The position numbers and the translations under genes are program-made. This document shows positions 1 through 64,000 of a stretch of DNA of 64,000 nt, in pieces (position 1 is the stretch's first letter; every line of letters starts with the position of its first letter). The DNA is from Streptomyces globisporus (GTDB lineage: Bacteria > Actinomycetota > Actinomycetes > Streptomycetales > Streptomycetaceae): positions 806,001 to 870,000 of the forward strand of contig BMTG01000001.1 of assembly GCA_014649555.1 (NCBI GenBank), written 5' to 3'. The notes beneath the pieces were generated by a model. The model was given only the letters and a program-made list of their open reading frames with translations, was not told the origin of the DNA and did no database searches.

Positions 1-1258
1 GGTGCGCCTGCCCGTTGCCCACGTCGGGATTGAAGAAGGCGGTCGAAGCGTCGGGGTTCTTGCTCATTACACCGAGCAGGCTGTCGAGCGCGTCGGCCCG
101 GCCCTCGCGGTGGTTGCCGCCCCACTGCTGGAAGATGGCGCTGTTGTCCTTCTCCGCGGCGATCATGTCGTCGCCCAGCCGGTTGAGGAACTGGTCGTCG
201 AACGGCACGTCGGCGTGCGTCATCATCTCGACGAACGGTCGGTAGCCATAGAGCGGGTTGGTCTTCGAGTCGAAGTTCTTGGCCCCGGACTCCTTGAGGC
301 CGTCCGTGAACTTCTTGTAGAACGCGCCGTCGCCGCTGTTGATCCATGCCTGGTACTTCGCCGAGCCGGGCCCGGCGTCCGCCATCGAACCCGGCACCTG
401 GGTGGCCGTCACCACCGTGTTCGCCAGTCCGCCCATGAGCCTCGTGGACTGGGCCCCGGAGGCTCCGCCCTCCTGCTGCCGGTCCGAGAGGACATCGCTC
501 AGCCTGATGGTGTCCTCGGGGCCCAGCTTCGTCAGCAGAGACTGGCTGAACGCCTTGTCACCGGCGTTGTCCCGCATCGAACGCTCGAACTCGGCAAGGT
601 CTGCGGCGGAGACCTTCTTGCCGTCGATCAGGCGCTCGGCGATCTCCTCGGTGTTCCGCGCCTCGTACTCCTCGATGTCACCGACGGGCTTCCCGTTGAA
701 TCCGTTCGTCGTGCCGTCGGTGACGTCCGAGTCCTGCACGACCGCTTTCAGGGCTATCTCCACACCGGTGTCCGCGTCCGACGTCGCAGCGACCAGGCGG
801 TCGATCTCCTGCTGCCAGGACGTCACCGCTTCCCGCACCGACTTCTGGTAGTCCGGGTCGTGGTGGTACGCGGACCGGGCGCCCTCGCTCAAGGTCTCCG
901 TGTCGAAGGTGACCCTGCCGGCCTCTGACACTTTCATGCCGGCCTTCACGGCACCGCTCCTCGCGGTCTGCAGCTTGCCCTTGAGCTCGGTGAACTGCGT
1001 GTGCGCGTCCCGGAGCAGAGAAGCGACCGCCTTCGCTTCGGCCTGGGCCGCCTTGTACTCGTTGAGCGTGATACCGAACGACGCGTTGGCGGCGCTCGCG
1101 CTCAGTCCGACCCAGGCCGACCCCAGCGTGATGCCGTGGACGTCCTTCTCGTACTGCTTCTCGCGCTTGTTGAACTCTCCCGCCATGTCCGTCCACTTGT
1201 CCGCGGCCTTGGTCAGGCAGGACAGGTCCGTCGTCATGATCTCGTGGTAGCTGGGCAT
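1..1258 (-). CDS. WXG100-like N-terminal hypothetical protein (partial, runs off the window)
   Basis: The frame is open from an ATG at 1258 to the window edge, giving the first 419 residues with no stop. The start reads MPSYHEIMTTDLSCL and leads into a helical segment with a W-x-G turn (GSAWVGLSASAAN near residue 50), like WXG100/ESX-type secreted proteins. A longer alpha-helical, Asp/Ser-rich body follows. Streptomyces encodes large proteins with this N-terminus that are annotated only as domains of unknown function, and DUF6571 is possible. The upstream gene at 1328-1792 ends 69 bp away on the same strand, so the two are probably co-transcribed. The function is unknown; a secreted structural or toxin-related role is inference only. 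Confidence 0.7.
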   Translation of the reverse strand, partial: MPSYHEIMTTDLSCLTKAADKWTDMAGEFNKREKQYEKDVHGITLGSAWVGLSASAANASFGITLNEYKAAQAEAKAVASLLRDAHTQFTELKGKLQTARSGAVKAGMKVSEAGRVTFDTETLSEGARSAYHHDPDYQKSVREAVTSWQQEIDRLVAATSDADTGVEIALKAVVQDSDVTDGTTNGFNGKPVGDIEEYEARNTEEIAERLIDGKKVSAADLAEFERSMRDNAGDKAFSQSLLTKLGPEDTIRLSDVLSDRQQEGGASGAQSTRLMGGLANTVVTATQVPGSMADAGPGSAKYQAWINSGDGAFYKKFTDGLKESGAKNFDSKTNPLYGYRPFVEMMTHADVPFDDQFLNRLGDDMIAAEKDNSAIFQQWGGNHREGRADALDSLLGVMSKNPDASTAFFNPDVGNGQAH

Positions 1259-1327
1259 GCTCTTGTCCCCGTTGTCCTCTGTGCCCGGTGAAAAGTGCCG
1301 ATCCGGTTTGCCTCGGCCGACAGCGGA

Positions 1328-1792
1328 TCAGTAGCCGTTGAAGGGCGAGGGCGGGAGCGGAGGCCCCAGCAGCTGCTGTGTCTGGAGCTCGGCGCCCCGG
1401 AAGATCGTGTTGGCTTCGCGCAGGGAACTCTTCTCCCTGCCGAGTCGGTTCATCAGGTTCCGGACCTGCTTGCCCCACGCGGCGTGCGCGTCCTTCACCG
1501 CACGCGAAGTGATCCAGCCCTCGCCGTCCTTGGCACCAAGCGCCGTGACCGCGGCCGCGTTCTCCTCGCTCGCCCAGTTACCCGACTTCTTGGTGTCCGG
1601 TTCGAGATGCTGCTCGATGGCGTTGGCCGCCGCGCGCTTCTGCGCCGGACTGGAGACCAGCCCGGGGGCCTGTCCCGGCGCGAACGGTCCGTAGACGGGG
1701 GGCGGGGAGGGATCGGCCGGGGCCTCGTTGAGCCGCATCGACGCCGGTGCGGCGCCGGCCGTCGCTGTCGGGTCACCTGGTTGGCTGCTCAT
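1328..1792 (-). CDS. Hypothetical protein, partner of the WXG100-like gene
   Basis: This encodes 154 residues from the ATG at 1792, preceded by GGGGGAC, a good ribosome site. An in-frame upstream extension to 1843 has no such site. The N-terminal third is Pro/Ala-rich and probably disordered (PADPSPPPVYGPFAPGQ). The rest is helical and charged, with a conserved-looking WGKQVRNLMNRLGRE stretch. There is no signal peptide or membrane segment. Small helical proteins encoded just upstream of WXG100-like genes are often their partners or chaperones; that is inferred from position alone. No family was recognised. Confidence 0.6.
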   Translation of the reverse strand: MSSQPGDPTATAGAAPASMRLNEAPADPSPPPVYGPFAPGQAPGLVSSPAQKRAAANAIEQHLEPDTKKSGNWASEENAAAVTALGAKDGEGWITSRAVKDAHAAWGKQVRNLMNRLGREKSSLREANTIFRGAELQTQQLLGPPLPPSPFNGY

Positions 1793-1928
1793 CCGTCCCC
1801 CGGGAATCCTTGAAACTACCCACGCTTGACGTGGCCCGCTCACCCTAACAAGGGCCGTTCTCGGCCTCGCCCCATGACAGCGGGGCCGTACAGGACCCCC
1901 CGGCCCGTACGACCCCGCTGCTGTGTTT

Positions 1929-2074
1929 CCCCCGTGGCCCGCGCCTCCCCCGAAGCGATGGGCCTTTCCCCGTACTCCCCCGTTTTCCCCCGGGTCCCCT
2001 CGGTCCCCGTTTTACTGCTCCCCCGTGATTCCCCCGTACCCCCGTGGCCCCCGCCTCCCCCGAAGCGGAGGGCC
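1929..2074 (-). other. Cluster of G-runs on the minus strand (quadruplex-prone) after sigQ
   Basis: Between the sigQ stop (2080) and the gene at 1792 the minus strand carries about ten runs of four or five G, spaced 3 to 15 bases apart. They recur as ACGGGGGA. The segment would lie in the 3' untranslated RNA of sigQ. No classical terminator hairpin was found here, so the G-runs may serve as a transcription stop or an RNA structure. Confidence 0.5.
1931..2074. repeat. Imperfect 34-bp direct repeat
   Basis: Copies lie at 1931-1964 and 2041-2074 and match at 31 of 34 positions, sharing the core CCTCCCCCGAAGCG. They bracket the C-rich tract downstream of sigQ. Confidence 0.7.
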
Positions 2075-2079
2075 CTGCC

Positions 2080-2910
2080 TCAGGCCACCAGCTCGCCGAA
2101 GGACTCCTGCTCGTCACGTCCGAAGCTGAGGACCTCGTCCTCGCGCAGCCGGCGCAGGGAGCGCCAGATGCTCGACTTCACCGTGCCGACACTGATGTCG
2201 AGGATGGACGCGATCTCCGGGTCGGTGCGGCCCTCGTAGTACCGCAGGACCAGCATCGTGCGCTGGAGTTCGGGCAGCCGGGCGAGCGCCTGCCACAGCA
2301 CCGCCCGCAGCTCCGTGCCGCGCATCGCGTCCGTGTCGCCCACCGTCTCCGGCAGCTCCTCGGTCGGGTATTCGTTGAGCTTGCGCCTGCGCCAGGCGCT
2401 GATGTGCAGGTTGGTCATGGTGCGGCGCAGATAGCCGCCGACCGCCGCCTTGTCGCTGATCCGGTCCCAGGCCCGGTACGTCGAGAAGAGGGCGCTCTGC
2501 AGCAGGTCCTCGGCCTCGAACCGGTCGCCGGTCAGATGGTAGGCGGTCGCGTACAGCGAGGCCCGTCGCTCCTGGACGTAGGCCGTGAACGCCGCTTCGG
2601 CGTCCGCGTTCTCCGCCCCCGTGGTGCGATCCCCCGTGGCCTTCCCGTACGCGCTTCCCCCGTTGCCCCCCACATCCCCCGTGGGTGCGTCAACCACCGT
2701 CATGTACGTCGAACGCGGCTGCTCCGCGGTCGACTGCGACGGCAGATGCTGACGCCCGGCGCTCCGAACACACCCCCGTACGCCCCCAGGCTCTCGGCTT
2801 CGCTCGAGCAGGGAGGTACCCCCGGTGACGCCGGACTTCTCGCTGCCCCGCCCGATGTCGTGGAGGCGCGTCACAACTGCGCTTGAGCTGGTGCTGTGCA
2901 GTGCGTTCAT
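2080..2910 (-). CDS. sigQ: ECF RNA polymerase sigma factor SigQ (SigE-family)
   Basis: This is an alternative sigma factor of 276 residues from the ATG at 2910, which has AGGGGG eight bases upstream. An ATG at 2703 is a shorter alternative. The first ~100 residues are low-complexity. Region 2 follows (TAYHLTGDRFEAEDLLQSALF, then W-R-R-R), and region 4 closes the protein (LPELQRTMLVLRYYEG, with helix-turn-helix ISVGTVKSSIWRSLRRLRE). It is transcribed divergently from afsQ1-afsQ2, the arrangement known for sigQ in S. coelicolor, where the AfsQ system activates sigQ. The shared intergenic region holds an AfsQ1 box at 2995-3010. No anti-sigma gene adjoins it. Confidence 0.9.
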   Translation of the reverse strand: MNALHSTSSSAVVTRLHDIGRGSEKSGVTGGTSLLERSREPGGVRGCVRSAGRQHLPSQSTAEQPRSTYMTVVDAPTGDVGGNGGSAYGKATGDRTTGAENADAEAAFTAYVQERRASLYATAYHLTGDRFEAEDLLQSALFSTYRAWDRISDKAAVGGYLRRTMTNLHISAWRRRKLNEYPTEELPETVGDTDAMRGTELRAVLWQALARLPELQRTMLVLRYYEGRTDPEIASILDISVGTVKSSIWRSLRRLREDEVLSFGRDEQESFGELVA

Positions 2911-2994
2911 CTCGCGCCCCCTATCGGTGGAGTCCGTTCGTTCCTTGCTGACCAAGAGCTTGCCGGGGCAGTTTCATGGCGCTGTCCCTCGACT

Positions 2995-3010
2995 GTCACA
3001 GGCCTGTCAC
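2995..3010. promoter_or_regulatory. AfsQ1 binding site (GTnAC-n6-GTnAC)
   Basis: The sequence reads GTCAC-AGGCCT-GTCAC, an exact match to the direct-repeat consensus described for AfsQ1 in S. coelicolor. It lies 85 bp before the sigQ start and 83 bp before afsQ1, so it can serve both promoters. The match is seen directly; binding is inferred. Confidence 0.8.
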
Positions 3011-3092
3011 AGGGGCAGTTGCGGCCGTGCCCGGACAATCGGACGGGACCACAGGTCGAACTGAAGCGCCACCATGGGCCAGAATGACGCTC

Positions 3093-3770
3093 GTGCCTTT
3101 CCTGTTGCTGATCGAGGACGACGACGCCATCCGCACGGCCCTCGAACTCTCGCTGTCACGCCAGGGCCACCGTGTGGCCACCGCGGCGACGGGAGAAGAC
3201 GGTCTGGAGCTGCTGCGCGAGCAGCGGCCCGACCTGGTCGTGCTGGATGTGATGCTGCCCGGGATCGACGGTTTCGAGGTGTGCCGGCGGATCCGCCGCA
3301 CCGACCAGCTGCCGATCATTCTGCTGACCGCGCGCAGCGACGACATCGACGTCGTGGTGGGACTGGAGTCCGGCGCGGACGACTATGTGGTGAAACCCGT
3401 CCAGGGCCGGGTGCTGGACGCCCGGATCCGGGCGGTGCTGCGCCGCGGGGAGCGCGAGTCGACCGACTCGGCGACCTTCGGCAACGTGGTGATCGACCGC
3501 TCCGCCATGACCGTCACCAAGGACGGGGAGGACCTGCAGCTCACGCCGACCGAGCTGCGGCTCCTGCTGGAGCTGAGCCGCCGGCCCGGACAGGCCCTGT
3601 CCCGGCAGCAGTTGCTGCGGCTGGTGTGGGAGCACGACTACCTGGGCGACTCCCGACTGGTGGACGCCTGTGTGCAGCGGCTGCGCGCGAAGGTGGAGGA
3701 CGTGCCGTCCTCGCCGACCCTGATCCGTACGGTGCGGGGCGTGGGCTACCGGCTGGACTCGCCTCAGTGA
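3093..3770 (+). CDS. afsQ1: Response regulator AfsQ1 (OmpR/PhoB type)
   Basis: This is the DNA-binding response regulator of the AfsQ system, which links nitrogen and amino-acid status to antibiotic production and development in S. coelicolor. The receiver domain (residues 1-120) shows the acidic pocket EDDD at 8-11, the phospho-acceptor Asp52 in VVLDVMLPG, and the conserved Lys in DDYVVKPVQG. The C-terminal winged helix ends RTVRGVGYRLD. The GTG at 3093 gives 225 residues, the usual length; an ATG at 3084 would add three. Neither has a strong ribosome site. Its stop overlaps the afsQ2 GTG by 3 bp, so the two are translationally coupled. Confidence 0.95.
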   Translation: MPFLLLIEDDDAIRTALELSLSRQGHRVATAATGEDGLELLREQRPDLVVLDVMLPGIDGFEVCRRIRRTDQLPIILLTARSDDIDVVVGLESGADDYVVKPVQGRVLDARIRAVLRRGERESTDSATFGNVVIDRSAMTVTKDGEDLQLTPTELRLLLELSRRPGQALSRQQLLRLVWEHDYLGDSRLVDACVQRLRAKVEDVPSSPTLIRTVRGVGYRLDSPQ

Positions 3771-5296
3771 CCGAGACCGCCAAGCGGTCCCTGCGTGCGG
3801 GGCTGCGCTGGACCAGTCTGCGCATGCGGCTCGTCGTGGTGTTCGCGCTGGTGGCGCTGGTGGCCGCGGCGTCCGCCTCGGGCATCGCGTACTGGCTCAA
3901 CCGCGAGGCCGTGCTGACCCGTACGCAGGACGCCGCGCTCGACGACTTCCGGCGGCAGATGCAGGAGACGGCGGCGGCGCTGCCGACGCGGCCGACCAAG
4001 GACGATCTCCAGCGGGCGGCCGGGAAGATGGCGTCCAGCGGCCCGGGCTACAGCGTGCTGCTGGTGGCCGAGCGGGAGCGCGGCAAGCCGATCGTGGGCT
4101 ACTCCGACCTGGACACCTTCACCCGGGCCCATGTGCCGGACTCGCTGCAGGAGCAGGTGGCCCGGAAGCAGCCGCTGACGTCGAGCAACGAGCACGAGTA
4201 CCACCTGTTCTGGCAGCGCACGAGCATCGCGGGCACCCCGTATCTCGTCGCCGGTACGCGGATCATCGGCGGCGGCCCGACCGGTTACATGCTCAAGTCC
4301 CTCGACCAGGAGCGGCAGGATCTCAACTCGCTGGCCTGGTCGCTGGGGATCGCCACCGCCCTCGCGCTGGTCGGCTCGGCGCTGCTCGCACAGGCAGCGG
4401 CGACGACGGTGCTGCGCCCGGTGCAGCGGCTCGGCGACGCGGCCCGCAAGCTCGGCGAGGGCAAGCTCGACACCCGGCTCGTGGTCTCCGGCACGGACGA
4501 ACTGGCCGATCTCTCCCGTACGTTCAACCGGACGGCGAGCTCGCTGGAGAAGAAGGTCGCGGACATGAGCGCGCGGGAGGAGGCGAGCCGCCGGTTCGTC
4601 GCCGACATGTCGCACGAGCTGCGTACGCCGCTGACCGCGATCACCGCGGTGGCCGAGGTGCTGGAGGACGAGGCGGACACCCTCGATCCGATGATCGCGC
4701 CCGCCGTGCATCTGGTGGTCAGCGAGACCCGGCGGCTGAACGACCTGGTGGAGAACCTGATGGAGGTGACCCGCTTCGACGCGGGCACCGCCCGGCTCGT
4801 CCTGGACGACGTCGACGTGGCCGACCAGGTGACCGCGTGCATCGACGCGCGGGCCTGGCTGGACGCGGTGCACCTGGACGCGGAGCGCGGCATGATGGCC
4901 CGGCTCGATCCGCGCCGGCTGGACGTGATCCTGGCCAATCTGATCGGCAACGCCCTCAAGCACGGCGGTTCACCGGTGGGCGTCCGGGTGCGGACCGAGG
5001 GCGAGGAGCTGGTCATCGAGGTACGGGACCACGGTCCGGGCATCCCCGAGGATGTGCTGCCGCATGTCTTCGACCGGTTCTACAAGGCGAGCGCCTCCCG
5101 GCCGCGGTCGGAGGGCAGCGGGCTCGGCCTCTCCATCGCCATGGAGAACGCGCACATCCACGGCGGTGACATCTCGGCGGCGAACTCCCCGGACGGCGGT
5201 GCCGTGTTCACGCTGCGGCTGCCGCGTGACGCCGAGAGGATCGTACGGAACGACGAACCGGGCGCGGACGCCCCGGGCGAGGACGGGGCGACGTGA
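3767..5296 (+). CDS. afsQ2: Sensor histidine kinase AfsQ2
   Basis: This is the membrane sensor kinase paired with AfsQ1, 509 residues from GTG in a GTGA overlap with the afsQ1 stop. One membrane segment (about residues 19-41) and a second (about 185-210) flank an extracytoplasmic domain of about 140 residues. A HAMP linker follows (LRPVQRLGDAARKL). The HisKA box FVADMSHELRTPLT contains the phospho-accepting His283. The ATPase domain shows an N box (NLIGNALKHGG), G1 (DHGPGIPEDVL), F (DRFYKA) and G2 (GSGLGLSI) motifs, so it looks catalytically complete. The downstream lipoprotein gene overlaps its stop by 4 bp. Confidence 0.95.
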   Translation: MTETAKRSLRAGLRWTSLRMRLVVVFALVALVAAASASGIAYWLNREAVLTRTQDAALDDFRRQMQETAAALPTRPTKDDLQRAAGKMASSGPGYSVLLVAERERGKPIVGYSDLDTFTRAHVPDSLQEQVARKQPLTSSNEHEYHLFWQRTSIAGTPYLVAGTRIIGGGPTGYMLKSLDQERQDLNSLAWSLGIATALALVGSALLAQAAATTVLRPVQRLGDAARKLGEGKLDTRLVVSGTDELADLSRTFNRTASSLEKKVADMSAREEASRRFVADMSHELRTPLTAITAVAEVLEDEADTLDPMIAPAVHLVVSETRRLNDLVENLMEVTRFDAGTARLVLDDVDVADQVTACIDARAWLDAVHLDAERGMMARLDPRRLDVILANLIGNALKHGGSPVGVRVRTEGEELVIEVRDHGPGIPEDVLPHVFDRFYKASASRPRSEGSGLGLSIAMENAHIHGGDISAANSPDGGAVFTLRLPRDAERIVRNDEPGADAPGEDGAT

Positions 5297-5931
5297 AGCG
5301 CGGCGATGTCACGTACCGGAGGCGGAGCCCGCTGCGGAGTCGTCCGGCGGTCTCCCTGGCAGGCCTGCTGGCGGTCGCGGCGCTGGTCTCCGGGTGCGGG
5401 ATCCGGACGACGTCGGTGCCGGTGGACGCGGGGGCCGCGCCCTCCCGGGTGCCGTGCCGGCTCTCCGCCTCCGACGTGGCCACGCGGTCGCCGGACAGGG
5501 TGAGCGCCGAGGTGTATCTGGTGTGCGCCTCGCAGCTGGTCACCGTGGACCGCCCGATGCCGGCGGACGCGGTCGGCGCCGAGCCGGTGGAGGTGGCCCG
5601 CGCGCTGCTGAACGAGGTCCAGCAGGCGCCGTCCGCGGGTGAGCGGAGGGCCGGGTTCACCACGGCGGTCCCGGCGGGGCTGCGGGTGGATCCGTCCCGG
5701 GACGGCGATCCGGCGGGCACCCTGCGGCTGAGCAGCCAGCCGGAGGACCTGTCGGCGGAGGCGCTGGCCCAGCTGGTGTGCACGTACGCGGAGAGCGAGT
5801 CGCTGGTCCGGGACGGTTCGGTGGTGCTGGGCGGGCCCGGGGACTACCCGCCGCGCGGCTATCTGTGCACCTCGCAGACGAAGTCCCGGCCGGGTGACCT
5901 GACCACGCCGGACGCGCTCCGGCTGGACTGA
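5293..5931 (+). CDS. AfsQ operon lipoprotein
   Basis: This is a predicted secreted lipoprotein of 212 residues, starting at a GTG in a GTGA overlap with the afsQ2 stop. The N-terminus is basic, then hydrophobic (VSLAGLLAVAALVSGCGI), with a lipobox whose Cys is about residue 36. The mature part is related to GerMN-type lipoproteins: SAEVYLVCASQLVTVDRP, then VARALLNEVQQ. Three cysteines after the lipobox may form disulfides. Tight coupling to the kinase suggests it helps AfsQ2 sense at the membrane face. In S. coelicolor a lipoprotein gene sits at the same place. Confidence 0.8.
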   Translation: MKRGDVTYRRRSPLRSRPAVSLAGLLAVAALVSGCGIRTTSVPVDAGAAPSRVPCRLSASDVATRSPDRVSAEVYLVCASQLVTVDRPMPADAVGAEPVEVARALLNEVQQAPSAGERRAGFTTAVPAGLRVDPSRDGDPAGTLRLSSQPEDLSAEALAQLVCTYAESESLVRDGSVVLGGPGDYPPRGYLCTSQTKSRPGDLTTPDALRLD

Positions 5932-6025
5932 CGCGGGTCCCGCCAGGGGCCGGGCGGGGGCGTCCGTACGCAGCCGCCCCCGACCGTACGGAACCGATCC
6001 TGCCGGTCGTGGCGTCTTGGTGGGC

Positions 6026-6592
6026 GTGCGCCACAGTTCGGACGGCCAGACCGTCATCCACTTCCGCGCGGCGGGCGTCACCCTCCTGATCGCACATCTC
6101 CTGTTCGTCGGGTGGCTGACGCTGCGCCCGCTGGACGTCCCCTGGATCACGGCGGCGAATTTCGAGCCGCTCGCCGGGATCAGGGCGGACCTCGCGCTGG
6201 GACCGGCCGAGGCGGCCCGCCGGATCGGCGGGGCACTGGTACTGCTGGCCCCGCTCGGGGTGCTGCTGCCGATGGCCGGGGGCAGGATCTTCGTCTCCCC
6301 CTGGGTCTCGCTGCTGCGGACGGTCGCCGCCGGGGCGCTGATCTCGCTGGCCATCGAGCTGGGGCAGACCGGGGTGCCGGGGCAGGTCGTCGACATCGAC
6401 TCGCTGCTGCTGAACACCACCGGGGTGGTCCTGGCCCATCTGCTGGTCGTGCCGGTCTGCCGGGCGCGGCTGCGGCGCCGGGGGCTGCCGGGGGTGCGGG
6501 ACCTGCCGCTCCACCGCCACGAGACCCGCCTCAGGGACGAGGCCCCTCAGGGGTCGACCCCGACGATTACCGGGGTCGGTCTCGCCCCGTAG
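6026..6592 (+). CDS. VanZ-like integral membrane protein
   Basis: This is a small membrane protein of about 188 residues with VanZ-family features: an early W-L-T-L-R-P motif after the first membrane segment, NFEPLAG, an apolar middle helix pair, and the signature I-E-L-G-Q... VVDIDSLLLNTTG before the last helix. VanZ itself gives low-level teicoplanin resistance; the role of Streptomyces paralogues is not known. The start is uncertain: GTG at 6026 or 6020, or TTG at 6017, none with a clear ribosome site. The basic, Arg-rich tail is probably cytoplasmic. Confidence 0.75.
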   Translation: MRHSSDGQTVIHFRAAGVTLLIAHLLFVGWLTLRPLDVPWITAANFEPLAGIRADLALGPAEAARRIGGALVLLAPLGVLLPMAGGRIFVSPWVSLLRTVAAGALISLAIELGQTGVPGQVVDIDSLLLNTTGVVLAHLLVVPVCRARLRRRGLPGVRDLPLHRHETRLRDEAPQGSTPTITGVGLAP

Positions 6593-6686
6593 AGCGATGC
6601 TTTGTCCCCCTTCACGGGGGCACCATGGATGCATCGGGGAGCAGAGGAAGCTGCCCCCGCCGCAACGGTTCGCGAAGGAGCCCACC

Positions 6687-6893
6687 ATGGCCGCACTTGT
6701 CCGCCCCCGTGAAGGCCGCATGATCGGCGGAGTGTGCGCGGGCCTCGCCCGGCGCTTCGGTACGTCGGCGAGCACGATGCGCGTGATCTTCGTCGTGTCC
6801 TGTCTGCTGCCCGGCCCGCAGTTCCTGCTCTATCTGGCACTGTGGGCGCTGCTGCCCTCGGAGAAGTCCGCCTCATCCGCGACGGCCTGGTGA
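6687..6893 (+). CDS. PspC-domain small membrane protein
   Basis: These 68 residues begin at an ATG seven bases after GAAGGAG. Almost the whole protein is one PspC domain: a basic start (VRPREGRMIGGVCAGLARRFG), then S-A-S-T-M-R-V-I-F-V-V, a proline-bend hydrophobic hairpin (LLPGPQFLLYLALW), and an acidic/serine end. PspC proteins sit in the inner membrane and take part in envelope-stress responses; in actinobacteria the stand-alone short form is common. An 18-bp perfect hairpin follows 43 bp after the stop. Confidence 0.85.
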   Translation: MAALVRPREGRMIGGVCAGLARRFGTSASTMRVIFVVSCLLPGPQFLLYLALWALLPSEKSASSATAW

Positions 6894-6936
6894 CGCGCCG
6901 GACCACGGGGAGCGAGAAGACCGACGAGAAAGCGCC

Positions 6937-6973
6937 GTGGGGCGCACACCCTGGACCAGGGTGTGCGCCCCAC
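6937..6973. terminator. Bidirectional terminator, 18-bp perfect hairpin
   Basis: The stem 6937-6954 pairs perfectly with 6956-6973 around GTGGGGCGCACACCCTGG. It lies between the convergent PspC gene (+) and the small secreted protein gene (-). There is no T-tract, as usual in Streptomyces. Confidence 0.85.
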
Positions 6974-7017
6974 TGACGTGTACGGGTGCGCGCCGGATTC
7001 CGGCGCGCGGGTGCGGA

Positions 7018-7317
7018 TCAGCCGCCGAGCGGGATCCCGTTGGCGGTGAGGCCCTGGGTGGGCAGTCCGCCGAGCAGGCCGGTGACCGGGGCGGCCGCGT
7101 CGGTGGCCTGGCCGCCGAGGACCTTGCCGACGGTGTCCTGGACCGGCGCGTTCTGGACCGACTGCGCGACGGTGTCCAGCGCCATCGTCGAGACGGGGAG
7201 CGCCCCGGCCGCGGCGTCCAGCGGCAGCGCGGGAGCGGCGGAGGCGCTGCCGGCGGCGGCAGCGGCGAAAGCGGCACCGAGAGCGGCGACACCGAGAGTC
7301 TTGGCAGACTTCTTCAT
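7018..7317 (-). CDS. Small secreted protein (Ala/Gly-rich), unknown function
   Basis: These 99 residues begin at the ATG at 7317, with AAGGA ten bases upstream. A Sec signal peptide is clear: basic MKKSAKTLG, a hydrophobic Ala run, and a cleavage site about residue 28 (GSASA-APALP). The mature part is about 70 residues, rich in Ala, Val, Gly and Pro (TMALDTVAQSVQNAPVQD, then GLLGGLPTQGL) with no cysteines. That rules out a short chaplin, whose domain needs a Cys pair. Homologues of this type are often misannotated as ATP-binding. No function can be given. Confidence 0.75.
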   Translation of the reverse strand: MKKSAKTLGVAALGAAFAAAAAGSASAAPALPLDAAAGALPVSTMALDTVAQSVQNAPVQDTVGKVLGGQATDAAAPVTGLLGGLPTQGLTANGIPLGG

Positions 7318-7452
7318 GGAGAATTCATCCTTGGGGAAGGGGATGTGAGCGGCTCTGCAAACTAGCCAGCCCGCCGCCCGATCCGCAAACATCCCGACAC
7401 GCGGAAAAAGGGCCGGGAAACCGCTTCCCGACCCCTTCACCTGATGCGCCCC

Positions 7453-8607
7453 TCAGCTCGCGGAGGCCGCAGAACTGCTGGTCACAGCGGTCTGACGGAA
7501 AAGCCACTCCGACTTCAGCTCGGCATATCCGGGCTTGATGACGTCATTGATCATCGCGAGACGTTCGTCGAAAGGAATGAAAGCTGATTTCATCGCATTG
7601 ACTGTGAACCACTGCATGTCGTCGAGCGTGTATCCGAAGGCCTCGGTCAGCTGCTCGAATTCCTGGCTCATGCTGGTCCCGCTCATCAGCCGGTTGTCCG
7701 TGTTCACCGTGATGCGGAAGTGCAGCTTGCGCAGCAGACCGATCGGGTGCTCGGCGTACGAGTCGGCGGCGCCGGTCTGGAGGTTGGAGGTCGGGCACAT
7801 CTCCAGCGGGATGCGCTTGTCCCGTACGTAGGAGGCGAGGCGGCCGAGGGAGACCGAGCCGTCCTCGGCGACCTCGATGTCGTCGATGATCCGCACCCCG
7901 TGGCCGAGCCGGTCGGCGCCGCACCACTGGAGGGCCTGCCAGATCGAGGGCAGGCCGAAGGCCTCGCCCGCGTGGATGGTGAAGTGGTTGTTCTCGCGCT
8001 TGAGGTACTCGAACGCGTCGAGGTGGCGGGTGGGCGGGAAGCCGGCCTCGGCACCCGCGATGTCGAAGCCGACGACGCCCTGGTCGCGGTAGCTGTTGGC
8101 CAGTTCGGCGATCTCCAGGGCCCGGGCGGCGTGCCGCATCGCGGTGAGGAGGGCGCCGACGCGGATGCGGTGACCGTTGGTCCGGGCGATGCGCTCGCCC
8201 TCGCGGAATCCCGCGTTGACGGCCTCGACGACCTCTTCGAGGGTGAGGCCGCCCTCCAGGTGCTGCTCGGGGGCGTAGCGGATCTCGGCGTAGACGACAC
8301 CGTCCTCGGCGAGGTCCTCGGCGCACTCGGCGGCCACCCGGAACAGCGCGTCACGGGTCTGCATGACGGCGCAGGTGTGGGCGAAGGTCTCCAGATACCG
8401 GGGCAGCGAGCCGGAGTCGGCGGCCTCGCGGAACCAGATGCCGAGCTTGTCGGGCTCGGTCTCGGGGAGGGAGTCGTAACCCTGCGCGCGGGCCAGCTCG
8501 ACGATGGTGCCCGGCCGCAGGCCGCCGTCGAGGTGGTCGTGGAGCAGCACCTTGGGGGCGCGCCGGATCTGGTCGGAATCAGGGACATTCGGGGTCTGGC
8601 TCGTCAT
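7453..8607 (-). CDS. add: Adenosine deaminase
   Basis: This enzyme hydrolyses adenosine and deoxyadenosine to inosine and deoxyinosine in purine salvage; it has 384 residues and is cytosolic. The metal ligands His23 and His25 are in the HDHLDGG motif. HAGEAFG supplies the catalytic Glu, and MCPTSN with NTDN completes the site. The N-terminus matches actinobacterial ADA. The ATG at 8607 has only a weak GCGAAG upstream. A perfect palindrome CTACGCGCGTAG lies 17-28 bp before the start and recurs, with changes, before the nucleoside transport and salvage genes of this window, so add probably shares their regulator. Confidence 0.95.
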
Positions 8608-8623
8608 CTTCGCACTCTAGCGC

Positions 8624-8635
8624 CTACGCGCGTAG
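8624..8635. promoter_or_regulatory. Nucleoside-regulon palindrome before add
   Basis: The 12-bp sequence CTACGCGCGTAG is a perfect palindrome 17 bp before the add start. Related sites lie at 20890-20903 (deoA), 25408-25421 (ABC ATPase) and 26873-26886 (bmp). The position at the promoter or transcript start suggests a repressor operator. Confidence 0.6.
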
Positions 8636-8710
8636 AGCGCCGGTTGTCGATGCGTAACAGTGACCGGAAAGTCGGGTGGAGTACACCTGCTCTTCTGAGA
8701 CTGTTCTGTC

Positions 8711-9472
8711 ATGGGACAGCGCGCACTCCCCCTGCCCGCAGCCAGGCTGGGACGGGCCGTTCGGACGGCCGGAGCAACCGACGAGGTCAGCGGCGTGGTT
8801 CTGCTGCTCCCGGACGGCGAGGCCGACTCGCACCGCCGCCCCTCCGCCCTCTCGTACGCGATACAGCTGCCGTTCGCCCGCGCCCTGGCCCGCGCCGGGG
8901 AGGGCGACGGGCTCGCGGTGCACGTGCTGCGCTACCGCTGCCGGGGCTGGAACGCGGACGACGCGCATCCCGCCGAGGACGCCGCGTGGGCGGCCGACGA
9001 GGTCCAGCGGCTCTACGGCGACGTTCCGGTCTGCCTGGTCGGCCACGGGGTGGGCGGGCGGGCCGCGTTGCGGGCCGCCGGACACGGTGCGGTCACCTCC
9101 GTCCTGGCGATGGCCCCCTGGCTGCCGGAGCGGGCGGCGGCCGAACCGGAGCCGGTGGTGCAGTTGATGGGGCGGCGGGTGCTGATCGTGCACGGCACCA
9201 ACGACGAGCGCACCGACCCGGAGCTGTCCTACCGGCTGGCCGAGCGGGCGAAGAAGGCCAACCGCGACACCTGCCGCTTCGAAGTCCACTCCGACGGGCA
9301 CGCGTTGCGCCAGCACCGCTCCGAAGTGGTCGCGCTGGCAGCCGACTTCGTCCGGGGCTCGCTCTTCGCCCGGTCCTACGCCCGCCCGGTCGCGGACGCG
9401 CTCGCCGCACCGCCGCCGCTGGGGCTGCGGATGCCGCTGGCCGCCGGGTTCGGGCGGTCGTTGCGGCACTGA
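8711..9472 (+). CDS. Alpha/beta-hydrolase fold protein lacking the nucleophile serine
   Basis: This 253-residue protein has an alpha/beta-hydrolase layout: strand and turn VLLLPDGEAD, HVLRYRCRGWN, the nucleophile elbow VCLVGHGVGGRAA, then VLIVHGTNDERTD with the acid and SDGHALRQH with the histidine. The elbow should read G-x-S-x-G, but Gly113 (GGG codon) stands where Ser should be. The Asp and His are kept, so classical serine hydrolysis is unlikely; a binding or altered role is possible. It is divergent from add, from an ATG at 8711 with no strong ribosome site. Confidence 0.75.
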   Translation: MGQRALPLPAARLGRAVRTAGATDEVSGVVLLLPDGEADSHRRPSALSYAIQLPFARALARAGEGDGLAVHVLRYRCRGWNADDAHPAEDAAWAADEVQRLYGDVPVCLVGHGVGGRAALRAAGHGAVTSVLAMAPWLPERAAAEPEPVVQLMGRRVLIVHGTNDERTDPELSYRLAERAKKANRDTCRFEVHSDGHALRQHRSEVVALAADFVRGSLFARSYARPVADALAAPPPLGLRMPLAAGFGRSLRH

Positions 9473-9543
9473 GGAGGGCGCAGGGCGGGGTGGGCGCTGG
9501 GCGGGGCCCAGGGACTGAGGCGAGCGTCGGGCCGGAGCCGGCG

Positions 9544-10293
9544 TCAGGCCGTCCGCCGCCGCGCGAGACCCCGGAGCAGCAGCACGGTGGCCGTCCCTAC
9601 GGCCGTGCATCCGGCGGCGGCCAGCAGCAGGGCGAGCCACACGGTGTCCGTGACGGTGGCGGCGGTGGCGGCGCCGGCGGCCGCCACCAGGGTCGCCGCC
9701 ATCACCACGACGACCTGGGCCGTGGGGGTGTCCGTGGCGCGGGTGGCGCGGCGGCGGTGCAGCCACCCCGCTCCCCGCAGGAAGACGGCCCCGACCACCA
9801 ACAGGGTGAGTCCCACGGCCAGTCGGACGGCGGGCTCGCGGTCCGGCGTCCGTGTGGTGTCCTGGCGCAGCTCGCCGCTGCCCAGCTGCCACACCAGGTC
9901 GCGCCAGGCGAACACGGTGACCCGGTCGCCGGGCGCGAGTTCCCTCCACACCGGGCCGTCGCCCCGCATCCGTATCCGGAACGACGGCTCCTCGGGGCTG
10001 AGATCGACCGTGACCCAGTGGGTGACGGCCTTGTTCGACCGGCCGGTCCCGGTGGAGACGACGGTGGCGGGCCACTCGGAGAGGCAGTCGCCGCTCTCGG
10101 GCGCGGAGACCTCCGAGCACGGTCGCGCGGCCCGGAAGTCGGCGGCCTCGGAGAGCGCCCCGGGCAGCAGCGCGAACAGGACGGCGGCGGCGAGCACCAG
10201 CACCGAGCCGAGGGCGGACGCGAAGATGACGCCCTTGAGGCTCGGGAGCCCGGACGGCTGCTGCTGAGGCCAGGGAGCGGGGGACTGGTGCAC
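9544..10293 (-). CDS. Conserved membrane protein, unknown function
   Basis: This 249-residue protein (GTG start at 10293, weak ribosome site) has four predicted membrane helices: about 22-44 (IFASALGSVLVLAAAVLFALL), 153-172, 192-212 and 216-238. Between helices one and two is an extracytoplasmic domain of about 100 residues with two cysteines (PCSEVSAPESGDC) and SIG-like beta strands. Streptomyces has many such membrane proteins without assigned function. It lies tail to tail with the hydrolase gene, 71 bp away. Confidence 0.65.
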   Translation of the reverse strand: MHQSPAPWPQQQPSGLPSLKGVIFASALGSVLVLAAAVLFALLPGALSEAADFRAARPCSEVSAPESGDCLSEWPATVVSTGTGRSNKAVTHWVTVDLSPEEPSFRIRMRGDGPVWRELAPGDRVTVFAWRDLVWQLGSGELRQDTTRTPDREPAVRLAVGLTLLVVGAVFLRGAGWLHRRRATRATDTPTAQVVVVMAATLVAAAGAATAATVTDTVWLALLLAAAGCTAVGTATVLLLRGLARRRTA

Positions 10294-10346
10294 CGGGCCA
10301 TTCTCGCTCGCCCGTTCCCCTCGTCCGCTTCCGGCTCCCGTTCCCC

Positions 10347-11300
10347 TCAGTCCGGCAGCAGGTTCCCCCGGCGCGAGAGCAGGAAGCGTTTGAAGGCGGC
10401 GACCGGCGGGGTGTCGGGGTGTCCGTCCAGCCAGGCGACGCCGATCTCGCGGGCCGCGCGCGGTGCCGTGACCGTCAGCTCGACGACTCCGGGGCGGGCG
10501 ACGGCGGGGGGCGGCAGCAGCGCCACCCCGAGCCCGGCGGCGACCAGCCCGCGCAGGGTCTCCGCCTCCTCACCCTCGAAGGCGACGCGCGGGGTGAAGC
10601 CCGCCTCGGCGCAGAGGTCGTCGGTGATCCGGCGGAGCCCGTACCCCGGCTCGAGCGTCACGAACGTCTCGTCGGCGGCCTCCGCGAGGCGGATCCGGCG
10701 GCGGGAGGCGAGGCGGTGGTCGTCCGGGACCACCAGGCGCAGCCGCTGTTCGTCGAGGCGGCGGGTGACCAGGTCGGGGGCGTCGGGCACGGGCGAGGTG
10801 AGGCAGAGGTCGAGGCCGCCCGCGCGGAGCCGTTCGATCATCGCCTCGCCGTAGTTCTGCACGAGCTGGAAGCGGACCCTCGGGTGGTCGACCCGGAAGG
10901 CGCGGATCAGCGCGGGCACGGTCTCGGAGCCCATGGTGTGCAGGAAGCCGAAGGAGACCCGGCCCGCCGTCGGGTCGGCGTCCGCCCGGACCGAGTCGGC
11001 GGCCTTCTCCACCTCGGCCAGGGCGCGTTCGGCCGAGCCGAGGAAGGTGCGGCCCGCCGGGGTGAGGGAGACCGTGCGGCCCTTGCGGGCGAACAGGGCG
11101 ACGCCCAGGTCCGCTTCGAGCCGGACCATGGCCCGCGAGAGCGTGGACTGCGGGACGCCCAGCTCGTGTGCGGCGCGGGTCACATGCTCGTGCCGGGCGA
11201 CCGCCTCGAAGTACGCGAGGCGGGGCGCGAGCACGGCCCGGATGTCTTCTTCGTAACTGCTTGGTGACAGCCGAGGCCCTGAGCTGCGTTCATGCGCCAT
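10347..11300 (-). CDS. LysR-family transcriptional regulator
   Basis: This 317-residue regulator starts at the ATG at 11300 (MAHERSS), possibly leaderless. The N-terminal helix-turn-helix is typical (YFEAVARHEHVTRAAHELGVPQSTLSRAM, about residues 29-57). The substrate-binding domain follows from about residue 120 (GRVSFGFLHTMGSETVPALI). It is divergent from an MFS transporter gene whose start is only 62 bp away, the usual layout for a LysR protein and its target. An interrupted dyad at 11317-11341 in that gap is a likely operator. Confidence 0.9.
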   Translation of the reverse strand: MAHERSSGPRLSPSSYEEDIRAVLAPRLAYFEAVARHEHVTRAAHELGVPQSTLSRAMVRLEADLGVALFARKGRTVSLTPAGRTFLGSAERALAEVEKAADSVRADADPTAGRVSFGFLHTMGSETVPALIRAFRVDHPRVRFQLVQNYGEAMIERLRAGGLDLCLTSPVPDAPDLVTRRLDEQRLRLVVPDDHRLASRRRIRLAEAADETFVTLEPGYGLRRITDDLCAEAGFTPRVAFEGEEAETLRGLVAAGLGVALLPPPAVARPGVVELTVTAPRAAREIGVAWLDGHPDTPPVAAFKRFLLSRRGNLLPD

Positions 11301-11316
11301 GGGATTGATTATCGCA

Positions 11317-11341
11317 GTTTCGTGCATTGGACGCATGAAAC
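11317..11341. promoter_or_regulatory. Dyad in the LysR/MFS intergenic region
   Basis: GTTTCGTGC (11317-11325) and GCATGAAAC (11333-11341) form an inverted repeat with one mismatch and a 7-bp spacer. This suits a LysR-type operator regulating the divergent pair. Confidence 0.5.
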
Positions 11342-11362
11342 CTGCGGGTCTACTTTCGACGT

Positions 11363-12676
11363 ATGCCTCCCGCTGATACCGGGGCATCCACCGTCGTGGT
11401 GGGTGCCTCTGCCCCGTCGTCCCCCGTCACCACCACCGCCGCGCCGGCCTCCACCCATGAGCGCCTGGAGCCCGGCCGCCCCGGCTACCGCCGGATGAGC
11501 TTCGCCCTCTTCGCCGCCGGTGTCGCGGCGTTCGCCCTCCTCTACTCCACCCAGGCCCTGCTGCCCGCCGTCTCCGCGTCGTTCGACGCCACCGCCGGAC
11601 AGGCGAGCTGGACGGTCTCCGCGGCGACCGGGGCGCTGGCCCTGTTCGTGCTGCCGCTGAGCGCGCTCTCCGAGCGGTTCGGGCGGCGGCAGATGATGAC
11701 GGCGTCGCTGGCGGTCGCGGTCCTGGTCGGGCTGCTGGTGCCGTTCGCCCCGTCGATGGGCGCGCTGATCGCGCTGCGCGCCGTCCAGGGTGCGGCGCTG
11801 GCCGGGCTGCCGGCCTCCGCGATGGCGTATCTCGCGGAGGAGGTGCGGCCCAAGGCGCTGATCGCCGCGATCGGGCTGTTCGTGGCGGGCAACAGCATCG
11901 GCGGGATGAGCGGCCGTATCCTCACCGGCTGGGTCGCCCAGGCCTGGGGCTGGCGCGCCGCGCTCGCGGCGGTCGGGCTGCTCGCGCTGGCGTGCGCCGT
12001 CGCCTTCCACTTCCTCATCCCGAAGGCGAAGAACTTCCGCCCCGGCTCGCTGAACCCGAAGGCCCTGGCGAAGACCGTAGCCACCCACCTGGGCAACCCG
12101 CTGCTGGTCCGGCTGTACGCGATCGGCGCCCTGTTCATGACGGTGTTCGGCGCGGTCTACACGGTGATCGGCTACCGGCTGGTCGAGGAGCCGTTCAGCC
12201 TGCCGCAGGGCGTCATCGGCTCGATCTTCCTCGTCTACCTGGTCGGTACGGTCTCCTCCGCCGCCGCCGGACGTCTGGTGGCCCGCCTCGGCCGCCGGGG
12301 CGCGCTCTACCTGGCGGTCTCCACGACCGCCGCCGGGCTGCTGCTCTCCCTGGCGGACCAGCTGGCCGCCGTGCTGCTGGGCCTGGTGCTGATCACGGCC
12401 GGCTTCTTCGCCGGGCACGCGGTCGCCTCGTCCTCGGTGAGCCGGACCGCGACGGAGGGCCGGGCGCAGGCGTCGGCGCTGTACCAGTCGGCGTACTACC
12501 TGGGCTCCAGCGCGGGCGGCACGCTGGGCGCGGTCGCCTTCCACGCCGGGGGCTGGGCGGCGACGGTGGCGCTGGGCCTGCTCGCGGTCCTCGGCGTCGT
12601 CTCGATCACCCTGTACGGGACCCGGGTGGCGCGGGCGGAGCGGCGGGCGCTGGTTCCGGCGACGGCCACCCGCTGA
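11363..12676 (+). CDS. Major facilitator superfamily transporter (YnfM-like)
   Basis: This 437-residue, twelve-helix secondary transporter has a disordered 45-residue cytoplasmic N-terminus. The loop 2-3 motif ALSERFGRRQMM is the MFS signature (G-x-x-x-D-R-x-G-R-R family), and loop 8-9 has a matching LVARLGRRGALY. The family is related to YnfM and arabinose-efflux-type permeases. The substrate is unknown; pairing with a divergent LysR regulator suggests inducible export. The ATG at 11363 has no strong ribosome site. Confidence 0.88.
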   Translation: MPPADTGASTVVVGASAPSSPVTTTAAPASTHERLEPGRPGYRRMSFALFAAGVAAFALLYSTQALLPAVSASFDATAGQASWTVSAATGALALFVLPLSALSERFGRRQMMTASLAVAVLVGLLVPFAPSMGALIALRAVQGAALAGLPASAMAYLAEEVRPKALIAAIGLFVAGNSIGGMSGRILTGWVAQAWGWRAALAAVGLLALACAVAFHFLIPKAKNFRPGSLNPKALAKTVATHLGNPLLVRLYAIGALFMTVFGAVYTVIGYRLVEEPFSLPQGVIGSIFLVYLVGTVSSAAAGRLVARLGRRGALYLAVSTTAAGLLLSLADQLAAVLLGLVLITAGFFAGHAVASSSVSRTATEGRAQASALYQSAYYLGSSAGGTLGAVAFHAGGWAATVALGLLAVLGVVSITLYGTRVARAERRALVPATATR

Positions 12677-12873
12677 GCAACCGGTCCGGGGGCGGTCCAC
12701 CCACCCGCTGAGCGGCCCCGGCAGCCCCGGACGCACCCGCAGGACCGGAGGCCGTCATCCCGGCTATGCCGGACCGGGACGCAACCGAGACCTCCACCGC
12801 GCAACCACCGCTCCCCTTCGGACGTCTACCAGGCGTAACCACGAAACCACTGTGGGCGAAGGGGAGTTGCCGC

Positions 12874-13590
12874 ATGGGAGACATGGCGAAGACATCCGCC
12901 AGACGGCTGCGACGCGGGGTGGCGCTGTCCGTCGCCGGACTGGTGGCCGCTCCGGCCCTGGTCCTGGGCAGCGGCACCGCCGCCCAGGCGGCGTCCTGCA
13001 CGAAGTCGGTGGGCCCCCACCAGAAGCAGGTCGAGAAGTTCCTCAAGCGGCCTGTGGACGGCAAGCAGTCGACGGCCGACTGCAAGGCGATCCAGAAGTT
13101 CCAGAAGGCCCATGGGATCACCCCCACCATCGGCTACGCCGGTCCGCTGACCTGGCGCACGATGAACACCATGCTCGCCCAGAAGGCGGCCGGGAAGAAC
13201 CCCAACAAGGCGGGGAAGTGCCCCACCAACAAGGGGCGCATCGCCTGTGTCGACCTGACCCGGCAGCTGAGCTGGATCCAGGACGGCAAGAAGCTGACGT
13301 ACGGTCCGGTGCCGGTGCGGACCGGCCGGGACGGCGCGGAGACCCGGACCGGGGCCAAGAAGGTCTACTGGCGCAGCATCAACCACTGGTCGACGATCTA
13401 CAAGGTCTGGATGCCGTACTCCCAGTTCTTCGACGGCGGCCAGGCGTTCCATTCGGTCACCAAGTCCATGTACAACCCGCCGGGCTCCGGCGGCTGCGTC
13501 AACATGCGGCTCGCCGACGCGAAGGCATACTGGAAACTGCTGAAGAACGGCGACGACGTGTACGTGTACGGGCGCAAGCCCGGGACCTGA
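12874..13590 (+). CDS. Secreted L,D-transpeptidase (YkuD) with peptidoglycan-binding domain
   Basis: This 238-residue protein starts at an ATG with GGGGAG seven bases upstream. A twin-basic signal peptide (RRLRRGVALSVAGLVAAPAL) leads to cleavage near AQA-AS. A peptidoglycan-binding type 1 domain follows (QKQVEKFLKRPVDG, then CKAIQKFQKAHGI). The YkuD catalytic domain carries Cys208 in GSGGCVNMRLAD, with the upstream His in FHSVTK. Such enzymes make 3-3 cross-links in peptidoglycan. The signature is SGGCVN rather than the common SHGCIR. A second, lipoprotein-type paralogue is at 44550-45611. Confidence 0.88.
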   Translation: MGDMAKTSARRLRRGVALSVAGLVAAPALVLGSGTAAQAASCTKSVGPHQKQVEKFLKRPVDGKQSTADCKAIQKFQKAHGITPTIGYAGPLTWRTMNTMLAQKAAGKNPNKAGKCPTNKGRIACVDLTRQLSWIQDGKKLTYGPVPVRTGRDGAETRTGAKKVYWRSINHWSTIYKVWMPYSQFFDGGQAFHSVTKSMYNPPGSGGCVNMRLADAKAYWKLLKNGDDVYVYGRKPGT

Positions 13591-13622
13591 GGACACCGCC
13601 GCGAGGCGCTGGGCGCATCCCG

Positions 13623-13671
13623 AGGGGTGCCGGACGGGATCGTGGCCGGAGCCACGGCCTCCGGCACCCCT
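13623..13671. terminator. Terminator, compound hairpin
   Basis: The 12-bp stem AGGGGTGCCGGA (13623-13634) pairs with 13660-13671, with an inner 6-bp stem (13641-13646 with 13651-13656). It follows the L,D-transpeptidase stop by 33 bp and is trailed by a T-rich stretch. Confidence 0.75.
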
Positions 13672-13770
13672 TGTACGTTTTCCGCCCCCGGCTGTCAGTG
13701 GCCTGCGGTAGCTTCCGACGTACCGGGGGACGGATGCCACAGCGCGAGGGCGCGCGACAGAGGTGGAGCG

Positions 13771-14805
13771 ATGAGCGATCTGACCACGGCGACGGCCACG
13801 GGAGCGGCGGGCGCCGGAAAGCCGGATGCGGCCGGGATCGACGGCCGTCTGGAGGGGCACCGGGTCGAGCTGACGGGGTACTGCTACCGGATGCTCGGAT
13901 CCGCCTTCGAGGCCGAGGACGCGGTGCAGGACACCCTGGTCCGGGCCTGGCGCAACTTCGACAAGTTCGAGGGCCGCTCCTCGCTGCGCTCCTGGCTCTA
14001 CCGGATCGCCACCAACGTCTGCCTGGACATGCTGAACGCGGGCAACAAGCGGGCCCGCCCGGTCGATCTGACCGGCCCGACCCCGCTCGCCCAGGCCGCG
14101 CTGAGCCCCCGCCCGGAGAACGTCTGGCTGGAGCCGATGCCCGACGGCCGGATCCTGCCGTCGGTCCAGGACCCGGCGGAGGCGGCGGTGGCGCGCGAGT
14201 CGGTGCGCCTGGCGTTCGTCGCCGCCCTCCAGCACCTGCCGCCGAAGCAGCGGGCCGTGCTGATCCTGCGCGAGGTGCTCGCCTGGAAGGCCGCCGAGGT
14301 CGCCGAGCTGCTGGATACCTCCGTGGCCTCGGTCAACAGCGCCCTGCAGCGGGCCCGCGCCACGCTGACCGAGACGGAGGGCCGGGCGGGCGATGCGGCG
14401 GACCCGCTCGACGAGGAGCAGCAGAAGCTCCTGGAGCGCTATGTGAAGGCGTTCGAGGGGTATGACATGGCCGCCCTGACCACGCTGCTCCACGAGGACG
14501 CGGTGATGACGATGCCGCCGTTCGACCTGTGGCTCCAGGGCACCGGGGACATCACCGGCTTCATGACCTCCATCGGCGCGGCCTGCGCGGGCTCCAGGCT
14601 GGTGCCCGTCTCGGCCAACGGCTCCCCCGCCTTCGCGCACTACAAGCCCGCCGAGGACGGGTCCGGGTTCACGCCGTGGGCGGTCCAGGTCATCGACGTC
14701 CGGGACGGGGCGATCACCGAAATGCACTGCTTCCTGGACGTCCCGCGCTGGTTCCCGCTGTTCGGTCTGCCGGACCGGCTCCCGGCGGACGCGCGGCAGG
14801 CGTAG
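13771..14805 (+). CDS. ECF sigma factor with SnoaL-like C-terminal domain (SigG/TIGR02960-like)
   Basis: This 344-residue protein starts at an ATG behind AGGTGGAG. Region 2 is at about 30-95 (GYCYRMLGSAFEAEDAVQDT, RSWLYRIATNVCLD). Region 4 is at about 150-200 (LPPKQRAVLILREVLAWKAAEVAELL, SVNSALQRAR). From about 215 there is an NTF2/SnoaL-like domain (YVKAFEGYDMAALTTLLHEDAVMTMPP), which in such sigma factors controls activity in place of a separate anti-sigma factor. No anti-sigma gene adjoins. The signal is unknown. Confidence 0.9.
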   Translation: MSDLTTATATGAAGAGKPDAAGIDGRLEGHRVELTGYCYRMLGSAFEAEDAVQDTLVRAWRNFDKFEGRSSLRSWLYRIATNVCLDMLNAGNKRARPVDLTGPTPLAQAALSPRPENVWLEPMPDGRILPSVQDPAEAAVARESVRLAFVAALQHLPPKQRAVLILREVLAWKAAEVAELLDTSVASVNSALQRARATLTETEGRAGDAADPLDEEQQKLLERYVKAFEGYDMAALTTLLHEDAVMTMPPFDLWLQGTGDITGFMTSIGAACAGSRLVPVSANGSPAFAHYKPAEDGSGFTPWAVQVIDVRDGAITEMHCFLDVPRWFPLFGLPDRLPADARQA

Positions 14806-14811
14806 ACGGAC

Positions 14812-14854
14812 CGGGTGGGGAGGCAGAGGCGTACGGCGCCTGCCTCCCCACCCG
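14812..14854. terminator. Bidirectional terminator, 14-bp perfect stem
   Basis: CGGGTGGGGAGGCA (14812-14825) pairs with 14841-14854. It lies between the convergent sigma factor and STAS genes. Confidence 0.85.
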
Positions 14855-14883
14855 CGTACGTCAGACCCACCCGCGTACGTCAG
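14847..14883. repeat. 18-bp tandem duplication at the STAS gene end
   Basis: CCCACCCGCGTACGTCAG occurs at 14847-14864 and again at 14866-14883. The second copy contains the stop codon of the STAS gene (14880-14882, minus strand), and the first overlaps the terminator stem. Confidence 0.85.
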
Positions 14884-15254
14884 TAGGGTCCCGGCACGCG
14901 TTCCTCCGGTCCCTCCTCCAGGCTCACCACATCGGCCAGCCCCACCAGGTTCAGCAGCGCCCGGAGTTCGGGGGGCACCCGGCGCAGCCGCAGGGTGTGT
15001 CCGGCCCGTCGGGCGACGAGCCCCAGCCGGGCCACCGCCTCGACGGCGGTGAGATCCGGCCGGATGATCCCGCCCACATCGCAGTCCACCGCCGCGCCCG
15101 GGATGAGGGCGGCGCCGCGGGGACCGGCGAGGGCGCGCTCCAGCTCGGCGCAGAGGTCGGGGACGACGGCACGGCTGACCCGGCCGGCCACGGTCAGGGT
15201 GATCGGGTTGTCGGCTTCCACACCAGGCAGACCGGACCGGCGGGCGAAATTCAT
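14880..15254 (-). CDS. STAS-domain protein (anti-sigma-factor-antagonist-like)
   Basis: These 124 residues begin at the ATG at 15254, with AGGGGG five bases before. An in-frame ATG at 15272 is the alternative. The fold pattern fits a STAS domain: LTVAGRVSRAVVPDLCAELERAL, a central strand (AVDCDVGGIIRPDLTAVEAVARLGLVARRAG), then TLRLRRVPPELRALLNLVGLADVV. The serine usually phosphorylated in SpoIIAA-type antagonists, in D-S-S/T-G, is not present at the matching place (GGIIRPD). It may therefore work by binding alone. It is divergent from the subtilase, with 187 bp between. Confidence 0.75.
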   Translation of the reverse strand: MNFARRSGLPGVEADNPITLTVAGRVSRAVVPDLCAELERALAGPRGAALIPGAAVDCDVGGIIRPDLTAVEAVARLGLVARRAGHTLRLRRVPPELRALLNLVGLADVVSLEEGPEERVPGPY

Positions 15255-15441
15255 CGGCCCCCTGGGCGCCATCGCGCCGCGGAGGGGCCTTTTCGCGTCA
15301 ACCCATGACTCCTTGTGTCCCTCCTGTGAACCAATCTCCCCGGTGTCCCCTCTAGTTGGGTGAACCGACGGCCGCAGCCGTCCTTTCTGCGTATCTGCGG
15401 GCCGACGGGTTGAGGAACCATCGAGTTCTCCAGGGGGAGAG

Positions 15442-18400
15442 TTGCGCAGACACGTGAGAAACGCGTGCATACCCGCGGTCGCCACAGCGGCCGCAGTGGC
15501 GCTGGCGGCCGGCATGGTCAGCCCCGCCGTCGCCCAGCCGGACCCGAAGGGGGCGGCCGGCACCCGGGCGCAGGCGCAGGACCGGGAGACGCGTCAGCTG
15601 ACCCTCGTCACCGGTGACCGGGTCACCGTGGACGCCCAGGGCAAGCCGGTCGCCTTCCGGCCCGCGAAGGGCCGGGAGCACATCCCGGTCCAGCGGATGA
15701 GCGACCAGAGGCACACCCTCGTCATTCCGGCCGACGCCCACCGGCTGATCGTCTCCGGCAAGCTCGACCGGCGGCTGTTCGACGTCACCGAGCTGAGCCG
15801 GCCGGAGAACCTCCGGGCCCAGCGGGACGGTCTGAAGCTGATCGTCGGCTACCGGGGCAAGCAGGCCGCCACCGCGAAGGCGCAGGTCCGCGACGCGGGC
15901 GGCACGGAGGTCGGCCGGAGCCTGAGGTCGCTGAACGCCGAGTCGGTGACGACGCCGACGGCCGACGCACCGGAGATCTGGAAGGCGCTCACCGAGCGTC
16001 GCGCCGGGGGCGACCGGGTGACCACCGCCGCCGGGATCGACCGGGTCTGGCTGGACGGCGTACGGAAGGCGAGCCTCGACAAGAGCGTCCCGCAGATCGG
16101 CGCCCCGGCGGCCTGGAAGGCCGGGTTCACCGGCAAGGGCGTCAAGATCGCGGTCCTGGACACCGGGACGGACTCCACCCACCCGGACCTCAAGGGCCAG
16201 ATCCTCGCGGAGAAGAACTTCAGCGCCGCGAAGGACACGAAGGACCGGGTCGGCCACGGGACGCACGTCGCGTCGATCGCGGCGGGCACCGGTGCGAAGT
16301 CGGGCGGCAAGCTCAAGGGCGTGGCCCCGGACGCCAAGCTGCTCTCGGGCAAGGTGCTGGACGACGAGGGCTACGGCGATGACTCCGGCATCCTGGCCGG
16401 TATGGAGTGGGCGGTCGCTCAGGGCGCCGACATCGTCAACCTGAGCCTCGGCGGGCCCGACAGCCCCGAGGTGGACCCGCTGGAGGCGGCGGTCGACAAG
16501 CTGTCGGCCGAGAAGGGCGTCCTGTTCGCCATCGCCGCGGGCAACGAGGGCGACGGCGCGGGCACGGTCGGCTCGCCGGGCAGCGCGGACGCGGCGCTGA
16601 CCGTGGGCGCGGTCGACGACAAGGACCTGCTGGCGGACTTCTCCAGCCGCGGCCCGCGGATCGGCGACGGTGCGATCAAGCCGGATGTGACGGCTCCCGG
16701 CGTGGACACCACGGCGGCCATCCCGCCCGGTTCGCTGATCGCCCAGGAGGTGGGCGAGAAGCCCGCCGGTTACGCCACCATCTCGGGTACGTCGATGGCC
16801 ACCCCGCATGTCGCGGGCGCGGCCGCCCTGCTCAAGCAGCAGCACCCCGACTGGAAGTACGGCGAGCTCAAGGGCGCGCTGACCGCGTCCACGAAGCCCG
16901 GGGCGTACAACCCGTTCCAGCAGGGCTCCGGCCGGATCCAGGTGGACCGGGCGATCGCCCAGAGCGTCGTGGCGGAGCCGGTCTCGGTGAGCTTCGGCGT
17001 GCAGCAGTGGCCGCACACCGATGACGTACCGGTCGGCAAGAAGGTGACGTACCGCAACCTCGGTACGACCGATGTCACCCTCGACCTGAAGGTGACGGGC
17101 ACGGGCCCGACGGGCAAGCCGGCTCCGGCGGGCTTCTTCACGCTCGGCGCGGACAAGGTCACCGTTCCCGCGGGCGGCACCGCGGAGGCGACGCTGACGG
17201 CCGACACCCGGATCGGCGGCACGGCTGACGGCACCTACTCCGCGTACGTGGTGGCGACGGGCGGCGGACAGACCGTGCGCACGGCGGCCGCCGTCGAGCG
17301 GGAGGTCGAGAGCTACGACCTCACCGTCAAGCACCTGGACCGGAAGGGCCTCCCGGCCGCCTACGCGGACAGCACGCTCTACGGCTTCAACGACCAGGTG
17401 GGCGGCTCGTTCCTGAGCCCGCAGGTCGTGAACGGCACGGCGAAGATCCGGGTGCCGAAGGGCACGTACTCGGTCAGCTCGTCGGTGTACGGCCACCCCG
17501 AGGACTTCTCGAAGGGCGTCGACTGGATCGCCCAGCCGAAGATCGCGGTCACCAAGAGCACCTCGCTGACGTTCGACGCCCGCAAGGCGAAGCCGGTGAA
17601 GATCACGCTGCCGGCCACGGGGACGAAGGCTGAGCTGTTCTCGCCGGACTACACGGTGGCGACGAAAGCCGACATGGTCAGCTTCGGCTGGGTGATGGAC
17701 TCGACGGCGGGCTTCCGCACGCTGCACGTGGGTCCGCAGATCACCGACGGGTCGCTCGCCCAGCACTGGACGGGCACCTGGACCAAGGGCGCGTCGACCG
17801 AGTTCGACATCGCGGTCGGCGGCACGGTCAAGAAGCTGGCGATCGGCTACGAGCGGAAGTTCACGACCGCGCAGCTGGCCAAGGTGAAGATCGCCATGGG
17901 CGCGGCCGCGCCGAAGAAGAAGGGTTCGGTCTCCGCCGTGGGCTTCCTGCCCACATCGGGCGGCGGCTGGTCCACGTCGGTCGAGCAGAAGCTGCCCGGC
18001 ACCCGCACGCTGTACCTCTCCACCGCCGACAAGGTGAGCTGGGGCCTGGAGTTCAGCCAGCTGGGACCGGTCGACCAGGACGGCTGGCCGACGTACGAGG
18101 CCGGCTACGAGATCAGCGACGAAGCCACGTTCAAGGCGGGCAAGACGTACAGCAAGTCCGTGAACACCGGGGTGTTCCAGCCACTGGTGAACAAGGACTT
18201 CGGCGTGGCCCGTGAGGGCAACGAGATCTTCGGCATCCTCCCGCTGCTGGCGGACGGCGCGGGCAACGCGGGCGGGATGGAGCACTCGTCGGCCAAGACC
18301 GTCCTGTACCGCAACGGCAAGAAGGTCGGCGAGAACAACGACCCGCTGAGCGGCGAGGGGTCTTTCAAGGTCCCGGCCGGATCCGCGGCCTACAAGCTGT

Positions 18401-18798
18401 CGACCTCGGTCAAGCACAGCGCGAAGATCAGCCCGCTCTCCACCCGGGTGGACGCGTCCTGGACGTTCTCGTCGAAGAAGACCGCGTTCACGATGCTCCC
18501 GGTCTCCACGGTCCGGTTCACCCCGGCCATCGGCACCGACGGCCGGGCCAAGGCGGGCAAGACCGTCTCGGTGCCGGTGAAGGTGCACGGCGCGGCCGCG
18601 GGCAAGAACCTGAAGTCGCTGAAGACGTACGTCAGTTACAACGGCGGCAAGACCTGGAAGAAGGTCACGGTGAAGAAGGGGAAGATCACCGTCAAGAACC
18701 CGGCGAAGAACAAGGCGATCTCCTTCTCCGCCAAGGTGGCCGACAAGAAGGGCAACACCTCGTCGGTGAAGATCTACAGCGCGTACTTGGGCAAGTGA
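15442..18798 (+). CDS. Secreted S8 subtilisin-like serine protease, large multidomain
   Basis: This 1118-residue protein starts at TTG with AGGGGGA four bases upstream. The signal peptide runs to about 32 (VSPAVA-QP). A propeptide (about 50-200) precedes the catalytic domain, whose triad is Asp240 in VLDTGTDS, His272 in GHGTHVAS and Ser451 in GTSMATPHVAG; the oxyanion Asn lies in IAAGNEGD. After residue 540 there are about 570 residues of beta-rich Ig/fibronectin-like segments, ending in a Lys-rich repeat-like tail (KVTVKKGKITVKNPAKNK) that may bind the cell surface. Its substrate is unknown; it is exported. A strong hairpin follows the stop. Confidence 0.93.
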   Translation: MRRHVRNACIPAVATAAAVALAAGMVSPAVAQPDPKGAAGTRAQAQDRETRQLTLVTGDRVTVDAQGKPVAFRPAKGREHIPVQRMSDQRHTLVIPADAHRLIVSGKLDRRLFDVTELSRPENLRAQRDGLKLIVGYRGKQAATAKAQVRDAGGTEVGRSLRSLNAESVTTPTADAPEIWKALTERRAGGDRVTTAAGIDRVWLDGVRKASLDKSVPQIGAPAAWKAGFTGKGVKIAVLDTGTDSTHPDLKGQILAEKNFSAAKDTKDRVGHGTHVASIAAGTGAKSGGKLKGVAPDAKLLSGKVLDDEGYGDDSGILAGMEWAVAQGADIVNLSLGGPDSPEVDPLEAAVDKLSAEKGVLFAIAAGNEGDGAGTVGSPGSADAALTVGAVDDKDLLADFSSRGPRIGDGAIKPDVTAPGVDTTAAIPPGSLIAQEVGEKPAGYATISGTSMATPHVAGAAALLKQQHPDWKYGELKGALTASTKPGAYNPFQQGSGRIQVDRAIAQSVVAEPVSVSFGVQQWPHTDDVPVGKKVTYRNLGTTDVTLDLKVTGTGPTGKPAPAGFFTLGADKVTVPAGGTAEATLTADTRIGGTADGTYSAYVVATGGGQTVRTAAAVEREVESYDLTVKHLDRKGLPAAYADSTLYGFNDQVGGSFLSPQVVNGTAKIRVPKGTYSVSSSVYGHPEDFSKGVDWIAQPKIAVTKSTSLTFDARKAKPVKITLPATGTKAELFSPDYTVATKADMVSFGWVMDSTAGFRTLHVGPQITDGSLAQHWTGTWTKGASTEFDIAVGGTVKKLAIGYERKFTTAQLAKVKIAMGAAAPKKKGSVSAVGFLPTSGGGWSTSVEQKLPGTRTLYLSTADKVSWGLEFSQLGPVDQDGWPTYEAGYEISDEATFKAGKTYSKSVNTGVFQPLVNKDFGVAREGNEIFGILPLLADGAGNAGGMEHSSAKTVLYRNGKKVGENNDPLSGEGSFKVPAGSAAYKLSTSVKHSAKISPLSTRVDASWTFSSKKTAFTMLPVSTVRFTPAIGTDGRAKAGKTVSVPVKVHGAAAGKNLKSLKTYVSYNGGKTWKKVTVKKGKITVKNPAKNKAISFSAKVADKKGNTSSVKIYSAYLGK

Positions 18799-18835
18799 CG
18801 GGCGCTCGCGGGTAGTTCACCCCACGCACGACGGC

Positions 18836-18870
18836 GGCCCGCCGCACGGAGAGCATCCGTGCGGCGGGCC
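18836..18870. terminator. Bidirectional terminator, 15-bp perfect stem
   Basis: GGCCCGCCGCACGGA (18836-18850) pairs with 18856-18870 round a 5-base loop. It lies between the convergent protease and Uma2 genes. Confidence 0.88.
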
Positions 18871-18879
18871 GTCCGCGTG

Positions 18880-19470
18880 TCAGCTGATGGGGAAGACGCC
18901 GGTGTCCAGGACCAGTCCGAACGGCTCGGGGAGGGTGAGCTCACGCCCGTACTCGACCGTCTCCAGCACTCGGTACGTACCGTTCTCCGGCTCGCCGTAA
19001 AGCGTCGCGGTCGGGCGGCCGGAGTGCCAGGGGTCGAGGAGCAGGAACAGCTCCACTCCGGCCTTGGCATAGCCGTTGACCTTGCTGACGCGGTCGTGGT
19101 TGGCGTTGGCGCGGGAGGTGATCTCGACGACCAGGCGGGCTTCTTCGGCGGGGACGGTGTTGCCCGGCCCGGTGGCGGTGGCGCGGTCCACGACGACGAG
19201 GTCGGGGATGTAGATCCCGCCCCGCCCCGGGAGGGAGAGGCCGAGGGTCTGGTAGATCCCCCACTCCTCCGGGATGCCGGTGTAGAGCCTGCGCTGGAGC
19301 AGCTCAGCAGTGGTGTTGTGGTCCTTGGACGGCGGCGGCGACACGGTGACGATCTCCTCGATGATCTCCACCTTGCAGCCCTCGGGTGCGTCCGTCTCCT
19401 CCCAGATCCGGACGAGGTCGTCCCAGTCCTGGCCAGGGCCCGGCGCGGGGTCGACGGTGAGTGCGCTCAT
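18880..19470 (-). CDS. Uma2-family (DUF820) PD-(D/E)XK-type protein
   Basis: These 196 residues begin at an ATG preceded by AGAGGAGA. The family pattern is clear: W-x-x-L-V-R-I-W-E at the N-terminus, KVEIIEEIVTVSPPPSKDHN, then GGIYIPDLVVVDR (the acidic residue after the strand) and ARLVVEITSRANANHDRVSK with the E-x-T/S core, and KVNGYAKAGVELFLLLDPW. Uma2 proteins have a restriction-endonuclease fold and are very numerous in Streptomyces; the biological role is not settled. It is a single-gene unit. Confidence 0.88.
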   Translation of the reverse strand: MSALTVDPAPGPGQDWDDLVRIWEETDAPEGCKVEIIEEIVTVSPPPSKDHNTTAELLQRRLYTGIPEEWGIYQTLGLSLPGRGGIYIPDLVVVDRATATGPGNTVPAEEARLVVEITSRANANHDRVSKVNGYAKAGVELFLLLDPWHSGRPTATLYGEPENGTYRVLETVEYGRELTLPEPFGLVLDTGVFPIS

Positions 19471-19511
19471 GGCGGTCTCCTCTATCGGTACGTCACCGAG
19501 TCCAGCATGCC

Positions 19512-19545
19512 GAACGGGACCGGCGGCAGTCCACCGATCCCGTTC
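19512..19545 (-). terminator. Possible terminator after deoA
   Basis: GAACGGGA (19512-19519) pairs with TCCCGTTC (19538-19545), 23 bp beyond the deoA stop. The 8-bp stem and long loop make it weaker than others in the window. Confidence 0.4.
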
Positions 19546-19567
19546 ACCCGTACGAGGAAACCGCAGG

Positions 19568-20845
19568 TCAGGCGATGCGTTCCCGCACCACCGGCAGCGG
19601 CGAGAACGACGTGCCGGCCGGGCCGATGTCGTACGACTCCGGCAGGGCCTTCAGCGCGTAGTCGAACTTCTCCGGGGTGTCCGTGTGCAGCGTCATCAGC
19701 GGCTGGCCCTCGGTGACCGTGTCGCCGGGCTTGGCGTGGAGTTCGACGCCCGCGCCCGCCTGCACCGGGTCCTCCTTGCGGGCGCGGCCCGCGCCGAGGC
19801 GCCAGGCGGCGACGCCGACGTCGTAGGCGTCCAGGCGGGTCAGGACGCCGGAGGCGGGGGCGGTGACCACGTGCTGTTCGCGGGCGGTGGGGAGGGTGGC
19901 GTCCGGGTCGCCGCCCTGGGCGGAGATCATGCGGCGCCAGACGTCCATCGCGGAGCCGTCGGCCAGCGCCTTCTCCGGGTCGGCGTCCTTGAGGCCCGCC
20001 GCGTCCAGCATCTCGCGGGCGAGGGCGAGGGTCAGGTCGATGACGTCCTGGGGGCCGCCGCCGGCGAGGACCTCGACGGACTCGCGGACCTCCAGGGCGT
20101 TGCCCGCGGTGAGGCCGAGCGGGGTCGACATGTCGGTGAGCAGGGCGACGGTGCGCACCCCGCTGTCCGTGCCGAGCGCGACCATGGTGGAGGCCAGTTC
20201 GCGGGCGTCCTCGATGGTCTTCATGAAGGCGCCGGAGCCGACCTTGACGTCCAGGACGAGCGCGCCGGTGCCCTCGGCGATCTTCTTGGACATGATCGAG
20301 CTGGCGATCAGCGGGATGGCCTCGACGGTGCCGGTGACATCGCGCAGCGCGTACAACTTCTTGTCGGCGGGGGCGAGGCCGTCACCGGCGGCGCAGATGA
20401 CCGCGCCGGTGGTGTCGAGGACGTTCAGCATCTCCGCGTTGGAGAGGTGGGCACGCCAGCCGGGGATGGACTCCAGCTTGTCCAGGGTGCCGCCGGTGTG
20501 GCCGAGGCCCCGGCCGCTGAGCTGCGGCACCGCCGCGCCGCAGGCGGCGACCAGCGGGGCGAGCGGCAGGGTGATCTTGTCGCCGACGCCGCCGGTGGAG
20601 TGCTTGTCGGTGGTGGGGCGGGAGAGCGCGTCGAAGTTCATCCGCTCGCCGGACGCGATCATCGCGGCGGTCCAGCGGGCGATCTCGGTGCGGTTCATGC
20701 CGTTGAGCAGGATCGCCATGGCGAGGGCGGACATCTGCTCGTCGGCGACCTCGCCGCGGGTGTAGGCGTCGATGACCCAGTCGATCTGCTCGGGGGTCAG
20801 CTCGCCTCGGTCCCGCTTGGTGCGGATGACGGAGATGGCGTCCAT
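19568..20845 (-). CDS. deoA: Thymidine phosphorylase
   Basis: This enzyme splits thymidine and deoxyuridine with phosphate to base and deoxyribose-1-phosphate; pyrimidine salvage, cytosolic dimer. It has 425 residues from the ATG at 20845 with GGAAGGA upstream. Family motifs: DAISVIRTKRDRGELT at the start, the phosphate loop KHSTGGVGDKITLPLAPL, GLGHTGGTLDKLESIPG, and SSIMSKKIAEGTGALVLDVK. The glycine-rich C-terminal domain is complete. It follows cdd on the same strand, but a strong terminator and its own palindrome (20890-20903) stand between, so it has a separate promoter. Confidence 0.95.
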   Translation of the reverse strand: MDAISVIRTKRDRGELTPEQIDWVIDAYTRGEVADEQMSALAMAILLNGMNRTEIARWTAAMIASGERMNFDALSRPTTDKHSTGGVGDKITLPLAPLVAACGAAVPQLSGRGLGHTGGTLDKLESIPGWRAHLSNAEMLNVLDTTGAVICAAGDGLAPADKKLYALRDVTGTVEAIPLIASSIMSKKIAEGTGALVLDVKVGSGAFMKTIEDARELASTMVALGTDSGVRTVALLTDMSTPLGLTAGNALEVRESVEVLAGGGPQDVIDLTLALAREMLDAAGLKDADPEKALADGSAMDVWRRMISAQGGDPDATLPTAREQHVVTAPASGVLTRLDAYDVGVAAWRLGAGRARKEDPVQAGAGVELHAKPGDTVTEGQPLMTLHTDTPEKFDYALKALPESYDIGPAGTSFSPLPVVRERIA

Positions 20846-20889
20846 GGGAATCCTTCCGGCCGGGTGCGTACGCAAGAGTCCTCGGTGAC

Positions 20890-20903
20890 TCTACGCGCAT
20901 AGA
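20890..20903. promoter_or_regulatory. Nucleoside-regulon palindrome before deoA
   Basis: TCTACGCGCATAGA differs from the add palindrome in one core base. It lies 45-58 bp before the deoA start. Confidence 0.6.
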
Positions 20904-20914
20904 GAGGGGAAAGA

Positions 20915-20947
20915 GCGGTGGCCCTTCCGGGAAGGAAGGGCCACCGC
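20915..20947 (-). terminator. Terminator after cdd, 14-bp perfect stem
   Basis: GCGGTGGCCCTTCC (20915-20928) pairs with 20934-20947 round GGGAA. It ends the transporter-cdd transcript just upstream of the deoA promoter region. Confidence 0.85.
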
Positions 20948-20962
20948 CGGGAGATACGGGGT

Positions 20963-21376
20963 TCAGCCGAGGTGCTGCGGGCCGAACGACTGCGGCAGCA
21001 TCGCGTCGAGCGTACGGATGCCGTCCGGCGTCTCCAGGAGGAGCTCCGGGCCGCCGAACTCGTACAGGAGCTGCCGGCACCGGCCGCACGGCACCAGGAT
21101 CGCTCCGGTGCCGTCCACGCAGGTGAAGTGGGTCAGCCGGCCGCCGCCGGTGGCGTGGAGCGTGGAGACCAGACCGCACTCGGCGCAGAGCGAGAGGCCG
21201 TAGCTGGCGTTCTCCACGTTGCAGCCGGTGATGGTGCGGCCGTCGTCCACCCGGGCGGCGACACCGACCGGGAAGCCCGAGTAGGGGGCGTACGCCCGGG
21301 ACATGGCGTCCCGGGCGGCCTCCCGCAGGGCGTCCCAGTCGACCTCGCCGGAGGCCGGGGCGGGCGGGGGTGTCAC
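20963..21376 (-). CDS. cdd: Cytidine deaminase
   Basis: This 137-residue zinc enzyme converts cytidine and deoxycytidine to uridine forms. Zinc and proton-shuttle residues are seen in CNVENASYGLSLCAEC (Cys ligand and Glu) and PCGRCRQLL (two Cys). The N-terminal AMSRAYAPYSGFPVGVAA is diagnostic for the tetrameric class. GTG at 21376 overlaps the stop of the permease at 21373, so it is the last gene of the transporter operon; uptake and deamination are coupled. Confidence 0.95.
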   Translation of the reverse strand: MTPPPAPASGEVDWDALREAARDAMSRAYAPYSGFPVGVAARVDDGRTITGCNVENASYGLSLCAECGLVSTLHATGGGRLTHFTCVDGTGAILVPCGRCRQLLYEFGGPELLLETPDGIRTLDAMLPQSFGPQHLG

Positions 21377-22638
21377 TTGCCCTCGCCCTTGCGGTACGGC
21401 ACGCCGTTGGCCTTCGGCATCCGCAGGCGTTGCGCGGAGAGCGAGAGGACCAGCAGCGTGGTGACGTACGGCGCGGCGTCGACGAACTGGCTCGGCACCT
21501 GGTCGGTCAGGAAGTACCAGGTGAACAGCAGCGCGGAGACGACCGCCGCGACCGCCGCGGAGACGTACTTCTTCTTGTACAGCTGCCAGAACACCGCGAT
21601 GACCAGCAGGATCGCCAGCAGGAGCAGCATCGCGTGGACGTTCTCGGCGCCGCCGCGCAGCTTGAGGCTGTCGGTGAAGCCGAAGAGGCCCGCACCCAGC
21701 GCCATGCCGCCCGGCATCCAGTTGCCGAAGATCATCGCGGCGAGACCGATGTAGCCGCGGCCGCCGGTCTGGCCCTCCTGGTAGATGCCGGTGGCGACGA
21801 TGGCGAGGAACGCGCCGCCGAGGCCCGCCAGACCGCCGGAGACCGTGACGGCGATGTACTTGTACTTGTACACGTTGACGCCGAGGGTCTCGGCGGCCAC
21901 CGGGGACTCGCCGCAGGAGCGCAGCCGCAGCCCGAACGGGGTGCGCCACAGGATCCACCAGGTGGCGGGGATCAGCAGCAGGGCGACGACGGTGAGCAGG
22001 GACAGGCCGGTGATCAGGCCGCCGATGATGCCCGCGATGTCGGAGATCAGGAACCAGTGGTGCTGCTGGAGGTCCGCGAGCCAGTCCGAGAGCCCCGGAA
22101 TGGTGATCTTGTCGATCGGGTCGATGCGCGGGGACTGCTTGGAGGATCCGCCCTGGATGCCGTCGAAGGCGAAGTTGGACAGGTAGCGGGTGACGCCGAC
22201 GGCGAGGATGTTGATCGCCACACCGGAGACGATGTGGTTCACGCCGAAGGTGACGGTGATGACGGCGTGCAGCAGACCGCCGATGCAGCCGCCCAGGATC
22301 CCGAAGAGGACACCCATCCACGGGCCCCACTGGAACCCGGCCCAGGCGCCGAACCAGGTGCCGAGGATCATCATGCCTTCGAGGCCGATGTTGATGACGC
22401 CCGCGCGCTCGGCCCACAGACCGCCGAGTCCGGCGAGGCCGATCGGCACGGCGAGTTCCAGCGCTCCGGCGACCTGGCCGACCGAGGTGATGTCCTCGGC
22501 GCCGCTGATGAGGCGGACCAGCGAGATCAGGGCGAGTCCGCCCGCGACGATCAGCAGGACGACGGGCAGGGTGAGCCCCCGGCGGCCGTTGCCCTTCTGG
22601 GGGGCGGGGCGTGCGGCGGTGGTTTTGCTGGTGCTCAC
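21373..22638 (-). CDS. Nucleoside ABC transporter permease 2 (BPD_transp_2)
   Basis: This 421-residue membrane protein starts at GTG in a GTGA overlap with permease 1. About ten helices follow a 25-residue basic leader. It has the family loop ERAGVINIGLEGMMILG and the cytoplasmic coupling segment FGLRLRSCGESPVAAETLGVNVYKYKY that contacts the ATPase. This is the RbsC/YufQ-type permease used by nucleoside importers with Bmp lipoproteins. It pairs with the gene at 22635-23753. Confidence 0.92.
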   Translation of the reverse strand: MSTSKTTAARPAPQKGNGRRGLTLPVVLLIVAGGLALISLVRLISGAEDITSVGQVAGALELAVPIGLAGLGGLWAERAGVINIGLEGMMILGTWFGAWAGFQWGPWMGVLFGILGGCIGGLLHAVITVTFGVNHIVSGVAINILAVGVTRYLSNFAFDGIQGGSSKQSPRIDPIDKITIPGLSDWLADLQQHHWFLISDIAGIIGGLITGLSLLTVVALLLIPATWWILWRTPFGLRLRSCGESPVAAETLGVNVYKYKYIAVTVSGGLAGLGGAFLAIVATGIYQEGQTGGRGYIGLAAMIFGNWMPGGMALGAGLFGFTDSLKLRGGAENVHAMLLLLAILLVIAVFWQLYKKKYVSAAVAAVVSALLFTWYFLTDQVPSQFVDAAPYVTTLLVLSLSAQRLRMPKANGVPYRKGEGK

Positions 22639-23753
22639 AGGGCCGCCTCCTTCTCGGTCGTGAGGGCGTGTCCGGCGGCGAGCTCCTCGCCGACCTTCTG
22701 CTGCTGGCGGCGGATGCCGTAACGGCGGACCAGCTCGTAGGAGACGACGACCGAGATCACGATCAGGCCCTGCATGATCGTGGCGATCTCCTTCTCGTAC
22801 CCGTACTGGTCGAGCGAGGCCGAGGACTTGTCCAGGAACGCGATCAGCAGGGCGCTGAGGGCGATGCCGAGCGGGTTGTTCCGGCCCAGCAGCGCGATGG
22901 TGATGCCGGTGAAGCCGATGCCCGTGGGGAAGTCGAGGCTGTAGGTGTGCGTGTCGCCGAGCAGGGTCGGCATGCCGGCGAGGCCCGCGACCGCGCCGGA
23001 GATCAGCATCGAGGTGAGGACCATCTTCTTGGCGTCCACACCGGAGGCCTGGGCGGCGCTCTCACTGGCGCCGGTGGCGCGCAGGTCGAAGCCGAACCGG
23101 GTGCGGTTGAGGGCGAACCAGTAGAGGACGCCGCAGCCCGCGGCGACGAAGGTGAAGCCGTAGATCTCTCCGGCCCCGTCCGCCATCGGCAGCCCCGGGA
23201 ACCAGCCGGACTCCGGGATCTCGCCGGTGGTCAGGTTGTTGGAGCCGGCGGGCTGCTCACCGAAGTTCTTCGGCAGGATCATCCAGGCGACGAGCGCGGT
23301 GGCGATCGAGTTGAGCATGATCGTCGAGACGACCTCGCTCACCCCGCGGGTGGTCTTGAGGAAGCCCGCGATACCGGACCAGAACGCGCCCACGAACATC
23401 GCGACGATCACGATCAGCGCGATGTGCAGCGGCCCCGGCAGCTCGACGCTCGCGCCGACCAGCGCGGCCATCATCGCGGCGAGGCGGTACTGCCCGTCGA
23501 CCCCGATGTTGAAGAGGTTCATCCGGAAGCCGACGGCCACCGCGAGTGCGGCGAGGTAGTACGTACCGGCCTGGTTGATGATCAGGACCTGGACGTCGGC
23601 GTAGGAGGCCGAGTCGAACATGATCCGGTACGGCTCGAAGGGGTTCTGCCCGGAGGCGAGCAGCACCACGGTCGTCAGCGCGAGGGCCACGACCAGGGCG
23701 AGCACCGGGCCGGCGAAGCCCAGGATCAGCCGGTCCTTGTCGAATTTCTTCAT
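22635..23753 (-). CDS. Nucleoside ABC transporter permease 1 (BPD_transp_2)
   Basis: This 372-residue membrane protein starts at the ATG at 23753 in an ATGA overlap with the ATPase gene. After MKKFDKDRLI come about nine helices. The family segment VGFRMNLFNIGVDGQYRLAAMMAAL and the coupling loop FGFDLRATGASESAAQASGV identify it as the YufP-type half of a nucleoside importer. With the ATPase, permease 2 and Bmp protein it makes a complete transporter. Confidence 0.92.
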   Translation of the reverse strand: MKKFDKDRLILGFAGPVLALVVALALTTVVLLASGQNPFEPYRIMFDSASYADVQVLIINQAGTYYLAALAVAVGFRMNLFNIGVDGQYRLAAMMAALVGASVELPGPLHIALIVIVAMFVGAFWSGIAGFLKTTRGVSEVVSTIMLNSIATALVAWMILPKNFGEQPAGSNNLTTGEIPESGWFPGLPMADGAGEIYGFTFVAAGCGVLYWFALNRTRFGFDLRATGASESAAQASGVDAKKMVLTSMLISGAVAGLAGMPTLLGDTHTYSLDFPTGIGFTGITIALLGRNNPLGIALSALLIAFLDKSSASLDQYGYEKEIATIMQGLIVISVVVSYELVRRYGIRRQQQKVGEELAAGHALTTEKEAAL

Positions 23754-25309
23754 CGGGCCTCGTCCTCCGAGCCTTCGAGGTGACCGGTGGCGGCGCCGGT
23801 CATGGCCGAGCCCAGTTCCTCCGGGGTGATGGTGGCCGGGTCGGCGTCGGCGACCAGCCGGCCGCGGTACATGACGCGCAGGGTGTCGGAGAGCCCGATC
23901 AGCTCGTCCAGGTCGGCCGAGATCAGCAGCACGGCGAGCCCTTCGCGGCGGGCCTCGCGGATCTGGTCCCAGATCTGGGCCTGCGCGCCGACGTCCACCC
24001 CGCGGGTGGGGTGGGCGGCGATCAGGAACTTGGGCGCGTGGCTCATCTCGCGGCCGACGATCAGCTTCTGCTGGTTGCCGCCGGAGAGGGAGGCCGCGGT
24101 GACGTCGATACCGGGGGTGCGGACGTCGTACTCGCGCACGATGCGCTCGGTGTCGGTACGGGCCGCCTTGTTGTCCAGCAGCCAGCCGCGGCTGTTGGGC
24201 TTCTCGGTGACGTGGCCGAGGATGCGGTTCTCCCACAGCGGGGCGTTCAGCAGGACGCCGTGGCGGTGGCGGTCCTCGGGGATGTAGCCGATGCCGGACT
24301 CGCGGCGCTTGCGGGTCGGGGCGTGCGAGATGTCGTCGGAGCCGAGGGTGATGACCCCGGCGTCCGGGTCGCGCATGCCCATGAGGGCCTCGATGAGCTC
24401 GGTCTGGCCGTTGCCCTCGACGCCCGCGATCCCCAGGACCTCGCCCTGGTGGATGGTGAAGTCGATACCGGCGAGCACGTCGCGGACGGTGCCGTCGGGG
24501 TCGGTGACGGTGAGCTTCAGGTCCTGGACCCGCAGCATCGGTACGTCGGTGACGGTGGACTCGCGGGTCTCCGGCGAGGGCAGCTCGCTGCCGACCATCA
24601 GCTCGGCGAGCTGCTTGGTCGTGGTGGAGGCCGGGTCGGCGGTGCCCACGGTCGTGCCGCGGCGGATGACGGTGATGTCGTCGGCGACCGAGAGCACCTC
24701 GCCCAGCTTGTGCGAGATGAAGATGACGGTCAGGCCCTCGGCCTTGAGCTCGCGCAGGTTGGCGAAGAGCGCGTCGACCTCCTGCGGCACGAGGACCGCG
24801 GTCGGCTCGTCCAGGATGAGGATGCGGGCACCCCGGTAGAGGACCTTGAGGATCTCCACGCGCTGCCGGTCGGCGACCCCGAGGTCCTCCACGAGCGCGT
24901 CGGGCCGGATGCCCAGGCCGTACGCGTCGGAGATCTCCTTGATCTTCTTCCGGGCGCCGGAGCCGATGCCGTACAGCTTCTCGCCGCCGAGGACGACGTT
25001 CTCCAGGACGGTGAAGTTGTCGGCGAGCATGAAGTGCTGGTGCACCATGCCGATGCCACGCTCGATGGCGTCACCCGGGTTGGAGAACGAGACCTGCTCG
25101 CCGTTGATCGCGATGGTGCCCTCGTCCGGCTTCTGCATGCCGTAGAGGATCTTCATCAGGGTGGACTTGCCGGCGCCGTTCTCCCCGACGAGGGCGTGCA
25201 CGGTGCCCTTGCCGATGGTGATGTCGATGTCGTGGTTGGCGACGACACCGGGGAAGCGCTTGGTGATGCCGTGCAGTTCTACGGCAGGGGGGCTGCTGGA
25301 CGCGTTGAT
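23750..25309 (-). CDS. Nucleoside ABC transporter ATPase (two-domain), atypical start
   Basis: This sugar/nucleoside-type ATPase has two nucleotide-binding domains, about 519 residues. Domain 1: GENGAGKST Walker A, Q-loop in VHQHF, LILDEPTA Walker B. Domain 2: degenerate Walker A GVEGNGQTE, signature LSGGNQQK, then AAHPTRGVD. The conserved N-terminus (INASSSPPAVELHGITK) is encoded upstream of the GTG at 25201 but has no ATG, GTG or TTG in frame before the stop at 25411. AAGGAG lies eight bases before an ATC at 25309, which is therefore the likely start; a CTG at 25333 lies before the ribosome site. Transport of nucleosides is inferred from context with cdd and deoA. Confidence 0.85.
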   Translation of the reverse strand: MNASSSPPAVELHGITKRFPGVVANHDIDITIGKGTVHALVGENGAGKSTLMKILYGMQKPDEGTIAINGEQVSFSNPGDAIERGIGMVHQHFMLADNFTVLENVVLGGEKLYGIGSGARKKIKEISDAYGLGIRPDALVEDLGVADRQRVEILKVLYRGARILILDEPTAVLVPQEVDALFANLRELKAEGLTVIFISHKLGEVLSVADDITVIRRGTTVGTADPASTTTKQLAELMVGSELPSPETRESTVTDVPMLRVQDLKLTVTDPDGTVRDVLAGIDFTIHQGEVLGIAGVEGNGQTELIEALMGMRDPDAGVITLGSDDISHAPTRKRRESGIGYIPEDRHRHGVLLNAPLWENRILGHVTEKPNSRGWLLDNKAARTDTERIVREYDVRTPGIDVTAASLSGGNQQKLIVGREMSHAPKFLIAAHPTRGVDVGAQAQIWDQIREARREGLAVLLISADLDELIGLSDTLRVMYRGRLVADADPATITPEELGSAMTGAATGHLEGSEDEAR

Positions 25310-25407
25310 GACGCACTCTCCTTGGCCGGACAGGAGCGGGGGCGGAGGGGCTCGGGGGGCTCGGGGGCCCTGGGGGGCGGGGGTGAAGTTATCGCGCCGG
25401 AGGGCTG

Positions 25408-25421
25408 TCTACACGCGTAGC
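25408..25421. promoter_or_regulatory. Nucleoside-regulon palindrome before the ABC ATPase
   Basis: TCTACACGCGTAGC; its 12-bp core CTACACGCGTAG differs from the add site by one base. It lies about 100 bp before the ATPase start. Confidence 0.55.
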
Positions 25422-25540
25422 GCTGCCGAATCGTGAAACACGGGGTGCACGTCACACCCCGGACGCGGGTCCAGGGTGGGCGGGAGAGCACGGCGAGAGG
25501 CGGATCTTCTTCGGTCGTACTGAGGGTTGCGGACTGCCTG

Positions 25541-25606
25541 TGCCGCGGGTGCCGCGGGTGCCGCGGGTCTTCGGTGAAGCCCGTGTACGGGTCTTCGGTG
25601 AAGCCC
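25541..25606. repeat. Tandem short repeats in the bmp-ATPase leader
   Basis: Three copies of TGCCGCGGG (25541-25567) run into two identical 19-bp copies of CGGGTCTTCGGTGAAGCCC (25564-25582 and 25588-25606), 24 bp apart. Each 19-mer can fold as a small GAAG/CTTC hairpin. Confidence 0.85.
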
Positions 25607-25725
25607 CGTACGGCTCGGGCGGGCGGCTGGTCCGCGGCCCTGCCCGTCCACCGGCGGCGGGAGCCGCGCGGCGTACGGACAGGGCCTGGGAAACCAGCCG
25701 GGCCGACGACCCGGGGGCTGGCGGG

Positions 25726-25754
25726 GCCCGACGGCCCGGGTGGGACCGTCGGGC
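25726..25754 (-). terminator. Terminator-like hairpin after bmp
   Basis: GCCCGACGG (25726-25734) pairs with CCGTCGGGC (25746-25754), 12 bp beyond the bmp stop. Confidence 0.6.
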
Positions 25755-25766
25755 TCGGGACCGTCC

Positions 25767-26813
25767 TTACGGAGCGGTCTTGACGGTGATCTTGCCGTCG
25801 ATGATCTCCTGCTTGGCCTTGTCGACGGCCTCGATGACGTCCTTCATGTCGGCGAAGGCCGGGTTGGACATCGACAGGGCGACACCGTTCTTGTCCAGGC
25901 CGTAGCGGATCTCACCGGTCTCCGGCTTGCCGTCCTTGACCGACTTGATCAGGTTGAAGACCGCGTCCTCGATGTCCTTCGTGACCGAGGTCAGGATGGA
26001 CGCCTTGTAGGGCGCGAGACCCTTCTGCTGGTACTGGTCGGAGTCGACGCCGATGTTCCACTTGCCCGCCTTGGAGACGGCCTCGATGGCACCGGAGCCG
26101 GCCAGACCGGCGGCCGAGTAGATCACGTCGGCCTTCTTGTCGAGCTGGCCCTGGGCGGCGGCCTTGCCGAGGTCGGGCTTGGAGAAGCCACCGAAGTCCG
26201 GCGGCTGCGTCAGGTACTGCGGAAGCACGTTGACGGAGGCGTCGGTGTCCTTGACGCCCTGGATGAAGCCCGCCTCGAACTTCTTGATCAGCGGGGTCTC
26301 GACACCGCCGATGAAGCCGACCGTCTTCGACTTGCTGACCTTCGCGGCGGCGACGCCGGCGAGGTAGGAGCCCTGCTCCTCGTTGAAGACGATGTTGGCG
26401 ATGTTCTCGCCGGTCACCGAGGCGTCGTCGATGATGCCGAAGGTGGTCTTCGGGAACTTCGGCGCGACCTTCTTGATGGCGGGCGCGTAGGCGAAGCCGA
26501 CGCCGATCACCGGGTTGTTGCCGGAGCGGGCCAGCTCGGTGAGGCGCTGGACCTTGTCCGCGTCTCCCTCGCCGTCGGAGGGCTCGGCCTCGGAGCCCTG
26601 GATGTCGAGGTCCTTCTCGGCCTTGGCGAGTCCGGCGTAGGCGGCGTCGTTGAACGACTGGTCGCCGCGGCCGCCGATGTCGTACGCGATGGCGGCCTTG
26701 TCGCCGTCGGAGCCGGAACCGGCGTCCGACGAGTTTCCGCCACACGCGGTGACGCTGAGAGCGAGCGCCGCGGACGCGATGCCCACGGTGGTGATCCTGG
26801 TGATCCGGCGCAA
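25767..26813 (-). CDS. Bmp-family nucleoside-binding lipoprotein
   Basis: This is the substrate-binding component of the nucleoside importer, 348 residues from TTG at 26813 with AGGAG nine bases upstream. Lipobox SVTACGG (Cys about 24) ends the signal peptide, followed by a Ser/Gly/Asp linker. The Bmp/PnrA fold motifs follow: AIAYDIGGRGDQSFNDAAYAGL, NPVIGVGFAYAP, FNEEQGSYLAGVAAAK, VGFIGGVETPLI, and VIYSAAGLAGSGAIEA. The homologous TmpC/PnrA proteins bind purine nucleosides. It is the first gene of the transport cluster, with a palindrome 60-73 bp upstream. Confidence 0.93.
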   Translation of the reverse strand: MRRITRITTVGIASAALALSVTACGGNSSDAGSGSDGDKAAIAYDIGGRGDQSFNDAAYAGLAKAEKDLDIQGSEAEPSDGEGDADKVQRLTELARSGNNPVIGVGFAYAPAIKKVAPKFPKTTFGIIDDASVTGENIANIVFNEEQGSYLAGVAAAKVSKSKTVGFIGGVETPLIKKFEAGFIQGVKDTDASVNVLPQYLTQPPDFGGFSKPDLGKAAAQGQLDKKADVIYSAAGLAGSGAIEAVSKAGKWNIGVDSDQYQQKGLAPYKASILTSVTKDIEDAVFNLIKSVKDGKPETGEIRYGLDKNGVALSMSNPAFADMKDVIEAVDKAKQEIIDGKITVKTAP

Positions 26814-26872
26814 GGGGAGGCTCCTTCAAACCTGACCGAAGCGCCTCTTCCGGCGCTGGTTTCGCCGCGATC

Positions 26873-26886
26873 GTAACGCGCGTAGA
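26873..26886. promoter_or_regulatory. Nucleoside-regulon site before bmp
   Basis: GTAACGCGCGTAGA keeps the right half and core of the add palindrome, but the outer left half is degenerate. It lies 60-73 bp before the bmp start. Confidence 0.5.
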
Positions 26887-26995
26887 TGTCAGATAAGAGC
26901 ACGTACGGAAGCCGTTATCGGATCGTCGCGAACAGAAGCCACCCACAAGGCGGGACAGGAGTCCACGAACGGCCTACGAAGACTGTGTCAACGCT

Positions 26996-28243
26996 TCACG
27001 AACGGCCGCCGTCGAGCAGGGCCGCTGCCGTGAACAGCTCGACCCCCACGGTGATGGCCTCTTCGTCCACGTCGAAGTTGCCGCGGTGCAGGTCGAGGCC
27101 GCGCGTGTCGCCCGGGGTCCGGACGCCGAGGCGGGCCATCGCGCCGGGCACCTGCTCCAGATACCAGGAGAAGTCCTCGCCGCCGAGGCTCTGCTCGGTG
27201 TCCTCGATCGCATACGATCCGCGGCGCTCGGTCATCGCGGCGTCCAGCAGGCCGATCGATTCGGCGTCGTTCACGACGGGCGGCACGCCGCGCACGTAGT
27301 TAATGACGGTCTTGGCCCGATGCATTCCGGCCACCTCGTCGACGGCTGCGTGCACCAGGTCGGGGGCGTCGCGCCAGGCATCCAGATTCAGGCAGCGGAC
27401 GGTGCCGGACAGCTCGGCGTGCTGCGGGATGACGTTGGGGGCGTGCCCGGTCTCCAGGCGGCCCCAGGTCAGCGCGAGCCCGGCGCGGGCGTCGACGCGG
27501 CGGGCGAGCAGCGCGGGCACGTCGACGGCGATCCGGGCGGCGGCGGTGACCAGGTCGGTGGTCAGGTGGGGGCGGGCGGTGTGGCCGCCGGGCCCGTCGA
27601 GCGTGATCTCCAGCCGGTCGCAGGCCGAGGTGATGGCCCCGATCCGCAGCCCGATCCGCCCGACGTCCACCTTCGGGTCGCAGTGGACGCCGATGATCCG
27701 GCCGACGCCCTCCAGCACCCCGGACTCGATCGCGTCGAGCGCGCCGCCGGGCAGGACCTCCTCGGCGGGCTGGAAGATCAGCCGCACGGCGTTGGGCAGC
27801 AGCCCCTGCCGGTCGAGATCGGCGAGGACGAGGCCCGCGCCGAGGACAGTGGTGGTGTGGACGTCGTGCCCGCAGGCGTGCGCCCGGTCGGGCACGGTGG
27901 ACCGGTAGGGCACGTCGGCCTTGGTGTCCGGGATCGGCAGCGCGTCGATGTCCGCCCGCAACGCCAGCATGGGCGTGACCCCGTCCCACTCCCCCACGTC
28001 GCACATGAGCCCGGTCCCGACGGCCAGGACCTGCGGCTTCAGCCCGGCCTTCTCCAGCCGGTCCTTGATGGCGGCCGTGGTCCGGAACTCCTGGTTGCCG
28101 AGCTCGGGGTGCATGTGCAGATCCCGGCGGAAGGCGATCAGCTCGGCACGGAGTTCGTCACCGAGCCGTCCGGGCAGCGCACCTCCCCCGGGCTGGTCGG
28201 CCAGGCTGTCGGGGCGGGAGGCGCGGGACTTCAACTGGTTCAC
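26996..28243 (-). CDS. M20-family amidohydrolase (aminoacylase/carboxypeptidase-like)
   Basis: This is a 415-residue metal-dependent amidohydrolase of the M20D group. Metal ligands are visible in RRDLHMHPELGNQE, RAHACGHDVHTTTVLGA, FQPAEEVLPGGA and GGEDFSWYLEQVPG; the dimer domain has GPGGHTARPH. Members hydrolyse N-acyl or amide bonds of amino acids or dipeptides; the substrate cannot be told from sequence. GTG at 28243 (weak ribosome site) is the only suitable start near the family N-terminus. It lies upstream of bmp on the same strand but 182 bp away, so co-transcription is uncertain. Confidence 0.9.
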   Translation of the reverse strand: MNQLKSRASRPDSLADQPGGGALPGRLGDELRAELIAFRRDLHMHPELGNQEFRTTAAIKDRLEKAGLKPQVLAVGTGLMCDVGEWDGVTPMLALRADIDALPIPDTKADVPYRSTVPDRAHACGHDVHTTTVLGAGLVLADLDRQGLLPNAVRLIFQPAEEVLPGGALDAIESGVLEGVGRIIGVHCDPKVDVGRIGLRIGAITSACDRLEITLDGPGGHTARPHLTTDLVTAAARIAVDVPALLARRVDARAGLALTWGRLETGHAPNVIPQHAELSGTVRCLNLDAWRDAPDLVHAAVDEVAGMHRAKTVINYVRGVPPVVNDAESIGLLDAAMTERRGSYAIEDTEQSLGGEDFSWYLEQVPGAMARLGVRTPGDTRGLDLHRGNFDVDEEAITVGVELFTAAALLDGGRS

Positions 28244-28390
28244 CTTATGAAGCGTAGGCCCCTTGACCCCTCAACTGGCCATGGATCTAGGAAATTTCAG
28301 CCGTGCAGGCGAACAAAGTTCGGGTGAGGACGTGTGACTGAGGGTGGTTGCGGGTATACCGGATGCCCTTCTCGGGGCGGGGCCGCACCC

Positions 28391-29425
28391 CTACGCGTGA
28401 GCCGTCGAGGTCAGCCGCTGCACCCCCCGCGCCGTCTCCGTGACCCCGCTCAGGAAGCCCTGCGCGCGCGGGGAGGCCGTGGCGCGGAGCCATTCCGGGG
28501 CGATGTCGCAGACCGCGACGTTCACGCCCGTGCCGGCCAGGGCCAGCGGGAGGGTGTGGACGACCGTGGAGGGGAAGCTGACGATCGTGCGGCCGATGGG
28601 GCCGCGGCGGGCGATCAGTTCCAGGGGGAGGTCCGGGCGGACGATCTCCAGGCCGGTGGCGGCTTCCAGGGCGTGGAGTTTCTCGGCGGACTCGCGGCGA
28701 TGGGCGAAGTAACGCGTGGCGCCGTGGGTGCGGGCCAGGGAGGCCACCGCCTCCTGGTACGGGACGGGGTCGACGACGCCCGTCTCGACCAGGGAGGTGC
28801 CGACGAGGTCGGCGCCCTTGCCGATGCTGGGCGGGCCGAAGCGGGCCCGGGTCCAGGCGAAGGTGTTCCGGGTGACCGCGACGCCGGGCGGAGCCTCGAC
28901 CGGCATCGCGGTGAACACCTCGACCGTGTGGCGGGCCGTCGGGGTGAAGCGGCGGCGGGCGGTGGCGGTGACCGGGGCCAGGACCAGTTCGCGCGGTCCG
29001 GTACGGCCCCGGCGGTGCCAGCGGGTCAGCCGTTCGCCCCGGGCCAGCTGGGCCACGAACTCCATGGTGGCCGTGCCGTCGTCGACCACCGTGAGGCGGT
29101 CGGCGCGGACCAGGGTCAGCAGGAGCTGGACGTAACGCGAGAACGGATCGCCGATCACGATGTGGTCCGCGCGCCGGACCAGGCCGGCCAGGGCGCGCAG
29201 GGCCTTCAGGGGGGCGCCGGACTCGCCGCGCGCCTCCTGCCAGCGGACCGCGATGCCCTCGTCGCGGGCCAGCTCCGCCATCCGGCGCAGCTGACCGCGC
29301 GACATCGGGTCGACCGGGGGGAGGACGACGACCGTGGTGGCGGCCGGATCGTCTCCCCCCTGGGTGTGAACCCACTCCAGGACGTTCAGGAGCTGGACCG
29401 GGCTCTCGACGAAGGCGAGGTTCAC
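28391..29425 (-). CDS. Polysialyltransferase-like glycosyltransferase of the nonulosonate cluster
   Basis: This 344-residue soluble protein begins NLAFVESPVQLLNVLEW, a start typical of bacterial alpha-2,8-polysialyltransferase (PF07388-type) and lipooligosaccharide sialyltransferases (S-P-x-Q-L-L-N). Other family-like patches are VVDDGTATMEF and IVSFPSTVVHTLPLAL near the C-terminus, where a Ser/Thr-rich sugar-nucleotide site is expected. It is the last gene of the operon with neuB- and neuA-like genes (11-bp gap after NeuB), so it probably uses the CMP-nonulosonate they make. GTG start without a clear ribosome site. Confidence 0.75.
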   Translation of the reverse strand: MNLAFVESPVQLLNVLEWVHTQGGDDPAATTVVVLPPVDPMSRGQLRRMAELARDEGIAVRWQEARGESGAPLKALRALAGLVRRADHIVIGDPFSRYVQLLLTLVRADRLTVVDDGTATMEFVAQLARGERLTRWHRRGRTGPRELVLAPVTATARRRFTPTARHTVEVFTAMPVEAPPGVAVTRNTFAWTRARFGPPSIGKGADLVGTSLVETGVVDPVPYQEAVASLARTHGATRYFAHRRESAEKLHALEAATGLEIVRPDLPLELIARRGPIGRTIVSFPSTVVHTLPLALAGTGVNVAVCDIAPEWLRATASPRAQGFLSGVTETARGVQRLTSTAHA

Positions 29426-29435
29426 CGGTCGGCGC

Positions 29436-30368
29436 TCAGACCGCGACCGGCTCGGGGGCCGGCGCGTTCTCGGTCTCGGCGACGACGCCCGCGACGCGGC
29501 GGAGCTTCTTCATCGGGCCGAGCTCGGACTCGTACACCTTCTTGACGCCGTCGCCGAGCGACTGCTCGATGGTGCGGATGTCGCGGACCAGGCGGGTCAG
29601 GCCCTGCGGCTCGACGGAGGCGGCCTGGTCGGATCCCCACATGGCGCGGTCCAGGGTGATGTGGCGCTCGACGAACGTGGCGCCGAGCGCGACGGCGGCC
29701 AGCGTGGTCTGCAGGCCCGTCTCGTGGCCGGAGTAGCCGATCGGGACGTTCGGGTACTCCTGCTGGAGGGTGTTGATGACCCGGAGGTTCAGCTCCTCGG
29801 CCTTCGCCGGGTACGTCGACGTGGCGTGGCAGAGCAGGATGTTGTCCGAGCCGAGGACCTCGACCGCGTGGCGGATCTGCTTCGGGGTGGACATGCCGGT
29901 GGAGAGGATGACCGTGCGGCCGGTGGCGCGCAGGGCGCGCAGCAGCTCGTCGTCGGTGAGCGAGGCGGAGGCCACCTTGTGGGCGGGGACGTCGAACTTC
30001 TCCAGGAAGGCGACGGCCTCGGTGTCCCACGGGGAGGCGAACCAGTCGATGCCGCGCTTGGCGCAGTGCTCGGCGATGGCGGTGTACTCGTCCTCGCCGA
30101 ACTCGACGCGGTGGCGGTAGTCGATGTACGTCATCCGGCCCCACGGGGTGTCGCGCTCGATGTCCCACTGGTCGCGCGGGGTGCAGATCTCCGGGGTGCG
30201 CTTCTGGAACTTGACGGCGTCGCAGCCGGCTTCGGCGGCCGCGTCGATCAGCGCGATGGCGTTGTCGAGGTCGCCGTTGTGGTTGATGCCGATCTCACCC
30301 GTGATGTAGACGGGGTTGCCGGGGCCGGCGGTGCGGGTGCCGAAGGTGCGCAGGCGGGAGGTGCTCAT
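29436..30368 (-). CDS. NeuB-type nonulosonate (probably Kdn-9-phosphate) synthase, no SAF domain
   Basis: This enzyme condenses phosphoenolpyruvate with a hexose (mannose-6-phosphate for Kdn, or ManNAc for sialic acid). It has 310 residues from an ATG behind AAGGAAG. The TIM-barrel NeuB motifs are clear: ITGEIGINHNGDLDNAIALIDAA, AVKFQKRTPE, DWFASPWDTEAV, KVASASLTDDELL, ILSTGMST, CHATSTYPA, GYSGHETG, and FVERHITLDRAMWGSDQAAS. It ends about 35 residues after the barrel, without the C-terminal antifreeze-like SAF domain of classical NeuB (usually about 345 residues). It is 12 bp downstream of the neuA-like gene. The Kdn assignment rests on context. Confidence 0.9.
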   Translation of the reverse strand: MSTSRLRTFGTRTAGPGNPVYITGEIGINHNGDLDNAIALIDAAAEAGCDAVKFQKRTPEICTPRDQWDIERDTPWGRMTYIDYRHRVEFGEDEYTAIAEHCAKRGIDWFASPWDTEAVAFLEKFDVPAHKVASASLTDDELLRALRATGRTVILSTGMSTPKQIRHAVEVLGSDNILLCHATSTYPAKAEELNLRVINTLQQEYPNVPIGYSGHETGLQTTLAAVALGATFVERHITLDRAMWGSDQAASVEPQGLTRLVRDIRTIEQSLGDGVKKVYESELGPMKKLRRVAGVVAETENAPAPEPVAV

Positions 30369-30380
30369 GGTGGTGCTTCC

Positions 30381-31631
30381 TTACGTGGTGGGGACTGTGG
30401 GGTCAGGGGTGTTGGTGGTGGTGAGGGTGGGGCCCAGCAGCCAGGCCGCGATCTCGCGGATGGCGCCGTAGCCCCCGGGGGTGGTCGTGACGGCGCGCGC
30501 GGCGGCGCGTACCGAGTCGTGGGCGCTGGCGACCGCGACGGGCCAGCCGGCGAGGGAGAAGCAGGGGAGGTCGTTGACGTCGTTGCCGACGTAGAGGACC
30601 CGGTCGGGTGCGATGGAGTGCTCGTCGCACCAGCGCTTCAGCGCCTCGTCCTTGCGGTCGATGCCGTGCAGGACGGGGATCCGGAGCTTTCGGGCCCGGG
30701 CGGCGACGACCGGGTTCTGCTCGGTGGAGAGGATCAGGAGGGGCACGCCCGCCTTGCGCAGCGCGGCGATCCCGAGTCCGTCGCCCCGGTGGACGGCGAC
30801 GGTCTCGCGGCCCTCGGAGTCGACCATCACCCGGTCGTCGGTCTGGGTGCCGTCGAAGTCCAGGACGACCGCGTCCACGTCCGCGAGGGAGGGCAGCGGG
30901 GAGGGGTCCAGGAGCGGGGCGAGCGCCCGGGCGCGGGCCAGGTCGTGCGGGTCGTCGATCTCCAGCACCCGCGCCGGGTCGGTGGGGACCAGGGCGGTGT
31001 GGCCGAAGAAGCGGTGGCGGTGGGTGCGGAAGCCCGCCGCGTCCATGGCGTAGGCGGCGCCGGTCTCCAGGTGGTCCTGGGGGCGGTCCTGGCGCCGGGG
31101 GCGTACGGACTTGTCGTGGTTGACGCCGTACGTGCTCTCCTCGACCGCGTGCCCGTCGCGCCAGACGAAGCCGTGGAACGGGGCGACCGTGACGGCCGTG
31201 TCCGCGCCCTCGTGGGCGACCGCACGCGCCACCCCGTCGATGTCCTCGCGGGAGACGAACGGGCTGGTGCACTGGACGAGGAGGACCACGTCGACGGTGC
31301 GGGCCCGCTCGGCCTCGTAAACGTCCAGGGCGTGCAGCACGGCCGCTTCGCTGGTCGCGGTGTCCCCCGCGATGGCGGCGGGGCGCTCGACGCAGTGCAG
31401 CCGGTGGGCGGCGCGCAGGTCGGCGGCGGCGGTGCGGGCGGCCTCGGCGATCGCCCCGTCGTCGGTGGTGACGACGACGTCGGTGACCTCGGGGGCGCCG
31501 AGCGCGGCGCGGACGGCGCGGGCGACCAGCGGGATGCCGCCGACCTCGGCGAGGTTCTTCGCGGGGACGCCCTTGGATCCGCCGCGGGCGGGGATCACGG
31601 CGAGGACGGTCGGGGGCGGGGGCGGCTGCAT
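30381..31631 (-). CDS. CMP-nonulosonate synthetase fused to KdsC-type HAD phosphatase
   Basis: This is a two-domain protein of 416 residues. Residues 1-235 are a CMP-acylneuraminate cytidylyltransferase (VLAVIPARGGSKGVPAKNL, LLVQCTSPFVSREDID). Residues 245-400 are a KdsC-like HAD phosphatase (VVLDFDGTQTDD, LILSTEQN, LYVGNDVNDLPC). Together they could remove the 9-phosphate made by a Kdn-9-P synthase and activate the sugar with CTP. The ATG at 31631 has CAGGAG seven bases upstream; a GTG at 31688, overlapping the previous stop, would add 19 low-complexity residues. The order NeuA-NeuB-transferase is one operon. Confidence 0.9.
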   Translation of the reverse strand: MQPPPPPTVLAVIPARGGSKGVPAKNLAEVGGIPLVARAVRAALGAPEVTDVVVTTDDGAIAEAARTAAADLRAAHRLHCVERPAAIAGDTATSEAAVLHALDVYEAERARTVDVVLLVQCTSPFVSREDIDGVARAVAHEGADTAVTVAPFHGFVWRDGHAVEESTYGVNHDKSVRPRRQDRPQDHLETGAAYAMDAAGFRTHRHRFFGHTALVPTDPARVLEIDDPHDLARARALAPLLDPSPLPSLADVDAVVLDFDGTQTDDRVMVDSEGRETVAVHRGDGLGIAALRKAGVPLLILSTEQNPVVAARARKLRIPVLHGIDRKDEALKRWCDEHSIAPDRVLYVGNDVNDLPCFSLAGWPVAVASAHDSVRAAARAVTTTPGGYGAIREIAAWLLGPTLTTTNTPDPTVPTT

Positions 31632-31684
31632 CGCTGCTCCTGGTGTGATGGCGGTTCCTGAAGTGGTCGAGGCCGCTGGAGTGG

Positions 31685-33070
31685 TCACAGCTCCCCCATC
31701 CGGCGGATCACCGGCGCGACGCGCTGGACGCCGTGGCGGTAGGCGCCGCGGGCCGCGTTGCGGACGGTCTCGCGGACCGCGCCCCGGACCCGGCCGGGCT
31801 CCTGCGGCGCGGCCGCGCCGGGCAGGGGCGTGCCGTCGGGGGCCAGGTGGTGGCGGCCGAGGATGCCCGGGAGGTAGCCGGGGGCGCTGGCGGGCGTGTA
31901 GTAGGGGGCGAGCGGCGGGAGTTGGCCGGCTTCGAGGAGGGCGGTGACCTTGGCGCGGGCGGTGTCGTAGGCGGTGCCGTACGAGCCGTCGGCGGCGACG
32001 CCCTGCCCTGCCACCCACTCCGCGTCCGGCCGGGGCCGGGTCCCGCCGTCGAGCCGGTCCCAGGAGGTGAGGAGCCCCGAGCCGACGAAGTGGTGGTTGC
32101 CGAGCATCTCGCGGACGCCGAGGTCGGTGAGGATCGCGGTCGGGATGCGGCGGTGCAGGGACTCCAGCGCGGCGGTCGAGGAGACGGTGACCAGGAGGTC
32201 GGTGCGGTCCAGGACCTCGCCCATGTGCCCGTACACCAGGCGGAAGTTGGGCGGAAGACCGCCGGGCAGCCGCTGCGCGAGCTTCTGGTAGGGCAGTTCC
32301 TCGATGTGGGTGGTGTGCTCGCCGGGCTTGGAGCGCAGCTTCAGCAGGACCTCGCGGCGCGGATGCAGCCGGGCGTGCTCGACGAGCCGGCGGAGGAGGT
32401 AGGCGCGGTCGGCGCGGGAGGCCGGTACGGAGGGCTGGGCGGCGAACACCACGGTGTCGCGGCCCTCTTCGGGCCGGTACGGGGCTCCGCCCAGGAAGGG
32501 CAGGGCGGCCTCGGTGACGGCCGACGGGTCGGCGCCGACCCCCTCGTACACCGCGCGGAAGCGTTCCGCGTCGTGGGCCGAGTTGGCGAGGACGACGTCC
32601 GCCCCGTGGCGCAGCAGGAGGCCGTCGGCGAGCTTCTCGTAGACGACGCCGACGTATCCGGTGACGACGACGGGCCGGCGCGGGAGGTTCAGCGCGGCGA
32701 TGCCGTGCAGCATGGCCTGGACGCCGCCGCCGACGAGGGCGAGGACGACGAGGTCGAAGCCCTCGTCGCGCACGGTGTGCAGGAACTCGACGGCGGTGAC
32801 CTCGCGGACCCGCTCGGCGTCGATGCCGACCTCGCCGACCTCCGCGAGCTGGCGGGGCGTCGGGGTGGCCCGGCCGCGCAGCAGCAGCCCGCTGACCTCG
32901 ACGGGGCGCGCGTCCTGTCCGTCCCCGGCGGTCTCGGCGGTCAGGCGGCGCGCGGTGAGCGCGCCCCATTTCCACCGGGTGTCGGAGTCGGCGAGGACGG
33001 CGACCCGGAGCGCCGGTCGGGCGGCGGGGGTCTCGGCCGGTTCGGCCTCATGGCTGGTACGTGGGGGCAC
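31685..33070 (-). CDS. Glycosyltransferase-like protein (DUF6716 type), first gene of the neu operon
   Basis: This encodes about 461 residues. Rossmann-like patches suggest a GT-B transferase: LRVAVLADSDTRWKWGALTA at the start, FDLVVLALVGGGVQAML, RPVVVTGYVGVVYEKLADGL, VVFAAQPSVPASR, LLKLRSKPGEHT, and DLLVTVSSTAALESLHRRIPTAIL near the donor site. In Streptomyces this family is regularly found next to NeuA/NeuB-like genes. The start is uncertain: GTG at 33070 matches where similarity begins; TTG at 33109 is possible; neither has a ribosome site. Its stop overlaps the GTG alternative of the next gene. Confidence 0.75.
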   Translation of the reverse strand: MPPRTSHEAEPAETPAARPALRVAVLADSDTRWKWGALTARRLTAETAGDGQDARPVEVSGLLLRGRATPTPRQLAEVGEVGIDAERVREVTAVEFLHTVRDEGFDLVVLALVGGGVQAMLHGIAALNLPRRPVVVTGYVGVVYEKLADGLLLRHGADVVLANSAHDAERFRAVYEGVGADPSAVTEAALPFLGGAPYRPEEGRDTVVFAAQPSVPASRADRAYLLRRLVEHARLHPRREVLLKLRSKPGEHTTHIEELPYQKLAQRLPGGLPPNFRLVYGHMGEVLDRTDLLVTVSSTAALESLHRRIPTAILTDLGVREMLGNHHFVGSGLLTSWDRLDGGTRPRPDAEWVAGQGVAADGSYGTAYDTARAKVTALLEAGQLPPLAPYYTPASAPGYLPGILGRHHLAPDGTPLPGAAAPQEPGRVRGAVRETVRNAARGAYRHGVQRVAPVIRRMGEL

Positions 33071-33272
33071 GTCGAAGAAGTTAGGAAGGCATTTCGATGA
33101 GCGGCCCAACGCGATGGCAACAGATGGTTAACAGCGAGCCGACGATTGGGGGACCGCCCCGAATGGGCCGCCAATTACCCTTCCGGAAAAGGCGATTCAC
33201 CTGAGCGTCGGCCGTTGTTCACCTGCTGGGCGCATGACGGAAAAGGAAAGGGCCAGGGCCGCACCTAACGTG

Positions 33273-34262
33273 ATGCGCGTGGTTAAGCTCTCCGTCATCG
33301 TGCCGTTCTTCAACGTGCAGACCTACGCGCCCGACACCCTGAGAAGTCTGCGGGCCAACGCCCGCGAGGACTTCGAGTTCCTTCTCGTCGACGACTGTTC
33401 GACCGACGGGACGCTCCCGCTGCTGCGCCGGGCCGTGGACGAGATCCCCGGGGCCGTCCTGCTGCGGCACGAGGTGAACGGCGGTCTGGCGACCGCGCGC
33501 AACACCGGCCTGGACGCGGCCCGCGGCGAGTACATCGCCTTCCTGGACGGCGACGACTGGCTGGCCCCCGGCCACTACGAGCGGCTGGTGGCGAGGACCG
33601 AGGCGCTGGGCTGCGACTTCGTGCGCACGGACCACGTCCAGGCGAACGGGAAGACCCGCACCGTACGCCGGGTTCCGCACGGGCCGCACGGTGTGGTGAG
33701 CGACCCCCGGGCCGCGATCCTGCCCGCCCACCGCACCACGTCGGTGGACTACGCGTTCGCCTGGGCGGGCCTCTACCACCGGCGGCTGCTGGACCGGGGG
33801 CTGCTGCACTTCACCGACGGGTTCCGCACGGCGGAGGACCGGCCGTGGATCTGGCGACTGCACCGGGAGGCGGAATCCTTCGCCGCCCTGGGCCTGCTCA
33901 GCCATTTCTACCGGCGCGGGGTGGCGACTTCCCTCACCCGGATCGGCGATGTGCGCCAGCTCGATTTCCTGCGCGCTTTCGACCAGGTGATCGCGGAGAC
34001 CGCCGCCGACCGCGAGGCGGAGGTGTTTCTGCCGAAGGCCGTACGCACGTACTGCGCGATCATCGCCCACCATCTGGGCGACCTGGACAAATTCGAACCG
34101 GCCGCGGCCCGTGAGCTGAAGTCGCGCGGCGCCGCGGCCCTGGGACGCCTGCCGCAGCGGCTGCTGGACGAGGCGCTCGACGCCATGGACGTGAAGCGGG
34201 CGACCCGGGTGCGCAGGCTGCGCCGCCGTCCGACCGCCACGAAGGGGGCCTCCGCCGCATGA
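33273..34262 (+). CDS. GT2 glycosyltransferase A
   Basis: This is a family 2 transferase of about 329 residues. The GT-A nucleotide-sugar domain shows KLSVIVPFFNVQTYAPDTL, FLLVDDCSTDGT, NGGLATARNTGLDAARGEY and the metal-binding IAFLDGDDWLAPGHY. A helical C-terminal third follows (KAVRTYCAIIAHHL). It resembles TagF/polymer-type GT2 enzymes. ATG at 33273 is chosen for the conserved start; ATG at 33234 or GTG at 33279 are possible. It overlaps the next gene by 4 bp. A paralogue lies at 41970-42935. Confidence 0.88.
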   Translation: MRVVKLSVIVPFFNVQTYAPDTLRSLRANAREDFEFLLVDDCSTDGTLPLLRRAVDEIPGAVLLRHEVNGGLATARNTGLDAARGEYIAFLDGDDWLAPGHYERLVARTEALGCDFVRTDHVQANGKTRTVRRVPHGPHGVVSDPRAAILPAHRTTSVDYAFAWAGLYHRRLLDRGLLHFTDGFRTAEDRPWIWRLHREAESFAALGLLSHFYRRGVATSLTRIGDVRQLDFLRAFDQVIAETAADREAEVFLPKAVRTYCAIIAHHLGDLDKFEPAAARELKSRGAAALGRLPQRLLDEALDAMDVKRATRVRRLRRRPTATKGASAA

Positions 34263-35596
34263 CCATCCGGATCTTCCACGCCTCCTCGCCCGGGGCGGCG
34301 GTCCTGCTCGCCGCGGCCATAGACGCGGGCTGCTTCACCGAGCCCGACCGCCGGATCCTGCTGCTGTCCCGGACCGGGCCCGCCCCGGAGACCGTCGCCG
34401 ATGTCTCTACGAGCGCCGGGTTCGAGCGGCTGCGCACCCGGTTCGACGCGGTGCTCTCGTGGAACGACGCGATCGCCCCCTTCCACCCGGACGGCTGGCA
34501 CCCCCGGGCGGACGACGCCCCGCTGTGGGAACGCCACTTCCGGCGGGCCTGGGGTCTCGGCGAGGAGGAGCTGGAGCTCGTCGTCGACTCCCCGCACGCC
34601 GGCCCCGCCCGGGCCCTCACCCAGGTGTTCGCGGGCACCCCCGTCGATGTGTACGCCGAGGGGCCCGGCGCGTACGGCCCGACCGGGGAGAAGATCCCGC
34701 CGCTGACCGGGGCCCGGGTGCGGCGGCTGCTCCATCCGGACCTGGTCGCCGGGGTGCGCCCGCTGCTCCTCGGTGAGTACGGGGTGGAGCCGCGGACCGT
34801 TCCGGCCGAGGCGATCACCAAGGTCGTCGCCGAACTCGCGGACGGGGAGGTGGCGTTGCCCGGCGTCGAGGAGCCCGCGCTGCTGCTCGGGCAGGATCTC
34901 GCGGGGGCCGGGCTGATCCCGGCGGCCGACGAGGCGGGGATCCGCCTGGAGATGGTGCGCGGGGCGGCGGCCCTCGGTCACACCCGGCTGGTGTACGCGC
35001 CGGATCCGTACGCCCCGTGGGAGAACCCGGCGGCGCTGCGCGCGGAGGCGGACCGGCTGGGTGTCGAACTGACCGTTCTGGACGGCCCGTTGCCGGTCCC
35101 GGCCGACGTGGCGATGCAGCGGCTGCGGCCCGCGCTGGTGGTGGGCTGCACCTCGGCGGCGCTGTTCGGGGCGGCCCGGTTCCACGGTCTGCCGGTGGCG
35201 ACGGTCGGCACGGGGCTGCTGCTGGAGCGGCTGGCCCCGTACGAGAACCCGGAGCGGACGGCGGCGACGATCGCGGATGCGGTGCTGCCGGGGCCGGGTG
35301 ATGCGGAGGCTCCTGTCGCGCGACAGGAGCCGTCGTCCGTCGGCGAGTTGGACGGTCTGCTGGCCGCGGTCGCCTTCGCGATGCGGCCGAAGGTGCGTCC
35401 CGATCTGCGCCCGGCCGCCGAGCGCTACCTCGCCGCGCACCTGGACAGCCGCACCTGGCGCTACTTCAAGCGCCGCCGCCTGGCCTCGCTCGCGCTGCCC
35501 GGCGTGGTCCCGGCCCGGCTGGCGTTCCTGCGCTCCAGCCCGGCGCTGCGCCGGGTGGTCCGGCGGGCGCGGGCGCTGCGGGGCGGGAGGGGCTGA
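34259..35596 (+). CDS. Polysialyltransferase-family protein A
   Basis: This 445-residue protein starts at the ATG of an ATGA overlap with the GT2 stop. It begins IRIFHASSPGAAVLLAAAID and carries ALVVGCTSAALFGAARFHGLPV and HLDSRTWRYFKRRRLASLALP, shared almost word for word with the protein at 40497-41966. Both belong to the alpha-2,8-polysialyltransferase-like (PF07388) group. It is soluble, with a strongly basic C-terminal tail that may hold it at the membrane. It probably adds or extends nonulosonate residues; acceptor unknown. Confidence 0.8.
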   Translation: MTIRIFHASSPGAAVLLAAAIDAGCFTEPDRRILLLSRTGPAPETVADVSTSAGFERLRTRFDAVLSWNDAIAPFHPDGWHPRADDAPLWERHFRRAWGLGEEELELVVDSPHAGPARALTQVFAGTPVDVYAEGPGAYGPTGEKIPPLTGARVRRLLHPDLVAGVRPLLLGEYGVEPRTVPAEAITKVVAELADGEVALPGVEEPALLLGQDLAGAGLIPAADEAGIRLEMVRGAAALGHTRLVYAPDPYAPWENPAALRAEADRLGVELTVLDGPLPVPADVAMQRLRPALVVGCTSAALFGAARFHGLPVATVGTGLLLERLAPYENPERTAATIADAVLPGPGDAEAPVARQEPSSVGELDGLLAAVAFAMRPKVRPDLRPAAERYLAAHLDSRTWRYFKRRRLASLALPGVVPARLAFLRSSPALRRVVRRARALRGGRG

Positions 35597-35629
35597 GGGG
35601 GCCCGGGCCCCCTCCCGGGGGGCTCAGCC
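35591..35629. terminator. Convergent terminator containing both stop codons
   Basis: The outer stem GGCTGAG (35591-35597) pairs with CTCAGCC (35623-35629), with a GC-rich palindromic interior. It embraces the stop of the plus-strand transferase and of the minus-strand acyltransferase. Confidence 0.65.
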
Positions 35630-36724
35630 CAGCACCTTGCTCGCTCCCGCCCGCCCCCACAGGAGGGCCGCACCGAACGACAGGGCCGTCGTGGCCACGG
35701 TGATCCCGACCACCAGCGCCACGGCGGCCGGGCCGCCCAGGTCCGCGTCGACAAAGGCATCGGTGAGGACGCCGAGCACGAGGACGTGCACCAGATAGGC
35801 CCCGAACGACGCCTCGGACAGCCGGGCCAGCGAGGGCCGCATCCGCTCCGGGACCCGTACGCCGTGCAGGGACACCAGGACCCCGCAGCTGAACAGGGCC
35901 ACCAGGACGTGCGCGTACGGGATCGCGTAGTGCACCTCGTGCTGGTACGCGATCACCCCGGCGAGTCCGGCCGCCGCGAGCAGCAGCCAGGGCCACCGCC
36001 GCCTGCCGAACGCCCCGGCCGGGGCGGCGAGCAGCAGCGCACCGAGCACCGCGTAGATCAGCTGGTACGGGGCGAACGCCCAGCCGAAGCGCGGCAGTTC
36101 ACGGCCGGTCGCCTCGGCCACGTCGCCGAGGAGCGACGGGGCGGACGCCAGCACGAGCAGGACCGCGCCGAGGCCCCACGGCCGCTTGCCCGCCCGGACG
36201 AGGACGACCAGCCCCAGGACCATGATCACGGGGAGGTAGGCGTACAGATACCAGAGGTGGTAGGCGGGACGGACCGAGGCGAACACGGAGTCCAGGGCGA
36301 GCCCGCGGACCGGGTCGTCGTTGGTGTCGCGCAGCTTGCCCCAGGCGAGGTAGAGCGCGGTCCAGACGGCGAGCGGCACGACGATCCGCACGATGCGCCG
36401 CCGCAGCCGGGCGCCGTCCTTGGGCGGGGCCCCGACCAGGACCACCCAGCCGGCGATGGCGAAGAAGAGCGGTACGGCGAAGCGCCCGGCGGAGTCGGCG
36501 GTCAGCCCGGCCCAGTAGGTGCCGGGCCCCTCCGCCGCCGTACGGCCCACGGTGTTGACGAACGCCGAGCCGGCGTGGAGGCCGATGACGGCGATGGAGC
36601 AGAGCAGCCGGATGAGGTCGATGTCGTAGCGGTGCCCGGCCCGGTCGGGGCGCGGTGTCTCCGGGGCCGTCGTCGCAGGAGCGGGGGCGGGTGCGGAGGC
36701 CGAGGCGGGGGGTGTGGTGGACAT
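35624..36724 (-). CDS. Acyltransferase family 3 membrane protein
   Basis: This 366-residue protein has ten membrane helices after a Pro/Ala-rich N-terminus. Acyltransferase-3 motifs are RYDIDLIRLLCSIAVIGLHAG (with the conserved R and H), AVPLFFAIAGWVVL and LWYLYAYLPVIMVLGL. These enzymes O-acylate sugars on the outer or inner membrane face. As last gene of the operon beginning at 42935 it probably acetylates the wall glycopolymer. The start ATG is 6 bp from the end of the pyruvyl transferase gene. Confidence 0.88.
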   Translation of the reverse strand: MSTTPPASASAPAPAPATTAPETPRPDRAGHRYDIDLIRLLCSIAVIGLHAGSAFVNTVGRTAAEGPGTYWAGLTADSAGRFAVPLFFAIAGWVVLVGAPPKDGARLRRRIVRIVVPLAVWTALYLAWGKLRDTNDDPVRGLALDSVFASVRPAYHLWYLYAYLPVIMVLGLVVLVRAGKRPWGLGAVLLVLASAPSLLGDVAEATGRELPRFGWAFAPYQLIYAVLGALLLAAPAGAFGRRRWPWLLLAAAGLAGVIAYQHEVHYAIPYAHVLVALFSCGVLVSLHGVRVPERMRPSLARLSEASFGAYLVHVLVLGVLTDAFVDADLGGPAAVALVVGITVATTALSFGAALLWGRAGASKVLG

Positions 36725-36729
36725 GGTCC

Positions 36730-39090
36730 TCAGGGGGTGGGCGGGGCGGTGCGAAGGGAGGGGGCGACGCGGTCCTCACCGGCGGCGGACCGGGGCGCGG
36801 GAACCACGGGGCCGGTGCCCGGGCCGTCGAACGGGTCCGGCAGCCCCGTGAGTTCACGCAGCAGCGCGAGGTTGCCCCGGGTCACGGACCACAGCGCCCG
36901 CTGCCGGTCGTGGACGTCGGCCACCGCCGCCGGATGGTCGGCCAGCACGTCGAGAGCCCGCTCCGCGAGCCGGGCGCCGAGGGCCCGTTCGTGGACGGAG
37001 ACGCCCCAGTCGGGCCGGTCGATGTCGGCCAGGAAGTAGGCCAGTTTGGGGTGCGAGACCAGGCTGATGACCGGGGTGCCGCAGCCGAAGGGGATCATCC
37101 CGGCGTGCCCGCGCATCCCGATCACCAGCCGGGTGCGCCGGTAGAGGTCGCGAATCGCGTCGTTGGAGAGCAGGTACAGCGGCTCCACGGGGAGAACGAG
37201 GCCGTGCTCGCGCCGCAGATCGTCGACGAAGCGTTCGTCGGCGGGCATGTGCGCGGCGTAACGGACCTCTGCCGCACCGGAGATGGCCCGGATCGCCGCG
37301 GCCATCTCCGCGAGGAAGTGCCCGTAGTCGTGGCCGAAGCGGAGCCCGGCCCGGTCGTAGGCGCAGTTGATGAGGACGGTGTCCTCGCGTACGGCCGGTT
37401 CGGCGAGGCGGGCGTCGAGGTGGCGGGCGACCGTGGTGGGACAGGGCTGGTAGCGCACCTTCTCGCGGAGTGAGGCGGGCAGCAGCTCCCTGACCCGGGC
37501 GACGGAGCCGTGGTTGCGCAGCCCGAAGAACGCGGACCGCTCGACCAGGGCTCGCAGGGAGGCCGCGAACCGCTCGCGCCGGTAGCGCTGGCCGTCGAAG
37601 ACGTTGTAGCCGACGGCGAAGACCGCCAGGGGGGCGGTGATCCGGGCGAGCACGTCGTCGGGGATGTTCCACTGCCAGCCGCTGTTGCCGTTGGGCGCGG
37701 TGTCGGGGAGGAAGAGCCCGCCGCCGCCGACGATCACGGCCCGCCGGGCGTTGAGGCGTTCGAGGCCGGCCTCGTCGACCAGCAGGTGCGCGTGCTGCTG
37801 GTGCCAGCGGTCGGGGCCGGTGTCGGCCGTGAAGCAGCTGCGGACCGCTTCGGGCAGCACCTTGTCGCCCGCGTTCTCGTCGCCCTCGGCGAACAGGGCG
37901 ACATGGGCGAGCTGTTCGCCGGGCGGGGTGTCCGACGCGGTGGCGCCCGCCGTGACCATCTCGGACGTACGGGCGTACCAGGCACGGCAGTTGGCGTCGG
38001 TCGGGTCGGACTCCAGACCGGCGAGCGCATATCCCCGGGCGTCCTCGGTACGGCCCAGCAGCCAGGCCATCCGGGCGAGTTGGCCGTACGCGCGCGGGGC
38101 GAAATCCGGGGAAGCCGTCGCCAGGAGGAGGTGCGTCTCGGCTTCCTCGTACCGGGACAGCGCCATCAGGCAGACCCCGAGCGTCTCGTGGCAGCGCGGC
38201 AGGTCCGGGCGGTCCGCGACGGCCTCGCCCAGCAGGGCCACGGCCAGATCGTGGTGACCGCGCCCCCGGTGGATCTCGGCGAGCTGCCGGACCAGGTCGA
38301 TCGGCGGCCGCGACCCGTCGGGGAACGGGAGCGCGAGGTGCAGCAGCAGGTCGGGGTGTTTCGCACCGGGGAGGGCGAGGTAGGCGGCGCGGAACGCCTC
38401 GTCGTCCAGGTCGAACCGCGCCCGGGCGGCGTGGGCGGGACCGGTACAAGGGGACTGCGTACCCGCGAAGTTCAGGACGACGACGCCTTCGGGGACCGCC
38501 AGGTCCTCGCGGAGCCGCAGCGCCCGGAAGTCGTACCGGGAGTCCAGGGGTACGAGGACGCTCTCCGGGACGTCCCGCGCGGCGGCGGGCGGTACGGCGT
38601 GGTCGAGGTCCTGGCGCTGGATCACCAGGAGTCCGTCGTCGGGGATGCCGTGACGCGGGTCGGGGACGCCCTCCGGGCCGGTGCGCGGCACGGCGGCCAC
38701 GCCCGTACGGAGACGCAGCAGGGCGTCGATCCTGCCGAGGACGACCAGGGCGGGGGTGAGGGCGATGACGGTGTCGTAGCCGTCGAGGCGGAACACGTCG
38801 TGGCGGCCGACGGCCGGGCGCGGGGTCAGCCGGGGGTGCAGCCGGTGGGCGGCGTCGAAGGAGGCGTCCGGGAGGCCGGGGTGCAGGACGACGACGTCCT
38901 CGCAGAGAGCGGGGTCGGTCAGCGCGAGGCTGCGCAGGAGGGTCTGGAGTCCGGGCAGTTCGCCCACGTCGGCGACGTACACGGCGAAGGCGATCCGGCG
39001 CTTCCCGGTGACGGCGCGGCGGTCGTCTGCGGAGGCGGATGCGGTGTCGGCTGCGGCCCCGGCCACGGGAGTGGAGTCGTGCGTCGTCAT
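36730..39090 (-). CDS. Polysaccharide pyruvyl transferase with N-terminal sugar-transferase-like and TPR regions
   Basis: This 786-residue protein starts at the ATG of an ATGA overlap. Residues 30-230 look like a small GT-A-type domain (RRIAFAVYVADVGELPGL, GYDTVIALTPALVVLGRID). Residues about 290-395 are TPR-like (GRGHHDLAVALLGEAVADRP, GRTEDARGYALAGLESDP). The rest is a pyruvyl transferase domain (HVALFAEGDENAGDKVLPEA, IVGGGGLFLPD, GMRGHAGMIPFGCGTPVISLV). Such enzymes place pyruvate ketals from PEP on sugars, adding negative charge. The combination of three parts is unusual. Confidence 0.85.
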   Translation of the reverse strand: MTTHDSTPVAGAAADTASASADDRRAVTGKRRIAFAVYVADVGELPGLQTLLRSLALTDPALCEDVVVLHPGLPDASFDAAHRLHPRLTPRPAVGRHDVFRLDGYDTVIALTPALVVLGRIDALLRLRTGVAAVPRTGPEGVPDPRHGIPDDGLLVIQRQDLDHAVPPAAARDVPESVLVPLDSRYDFRALRLREDLAVPEGVVVLNFAGTQSPCTGPAHAARARFDLDDEAFRAAYLALPGAKHPDLLLHLALPFPDGSRPPIDLVRQLAEIHRGRGHHDLAVALLGEAVADRPDLPRCHETLGVCLMALSRYEEAETHLLLATASPDFAPRAYGQLARMAWLLGRTEDARGYALAGLESDPTDANCRAWYARTSEMVTAGATASDTPPGEQLAHVALFAEGDENAGDKVLPEAVRSCFTADTGPDRWHQQHAHLLVDEAGLERLNARRAVIVGGGGLFLPDTAPNGNSGWQWNIPDDVLARITAPLAVFAVGYNVFDGQRYRRERFAASLRALVERSAFFGLRNHGSVARVRELLPASLREKVRYQPCPTTVARHLDARLAEPAVREDTVLINCAYDRAGLRFGHDYGHFLAEMAAAIRAISGAAEVRYAAHMPADERFVDDLRREHGLVLPVEPLYLLSNDAIRDLYRRTRLVIGMRGHAGMIPFGCGTPVISLVSHPKLAYFLADIDRPDWGVSVHERALGARLAERALDVLADHPAAVADVHDRQRALWSVTRGNLALLRELTGLPDPFDGPGTGPVVPAPRSAAGEDRVAPSLRTAPPTP

Positions 39091-40430
39091 CTCAGGGTGA
39101 TCCTCACTGCGGTGTCGTCCGTGGCCCCGGCCCGCGCCCCGATCCACTCCCGCTCACGCGGGGACAGGGCCGCCGGTCCTTCGAACCCGATGAGGTCCAC
39201 CCGGGCGGGCGTGCCCAGGAAGTCGAGGAGCCGCAGCACGGTGTACGCGGTGCTCGCGGGCCCTTCCGCATCGGCCGCCGCCTCGCCGAGCAGCGCCGGA
39301 TCGTGCAGCGGGCGGCGCAGCGTCGCGTCGCCGATGCGGTCCTGGGCGCCGGGGACGAGGCGGCTGCGCAGGGCGAGCCGCCAGTGCGGGAGCGGATCGC
39401 CGAAGACCAGCCGGGCGGTGGCCCGGCGGTCCCACCGGGGGCCCTTCCACGGGGAGTCGCCGCGCAGGGTGACGGCGTGCAGATCGGTTCGGGCGGTGGG
39501 GGCGGCGTGGCGTACGGCGTCGCAGCGCACGACGAGGTCGGAGCCGCCGATGAGCGCGGCCAGGGAACTGCCGGGCCGCTGTTCCTGCTCGGCGGTGTGC
39601 GGGGTGTCGGCGACCAGGCACACCGTCCGGCCCGCGAGGAACCGGCGCAGACCGGGGACGCCGAGGGGTTCGGCCCCGCCGAGCAGCGGGTCGGCCATCG
39701 GGTCGCGGTCCGAGAGCCGGCGGTGCTCGGCGTAGAGCGCGGCGAGGCGGCGTACGGCGGGGTCGGCGGCGCCGCGTTCGGTGGTGCGGAGCCGGACGAG
39801 TTCGGTGAAGGCGGCGCGGGCGTCGGCGGCGGGCAGGCGGCGGGAGAGACGGACGGCACCGGTGGCTCCCTCCCCGCCCTCGCTCCCGTCGCCGACCAGC
39901 GCCAGCGCCTCGTCGATGCGGTCGCCCGCCGCGCGGAGGGTGGCGATCCGGCGTTCGACGTCACGCGCGGCGGCGGTGTTCTGCTGGAGCGCGAGGTGGC
40001 GTTCGTACGCGGTGATCGCCTCCTCGCTCCGGCCGAGCGCGTCCAGGGCGTTGCCGCGCAGCCGCCAGGCGCCCTTGGAGCGGGCGCGCAGGGCGGTCGC
40101 CTCGTCGGCGAGGGCCAGGGCGAGGCGGGCCCCGGCGTCGCCGCCGCTGTCCAGGGCCTGCTGCCCGGTCCGCAGCAGCGCGTCGAACGCGTCGGCGCCC
40201 GGGGTGGAGCACGCGGTGGTCAGGGCCCCGATCGACGCGATGAGCCGGGTGCGGCGGGCGTCGGTGAGGGGGCCGGAGGCGGCGAGGGCGGCGAGGTGGT
40301 CGCCGCAGAGCCGCAGGGCGGCCAGGAGTTCCGGGTCCGGTCCGCCGCCGGGGCGGGCCCGGGGCGGCGTTCCCGGCCGTCCCGCTATCGCACGTACTGA
40401 CGTGAGCAGCCCGGTGAGGGTCTGGCCCAT
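39087..40430 (-). CDS. TPR protein with a GT29-like (sialyltransferase) C-terminal domain
   Basis: This encodes 447 residues from the ATG at 40430 (a GTG at 40466 is possible). Residues 110-180 are TPR-like (KGAWRLRGNALDALGRSEEA). The C-terminal half has patches resembling the sialylmotifs of GT29: about 269-322, RTVCLVADTP... GGSDLVVRCDAVRH... RTDLHAV (L motif), and about 391-418, GPASTAYTVLRLLDFLG then VDLIGFEG (S motif, P-S-T...). If right, it uses the CMP-nonulosonate of the neighbouring operon. This is inference from motif shape; no global similarity could be checked. It overlaps the pyruvyl transferase start by 4 bp. Confidence 0.65.
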   Translation of the reverse strand: MGQTLTGLLTSVRAIAGRPGTPPRARPGGGPDPELLAALRLCGDHLAALAASGPLTDARRTRLIASIGALTTACSTPGADAFDALLRTGQQALDSGGDAGARLALALADEATALRARSKGAWRLRGNALDALGRSEEAITAYERHLALQQNTAAARDVERRIATLRAAGDRIDEALALVGDGSEGGEGATGAVRLSRRLPAADARAAFTELVRLRTTERGAADPAVRRLAALYAEHRRLSDRDPMADPLLGGAEPLGVPGLRRFLAGRTVCLVADTPHTAEQEQRPGSSLAALIGGSDLVVRCDAVRHAAPTARTDLHAVTLRGDSPWKGPRWDRRATARLVFGDPLPHWRLALRSRLVPGAQDRIGDATLRRPLHDPALLGEAAADAEGPASTAYTVLRLLDFLGTPARVDLIGFEGPAALSPREREWIGARAGATDDTAVRITLR

Positions 40431-40496
40431 GCTCGTTCCGCCGTTCTGTGAGTCGGACGCCGGCACCGGGGTTCGGGCCCCGGTTCCGGTCCCGGG

Positions 40497-41966
40497 TCAG
40501 AGGCCCAGGGTGCTGCGGGTGCGCCGTACGGTGCGGCGCAGCCGGACCGCCGCGCCCCGGGGGCCGCCGCCGGGCAGGGTGAGGCTCTGGAGGCGGCGGC
40601 GTTTGAAGTAGTGCTGGGTGGTGGGGTCGAGGTGCTCCCGCAGCCAGGCCTCGGCCTCGGGGCGCAGCCCGGGGTTGAGCTTGGCCTGCATGCAGTAGCC
40701 GACGGTCCGCACGAGCGGGGCGAGGGTGTCGGGCGCGGTGCGCGGCAGGTGGGGGACGCCCCCGGGGTCTCGTGCTTCCGCTCCCCCCGGGCCGTCCTGC
40801 GCGTCCAGGTCGGGCACGAGGTGGTCGGTGATCGTCAGCGGGATGCGGTTGCTGTTCTCGTACGGGGTGATCCGGTCGAGGACCAGCCGGGTGCCGACGC
40901 GGGCGACGGGGATGCCGTAGTAGGCGGCGGCGGTGAACATCGCGGTGGAGAAGCAGCCGACGACGAGGGTCGGCGCGCAGCGCTCGTACAGCGTCTCGGC
41001 GAGCAGCGGGCTGTCCAGTGTGGTCAGCCGTACGCCGAGTTCGGCGGCGGCCTCGTCCAGGGCGCGGGAGTAGCGGGCCGGGGCGGTGGGGTGCGGCTTG
41101 AAGAGGATGGAGGTGTGCCCCGCGCGGGCGGCTCCGCGCAGCATCCGGATGTGCAGCTCCTCTTCCTCCTCCGGGGTGAGGATGGTGAGGGCGGCGAGGT
41201 ACTGGCCCAGCAGCATCGCGGTGGGGGCGGCGGCCTCGGCGGCGGCGAGCCCCCGGTCGCCCTCGGCGGCGGTGGCGATCTCGGACAGGACCGCGCGGAA
41301 GGCGTCGTCGGGGACGAGTTCGGGTTCGACGCCCGCCTCGGCGAGGAGGAGCGGGCGCAGTCCGGTGACCAGGTCGAGGTGGAGGACGCGCCGGATGCGG
41401 CAGGCGATGGACTGGGGCATCCGGTTGCGGGTGGGGCCGTAGCTCATCAGGCCGTCGGCGTAGACGTGGACGGCGCTCTCGGAGAAGATCGCGGCGAGCG
41501 CGCGGGCCGGGTTGACCTGGATGGACTCGACGGCGAGGTCGACGGGGGCGTCGGGGGCGATGTCCCAGGCGAGGCGGAAGGCCCGCTGCCACAGGACGGT
41601 CTCCTCGGAGCGGGGGCCCCAGCCGCTGGGGTGGTGCGGGCTGATCGCCTCGTTCCAGTCGATGACGGCGTCGAAGCGGGCGGCGAGGGATCCGTAACCG
41701 CGCATCTCCTCCAGGCGCAGGGCGGTCTCGGGGACGGCCGCGTTGTTGGAGACCAGCAGGATGCGGTGGCTGTCGAGGGCCCGGCCGAACTGTCCGGCGT
41801 CGAGCGCGGCGGCGAGGGTGGCCGCGCCGTACAGGGTGGAGACCTGGAAGATCTGGGTGCGCGGGGGTGTACGCACGGAGGGGGAAACAGGCGCGGGCGT
41901 GGGTACGGACGCGGACCCGGGTGCCGGGTCGGGCGCGGGCGTGGGTACGGAATCGGGCACGGTCAT
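40497..41966 (-). CDS. Polysialyltransferase-family protein B
   Basis: This 489-residue paralogue of the protein at 34259-35596 has a 35-residue Pro/Ala/Ser leader, then TQIFQVSTLYGAATLAAALD. Matching patches are VIDWNEAISPHHPSGWGPR, VHVYADGLMSYGPTRNRMP, RRVLHLDLVTGLRPLLL, LVVGCFSTAMFTAAAYYGIPVARVGTRLVLDRITPYEN and HYFKRRRLQSLTLPGG. It is a likely nonulosonate transferase or polymerase (PF07388-type). Its gene starts 3 bp after the GT2 stop. Confidence 0.82.
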   Translation of the reverse strand: MTVPDSVPTPAPDPAPGSASVPTPAPVSPSVRTPPRTQIFQVSTLYGAATLAAALDAGQFGRALDSHRILLVSNNAAVPETALRLEEMRGYGSLAARFDAVIDWNEAISPHHPSGWGPRSEETVLWQRAFRLAWDIAPDAPVDLAVESIQVNPARALAAIFSESAVHVYADGLMSYGPTRNRMPQSIACRIRRVLHLDLVTGLRPLLLAEAGVEPELVPDDAFRAVLSEIATAAEGDRGLAAAEAAAPTAMLLGQYLAALTILTPEEEEELHIRMLRGAARAGHTSILFKPHPTAPARYSRALDEAAAELGVRLTTLDSPLLAETLYERCAPTLVVGCFSTAMFTAAAYYGIPVARVGTRLVLDRITPYENSNRIPLTITDHLVPDLDAQDGPGGAEARDPGGVPHLPRTAPDTLAPLVRTVGYCMQAKLNPGLRPEAEAWLREHLDPTTQHYFKRRRLQSLTLPGGGPRGAAVRLRRTVRRTRSTLGL

Positions 41967-41969
41967 CGG

Positions 41970-42935
41970 TCAGGCGGCCTTCTGCTTGGTGCGCAGACGG
42001 CTGAGCAGCGTGCCGCGCTTGTCGTCGATCATCGTCAGGGTGCGGTCGAGCACGTCCTGCGGCATCCGGCCCAGCGCGGCGGTGGACTCGGCGCGCAGCT
42101 TCCGGGCGGTGGCGGGCTCGTAGTCGTCGGCCTTCTCGTTGTGAAAGGCGATCATCGCGCAGTAGGTACGGACGGCCTTCGGCAGCAGGGTGTCCGCGTC
42201 CCGGTCGGCGCGCAGCTGGTCGAGCAGCGTGTCGTAGGAGGCGAAGAAGTCGAGCTGGCGGGCGTCCTTGATCTGGGTCAGGGAGGTGGTGACCCCGCGC
42301 CGGTAGAAGATGCCGTACAGACCGAGGGCGGCGTAGGTGCGGGCGCGCAGATGGAGCTGCCAGATCCACAGCCGGTCCTCGGCGGTGCGCAGTTCGGTGG
42401 CGAAGCGCTGGGCGCCGTCCGCGAAGAGCCGCCGGTGGTAGATCCCGGCCCAGACGAACGGGTAGTCGACCATGGTCTCGCGCTCGGGCACCCCGATGCC
42501 GTCGCGGGGGTCGAGCAGGGTGTCCCGGAGCGGGGCGGGGGCGCGCCGCACGACGCGGGTGGTGCCGGTGGACTGGACGTGGTCGGTGCGGGCGAAGTCG
42601 CAGTCGAGGTCCTGGGCGGCGCGCAGCAGCCGGCCCAGGTGGCCGGGGGCGTACCAGTCGTCGCCGTCGAGGAAGGTGAGGTAGTCGCCCTCGGCGGCGT
42701 CGATGCCGCTGTTGCGGGCGGCCGCGATGCCGACGTTCGTACCGTGTCTGATCACCCGGGCGCGCGGCAGCCGCTCGGCCCAGTGGTCGACGATGTCCTG
42801 CGTGCCGTCGGTCGACGCGTCATCGACCAGCAGGAACTCGATGTCCGGGTCCGCGTTGCGGGCCAGGCTCCCCAGCGTGGTCGGGGCGTAGGCCGCGACA
42901 TTGTGGAGCGGTACGACGACGGACAGTTTCGGCAC
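41970..42935 (-). CDS. GT2 glycosyltransferase B
   Basis: This 321-residue family 2 transferase starts at GTG 42935 (AAGGTGAGG upstream; GTG at 42947 is possible). The GT-A motifs are KLSVVVPLHNVAAYAPTTL, FLLVDDASTDGT, GIAAARNSGIDAAEGDYLTFLDGDDWYAPGH. It is colinear with GT2 A (33273-34262) throughout, including RRGVTTSLTQIKDARQLDFF. First gene of the operon that runs to the acyltransferase. Confidence 0.88.
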   Translation of the reverse strand: MPKLSVVVPLHNVAAYAPTTLGSLARNADPDIEFLLVDDASTDGTQDIVDHWAERLPRARVIRHGTNVGIAAARNSGIDAAEGDYLTFLDGDDWYAPGHLGRLLRAAQDLDCDFARTDHVQSTGTTRVVRRAPAPLRDTLLDPRDGIGVPERETMVDYPFVWAGIYHRRLFADGAQRFATELRTAEDRLWIWQLHLRARTYAALGLYGIFYRRGVTTSLTQIKDARQLDFFASYDTLLDQLRADRDADTLLPKAVRTYCAMIAFHNEKADDYEPATARKLRAESTAALGRMPQDVLDRTLTMIDDKRGTLLSRLRTKQKAA

Positions 42936-43073
42936 GCGCGCCCTCACCTTCGATCATGGTCCCGACAACGTAGTGAGACCGCGGAAGGATCGGGTGACAC
43001 CCGCCACGACAGCGGGTGAACTCTGCGCGTCCGCCGGGTGGCCGGGCACGGGAGGCTCCCTGGCGAGCGGGGC

Positions 43074-43104
43074 TTGACCTCAAGTTCGCTTGAGGTCCTA
43101 CGTT
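43074..43104 (+). promoter_or_regulatory. SoxR/MerR-type promoter before the MarR gene
   Basis: The -35 TTGACC (43074-43079) and -10 TACGTT (43099-43104) are 19 bp apart. Between them lies the perfect dyad GACCTCAAG-TTCG-CTTGAGGTC (43076-43097). CCTCAAG-n4-CTTGAGG is the classical SoxR box, and a dyad in an overlong 19-bp spacer is the mark of MerR-family activation. Confidence 0.75.
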
Positions 43105-43111
43105 TCGAGGC

Positions 43112-43573
43112 ATGAACTACTCACACGACGACGCAGGACTCGCCCGCCAGCCGATCGGCTACTGGAGCTGGGCCGCCCACGAGGCGACGGTCACCCACAT
43201 CCGCTCAGCCCTGGCCGAGCACGGACTCACCCAGCCCCCTTGGTGGGTGCTCAACCAACTGGAGGAGGCGGGCGAGGCGGGACGGGACCGGGCCGAGCTG
43301 GTCACGATGCTCAGCGGCTACCTCGACACCGGGACCGACGGCATGGAAGAGGCCGTCGACGCCGTACGGGAACGGGGGCTGGTCACCGAGGACTCGGCGT
43401 CCCGGCTGCGGCTGACCCCCGAGGGGCGGGAGCTGCGCGAGAAGGCGCTCGCCCGGGTCTCGCGGGCGAGCGCGGAGATCCACGAGGGCATCGAGGAGGC
43501 GGAGTTCGTCGCCGCGCTCAAGGTGCTCCAGCGGATGATCCACAACGTCGGGGGGAAGGCCTGGCACCACTGA
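43112..43573 (+). CDS. MarR-family transcriptional regulator
   Basis: This 153-residue winged-helix regulator starts at an ATG only 8 bp after the predicted -10, with GAGG four bases before; the transcript is probably leaderless or nearly so. The fold reads GYWSWAAHEATVTHIRSALAE, PPWWVLNQLEEAG, ELVTMLSGYLDTGTDGMEEAVDAVRERGLV (recognition helix), then the wing LRLTPEGRELREKAL. No cysteine is present, so it is not itself a thiol sensor. The SoxR-type promoter suggests induction by redox-cycling compounds. Confidence 0.88.
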   Translation: MNYSHDDAGLARQPIGYWSWAAHEATVTHIRSALAEHGLTQPPWWVLNQLEEAGEAGRDRAELVTMLSGYLDTGTDGMEEAVDAVRERGLVTEDSASRLRLTPEGRELREKALARVSRASAEIHEGIEEAEFVAALKVLQRMIHNVGGKAWHH

Positions 43574-43612
43574 GGCCGGGAGGCGGACCGGGCAGTCCGG
43601 GCCGCCCCCGGG

Positions 43613-44299
43613 CTACACGCTGCTGAGCGAGAGCTTCGCGGCGAACCCGAGGAACAGGACACCGGCCGCCGAAGTGGCCCCCGCCGACAGCCGCTTACGC
43701 CGGCGGAAGACGGCGGCCAGCCGGGTGCCGCCGAAGATCAGCACCGAGAGGTAGGCGAAGCTGGCGAGCTGGAGCAGCGTGCCCAGCACCAGGAACGACA
43801 GCGCCGGGTAGGCGTAGCCCGGGTCGACGAACTGGACGAAGAAGGAGATCAGGAACAGGATCGCCTTCGGGTTGATCAGGCTGACCACGAGCGCCCGGCG
43901 GTAGGGCCGCTCCACCGGCCCCGCCGCCGCTCCGGCGGCCTCGGCAGCGCCCTCCGCCTCGACCGTCTCGACGAGTTCGGCGGTACGCCGGTGCCGCTCG
44001 CGCCACAGGGCCACGGCGGCCCGCAGCATCCCGATGGCCATCCAGGTCAGATAGGCGGCGCCCGCGTACTTGACGATCGCGAAGAGCAGAGGCGTGGTCG
44101 TCAGCAGGGACGCGGCGCCCAGTGCGGCGAGCGTCATCAGGACGGCGTCCCCGGTCCAGACGCCAGCGGCGGCCTTGTAGCCGGTGCGTACGCCGCGTCG
44201 GGCGGCGACGGAGAGCACGTAGAGCGAGTTCGGACCCGGCAGAAGGACGATCAGCGCCAGGCCGGCGAGATAGGTCGGAAGATCGGTGACACCCAGCAT
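43613..44299 (-). CDS. LysE/LeuE-family amino-acid exporter
   Basis: This 228-residue membrane protein of the LysE/RhtB/LeuE family has six helices. The signature IVLLPGPNSLYVLSVAARRGVRTGYKAA at the first helix and FVQFVDP after SLINPKAILFLISF near the middle are typical. The closest type is LeuE. It exports amino acids or derivatives; the substrate is not known. A longer acidic loop (about 120-145) is seen between helices three and four. ATG at 44299, no ribosome site. It converges on the MarR gene with 39 bp between. Confidence 0.88.
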   Translation of the reverse strand: MLGVTDLPTYLAGLALIVLLPGPNSLYVLSVAARRGVRTGYKAAAGVWTGDAVLMTLAALGAASLLTTTPLLFAIVKYAGAAYLTWMAIGMLRAAVALWRERHRRTAELVETVEAEGAAEAAGAAAGPVERPYRRALVVSLINPKAILFLISFFVQFVDPGYAYPALSFLVLGTLLQLASFAYLSVLIFGGTRLAAVFRRRKRLSAGATSAAGVLFLGFAAKLSLSSV

Positions 44300-44549
44300 G
44301 AACGGAGTGTCGCACGCCGGTACGGGTCGCCGTCCAGGGGTTTCACCAGGCGGTATGGACCCTCGGGCGGTGCGCGGACGAGGGCCGGTCCCGACGGCCC
44401 GGACCCGGCCATGATCGGCCGGGCGTGACCTCGGGGGGTGGACGCGCGGCCGCCGTCCGGCGGAGGATTCGCTGACCGGGCCGGACGGGAATCCGTACAG
44501 CATCCGTACAGGAGGCACCGGGCCGACAGGTGACCCAGGGGGATCGACC

Positions 44550-45611
44550 ATGGTGGACGCGGACAGCGGGTGGGACGGCCGGGCGGGAGAGGCTCGCACG
44601 GGACGCGGGACGCGGGACACGGGCGGGACGTGGGGCATGCGCGGCGCGCGTGCGGCCGACGCGCTACCGGACCGTCGCGTCGCCGCGCCGGACAGTCGCG
44701 TCGCCCTGCCGGGCCGTCGCGTCGCCGCCGTGTCCCTCGTCGCGCTGGCCGCCCTCGCGACGGGATGCGAACCGGGTACGGCCACGGGGGCGCAGGACGC
44801 GCCGCCGCCGGCGCGGCCCACGCAGGCCGCCGCCCCCTCCCCCACCGCCCCCGTGACCGAGGACGCGAAACCGCGTACCGCGCCACCGCCCAGCCCGTCG
44901 GCGTCCACCGCCGCACCGGCCCCCTCCCCGGACCCGACGACCGCCCGCCCGGCCCCGGAACCGAGCACCGCACCGCCGCCGCGCGTCCTCATGCGGACCG
45001 GGTCCGAGAGCGACCGGGTGCGCGAACTCCAGGCCCGGCTCCGCCAGATCGGCCACTTCGGGCGCAACCCCACCGGCTACTACGGCTCCGTCACCGCCGA
45101 CGCCGTACGGTCCTTCCAGGCCAAACGGAGCCTGCCGGTCACCGGCTCCACCGACGAGGTGACCTGGGGGCGGCTGCTGGCGATGACCCGGGTGCCGAAG
45201 GCCGCCGAACTGCGCCCGCCGACCGAGCGGCCGTTGGCCGCACCGGACGAACGGTGCCTGAAGGGCCGGGTGCTGTGCATCAGCAAGAACAGCCGGACCC
45301 TGGCGTGGATGATCGACGGCAAGGTCGTCTCGGCGATGGACGTGCGCTTCGGCTCGGAGTACACACCTACCCGCGAGGGCGTGTTCGAGGTGTTCTGGAA
45401 GTCCCGGGACCATGTGTCGACGCTGTACGACACCCCGATGCCGTACGCCCTGTTCTTCAGCGGCGGCCAGGCGGTGCACTACTCCGCGGACTTCGCGGCC
45501 AACGGCTACGGCGGCGCCTCGCACGGCTGCGTCAACGTACGGGACAAGAAGAAGGTCGCGGCGCTGTTCGGCCAGGTGAGGACCGGCGACAAGGTCGTCG
45601 TCTACTGGTGA
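44550..45611 (+). CDS. L,D-transpeptidase lipoprotein (YkuD) with peptidoglycan-binding domain
   Basis: These 353 residues begin at an ATG behind AGGGGGA. A long 55-residue Arg/Gly-rich lead precedes the lipoprotein signal ending LAALATGCEPG (Cys73). An internal ATG at 44638 would shorten it. A Pro/Thr/Ala linker (75-150) leads to a peptidoglycan-binding type 1 domain (RVRELQARLRQIGHFG, then AVRSFQAKRSLPVTG). The YkuD domain follows, with HYSADFAANGYGGASHGCVNVR and catalytic Cys327. It forms 3-3 peptidoglycan cross-links outside the membrane. It is a paralogue of the enzyme at 12874. Confidence 0.88.
   Translation: MVDADSGWDGRAGEARTGRGTRDTGGTWGMRGARAADALPDRRVAAPDSRVALPGRRVAAVSLVALAALATGCEPGTATGAQDAPPPARPTQAAAPSPTAPVTEDAKPRTAPPPSPSASTAAPAPSPDPTTARPAPEPSTAPPPRVLMRTGSESDRVRELQARLRQIGHFGRNPTGYYGSVTADAVRSFQAKRSLPVTGSTDEVTWGRLLAMTRVPKAAELRPPTERPLAAPDERCLKGRVLCISKNSRTLAWMIDGKVVSAMDVRFGSEYTPTREGVFEVFWKSRDHVSTLYDTPMPYALFFSGGQAVHYSADFAANGYGGASHGCVNVRDKKKVAALFGQVRTGDKVVVYW
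44671..44732. repeat. Three 21-bp in-frame repeats in the transpeptidase leader
   Basis: Units at 44671-44691, 44692-44712 and 44713-44732 share GTCGCGTCGCC and encode related 7-residue blocks (D-R-R-V-A-A-P, D-S-R-V-A-L-P, G-R-R-V-A-A-V) before the signal helix. Confidence 0.75.
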
Positions 45612-45644
45612 CCGGCTGCTCGGCCGGTATGGACGAAGGGAGAG

Positions 45645-45683
45645 GGCGCGGGCGGGACCGGGGGAACGTGTCCCGCCCGCGCC
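45645..45683 (+). terminator. Terminator after the L,D-transpeptidase, 14-bp perfect stem
   Basis: GGCGCGGGCGGGAC (45645-45658) pairs with 45670-45683 round an 11-base loop, 34 bp past the stop. Confidence 0.85.
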
Positions 45684-45825
45684 GATGCGCTGAGCCGAAG
45701 GTACGGGGGGAACCCCGGCTCGTCGCGCGGCCGATGACCAGTCGGCTCACTCTGTACTGCGCCCGGCCTTCCAAAAACGTCACACCTGGTCGCGCGGACT
45801 GCAGGACGGGACCTGAAAGCCCAGG

Positions 45826-46962
45826 TCAGCGGGCCTGTACGGGGGCCGCACCGCTGCTCTTCGGGAGGGGCGGAACTTCAGCGTCCGCCCCTGCGCCGGC
45901 ACCATCCTCCGGGGCCGCCGCGGCACGCGGTACGGGGTGGAAGGAGACGGGCGGCAGCGAGCCGCCGCCACCCGGCCCGTTCTGACCGCCGTCGTCATCG
46001 TCGTCGCCGTCCCCGCCGCCGGAACCACCGGAGCCGCCGTTCCCGCCGCTGCCGCCGTTCCCGCCGAGGAGGCGGTCGCAGAAGCGCTCCAGGTTCTTCT
46101 CGCCCTTGGCGAACTCGATGAGCTGGCGTCGGCTGCGGTCGTCCAGCGTGCCCGCGCGGAAGGCTTTGCAGGCCTTGACGGACTTCTCGTACCAGTTGCC
46201 CGAGTCCGTGTCGCCGCCGGAACCGCCGGGCCGGTCGTCCTGCCCGGTGCCGCCTCCGGTGGGCTCCTCCCGGCCGTTGCCGCCCGGCTGGTCCGGGGTG
46301 TCCGGGCGGCCCGTGCCGGACTCCCGGCCGGTGTCGCCGGTCCGCGCGCCGTCGGGCTCATCCGGCCCGCCGGATGCGCGGGCCGTGGGCGAGGAGGCGG
46401 AATCCGGCTCGGCGGGCGAGGACGGGTCCGCCGGGGCCGACGGGTCGTCGGCGGAGCCGCTGGACATCAGCGGGCCCGGGGTCACGGCGGCCGATACGGA
46501 GCTGGCCGGCGCGGGCGAGCCCTGCCCGCCGAAGGTTCCGGTGAACACGCCCGTACCGGCGGCGACCGCCACCCCGCCGAGCGCGCAGCCCGCGAGCGAG
46601 GCGACCAGGCCGAAGCGGACCGGCCGGCTCCAGCGCGGGCGGCGGGCCGGGGTGTCGGGGGCGGAGCCGAGCTGGACGGCGTGCAGCTGGCCGGGGCGGC
46701 CGGGGACGGCGGCACCGGCGGCACGGCCGGCGAGCCGGTCCACGCCGCTGCTGTGGCGGGCCTGCCGGAACGCGGCGAGGACGGCGTCCTCGCCGGGGTG
46801 TTCGCCTGCCGGGGACCGCAGCCCCGCGCGCGCCGCGCCGAGCGCTTCGGCGAGGCGGAGGGCGTCGGTCCGGGCCTTGTCGCCGACGGGGACGACCGGT
46901 TCGCCGCGGAGAAGTCTCTCCGCCGCGTCCTTGTCAAGCCACTCGTAGTGCTCGTCGGCCAT
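45826..46962 (-). CDS. Single-pass membrane protein coupled to a sigma factor (putative anti-sigma factor)
   Basis: These 378 residues begin at the ATG at 46962 in an ATGA overlap with the sigma factor stop. Residues 1-115 are cytosolic and helical (HYEWLDKDAAERLLRGEP, DAVLAAFRQARHS). One membrane helix follows at about 120-145. The outside part is disordered, Ser/Pro/Gly/Asp-rich, with a short helical cassette containing two cysteines (VKACKAFRAG... ERFCDRLLGG), then Gly and Asp runs. No zinc anti-sigma motif (H-x3-C-x2-C) is seen. Topology and coupling suggest it binds the sigma factor. Confidence 0.75.
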   Translation of the reverse strand: MADEHYEWLDKDAAERLLRGEPVVPVGDKARTDALRLAEALGAARAGLRSPAGEHPGEDAVLAAFRQARHSSGVDRLAGRAAGAAVPGRPGQLHAVQLGSAPDTPARRPRWSRPVRFGLVASLAGCALGGVAVAAGTGVFTGTFGGQGSPAPASSVSAAVTPGPLMSSGSADDPSAPADPSSPAEPDSASSPTARASGGPDEPDGARTGDTGRESGTGRPDTPDQPGGNGREEPTGGGTGQDDRPGGSGGDTDSGNWYEKSVKACKAFRAGTLDDRSRRQLIEFAKGEKNLERFCDRLLGGNGGSGGNGGSGGSGGGDGDDDDDGGQNGPGGGGSLPPVSFHPVPRAAAAPEDGAGAGADAEVPPLPKSSGAAPVQAR

Positions 46963-47729
46963 CACATGTCCTTCTGCGTCCACGGTCGCGAATGCGTCAC
47001 ACCGGGAGTGACCACGGCGGGCGCCGCCGGACCGCTGCGGCCGGGCCGCTGGGAGGGTACGGCCCCGAGCCCGGCGCCGCCGCCCGCGTCGTTCCCGCCG
47101 TCCTGGGCCGGGGGCCGGTCCGCGGTGCCGTCCGGGTCGAACGCCCCGTCGCCGTCGGCCCGGGGCGCCGGAAGCTGCCCGTCGGCGCCGAGGAGTTCGG
47201 CCAGTCGCTTGAGGCCGCGGTGGGCGGCGGTGCGGACGGCGCCGGGCCGCTTGCCCAGGGTCTGCGCCGCGCTCTTCGCGTCGAGCCCGACGACCACCCG
47301 CAGCACGACGGCCTCGGCCTGGTCCTGCGGCAGCTGGGCGATGAGGGACATGGTGCGGTCGGTGTCCAGGGCCTCGATGGCGTCGCCCGCGGTGTCGGAC
47401 TCTGCGGCGCGCGTGGTCAGCTCGGTCTCGTCGCCGCCGATGGCGGGACGGCGGCTGCGCATCCGCAGATGGTCCAGAGAGCGGTTGCGGGCGATCCGCG
47501 CGGCCCAGCCCCGGAACCGGTCGGCGTCACCGCTGAACCGGTCGAGGTCGCGCGCTATCTGCAGCCACGCCTCGGACGCCACGTCCTCGGCGTCCGGCTC
47601 TCCGACCAGCGTCCGTATGTAGCCCAACAACCGTGGGTGCACCGCGCGGTACACAGCACGGAAGGCGTCCTCGTCCCCGTCCTGTGCCGCGAGCACCGCG
47701 GCAGTCAGCTCCGCGTCGTCCCCCAGCAC
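46962..47729 (-). CDS. ECF-type RNA polymerase sigma factor
   Basis: This encodes about 255 residues. Region 2 (AVLAAQDGDEDAFRAVYRAV, YIRTLVGEPDAEDVASEAWL, FRGWAARIARNRSLDHLRM) and region 4 (LIAQLPQDQAEAVVLRVVVGL, KRPGAVRTAAHRGLKRLAELL) are complete. The tail of about 60 residues is Gly/Pro/Asp-rich. GTG at 47729 is chosen because similarity begins there; the ribosome-like GAGGGA is too close, and an ATG at 47828 is possible. The next gene overlaps its stop and probably encodes its membrane regulator. Confidence 0.85.
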   Translation of the reverse strand: MLGDDAELTAAVLAAQDGDEDAFRAVYRAVHPRLLGYIRTLVGEPDAEDVASEAWLQIARDLDRFSGDADRFRGWAARIARNRSLDHLRMRSRRPAIGGDETELTTRAAESDTAGDAIEALDTDRTMSLIAQLPQDQAEAVVLRVVVGLDAKSAAQTLGKRPGAVRTAAHRGLKRLAELLGADGQLPAPRADGDGAFDPDGTADRPPAQDGGNDAGGGAGLGAVPSQRPGRSGPAAPAVVTPGVTHSRPWTQKDM

Positions 47730-47905
47730 TCCCTCAACCCGCCCTGCCGTCCTGAATCGCAGCTGGTCAACTGCTGCGCAACCCTGCGCGAACCAGCACG
47801 CTACGTGCTCGGTGGGGGCCACGTCCATGACTTGTACAACTCGCAACAATTCGACGGCCGCGCTTCCGGTGTGACAGAAAACGCAGTCATGGCGCTGAGA
47901 TGAGT

Positions 47906-47928
47906 ACGGGGTCGTGCTGCGACCCCGT
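47906..47928 (-). terminator. Distal kdp terminator hairpin
   Basis: ACGGGGTCG (47906-47914) pairs perfectly with CGACCCCGT (47920-47928). It stands in the 357-bp gene-free stretch 47730-48086 between kdpC and the sigma factor. Confidence 0.65.
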
Positions 47929-47932
47929 GGAA

Positions 47933-47976
47933 GACGGCCGGGGCCTCTCCTGTGGGGGGTGGCGGCCCCGGTCGTC
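47933..47976 (-). terminator. Proximal kdp terminator hairpin
   Basis: GACGGCCGGGGCC (47933-47945) pairs with 47964-47976 with one G-T wobble and an 18-base loop. With the hairpin at 47906 it makes a tandem stop after kdpC. The rest of 47730-48086 shows no gene. Confidence 0.7.
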
Positions 47977-48086
47977 GCTCCTCTTCACAACCGTTCGGCC
48001 AGGCACTGCGCCTGCGCGGCAGGCACAGGCCTCGCGACAGTGAACGGTGATGTGAGTCACTCCTGAGTCGACCCCGGTCCGGATCC

Positions 48087-48755
48087 CTAGCGGGTCAGAT
48101 CCCTGAGCGCCGTGTTCAGCTCAAGGACGTTCACCCGGGGCTCCCCCATGAAGCCGAGCAGCCGGTCCGTCGTGTGGTCCGCGACCAGGTCCTCGACCTT
48201 CTTCACGTCGAGGCCGTTCTTCTCGGCGACCCGGTGGGCCTGGAGTTCGGCGTACGCCGGTGAGATGTGCGGGTCCAGGCCGGAGCCGGAGGAGGTGACG
48301 GCGTCGGGCGGGATGTCGGCGGGGTTCACCTGGTACGTGGCGGTGGAGTTGTCCTTGGCCACGGCCGCCTTGGCGTCCTTCACCCACCGGATCAGTTCCT
48401 CGTTGTCGCCGGAGCGGTTGGTGGCGCCGGAGAGGAGCAGGGAGTACTGGGTGTTGACGCTGTTGGTGCCCAGGCCGTTGGAGGGGCGGGGCTGGAACCA
48501 CTTCAGGTCGGGGGTCGGTGCCTTCTCGCCCTTCTTCGGCGGGAGGTCGTACCGCTGGCCGATGAGGGAGGAGCCCACGACCTGCCCGTTCGTGTCCTTG
48601 ATCTCGGAGCCGTTGGCCTGGTCGCTGAACAGGGCCTGGGCGGCGCCGGTGACGGCCAGCGGGTAGATCACCCCGCAGACCAGGGTGAGGACGAGCAGGG
48701 CTCGCAGGCCGGCGCCGAGTACGCGGGCGGTGCTGCTGACGGTGTTGTTGGTCAT
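48087..48755 (-). CDS. kdpC: Potassium-transporting ATPase subunit C
   Basis: This is the 222-residue chaperone-like subunit of the Kdp high-affinity K+ pump. One N-terminal membrane helix (RALLVLTLVCGVIYPLAVTG) is followed by an outside domain with family motifs GSSLIGQRYDLP, KWFQPRPS, NPADIPPDAVTSSGSGLDPHISPAYA and HTTDRLLGFMGEPRVNVLELN. Its start lies 6 bp from the kdpB stop. It is the last gene of kdpFABC. Confidence 0.97.
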   Translation of the reverse strand: MTNNTVSSTARVLGAGLRALLVLTLVCGVIYPLAVTGAAQALFSDQANGSEIKDTNGQVVGSSLIGQRYDLPPKKGEKAPTPDLKWFQPRPSNGLGTNSVNTQYSLLLSGATNRSGDNEELIRWVKDAKAAVAKDNSTATYQVNPADIPPDAVTSSGSGLDPHISPAYAELQAHRVAEKNGLDVKKVEDLVADHTTDRLLGFMGEPRVNVLELNTALRDLTR

Positions 48756-48761
48756 GGCGGA

Positions 48762-50882
48762 TCAGCCGATTCCGGGGATGAGGGTCAGGAGCAGGTCGAT
48801 GAGCTTGATGCCGATGAACGGGGCGACGATGCCGCCGAGTCCGTAGACGGCGAGGTTGCGGCGGAGCATCTTGTCGGCGCTCGCGGGGCGGTAGCGCACG
48901 CCCTTGAGGGCGAGCGGTACCAGCGCGACGATGATCAGCGCGTTGAAGATGACCGCGGAGAGGATCGCGGACTCGGGCGAGGTCAGGCCCATGATGTTGA
49001 GCTTGTCCAGCGACGGGTACGCCACGGCGAACATGGCGGGGATGATCGCGAAGTACTTCGCGACGTCGTTGGCGATGGAGAAGGTGGTGAGGGCTCCCCG
49101 GGTGATGAGGAGTTGTTTGCCGATCTCGACGATCTCGATGAGTTTGGTGGGGTTGGAGTCGAGGTCCACCATGTTCCCGGCCTCCTTGGCGGCCGAGGTT
49201 CCGGTGTTCATCGCGACGCCGACGTCGGCCTGGGCCAGGGCGGGGGCGTCGTTGGTGCCGTCGCCGGTCATCGCGACGAGCTTGCCGCCGGCCTGTTCCC
49301 GCTTGATGAGGGCCATCTTGTCCTCGGGCGTCGCCTCGGCCAGGAAGTCGTCGACCCCGGCCTCCTCGGCGATCGCCTTCGCGGTCAGCGGGTTGTCGCC
49401 CGTGATCATGACCGTACGGATGCCCATCCGGCGCAGCTCCTCGAAGCGCTCCCGCATGCCCTCCTTCACCACGTCCTTGAGGTGGATGACTCCGAGGACC
49501 CGGGCGCCGGCCGTGTCCTCCACGGCCACCAGCAGCGGTGTGCCGCCGGCCTGGGCGATCCGGTCCGTGAGGGCCTGCGCGTCCTCGGAGACGCTCCCGC
49601 CCCGCTCCTTCACCCACGCCACGACGGAACCGGTCGCGCCCTTGCGGACCTTCCGGCCGTCCAGGTCGACGCCCGACATCCGGGTCTGCGCGGTGAACTC
49701 CACCCACGCGGCGCCCGTCAGCTCGCCCTGGTTCCTCTCCCGCAGCCCGTACGTCTCCTTGGCGAGCACCACGATCGACCGGCCTTCCGGGGTCTCGTCG
49801 GCGAGCGAGGAGAGCTGCGCGGCGTCGGCGAGGTCCGCTTCCGTCACGCCCTCGACCGGGACGAACGCGGCCGCCTGGCGGTTGCCGAGGGTGATCGTGC
49901 CGGTCTTGTCGAGGAGCAGGGTGGAGACATCGCCCGCCGCCTCGACCGCGCGGCCCGACATGGCCAGGACGTTGCGCTGGACGAGCCGGTCCATCCCGGC
50001 GATCCCGATCGCGGACAGCAGCGCCCCGATGGTGGTGGGGATCAGGCAGACGAGCAGGGCGGTGAGGACGATCAGCGAGGTCTGGTCGTCTGCGCCCGCG
50101 TAGATCGCGAACGGCTTCAGGGTGACCACGGCCAGCAGGAAGACGATCGTGAGGGACGCCAGCAGGATGTTCAGGGCGATCTCGTTGGGCGTCTTCTGCC
50201 GGGCGGCGCCCTCGACCAGGCCGATCATCCGGTCGATGAAGGTCTCGCCCGGCTTGGTGGTGATCCTGATGACGACGCGGTCGGACAGCACCTTCGTACC
50301 GCCGGTGACGGCCGAGCGGTCGCCGCCGGACTCCCGGATGACCGGCGCCGATTCGCCGGTGATCGCGGACTCGTCGACCGAGGCGACGCCTTCGACCACG
50401 TCCCCGTCGCCGGGGACGACGTCACCGGCCTCGCAGACCACCAGGTCGCCGATGCGCAGGTCCGTTCCGGCGACCCGTTCCTCCTGGCCGCGGGTGAGGC
50501 GGCGGGCGACGGTGTCGGTCTTGGCCTTGCGCAGCGTGTCGGCCTGCGCCTTGCCCCGGCCCTCGGCGACCGCCTCGGCGAGGTTGGCGAAGACCGTGGT
50601 GAGCCAGAGCCAGGCGGTGATCGCCCAGCCGAACCAGTCGGTCGGGTCGGTGAGCGCGAGGACCGTGGTGACCACCGAGCCGACCAGCACGACGAACATC
50701 ACCGGCGACTTCACCATCACGCGCGGGTCGAGCTTGCGCAGCGCGTCCGGGAACGATTTCAGGAGCTGCTTCGGGTCGAAGAGCCCGCTGCCGACCCGGT
50801 TGCCGGTCCCCTGGCCGCCGGTCGGCGGGAGGTCTCCGTGCGGAGCGCGCGTGGGGGTGGGGGTGGGGGTGACGGTGCTCAT
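48762..50882 (-). CDS. kdpB: Potassium-transporting P-type ATPase subunit B
   Basis: This is the ATP-hydrolysing subunit, 706 residues, starting at the ATG of an ATGA overlap with kdpA. The phosphorylation motif [14 protein letters not shown], the actuator TGES motif ([11 protein letters not shown]), the hinge [10 protein letters not shown] and [11 protein letters not shown] are intact. The N-terminal 30 residues are Pro/Thr-rich. Seven membrane helices are expected. It couples ATP to K+ import at low external potassium. Confidence 0.98.
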
Positions 50883-52543
50883 GAGGCGAGCCCTTCGGCG
50901 AGCGGACCCAGCGCCAGGGCCGGGAAGTAGGTGAGTCCGGTGATGATGAGGATCGTGCCGACGAGCAGCCCCGCGTAGAGGGGTTTGTCGGTGCGCAGCG
51001 TGCCCGCGGTCTCGGGTACGGGCTTCTGCTCGGCGAGCGAACCGGCCAGGGCGAGGACGAACACCATCGGTACGAACCGGCCGAGCAGCATCGCGATGCC
51101 GATGGTCGTGTTGAACCACTGGGTGTCGGCGTTGAGCCCGGCGAAGGCGGAGCCGTTGTTGTTGGCGCCGGAGGTGTAGGCGTACAGGATCTCGGAGAAG
51201 CCGTGCGCGCCGGAGTTCGTCATCGAGTCGCCGGGCGTGGGCAGGGCCATGGCGACCGCGGTGAAGCCGAGCACGAGCGCCGGGGTGACGAGGATGTAGC
51301 AGGCGGCGAGCTTGATCTGGCGGGTGCCGATCTTCTTGCCGAGGTACTCCGGGGTACGGCCGACCATGAGACCGGCGATGAACACGGCGATGACGGCCAT
51401 GATCAGCATGCCGTAGAGGCCGGATCCGACACCGCCGGGAGCGATCTCGCCGAGCTGCATGCCGAGCATCGTGATGCCGCCGCCGAAGCCGGTGTACGAG
51501 GAGTGGAAGGAGTTCACCGCGCCGGTCGAGGTCAGCGTCGTGGCGACCGCGAAGATCGACGAACCGGCGATCCCGAAGCGGGTTTCCTTGCCCTCCATGG
51601 ACCCGCCGGCGATCTCGAACGCCGGGCCCCGGTGGGCGAACTCGGTCCACATCATCAGGGCGGTGAAGCCGATCCAGATGACGGCCATCGCGCCGAGGAT
51701 CGCGTACCCCTGCCGCAGCGAGCCGACCATCCGGCCGAAGGTCCGCGTCAGCGCGAACGGGATCAGCAGGATGAGGAAGATCTCGAAGAGATTGGAGAAA
51801 GGGTTCGGATTCTCGAAGGGGTGGGCGGAGTTGGCGTTGAAGTAGCCGCCGCCGTTGGTGCCCAGCTCCTTGATGGCCTCCTGGGAGGCGACCGCGCCGC
51901 CGTTCCACTCCTGCGTGCCGCCCATGAACTGGCCGACCTGGTGGATGCCCGAGAAGTTCTGGATCGCCCCGCAGGCGACCAGGACGATCGCGCCGATCAC
52001 CGAGATCGGAAGCAGGATGCGGACGGTGCCGCGGACGAGGTCGGCCCAGAAGTTGCCGAGTTCACCGGTACGGGAGCGGGCGAAGCCCCGTACGAGGGCC
52101 ACCGCCACGGCCATGCCGACCGCGGCGGACAGGAAGTTCTGCACCGCGAGGCCCCCGGTCTGCACGACGTGGCCCATGGCCTGTTCGCCGTAGTACGACT
52201 GCCAGTTGGTGTTGGCGACGAAGGAAGCGGCGGTGTTGAACGCCTGATCCGGGTCGATCGAGGAAAAGCCGAGCGAACCGGGCAGCGAACCCTGTATCCG
52301 TTGCAGCAGATAGAGAAAGAGAACGCTCACCGCAGAAAAGGCGAGGACTCCGCGCAGATAGGCGGGCCAGCGCATTTCGGCGGCCGGATTGGCTCCGATG
52401 ACCTTGTATATCCACTTCTCCGGTGTGTAGTTCTTCTCGGAGGAGTAGACCTTGGCCATGTGGTCGCCCAGCGGGCGGTAGGCCAGGGCGAGGGCGGCTA
52501 TCAGAGCTGTGAGCTGGAGAACTCCAGCGAGCTGGGGACTCAT
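50879..52543 (-). CDS. kdpA: Potassium-transporting ATPase subunit A
   Basis: This is the channel-like, K+-binding subunit, 554 residues and ten helices. Selectivity-filter loops are recognisable: [51 protein letters not shown] and [13 protein letters not shown]. Start ATG at 52543, 8 bp past the kdpF stop. Complete and of normal length. Confidence 0.98.
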
Positions 52544-52551
52544 GTCGGTGC

Positions 52552-52641
52552 TCAGAACCTCTCCGGATACAGGAGAGCCAGGACGAGATATCCGAGCAGG
52601 GACACGGCCACGACGAGCCCGACGATGTTTTCTGCGGTCAT
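52552..52641 (-). CDS. kdpF: KdpF small membrane subunit
   Basis: This is a 29-residue single-helix peptide, [20 protein letters not shown] then a short tail ending PERF, that stabilises the KdpABC complex. Length and L-x-x-Y-L end match KdpF. Its ATG overlaps the stop of a further small gene (52638-52721). Confidence 0.9.
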
Positions 52642-52721
52642 GATCTGGTCACCGCCCGGGCGATGAGAGCCACCAGCGCGAATACCGCGATCGTGGTGGC
52701 GACGAAGGCCAGGTCGGCCAT
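52638..52721 (-). CDS. 27-residue membrane peptide preceding kdpF
   Basis: An ATG at 52721 with CAGGAG seven bases upstream opens a 27-codon frame, ending in an ATGA overlap with kdpF. The peptide starts [20 protein letters not shown] and ends ARAVTRS: one apolar helix with a basic cytoplasmic end, like KdpF in build but not in sequence. Coupling and a good ribosome site argue that it is translated. It may be a second small Kdp subunit or a leader peptide for the operon. Confidence 0.75.
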
Positions 52722-52801
52722 CGCGAACTCCTGAGGATGCGAGGAAGAGAATCAGCCGTTCGGCCGATACGAGCAAACCTCGACTGCACCCCGGGGATAA
52801 G

Positions 52802-52866
52802 CCGCCTTGACGGGGTCCATATGAATGCGGCGCCGCCCTTGACGACTGTCTGACGTCCGCTTGACG
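52802..52866. promoter_or_regulatory. Three phased TTGACG repeats before kdp
   Basis: The repeats CCGCCTTGACG (52802-52812), CCGCCCTTGACG (52833-52844) and TCCGCTTGACG (52856-52866) place TTGACG at 52807, 52839 and 52861. Spacings are 32 and 22 bp, close to three and two helical turns. They are candidate sites for the kdp activator (KdpE-like). Confidence 0.5.
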
Positions 52867-52900
52867 CGCGCCTTACGCCGCCGGGCGGGCGACCGTGCCG

Positions 52901-53332
52901 CTACAGCTCGTGGTCCAGGGCCAGCGCGTCCCAGTCGACCCCGCACAGCGCGGGGCCGGCGTCCTCGCCCGACGGCACGGCCGCGGTGTCCTGGAACCAC
53001 GCGACGACGAGGGCGGAGCGGTGCATCACCGGGTCGAGCCCGGCATCGACCACCGCCGAGCGGAAGACGCCGATGCACAGGACGGCGGGCAGCACCTCGA
53101 CCGGGCCGAAGGCGCCGCCCGTCTCGTCCGGGTACGTGAGGACGGGCGGGACGAGGTGGAACGGGAGGGCGGGGAAGTCCTGTTCTGCCCGTCGCCGCAG
53201 GCCCCTGGTCTTCATGTCGTTGATCCGCTTGCACGGGTAGCCCTCCAGGAACCCGGCGTAGGTCGACTCCATCCTGATCTCGGTGAGTTCGACCGAACGG
53301 CCGGAGGCGAGGACGACGTGGCTCAGCGACAT
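52901..53332 (-). CDS. Conserved hypothetical protein
   Basis: This is a 143-residue soluble protein, starting LSHVVLASGRSVELTEIRM then STYAGFLEGYPCKRINDM and a central FPALPFHLVPPV. Three cysteines are spread out (residues about 34, 86, 133). No signal peptide or helix-turn-helix. Similar short proteins are annotated as hypothetical in Streptomyces. It stands alone, 160 bp upstream of the kdp promoter and on the same strand. Confidence 0.65.
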   Translation of the reverse strand: MSLSHVVLASGRSVELTEIRMESTYAGFLEGYPCKRINDMKTRGLRRRAEQDFPALPFHLVPPVLTYPDETGGAFGPVEVLPAVLCIGVFRSAVVDAGLDPVMHRSALVVAWFQDTAAVPSGEDAGPALCGVDWDALALDHEL

Positions 53333-53407
53333 GCCGTCATCGTAGGGCCGCGGAGATCCGGGACTTCCCGGGGCCTGGACCCCGGATCCCCGGAGCCCCA
53401 GGGCCCT

Positions 53408-54742
53408 CTACGCGCCGACGTCCCGCCGGCTGAGGTCGTCCTGCGTCTCGCGCCGGATCAGCAGCCGTGCCGTGCCGCGGTGCACCGCGACGACCGGGGG
53501 CCTGCCGACCAGGTTGTAGGCGGAGGCCATGGACGCCTGGTAGGCACCCGCCACCGGCACCGCGACGAGGTCACCGGGGCGTACATCGCCGGGCAGCGGG
53601 ACATCGCTCGCGATGACGTCTCCGGCCTCGCAGTGCCGGCCCACGACCGTGGCCGGGACCGGCTCGGCGGTGGTGGAGCGGCCGATCGGACGGGGTGCGT
53701 AGCGGGCCCCGTACAGGGCGGGCCGGGGGTTGTCGCTCATGCCGCCGTCGACGGCGACGAACAGCGTCGGGCCGGTGTGCTTGACGGCGAGGACCCGGTA
53801 CAGCGCCACCCCGGCCGGGGCCGCGATCGCCCGGCCCGGTTCGATGAGCAGCCTCGGGACGGGCAGACCCGCCGCCGCACAGCTCGCGGCGAGCTCCGCG
53901 TACAGGCGGCGGGCGAGGGCGGTCGGATCGAGTGCGGGTTCTCCCGGCCGGTAGGCGACCGCGTGCCCACCGCCGAGGTCGAGTTCGGGGAGGGTGACGC
54001 CGTGGCTCTCCTTGATCCGGGCCATCAGTCCGACCATGCGCCGCACCGCCACCAGGTACGGCTTGACGTCGGTGATCTGGGAGCCGATGTGGCAGTGCAG
54101 TCCGGTCAGTTCGAGCTGCGGCTGGCCGAGCACCCGGGCGACGGCGTGCTGGGCGGACCCGTCGGTGAGGGACAGGCCGAACTTCTGGCCGTCCGTTCCG
54201 GTGCGGATCTTCTCGTGGCCCCCGGCCGACACCCCGGGCACCACCCGCACCATGACCCTCTGCCGCCCGGCGGGGCCGGTGAGCGCGGCGATCCGGGCGA
54301 TCTCCGACGGGCTGTCGACGACGATCCGCCCGACCCCGAGGCGCAGGGCCAGCTCGATGTCGCGCGGGGACTTCGCGTTGCCGTGCAGCACCATGCGCCC
54401 CGGCGGGAACCCGGCGGCGTGGGCGAGTTCGAGTTCCCCGGCGGAGCAGACGTCCAGCCCGAGCCCCTCCTCCTCGATCCACCGCACCATCGCCCGGGAC
54501 AGGAACGCCTTGGCCGCGTAGACCACGTCGGCCTGCGGGAAGGCCGCCCGGTAGGTCCGGCACCGGGCGCGTATCTCGTCCTCGTCCAGGACGTAGGCGG
54601 GGGTGCCGAAACGGTCGGCCAGCTCGGCGAGGGAGACCCCGCCGACGCTCAGATGTCCCTGCGGCAGCCGGGCGGTGGAAGCCGGCCAGACCGTCAGGTC
54701 GTCCGGGCCGGCGGACAGGGCGGTGAGCAGGGGTGCGGACAT
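53408..54742 (-). CDS. PLP-dependent diaminopimelate decarboxylase-family enzyme
   Basis: This 444-residue fold-III decarboxylase of the LysA type starts at the ATG at 54742 with GAGGAG upstream. The PLP lysine is in VVYAAKAFLS; other motifs are MVLHGNAKSPRD, LHCHIGSQI, LDLGGGHAVAYRPG, LIEPGRAIAAPAG, VAVDGGMSDNPRPALYGARY, and the active-site Cys in GRHCEAGDVI. It converts meso-diaminopimelate, or a related diamino acid, to lysine or an amine. It does not sit with lysine genes, so a specialised role is possible. The SAV_915-like gene lies 38 bp upstream. Confidence 0.85.
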   Translation of the reverse strand: MSAPLLTALSAGPDDLTVWPASTARLPQGHLSVGGVSLAELADRFGTPAYVLDEDEIRARCRTYRAAFPQADVVYAAKAFLSRAMVRWIEEEGLGLDVCSAGELELAHAAGFPPGRMVLHGNAKSPRDIELALRLGVGRIVVDSPSEIARIAALTGPAGRQRVMVRVVPGVSAGGHEKIRTGTDGQKFGLSLTDGSAQHAVARVLGQPQLELTGLHCHIGSQITDVKPYLVAVRRMVGLMARIKESHGVTLPELDLGGGHAVAYRPGEPALDPTALARRLYAELAASCAAAGLPVPRLLIEPGRAIAAPAGVALYRVLAVKHTGPTLFVAVDGGMSDNPRPALYGARYAPRPIGRSTTAEPVPATVVGRHCEAGDVIASDVPLPGDVRPGDLVAVPVAGAYQASMASAYNLVGRPPVVAVHRGTARLLIRRETQDDLSRRDVGA

Positions 54743-54780
54743 GGAGGCGTCTCCTCGGGAGGCGTGGGCAAGGAGCGCGG

Positions 54781-55116
54781 TCACAGCGCGCGGGCGGGCG
54801 CGTCGGCCACGTACACCGGCCCGGTGGTGACGGCCGGGGCCGTCAGGACCGGATCGACGACGAGCCGGTCGATGCCGAGGGGTTCGGTGAGCGCGCGCAG
54901 AGCCGCTTCGGCGAGCGGGATCGCGGGCTGACCGGCGCCCAGCGTCGCGGTCAGCAGATCCCGGCGGCTGAAGCCGACGGCGGTGCGCTCCCCCAGCGGC
55001 GTACGGAACACCCGCAGCACGGGGCCCGCCGCTTGTGTCCGGACGGGCACGAACAGCGGCCCGGCCGGGGCCTGTTCATCGGGGTCGGGGTCCTCGGCGT
55101 ACGAGAAGAGGCACAT
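54781..55116 (-). CDS. SAV_915-like small conserved protein
   Basis: This 111-residue protein starts at an ATG with GGAGGAAT upstream. Pattern: MCLFSYAEDPDPDEQAPAGP, FVPVRTQAAGPVLRVFRTPL, GERTAVGFSRRDLLTATLG, LAEAALRALTEPLGIDRLVVDP. It resembles actinobacterial SAV_915-type proteins, many of which accompany secondary-metabolism or small-operon genes, with no known biochemical role. Probably co-transcribed with the decarboxylase. Confidence 0.7.
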   Translation of the reverse strand: MCLFSYAEDPDPDEQAPAGPLFVPVRTQAAGPVLRVFRTPLGERTAVGFSRRDLLTATLGAGQPAIPLAEAALRALTEPLGIDRLVVDPVLTAPAVTTGPVYVADAPARAL

Positions 55117-55214
55117 GGGATTCCTCCGGGTCGGTCGCGGCCGGCCCTCGCCGCGCCGCGTGACGCCGAAGCTATGCCGCCCCGGACCGCCCGGCCCTGC
55201 CGCCTGACGCGACT

Positions 55215-55616
55215 TTGACAGCCACCGCCCAGTCCATACGGATCGCTGACACTCCCTACGGCCCGGCCGTGCTCCGGGAGTGCCGCGAAGCCGCCGTCGA
55301 CGACCTCCGCACCATCCTCGACAGCGCGTTCGCCGTGGAGCGGCCGAGCGTGCCCCTGTCCGGGCTGACCGTGCGCGGCGAACCCGGGGCGGTGCTCGTC
55401 GAGGCGGCCGGTTCGGCCGGCGACCTCCTGGTCGTCGGCTCGGGGCAGCGCGGCAGACGGCTCCCCCGGCTGAGACCGTCGGTGACCCGCTACTGCCTGG
55501 CCCACGCCCGCTGCCCCGTCCTCGCGGTCCCCCCGAACCCCCTCGAAGCCGAACTCGCCGCGCTGCACGACACCCCCTGCTCCCTGGCGCACCTGGCCAG
55601 CGCACGCAAGCGGTGA
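55215..55616 (+). pseudogene. N-terminally truncated universal stress protein
   Basis: This encodes 133 residues from TTG at 55215, with no ribosome site. Only the second half of a UspA domain is present: AVLVEAAGSAGDLLVVGSG, then QRGRRLPRLRPSVTRYCLAHARCPVLAVPP, the ATP-binding G-x(2)-G-x(9)-S region in slightly altered form. The first beta strand and VGVDGS-type motif are missing, and none was found in other frames upstream. It is probably a decaying gene, though a short functional form cannot be excluded. Confidence 0.6.
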
Positions 55617-55688
55617 CCGGGTGTCTTTCGGACTTTCGCAGGTGATTTCCCGACGGTGCCCGGTGCACCGCCCCCTCCCCCCCTAAGC

Positions 55689-55704
55689 TCTACACGCCTG
55701 TAGA
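55689..55704. promoter_or_regulatory. TCTACA-n4-TGTAGA palindrome
   Basis: TCTACA-CGCC-TGTAGA is a perfect dyad 25 bp before the 72-residue gene. It resembles operators of winged-helix repressors, but the spacing differs from the nucleoside palindromes. Confidence 0.45.
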
Positions 55705-55728
55705 TCTACTGGGAAAAGGGGAACGCGC

Positions 55729-55947
55729 GTGGCTTCGATCGACCTGGACAAGGTGCTGGACAAGGCGTGGGCGGACAAGAGCGTGCCCGAGGTGCTGGCG
55801 GCGCCGGTGTCCGCACTCAAGGGCGTCTCGGACCGTCAGGGTGACCTGCTCAAGGAGGCGTTCGGCGTGGTGACGGTCGCCGATCTCGCCGCACTGAAGT
55901 ACGTCGGGTGGGCGCAGGCCCTGGCTGCGCTGGACGCGGCGAAGTAA
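55729..55947 (+). CDS. Small helix-hairpin-helix-like conserved protein
   Basis: This is a 72-residue soluble protein from GTG, with AAGGGGA upstream. Sequence MASIDLDKVLDKAWADKSVP, then APVSALKGVSDRQGDLLKEAFGVVTVADLAAL and YVGWAQALAAL. The two short helices around LKGVSDRQGDLL...GVVTVADLA resemble a helix-hairpin-helix DNA-binding fold. It is common in Streptomyces and without known function. Confidence 0.75.
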   Translation: MASIDLDKVLDKAWADKSVPEVLAAPVSALKGVSDRQGDLLKEAFGVVTVADLAALKYVGWAQALAALDAAK

Positions 55948-56039
55948 CGCCCGGCCGATGCGTACGGGTGTCGTGGACGCCCTCCTCCGCGACACCCCCG
56001 CACTCTCCGCCCGCCAGGGCGAAAAGACCTGCCGTGCCC

Positions 56040-56618
56040 TCAGCCCCGGCCCCTGGCCCGCCGTGACATCACCGCGCGCAGCACCCGGCGGCCCTCCGTG
56101 GACAGGTCCAGCGCCTTGCGGAGGCCGGCGCCGCTGCCCGCCGTGCCGGTGGTCTCCGCGAGGATCTCCAGGATCCGGACCTGCCGTTCCAGCTCCCCCG
56201 CGACCAGCGGGCCCACGGCGGCGGGTTCACCGCCGCGGGCCGCCTTGAGCAGGTCCTCCTCGTCCGCCGGCACGTCCCCGTCCGGGGCGTCGAACCGGCC
56301 GTGGACCCGGAGCGCGACCAGCGAGCAGGCGTCGGCCCACTCCCGCAGCGGTACGACGGCGAAGTCGGAGGGGGCCGCGCCGAGCATGGCCCGGACGAGC
56401 GCGGCCGGGCCGTCGGGGACCGACGCCTGCTCCATCGCCGTGCGCACCGCCGCGAGCCGGATGGCCCAATCCTGCCCGTCCTCGCAGCTCGCCCAGAGCG
56501 GGCGCAAGGGCTCCGCCTCCGGCCCCGCGAGCAGCGGCAGGCAGCGTTCCAGGCAGGCCACGGCACCGGCGGCCAGCGCGCGCTCGTCGGCCCGTCCGAT
56601 CAGTTCCAGCAGACTCAT
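56040..56618 (-). CDS. Conserved hypothetical protein, helical
   Basis: This 192-residue, almost wholly helical, acidic and alanine-rich protein starts LLELIGRADERALAAGAVAC. WASCEDGQDWAIRLAAVRTA and VPLREWADACSLVALRVH are the most distinct patches. No membrane segment or known motif. Similar proteins in Streptomyces are hypothetical. A single-gene unit, 66 bp from the next gene on the same strand. Confidence 0.65.
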   Translation of the reverse strand: MSLLELIGRADERALAAGAVACLERCLPLLAGPEAEPLRPLWASCEDGQDWAIRLAAVRTAMEQASVPDGPAALVRAMLGAAPSDFAVVPLREWADACSLVALRVHGRFDAPDGDVPADEEDLLKAARGGEPAAVGPLVAGELERQVRILEILAETTGTAGSGAGLRKALDLSTEGRRVLRAVMSRRARGRG

Positions 56619-56684
56619 CGACGTCTCCCTCGGTCTACCGGATACTGCGCCGAATGGCCGAAAATCGTCACTTTGGCGCGGCTG

Positions 56685-57518
56685 TCACTTGTGTGCCCCC
56701 GGGACCGGGGCCGGTGCCGGGCCGTCAGGCACCCGGCCGTGCAGGGCGCGTTCGACCTGCATCCCCGTCACGGCACGCACGTAGAGGACGGCGAGGACAG
56801 CGGCCACGATGTCCACCGCGTCGGAGGCCGCCACCAGACCCGCGGCCCGCACGACCTCCTCCGCGTCCACGGCCCGGTCCCACAGGCGCTCGGTGACCCG
56901 GGTGCAGAGGAGGCTCACGACCCACGCGCCCCACCAGAGGTTGAGCGGGGCCCGGGGAACGGTGCGCCACCCACCGTCCGGGCGGGTCTGCGCGCTGGCC
57001 TCCCACACCCCGCTCGCGACGCGGTAGGGGAACCAGAAGTTGGCGATCGGAACGAACCAGCCGCCCACCGCCCAGCCCGGGCCCATGCGCTGCACGGACG
57101 GGTCGAAGACCTCGGCATTCCGGCGGGTCCGGTGGAACCAGATGATGAAGACGACACCGGTGGCCAGCAACGCCCCACCCTGGGAGAGCGCCGCGATGCC
57201 GTACAGCGTCTCGGCCGTGCGGCCGTCCCCCACGTAGATGTTCAGGGCGCCGCCCGCCTCCACCTGCTGCCAGAGGCCGCGCAGATGCAGTCCGGTGCCG
57301 ATGGCGAACAGGTCGGCGGCGATCACCAGGCCGAGCAGCGCCGTCACCGCCCGGGCGAGGCCGACGGGCGAACGCGGCCAGGTGGCCACGCCCCAGCCCC
57401 CGGGCCCGGCGACCGGGGGCATGAGACCGTCCGGCAGCGGGGGCCGCGTGCCCGAGCAGAAGGTGCACAGGCCGTCGTCGGTGACGGCCGTTCTGATACG
57501 GCAACGGGTACAGAGCAC
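56685..57518 (-). CDS. DUF4328 membrane protein with N-terminal zinc ribbon
   Basis: This 277-residue protein starts at GTG. Residues 1-25 form a zinc-ribbon-like CTRC... LCTFC. Six membrane helices follow, with DUF4328 signatures VFIIWFHRTRRNAEVFDPSV, RMGPGWAVGGWFVPIANFWFPYRV and the last helix pair. The family is widespread in actinobacteria; function unknown. Confidence 0.85.
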   Translation of the reverse strand: MLCTRCRIRTAVTDDGLCTFCSGTRPPLPDGLMPPVAGPGGWGVATWPRSPVGLARAVTALLGLVIAADLFAIGTGLHLRGLWQQVEAGGALNIYVGDGRTAETLYGIAALSQGGALLATGVVFIIWFHRTRRNAEVFDPSVQRMGPGWAVGGWFVPIANFWFPYRVASGVWEASAQTRPDGGWRTVPRAPLNLWWGAWVVSLLCTRVTERLWDRAVDAEEVVRAAGLVAASDAVDIVAAVLAVLYVRAVTGMQVERALHGRVPDGPAPAPVPGAHK

Positions 57519-57677
57519 GGAGAAGTCCCCCCGGGACGCGGTGTGGGTGCACGGCCGCGCGTCCCTCCCCAGGAGCGCGCGGCCGATGAAGCGCAGGCCG
57601 GCGGCTGCCGGGCTGTCCGTCCCGCATCTTCGCAGGTGGGGGCGGTGAGGGACAGCCTTTTCAGCAGCGGCCCGCGC

Positions 57678-59288
57678 TCACCCCGCGCTGCCGGTCCGCT
57701 CCGCCAGTTCCTGGAACTGCGCCCAGCTCAGCGCCGGCTTCCGCGGGTCCCACAGCTTCTGCGAGGTCGCCACGAGCGGCATCCTGATGCCGTCGGCCAC
57801 CTGCTCGGTGGTCTGCGCGTTCGGCAGGTCGCCCCAGACGGCGAACCGGCCGCCGAGGATCTGCTTCGAGTAGCGCTCGGCCACGGGTTCGGTGCCGCGC
57901 AGGACCAGCGGGGTCCACTGTTCGTAGATGCGCTCGCCGGTCGGGTAGACGAACTCGTTGGGCTCGCCGAGCACGTAGTACAGGAACTCGTCGTTGAGGT
58001 TCAGCATCTTGTAGCCCTCGGCGAGGTACTCCTGCGGCGGGCGGGCGCCGATCTCCTTGCCGGTCCAGTACTCGATCTCGATGTTCTCGTCGGCCTTGAC
58101 CTTCGTGCCGCGGAAGAGCCCGTCGTTCCAGGCCTTCGCGGTCCGGCCCTTGGGGACGACGACGTCCGCGCGGTCGTTCAGCCAGCTGGTGGCCAGGTCC
58201 TCGATGGTGGCGTCGGCGCCGTGCTTCTCCTCGGCGGCCCGCTGGAGCTGGGGGTAGGAGGCGGCGGGGTTCTGGACGGTCAGCGCCTGGTACTCGTCCG
58301 CGCCGAGGTGCCAGAAGCGGCCCGGGAAGAGTTCGGTGTACTCCTCCAGGAGTTCGTCGATGAGCTTGGCCGCGGCCGGCTTGGAGATGTCGATGGAGCC
58401 CTTCGACTCGACGCCCGCGGTGTTGCGGAGCTGGAGGTCGGGGTGGGCGGCCAGCACCGCGCCGAGGTGTCCGGGCGAGTCGATCTCGGGGACGACCTCG
58501 ATGTGCCGGCTGTTGGCGAGGCCGACGATGCGGCGCACCTCGGCCTGGGTGAGGGCCTCGTCGGAGACCACCTCCGGGTGGGACTTCGACTCGATCCGGA
58601 AGGCCTGGTCGTCGGAGAAGTGCAGACCGAGCTGGTTGAGCTTGAGGTCGCCCATCTCGCGTATGCGGTCCTCTATCCACTCCGCGCTGTAGTGCTTGCG
58701 CGCGATGTCGAGGTTGAGCCCGCGCTGCGGCCGGTCCGGCCGGTCGTTGACGACGCCCTCGGGGACCGTGCCGTCCGCCGTGAGCGACTGCTTGAGCGTC
58801 CGGGTGCCGTAGAAGACGCCCGACTCGTCGGGGCCGGTGATCTTCACCTTCCGGTCGCTCACGGTGAGCTTGTACGACTCGGCGGGACCCGCGTCCTTGG
58901 CGCCGAGCGCCAGCTCGACGTCTCCCGCGCCGGCCGGCTCGGCGCCCCGGTAGCGGATCTTCAGCTCCTTGGCGATCAGCTGCGCCTCGTCGGCGAGCGC
59001 CTGGCTGCCCTTGGCGATGACGACGGAGCTGTCCTTGCCCGGCTGCCAGCCGGGCCCGCGGGCCGCGGTGTGCTCGCGCACCGCGGGAATCGCGCTCGGG
59101 GTGCTGGACATCGGGTAGCTGCGGGAGGGCGACGGGGCGGCGGCCTCGGCGGAGGTTCCGGAGGGCGACGCCGTGTCACCGGACGGCCCGCTGCCGGAAC
59201 CGTCCGGCCAGACGACGACGGTGAGGACGACGGCGGCTGCGGCCGTGACAGCCGCGCCGGTGACAAGGGCACCACGCGAGGGCGACAT
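57678..59288 (-). CDS. Exported beta-N-acetylhexosaminidase (GH20)
   Basis: This is a 536-residue glycoside hydrolase. A short basic start and one hydrophobic signal helix (7-27) suggest secretion or membrane anchoring. A Ser/Pro linker and a GH20b domain precede the TIM barrel: RGLNLDIARKHYS, KLNQLGLHFSDDQAF, EVVPEIDSPGH, and the catalytic Asp-Glu pair in RFWHLGADEYQ. The C-terminal FAVWGDLPNAQ carries the conserved Trp. It removes terminal GlcNAc or GalNAc from chitin or wall oligosaccharides. The ATG has GGAGGAA upstream. Confidence 0.93.
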   Translation of the reverse strand: MSPSRGALVTGAAVTAAAAVVLTVVVWPDGSGSGPSGDTASPSGTSAEAAAPSPSRSYPMSSTPSAIPAVREHTAARGPGWQPGKDSSVVIAKGSQALADEAQLIAKELKIRYRGAEPAGAGDVELALGAKDAGPAESYKLTVSDRKVKITGPDESGVFYGTRTLKQSLTADGTVPEGVVNDRPDRPQRGLNLDIARKHYSAEWIEDRIREMGDLKLNQLGLHFSDDQAFRIESKSHPEVVSDEALTQAEVRRIVGLANSRHIEVVPEIDSPGHLGAVLAAHPDLQLRNTAGVESKGSIDISKPAAAKLIDELLEEYTELFPGRFWHLGADEYQALTVQNPAASYPQLQRAAEEKHGADATIEDLATSWLNDRADVVVPKGRTAKAWNDGLFRGTKVKADENIEIEYWTGKEIGARPPQEYLAEGYKMLNLNDEFLYYVLGEPNEFVYPTGERIYEQWTPLVLRGTEPVAERYSKQILGGRFAVWGDLPNAQTTEQVADGIRMPLVATSQKLWDPRKPALSWAQFQELAERTGSAG

Positions 59289-59667
59289 CGGGCAGATTCC
59301 TCCGTTGAAGGGTCAAGGACGGGTGAAACGAGTGAATAGGGTGCAAGGCTGGCATTTTTGCCGCCGCCTCGCCCATCGAGAACGGCGAGCGACCGGACGG
59401 AACCCCGGCCGACGCAGGTCAGGCGTCCATCACACGTTCCGAAACTCTCCCGTTCGGGTGATTCTTCTGCGGTCCGTCGGACGGCCGCCGACCGATCTCG
59501 TTAGCGTTGCGGAACATTCGTCTCCCTCTTCACTCCCACCCCGCGCAACCTCCTTGCGCCCCCGCCTGTCTTTCAGGGACGGAAGACCTTCACGTACCCC
59601 CGGTGGGCCCTTCGCGGAATCACCGGGACCACCGGGTCACAGCTGTCATCGATACGAGGAGTCCACG
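59289..59667. other. 379-bp divergent intergenic region (GH20 / OHCU decarboxylase)
   Basis: No gene is seen. It holds the GH20 ribosome site (GGAGGAA) at one end and the GAGGAG site of the decarboxylase at the other. A small palindrome CCGTCGGACGG lies at 59474-59484. GTTGCGGAAC near 59504 is a possible half-site of an unidentified regulator. Confidence 0.5.
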
Positions 59668-60309
59668 CTGTCCAGGTCCAGCGAGTCCCCCGCCGGCCTG
59701 CCGAAGCAATCAGCGCCCCCGGCCGGCCGGTCGGCCGTGCCCGTGCAGCCACGCCCCCCGGTCCCGGCCGAAGCCCCGGTTCCCGCCGAAGCCCCGGCGG
59801 CGCAGCCCGCCGAGGGAGCGCCGGCCGATCATGCCGTCGGCCTGGCCCATTTCAACAGCCTCCCCTTCGCCGCCGCCGAGGCGGCCTTCCTGGAGTGCTG
59901 CGGCAGTCTGCGCTGGGCCCACCGGATGGCCGCCCACCGCCCCTACCCCGATCTCGGCGCTCTACTGGCCGCCTCCGACGAGGCGGGCTACGACCTCGCG
60001 GCCGGCGACATCGCCGAGGCTCTGGCCGCGGAACCGGCCCCCTGCCTGCACCACGACGCGCCCCGCGCCGCCCATCTGGCGCTGCGGGCCGCGCACGCGG
60101 CGTACGAGAGCAGGTTCGGCCACACCTTCGTGATCTGCCTGGACGCCTACGGGCCCTCCCAGCACGTGGACCAGGTGCTGGCCGGGATCCGGGTCCGGAT
60201 GGAGCACGAGGTGGACGAGGAGCGGGCGGTCACCGCCGAGGAGCTGCGCCGACTCGCCCGGAGCCGGATCGTCGAGCTGATGACCGCGGGCCCCGGGCAG
60301 GAGCGGTGA
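59668..60309 (+). CDS. OHCU decarboxylase (uric acid catabolism), CTG start
   Basis: This is 2-oxo-4-hydroxy-4-carboxy-5-ureidoimidazoline decarboxylase, which yields S-allantoin in urate degradation. From the CTG at 59668 it has 213 residues: a 50-residue Pro/Ala leader, then the domain HFNSLPFAAAEAAFLECCGSLRW, RPYPDLGALLAASDEAGYDL, and FGHTFVICLDAYGPSQHVDQVLAGIRVRM. The ribosome site GAGGAG lies six bases before the CTG, and no ATG or GTG is in frame near it; a GTG at 59737 would fall in the leader. No other urate genes are near. Confidence 0.85.
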   Translation: MSRSSESPAGLPKQSAPPAGRSAVPVQPRPPVPAEAPVPAEAPAAQPAEGAPADHAVGLAHFNSLPFAAAEAAFLECCGSLRWAHRMAAHRPYPDLGALLAASDEAGYDLAAGDIAEALAAEPAPCLHHDAPRAAHLALRAAHAAYESRFGHTFVICLDAYGPSQHVDQVLAGIRVRMEHEVDEERAVTAEELRRLARSRIVELMTAGPGQER

Positions 60310-60514
60310 GCGAGGGCTCCAGGGCCTGACCGACAAGGCGCTCTCTAGCCCGTACGTGCCTGTTTGATTGCCACTTTGATCACACCAGAGCCCCCCGCGC
60401 GAACGAACCGACAAAGCGTCGCTACGATGGCCGGGGCCGGTGGACCGTACCCGGCCGGGTCAGACCGACAGTCAAGCCGGCCGACCCCAATCCCCGCTCC
60501 CGGAGGGTTCTTCC

Positions 60515-60895
60515 GTGCCGGCTGGAACGCTGTACCGCGGCCGGGAAGGCATGTGGTCGTGGGTGGCTCATCGAGTCACCGGTGTCCTCATTTTCTTCTT
60601 CCTGTTCGTACATGTCCTGGACACCGCTCTTGTCCGCGTCTCCCCCGAGGCCTACGACGACGTCGTGGCCACGTACAAGACGCCGATCGTCGCGCTCCTC
60701 GAATACGGCCTGGTGGCCGCGATTCTCTTCCACGCGCTGAACGGTCTCCGGATCATCGCCGTGGACTTCTGGGCCAAGGGCCCGCGCCTCCAGAAGCAGA
60801 TGCTCTGGACCGTGCTGGGCATCTGGATCGTGCTGATGGTCGGGGCGCTCTACCCCGTCCTCGGTCACGCCGTACGCGACGTCTTCGGGAGCTGA
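60515..60895 (+). CDS. sdhC: Succinate dehydrogenase cytochrome b subunit
   Basis: This 126-residue membrane anchor with three helices starts at GTG with GGAGG eight bases upstream. SdhC motifs: MWSWVAHRVTGVLIFFFLFVH with the quinone-site S and R, and ILFHALNGLRIIAVDF containing the heme-binding His. First gene of sdhCDAB; with SdhD it anchors complex II and passes electrons to menaquinone. Confidence 0.95.
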   Translation: MPAGTLYRGREGMWSWVAHRVTGVLIFFFLFVHVLDTALVRVSPEAYDDVVATYKTPIVALLEYGLVAAILFHALNGLRIIAVDFWAKGPRLQKQMLWTVLGIWIVLMVGALYPVLGHAVRDVFGS

Positions 60896-60900
60896 GGCCC

Positions 60901-61383
60901 ATGTCCAGCGAGACTTCTTCCGCAGCCGCGATCGGCGACGTCGAAGGCGTGAGCCTGTTCGACGTCGACAACCCGGCCCCGGTGATCGAGCCCCCGCGCA
61001 AGCGCACGAGCAAGACGCCCAAGGCCTCGCGCGGCAATTTCGAGATGTACGCCTGGCTCTTCATGCGCCTGTCGGGCATCCTCCTGACCGTCCTCGTCAT
61101 CGGTCACCTGCTGATCCAGCTGGTGCTCGACGGCGGCGTCTCCAAGATCGGCTTCGCCTTCGTGGCGGGCCGCTGGGCCTCGCCGTTCTGGCAGGCCTGG
61201 GACCTGATCATGCTGTGGCTCGCCATGCTCCACGGCGGCAACGGCCTGCGTACGGTCATCAACGACTACGCCGAACGGGACAACACCCGCTTCTGGCTGA
61301 AGATGCTCCTGTACACCGCCACGGTGTTCACCGTCCTGCTGGGCACGCTGGTGATCTTCACCTTCGACCCGAACATTCGCTAG
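60901..61383 (+). CDS. sdhD: Succinate dehydrogenase hydrophobic membrane anchor
   Basis: This 160-residue membrane anchor starts 5 bp after sdhC. A 45-residue cytoplasmic leader rich in Pro/Lys precedes three helices (MYAWLFMRLSGILLTVLVIGH with the Arg-Ser quinone residues, and MLHGGNGLRTVINDYAERDN with the heme-ligand His). Usual actinobacterial form. Confidence 0.95.
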   Translation: MSSETSSAAAIGDVEGVSLFDVDNPAPVIEPPRKRTSKTPKASRGNFEMYAWLFMRLSGILLTVLVIGHLLIQLVLDGGVSKIGFAFVAGRWASPFWQAWDLIMLWLAMLHGGNGLRTVINDYAERDNTRFWLKMLLYTATVFTVLLGTLVIFTFDPNIR

Positions 61384-61412
61384 GCGCCGGGACAGAGGGA
61401 CCAGAGGAAACC

Positions 61413-63167
61413 ATGCAGATCCACAAGTACGACACCGTCATCGTCGGCGCCGGCGGCGCCGGCATGCGCGCGGCCATCGAGTCGACCAAGCGCAGCCGTA
61501 CCGCCGTGCTGACGAAGCTCTACCCCACCCGCTCCCACACGGGCGCCGCGCAGGGCGGCATGGCCGCCGCGCTCGCCAACGTGGAGGAGGACAACTGGGA
61601 GTGGCACACCTTCGACACGATCAAGGGCGGCGACTACCTGGTCGACCAGGACGCCGCCGAGATCCTCGCGAAGGAGGCCATCGACGCCGTCCTCGACCTG
61701 GAGAAGATGGGCCTGCCGTTCGGCCGCACGCCCGAGGGCAGGATCGACCAGCGCCGCTTCGGTGGTCACACCCGTAGCCACGGCGAGGCCCCGGTCCGTC
61801 GGGCCTGCTACTCGGGCGACCGCACCGGCCACATGATCCTCCAGACGCTGTACCAGAACTGCGTCAAGGAGGGCGTGGAGTTCTTCAACGAGTTCTACGT
61901 CCTGGACCAGCTGATCACCGAGGTCGACGGGGTCAAGAAGTCCGCCGGCGTCGTCGCGTACGAGCTGGCGACCGGCGAGATCCACGTCTTCCAGGCGAAG
62001 TCGGTCATCTACGCCTCCGGCGGCACCGGCAAGTTCTTCAAGGTGACGTCGAACGCGCACACCCTGACCGGTGACGGCCAGGCCGCCTGCTACCGGCGCG
62101 GTCTGCCGCTGGAGGACATGGAGTTCTTCCAGTTCCACCCGACGGGCATCTGGCGCATGGGCATCCTGCTGACGGAGGGCGCCCGTGGTGAGGGCGGCAT
62201 CCTCCGCAACAAGGACGGCGAGCGCTTCATGGAGAAGTACGCGCCGGTCATGAAGGACCTCGCGTCCCGTGACGTCGTCTCGCGCTCCATCTACACGGAG
62301 ATCCGTGAGGGCCGCGGCTGCGGTCCCGCCGGTGACCACGTGTACCTGGACCTGACGCACCTGCCGCCGGAGCAGCTGGACGCCAAGCTCCCGGACATCA
62401 CGGAGTTCGCGCGGACGTACCTCGGCATCGAGCCCTACACGGACCCGATCCCGATCCAGCCGACCGCGCACTACGCCATGGGCGGCATCCCGACCAACGT
62501 CGAGGGCGAGGTGCTGGCCGACAACACCACCGTCGTCCCGGGCCTGTACGCCGCCGGCGAGGTCGCCTGTGTCTCCGTGCACGGCGCCAACCGCCTGGGC
62601 ACCAACTCGCTGCTCGACATCAACGTCTTCGGCAAGCGCTCCGGCATCGCGGCCGCCGAGTACTCCGTGAAGAACGACTTCGTCGAGCTTCCCGAGAACC
62701 CGGCCCAGCTGGTCCAGGACCAGGTCGAGCGGCTGCGCAACTCGACGGGCACGGAGCGGGTCGCCGAGCTGCGCACGGAGCTCCAGGAGTGCATGGACGC
62801 CAACGTGATGGTGTTCCGCACCGAGCAGACCATCAAGACGGCGGTCGCCAAGATCGCCGAGCTGCGCGAGCGCTACCTGAACGTGTCCGTCCAGGACAAG
62901 GGCAAGCGGTTCAACACCGACCTGCTGGAGGCCATCGAGCTGGGCAACCTGCTCGACCTGGCCGAGGTCATGGCGGTCTCCGCGCTCGCCCGCAAGGAGT
63001 CCCGCGGCGGTCACTACCGCGAGGACTACCCCAACCGCGACGACGTCAACTTCATGCGCCACACCATGGCGTACCGCGAGGTGGCCGCCGACGGCGTCGA
63101 GTCGATCCGGCTCGACTACAAGCCGGTCGTGACGACCCGCTACCAGCCGATGGAGCGTAAGTACTGA
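61413..63167 (+). CDS. sdhA: Succinate dehydrogenase flavoprotein subunit
   Basis: This is the 584-residue FAD-linked catalytic subunit of complex II. FAD motif TVIVGAGGAGMRAAIE, the covalent-FAD His region TRSHTGAAQGGMAAAL, the substrate-site FGGHTRSHGEAPVRRAC, FFQFHPTG, and HGANRLGTNSLLD are intact. ATG 61413 behind GAGGAAA. It overlaps sdhB by one base. Confidence 0.98.
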   Translation: MQIHKYDTVIVGAGGAGMRAAIESTKRSRTAVLTKLYPTRSHTGAAQGGMAAALANVEEDNWEWHTFDTIKGGDYLVDQDAAEILAKEAIDAVLDLEKMGLPFGRTPEGRIDQRRFGGHTRSHGEAPVRRACYSGDRTGHMILQTLYQNCVKEGVEFFNEFYVLDQLITEVDGVKKSAGVVAYELATGEIHVFQAKSVIYASGGTGKFFKVTSNAHTLTGDGQAACYRRGLPLEDMEFFQFHPTGIWRMGILLTEGARGEGGILRNKDGERFMEKYAPVMKDLASRDVVSRSIYTEIREGRGCGPAGDHVYLDLTHLPPEQLDAKLPDITEFARTYLGIEPYTDPIPIQPTAHYAMGGIPTNVEGEVLADNTTVVPGLYAAGEVACVSVHGANRLGTNSLLDINVFGKRSGIAAAEYSVKNDFVELPENPAQLVQDQVERLRNSTGTERVAELRTELQECMDANVMVFRTEQTIKTAVAKIAELRERYLNVSVQDKGKRFNTDLLEAIELGNLLDLAEVMAVSALARKESRGGHYREDYPNRDDVNFMRHTMAYREVAADGVESIRLDYKPVVTTRYQPMERKY

Positions 63168-63934
63168 TGGCTACCCCGACCCTGGACAAGACCGACAACG
63201 CCGAGGCCGGCTTCGCCGACTCGCCGTTCATCACAGCCACGTTCCGGATCCGCCGCTTCAACCCCGAGGTGTCGGACGAGGTCCAGTGGCAGGACTTCCA
63301 GATCGAGATCGACCCGAAGGAGCGTGTCCTCGACGCCCTTCACAAGATCAAGTGGGAGCTCGACGGAACCCTGACGTTCCGCCGTTCCTGCGCCCACGGC
63401 ATCTGTGGTTCCGACGCGATGCGGATCAACGGCAAGAACAGGCTCGCCTGCAAGACGCTGATCAAGGACATCAACCCGGACAAGCCGATCACGGTGGAGG
63501 CCATCAAGGGCCTCACGGTCCTCAAGGACCTCGTGGTCGACATGGACCCGTTCTTCCAGGCGTACCACGACGTCATGCCCTTCCTCATCACCAAGGGGAA
63601 CGAGCCGACCCGCGAGCGTCTGCAGTCCCCCGAGGACCGCGAGCGGTTCGACGACACCACCAAGTGCATCCTGTGCGCCGCGTGCACGTCCTCGTGCCCG
63701 GTGTTCTGGAACGACGGCCAGTACTTCGGCCCGGCGGCGATCGTCAACGCGCACCGCTTCATCTTCGACTCGCGCGACGAGGCCGGCGAGCAGCGCCTGG
63801 AGATCCTCAACGACCGTGACGGCGTGTGGCGTTGCCGCACCACGTTCAACTGCACGGACGCCTGCCCGCGTGGCATCGAGGTCACCAAGGCGATCCAGGA
63901 GGTGAAGCGCGCGCTCATCACGCGTCGCTTCTGA
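63167..63934 (+). CDS. sdhB: Succinate dehydrogenase iron-sulfur subunit
   Basis: This 255-residue subunit starts at an ATG sharing a base with the sdhA stop (TGATG). Cluster ligands: 2Fe-2S CAHGICGSDAM and C in RLACK; 4Fe-4S and 3Fe-4S CILCAACTSSCPVF and CTDACPRG. It carries electrons from FAD to quinone. Complete. The 66 bases after its stop are GC-rich and may hold a terminator cut by the window edge. Confidence 0.98.
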   Translation: MATPTLDKTDNAEAGFADSPFITATFRIRRFNPEVSDEVQWQDFQIEIDPKERVLDALHKIKWELDGTLTFRRSCAHGICGSDAMRINGKNRLACKTLIKDINPDKPITVEAIKGLTVLKDLVVDMDPFFQAYHDVMPFLITKGNEPTRERLQSPEDRERFDDTTKCILCAACTSSCPVFWNDGQYFGPAAIVNAHRFIFDSRDEAGEQRLEILNDRDGVWRCRTTFNCTDACPRGIEVTKAIQEVKRALITRRF

Positions 63935-64000
63935 CCTTCCCGTAACTCCTGTTACGCCGACGGGCCCCGTCCCCGCAGCCTCACCGCTGCCGGGGGCGGG

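Follow-up and report, generated by a model that had tools for sequence, protein, structure and literature searches.

The window, a stretch of 64,000 nucleotides from a Streptomyces globisporus contig, carries an island of eleven genes in three transcription units between positions 28391 and 42935. Inspection of its open reading frames confirmed the gene number, the units and the coordinates given by an earlier reading made from the letters of the DNA (the sequence-only reading). The genes, here lettered A to K, and two PHO-box-like features are listed in Table 1. Six of them (A–F, 28391–35596) form a core, and the Pfam matches bear out the earlier calls of a NeuB-type synthase, a NeuA–phosphatase fusion, a DUF6716-like transferase, two GT2 enzymes and an acyltransferase. 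The GT2 gene E probably begins further in than 33234, at about 33273: among the 12 relatives listed, the ATG at 33234 is not conserved, and in some of them a stop codon falls within the stretch 33234–33273.

Table 1. Genes and predicted regulatory features of the island, in window coordinates
Feature	Position	Strand	Description
A	28391–29425	-	Core protein without a Pfam family; invariant D115-D116-G117; probable GT-B transferase
B	29436–30368	-	Nonulosonate synthase of the NeuB family, lacking the C-terminal SAF/antifreeze-like domain; PF03102, 278 bits
C	30381–31688	-	NeuA-type cytidylyltransferase (CTP_transf_3, PF02348, 67.6 bits) plus KdsC/Kdn-9-P phosphatase-like HAD domain
D	31685–33070	-	DUF6716 putative glycosyltransferase; PF20471, 361 bits; alternative start 33109
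PHO-box-like site	33195–33223	+	Upstream of E; ATTCACC and GTTCACC, 22 nt apart
E	33273–34262	+	Core GT2 glycosyltransferase; PF00535, 113.8 bits; DGDD motif present
F	34259–35596	+	Core polysialyltransferase-family protein; A-2_8-polyST, PF07388, 43.7 bits; signature stretches altered
G	35624–36724	-	Membrane acyltransferase; Acyl_transf_3, PF01757, 117.8 bits
H	36730–39090	-	Decayed GT8 domain, TPR and ketal pyruvyl transferase domain; PS_pyruv_trans, PF04230, 44.9 bits
I	39087–40430	-	TPR and decayed GT29-type sialyltransferase domain; no PF00777 match of its own
J	40497–41966	-	Second polysialyltransferase-family protein; PF07388, 99 bits; signature stretches intact
K	41970–42935	-	Second GT2 glycosyltransferase; PF00535, 118.2 bits; alternative start 42947
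PHO-box-like array	42993–43043	-	Upstream of the K-J-I-H-G operon

The core of the locus is known biology. Its order of NeuB, NeuA, DUF6716 and GT2/polysialyltransferase genes is identical in 59 of 60 Streptomyces loci, and gene A was found at all 60; treating this core as the defining mark of a teichulosonic acid locus rests on published names. Assignments for SCO4873–4882 of S. coelicolor and SLI_5146–5156 of S. lividans are given in passages of PMC13011467, PMC2267785, PMC8003754 and PMC8269224. Going by the names in these passages, SCO4877 (hypothetical), SCO4878 (GT2) and SCO4879 (hypothetical) fit F, E and D in order, and SCO4880 (transferase; 'sialic acid synthase' in P. rosea), SCO4881 (polysaccharide biosynthesis) and SCO4882 (hypothetical) fit C, B and A. 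The core therefore matches SCO4877–SCO4882 by gene order and published descriptions rather than by sequence comparison, and at this level of names and order the link claimed earlier with the teichulosonic acid region of S. coelicolor holds. Over the compared span of SCO4877–4882, the present locus differs in that K-J, a decayed I-H and a minus-strand acyltransferase gene adjoin the core. In the accessible portions of the openly licensed literature we found no step assigned to any enzyme of this locus.

Orthologues of the synthase B occur in 139 of 150 Streptomyces genomes, and in the 57 loci with a separate B gene the protein has 269–343 residues; tail lengths computed from alignments are overstated where the alignment overran the stop (57 aa for L086, where the gene as called encodes 308 aa). 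None of six B proteins tested, the three longest among them, gave a SAF match. In NeuB of N. meningitidis, according to excerpts of PMC6795526, Arg314 of the antifreeze-like domain contacts ManNAc and the R314A variant is inactive. A short synthase is nevertheless no proof of Kdn, since the 290-aa PDB entry 6ncs is labelled N-acetylneuraminic acid synthetase. Residues 264–424 of C match PDB 3mmz with 290 bits, and the HAD domain is present at 83 of 89 NeuB-bearing loci. As the sequence-only reading had noted for NeuC, there is no match to the NeuC/WecB epimerase family (PF02350) in the island, nor in the genome, and NanE (PF04131) is also absent from the genome; the same searches were positive in 11 and 8, respectively, of 14 control genomes. 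This search for ManNAc-forming epimerases covered these two families. The preference for Kdn over Neu5Ac is strengthened by the SAF-less synthase, the phosphatase-type domain on C and the lack of NeuC/WecB-family and NanE genes, all of which point to Kdn as the probable sugar.

The best NCBIfam scores would be in keeping with Neu5Ac, another nonulosonate or a Kdo-like sugar in place of Kdn: B scores highest with TIGR03569 NeuB (256 bits, below the cut-off of 399.65), the cytidylyltransferase half of C with PseF (96 bits, below 205.7) and its HAD domain with KdsC (92 bits, against 74 for KDN-9-PPhBT), neither HAD score reaching its cut-off (73.7 bits against 180 for the Kdn-9-P phosphatase family NF058599). 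We consider such a sugar very unlikely, given the missing SAF domain, the missing epimerase genes and the Kdn present in the published S. coelicolor polymer (passages in PMC11481543 and PMC7831098). The predicted route to Kdn resembles, in its Kdn-9-P synthase, phosphatase and CMP-Kdn synthetase steps, a pathway for which excerpts of PMC6200933 describe the synthase in P. parvum and the phosphatase in B. thetaiotaomicron. It differs in the fusion of the phosphatase-type domain to the cytidylyltransferase and perhaps also in its synthase, which is without SAF.

The earlier count of three polysialyltransferase-like proteins stands for F and J, which match PF07388, and falls for A. Seven Pfam families were touched by 1–6 of 33 orthologues of A at E values of 0.03–0.19, one of these families, GT52, by 2 of the 33 (best E 0.14), all at chance level. 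Searched as a profile against the PDB, A gave a best E value of 1.2, and its AlphaFold model, built from one sequence, was too poor for use (mean pLDDT 43). Its invariant D-D-G resembles a bacterial sialyltransferase motif named in PMC5811610. The DUF6716 family of D occurs in 59 of the 296 genomes searched from the class and gave no match on plasmids.

The two polysialyltransferase-family proteins, 44% identical, differ in what they have kept. Both exceed the family cut-off of 23.3 bits; J retains FKPHPTAP, whereas in F this stretch has become YAPDPYAP, so that HP is now DP, and ADGLMSYG has become AEGPGAYG. K is 55% identical to E and falls in a clade apart from the E-type GT2 enzymes. F is changed in 12 of 58 copies. 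All 12 genomes with a changed F carry a second copy of the family, as against 12 of the 46 with an intact F (Fisher p 3e-6, a value that ignores relatedness); in L079 and L098 the second copy lies elsewhere in the genome, none being found within the locus, and L129 has an intact F even with K-J. Eight of nine genomes without the polysialyltransferase family are also without NeuB. K-J, in which the signature stretches lost from F are intact, is therefore probably the working pair in this lineage, with F possibly replaced.

The decoration genes also look decayed. The sequence-only reading called I GT29-like, and its remote ancestry was rightly recognized; the protein encoded in the window gives no match to PF00777 and has lost the S and VS sialylmotif residues, including the HX4E VS stretch. 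Its Streptomyces relatives retain the L, S and VS residues of the CAZy GT29 sialyltransferases, and that of L087 matches PF00777 with 26.8 bits, above the cut-off of 23; the bacterial GT29s in PMC5811610 are from Proteobacteria. A decayed I is accompanied by K-J in all seven mapped loci and an intact I in none of 18; an eighth decayed copy (L128) comes from a contig of 6.5 kb on which neither H nor K-J is seen. An AlphaFold model of I from 14 close sequences had a mean pLDDT of 54, with the GT29 part mostly at 23–49 and only the TPR part confident, and a profile search of the PDB retrieved only TPR proteins. In this strain, gene I probably does not encode a working transferase.

The pyruvyl transferase claimed for H is present, in a gene that additionally carries TPRs and a decayed GT8 domain. 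The N-terminal part lacks both a PF01501 match and a DXD motif (DTD has become TPA, and other GT8 stretches are lost), while the relatives in L064 and L105 have both. In H, dN/dS is 0.44–0.70 for the GT8 part and 0.14–0.30 for the pyruvyl part. A pyruvylated polymer remains plausible, as the pyruvyl transferase part is kept, and 7,9-pyruvylated Kdn occurs in a Promicromonospora wall polymer (excerpts of PMC6801904). The suggestion that the pyruvyl and TPR/GT29-like genes give a variant polymer thus survives for the former and loses ground for the latter.

Could all eleven genes be active, with F and the GT8 and GT29 parts of H and I, respectively, changed in acceptor or donor specificity and serving a two-branch polymer? 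Values of dN/dS stay below 1 in F (0.18–0.55), in the GT8 part and in I (0.33–0.48), I has an uninterrupted reading frame in all 13 named loci L002–L014, and 6 of the 12 changed F copies, the window copy not among them, retain the HP pair. Since these values lie below 1, and K and G themselves reach 0.40 and 0.36, a role may be left to the changed proteins. The altered positions are signature residues (DTD, the HX4E VS stretch, FKPHP), however, and the changes in F coincide with second copies; we regard this alternative as rather unlikely, and a set of eleven working enzymes is not supported.

GTTCACC direct repeats of the PhoP-type PHO box are present at the sequence level upstream of two of the three units. 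The site upstream of E comprises three 11-nt units, the middle one weak, and is among 11 one-mismatch sites in the genome; the array upstream of K reads GGCCACC, GTTCACC and TGTCACC in 22-nt steps. This spacing was picked by eye from promoters of the window and tested afterwards on 60 loci, which are related and hence not independent, with spacings of 8–35. At 22 nt, 54 of the 60 loci scored at least 12 of 14 upstream of E, compared with 0.13% of 3000 shuffles and with at most 8 loci at any other spacing, and the site held the same position in 56 of 60. Defined instead as adjacent 11-nt repeats, the PHO box gave 4 matches against 5.4 expected, none in the island, and was rejected. Best scores were 8–13 for the A–D operon on the opposite strand and a mixed 8–12 upstream of eight second modules in other loci. 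Outside Streptomyces, where 9 upstream regions are listed, one of them truncated, a site scoring 13 appeared in 3, all from one family and perhaps in coding DNA. PhoP control of SCO4873–4882 (4873–81 in one source) and a phosphate response in P. rosea are described among the passages of PMC13011467, PMC2267785, PMC8003754 and PMC8269224. PhoP control, here predicted from sequence, would be common to this locus, SCO4873–SCO4882 and SLI_5146–5156, and we infer phosphate-starvation control through the predicted PhoP sites. The sequence-only reading had anticipated neither this control nor the loss of signature residues in three supposed transferase units of F, H and I.

We therefore read the island, with fair confidence, as a PhoP-regulated Kdn wall-polymer locus of known type whose decoration enzymes have been swapped in this lineage. 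Under phosphate starvation, PhoP would turn on the operons through the PHO boxes. B would condense PEP with what is presumably mannose-6-phosphate to Kdn-9-P, the HAD half of C would dephosphorylate it and the NeuA half would then yield CMP-Kdn. A phosphate-free Kdn polymer, substituting for teichoic acid, would be built by A, D and E, at first together with F. The extra GT2/polysialyltransferase pair K-J would take over from F, and in the I-H pair activity seems to survive only in the pyruvyl-transfer part of H; with an acyl group attached by G, the product would be a pyruvylated, acylated Kdn polymer.

The reading as a Kdn-containing wall polymer is supported by gene content and order, by the published assignments and by the features favouring Kdn (the two absent epimerase families and the SAF-less synthase). 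Pfam recognized no export or wall-ligase gene among the eleven, as would suit a secreted or spore-surface glycan rather than a wall-linked teichulosonic acid; the S. coelicolor region has reportedly been assigned to a wall glycopolymer, to go by the title of Ostash 2014, and we hold the secreted or spore-surface form to be highly improbable.

For the wall polymer, we tentatively propose, at somewhat less than even confidence, that Streptomyces possesses animal-type GT29 sialyltransferases with sialylmotifs, paired with a GT8–TPR–pyruvyl transferase in a Kdn locus and transferring Kdn. A second GT2/polysialyltransferase pair would have displaced both this pair and the core polysialyltransferase in the S. 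griseus lineage, and their decayed relics would persist in an operon that is still regulated, a switch of wall-polymer type under way. If the intact relatives of I truly transfer Kdn, GT29 would include members from Actinobacteria that are connected with a nonulosonate pathway, which would bear on its proposed proteobacterial origin (PMC5811610). The pattern of conservation and decay also ranks the genes: J, K, B and C are worth first attention, and others may do nothing.

According to passages of PMC13274773, umbrella toxins have wall glycopolymers of Streptomyces as their receptors, and these glycopolymers differ among species. The utr teichuronic acid locus of S. griseus, such a receptor locus in those passages, resembles the present one in having a core surrounded by wall glycopolymer genes that vary among species; it differs in its gene set, which includes genes for a sugar dehydrogenase and an epimerase and serves a polymer of uronic acid. 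The turnover of wall-polymer enzymes suggested here would fit species-variable receptors of this kind.

The eleven genes of the island, in a Streptomyces genome of 8.25 Mb, lie in three transcription units, as a sequence-only reading of the window had proposed and as the gene coordinates bear out; the neighbours C/D, E/F and H/I each overlap by 4 bp (gene letters as in the table). Pfam likewise recovered the anticipated NeuB-type synthase and NeuA-phosphatase fusion; two of the three expected polysialyltransferase-like proteins (F and J) matched PF07388, but the third, A, belongs to no Pfam family. Judged by identity between E and K (55%) and between F and J (44%), the island carries one GT2-polysialyltransferase module in two copies, E-F and K-J. 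Neither an exporter nor a wall ligase was recognized by Pfam among the eleven, and the genes for these would be located outside them.

Features of the island and its surroundings, in window coordinates
Feature	Position	Strand	Content
Whole island, A-K	28391-42935		eleven genes
Core, A-F	28391-35596		
Unit A-B-C-D		minus	A, no Pfam family; B, NeuB; C, cytidylyltransferase-HAD fusion; D, DUF6716
Unit E-F		plus	E, GT2; F, PF07388
Unit K-J-I-H-G		minus	K, GT2; J, PF07388; I, TPR protein with GT29-type domain; H, pyruvyl transferase; G, acyltransferase
PHO-box-like site	33195-33223		
PHO-box-like site	42993-43043		
Stretch around the start of E	33234-33273		CCTAACGT-like element immediately 5' of the probable start of E; ATG at 33234 not conserved
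Frame of 385 aa	45826-46983		no Pfam match; adjoins an ECF sigma factor gene

Of 150 Streptomyces genomes, counting the source genome, 139 have a NeuB orthologue. Three of the 11 genomes missing it are assemblies of 1140-1770 contigs, and the other eight are among the nine that lack the polysialyltransferase family. We mapped the window and 59 further loci (L050-L108), chosen for holding NeuB and for large contigs, with the shorter L049 excluded from the gene-order count; the order and orientation of A-F were identical in 59 of the 60, F of L105 being located by tblastn after the gene caller had missed it. The exception, L077 (genome G012), holds only A and B at the locus, and its genome has one polysialyltransferase-family match. 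The region after F is variable: a plus-strand acyltransferase follows in 34 of the 60 loci and a methyltransferase in ten (family identity checked for one member each), and some loci have second GT2-polysialyltransferase pairs, of two types, or an I-H pair. Among 296 genomes of the class, DUF6716 was found in 59, which belong to 17 of 114 genera; 14 of 20 DUF6716 loci from outside Streptomyces have NeuB within the stretch covered, 62-67% identical and also short. A second NeuB homologue, 37-38% identical and with a longer frame, is present in genomes G088, G040, G019 and G149.

NeuB stops shortly past the barrel, being 269-343 aa long in the 57 loci with a separate NeuB gene; in the 89 of 97 loci checked where it was found, at most 57 residues, an overestimate, lie beyond the aligned end. 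In all six NeuB proteins tested, the three longest included, Pfam found the NeuB domain but no SAF domain, whose Arg314 in the Neisseria meningitidis enzyme contacts ManNAc and helps to position the N-acetyl group (excerpt of PMC6795526). The HAD domain of C, which matches PDB 3mmz strongly and the KdsC and Kdn-9-P phosphatase families below cut-off, was detected in 83 of the 89 NeuB-bearing loci (absent from L076, L077, L080, L094 and L095, and from L188, at a locus edge). PF02350 and PF04131 have no match in the source genome, in keeping with the earlier claim that no NeuC epimerase is present. Since NeuB is short and SAF-less, C carries a HAD domain and both of these families are missing, the protein families favour the route mannose-6-phosphate plus PEP to Kdn-9-P, Kdn and CMP-Kdn, and hence the earlier preference for Kdn over Neu5Ac. 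A different nonulosonate would accord with PDB 6ncs, short like B and labelled N-acetylneuraminic acid synthetase, and with the top family scores of B and C, which go to NeuB, PseF and KdsC models; Kdn remains the favoured product. In L076, L080, L094 and L095, NeuA occurs without HAD (minus-strand C/B genes, about 4440-6270 in the oriented loci), and in L076, L094 and L095 NeuA and NeuB form a single open frame of 550-588 aa.

Gene I is 83-94% identical in named genomes including S. rubiginosohelvolus, S. parvus, S. globisporus, S. sindenensis and S. griseus. PF00777 matches were obtained in 20 of the 150 Streptomyces genomes, 13 above cut-off; by match coordinates, 17 of these genes are no more than about 21 kb from NeuB on the same contig, the remaining three being in assemblies of at least 800 contigs, and 19 stand directly upstream of an H gene. 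Among 32 aligned rows, in which some genomes are represented twice, ANS, PT[TS]G and HEYxxE are kept in 22; the other ten lack the VS stretch and have changes in the L and S ones. The window's copy is one of these ten, so that the GT29-like protein of the sequence-only reading holds for the domain type but not for its motifs. Across the class, six of 296 genomes match PF00777, two of them Streptomyces; matches outside the genus are G279:C3:862691 (L215), G389:C2:644658 (L217), G321:C38:11065 (L218) and G261:C40:2844 (L219), that in G389 lying <20 kb from a short NeuB. Bacterial GT29 is reported from Proteobacteria (excerpt of PMC5811610), and Streptomyces GT29 proteins may be listed in CAZy. 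Among openly licensed papers, GT29, Streptomyces and sialyltransferase co-occurred in a single one, on Arabidopsis galactosyltransferases; neither a Streptomyces GT29-GT8-pyruvyl cassette nor coupled decay in a teichulosonic acid locus was found in that literature.

The first 250 residues of H retain the GT8 stretches DTD, DQGILN and HFTGRHKPW in five of nine aligned proteins (two of which, when tested, gave PF01501 scores of 72 and 67 bits), whereas the other four, the window's included, have lost them and kept the pyruvyl domain; Pfam found no GT8 in two of these four tested. Over eight pairs, dN/dS was 0.44-0.70 for the GT8 part of H vs 0.14-0.30 for its pyruvyl part, 0.33-0.48 for I, 0.18-0.55 for F, 0.14-0.26 for J, 0.04-0.20 for B and 0.09-0.40 for K.

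Decay of I coincides with the K-J pair in all seven mapped loci (the window, L050, L051, L054, L055, L057 and L129), an eighth decayed I lying on a short contig, L128, that shows neither K-J nor H. None of 18 loci with intact I (L052, L056, L064, L087, L105 and L130-L142, several incomplete at their ends) has K-J, and the best polysialyltransferase match in each of these genomes is at most 60% identical to J. F-position copies lack ADGL[MI]SYG or FKPHP in 12 of 58 cases, HP itself being gone in six, the window's included. A second family member is present in all 12 genomes with changed F and in 12 of the 46 where F is intact (Fisher p 3e-6, uncorrected for relatedness). In ten of the genomes with changed F it lies inside the locus, and the other two, those of L079 and L098, searched specifically, have one elsewhere, 63% identical to J. 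In a GT2-partner tree, built by a quick method and with a long-branch warning, ten K-type copies group together with full support, and a long branch leads to their clade, which makes K-J look old and distinct in type rather than freshly duplicated. Within a nine-row E clade, F and GT29 are intact in the three rows without K-J and changed in the six with it, with GT8 following the same pattern in the six rows checked. Counter-examples are L129, in which K-J and decayed I-H, its GT8 part included, accompany an intact F, and the 12 genomes with both intact F and a second copy.

We propose that B and C would supply CMP-Kdn to the transferases, with J and K the likeliest active module in the source strain, and that A, D and E may provide backbone steps. 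H would attach a pyruvate ketal, known on Kdn in Promicromonospora citrea (excerpt of PMC6801904), and acylation would be the task of G. The GT8 part of H, together with F and I, may serve as scaffolds or be relics. The earlier suggestion that the extra pyruvyl and TPR/GT29-like genes give a variant polymer is retained for the pyruvyl domain and weakened for I.

Judged on gene content, gene order, PHO box and published gene names, the island fits the S. coelicolor teichulosonic acid kind, the relation proposed earlier. Excerpts of published work present SCO4873-4882 as a PhoP-targeted cluster for teichulosonic acid (PMC13011467), give that status also to SCO4873-81 (PMC2267785) and likewise to S. 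lividans SLI_5146-5156 (PMC8003754), describe a PhoP-activated profile for Planobispora orthologues (PMC8269224) and define the S. coelicolor PHO unit as an 11-nt repeat with GTTCACC (PMC4415409). In 54 of 60 D-E intergenic regions (the window and L049-L108, minus L077, without D and E), two heptamers exactly 22 nt apart reach at least 12 of 14 matches, and the pair occupies one shared place in 56. A score of 12 was reached in 0.13% of 3000 dinucleotide shuffles, and spacings of 8-35 other than 22 gave at most 8 of 60 regions. The source genome has 99 sites with at most two mismatches vs 15 for a reversed control; the D-E site is among its 11 single-mismatch sites, and two more of the 99 lie in the accessory operon promoter (three units, 22-nt steps). 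The sequence upstream of K scores 12 or 13 in 20 of the 22 rows compared, most of them close kin (L058 11, L059 10). PhoP binding is predicted at these sites, and PHO boxes of this kind may already be published. In L183, L185 and L188, from another family of the class, a 13/14 PHO-like site with 22-nt spacing lies upstream of the GT2 gene, perhaps inside coding DNA.
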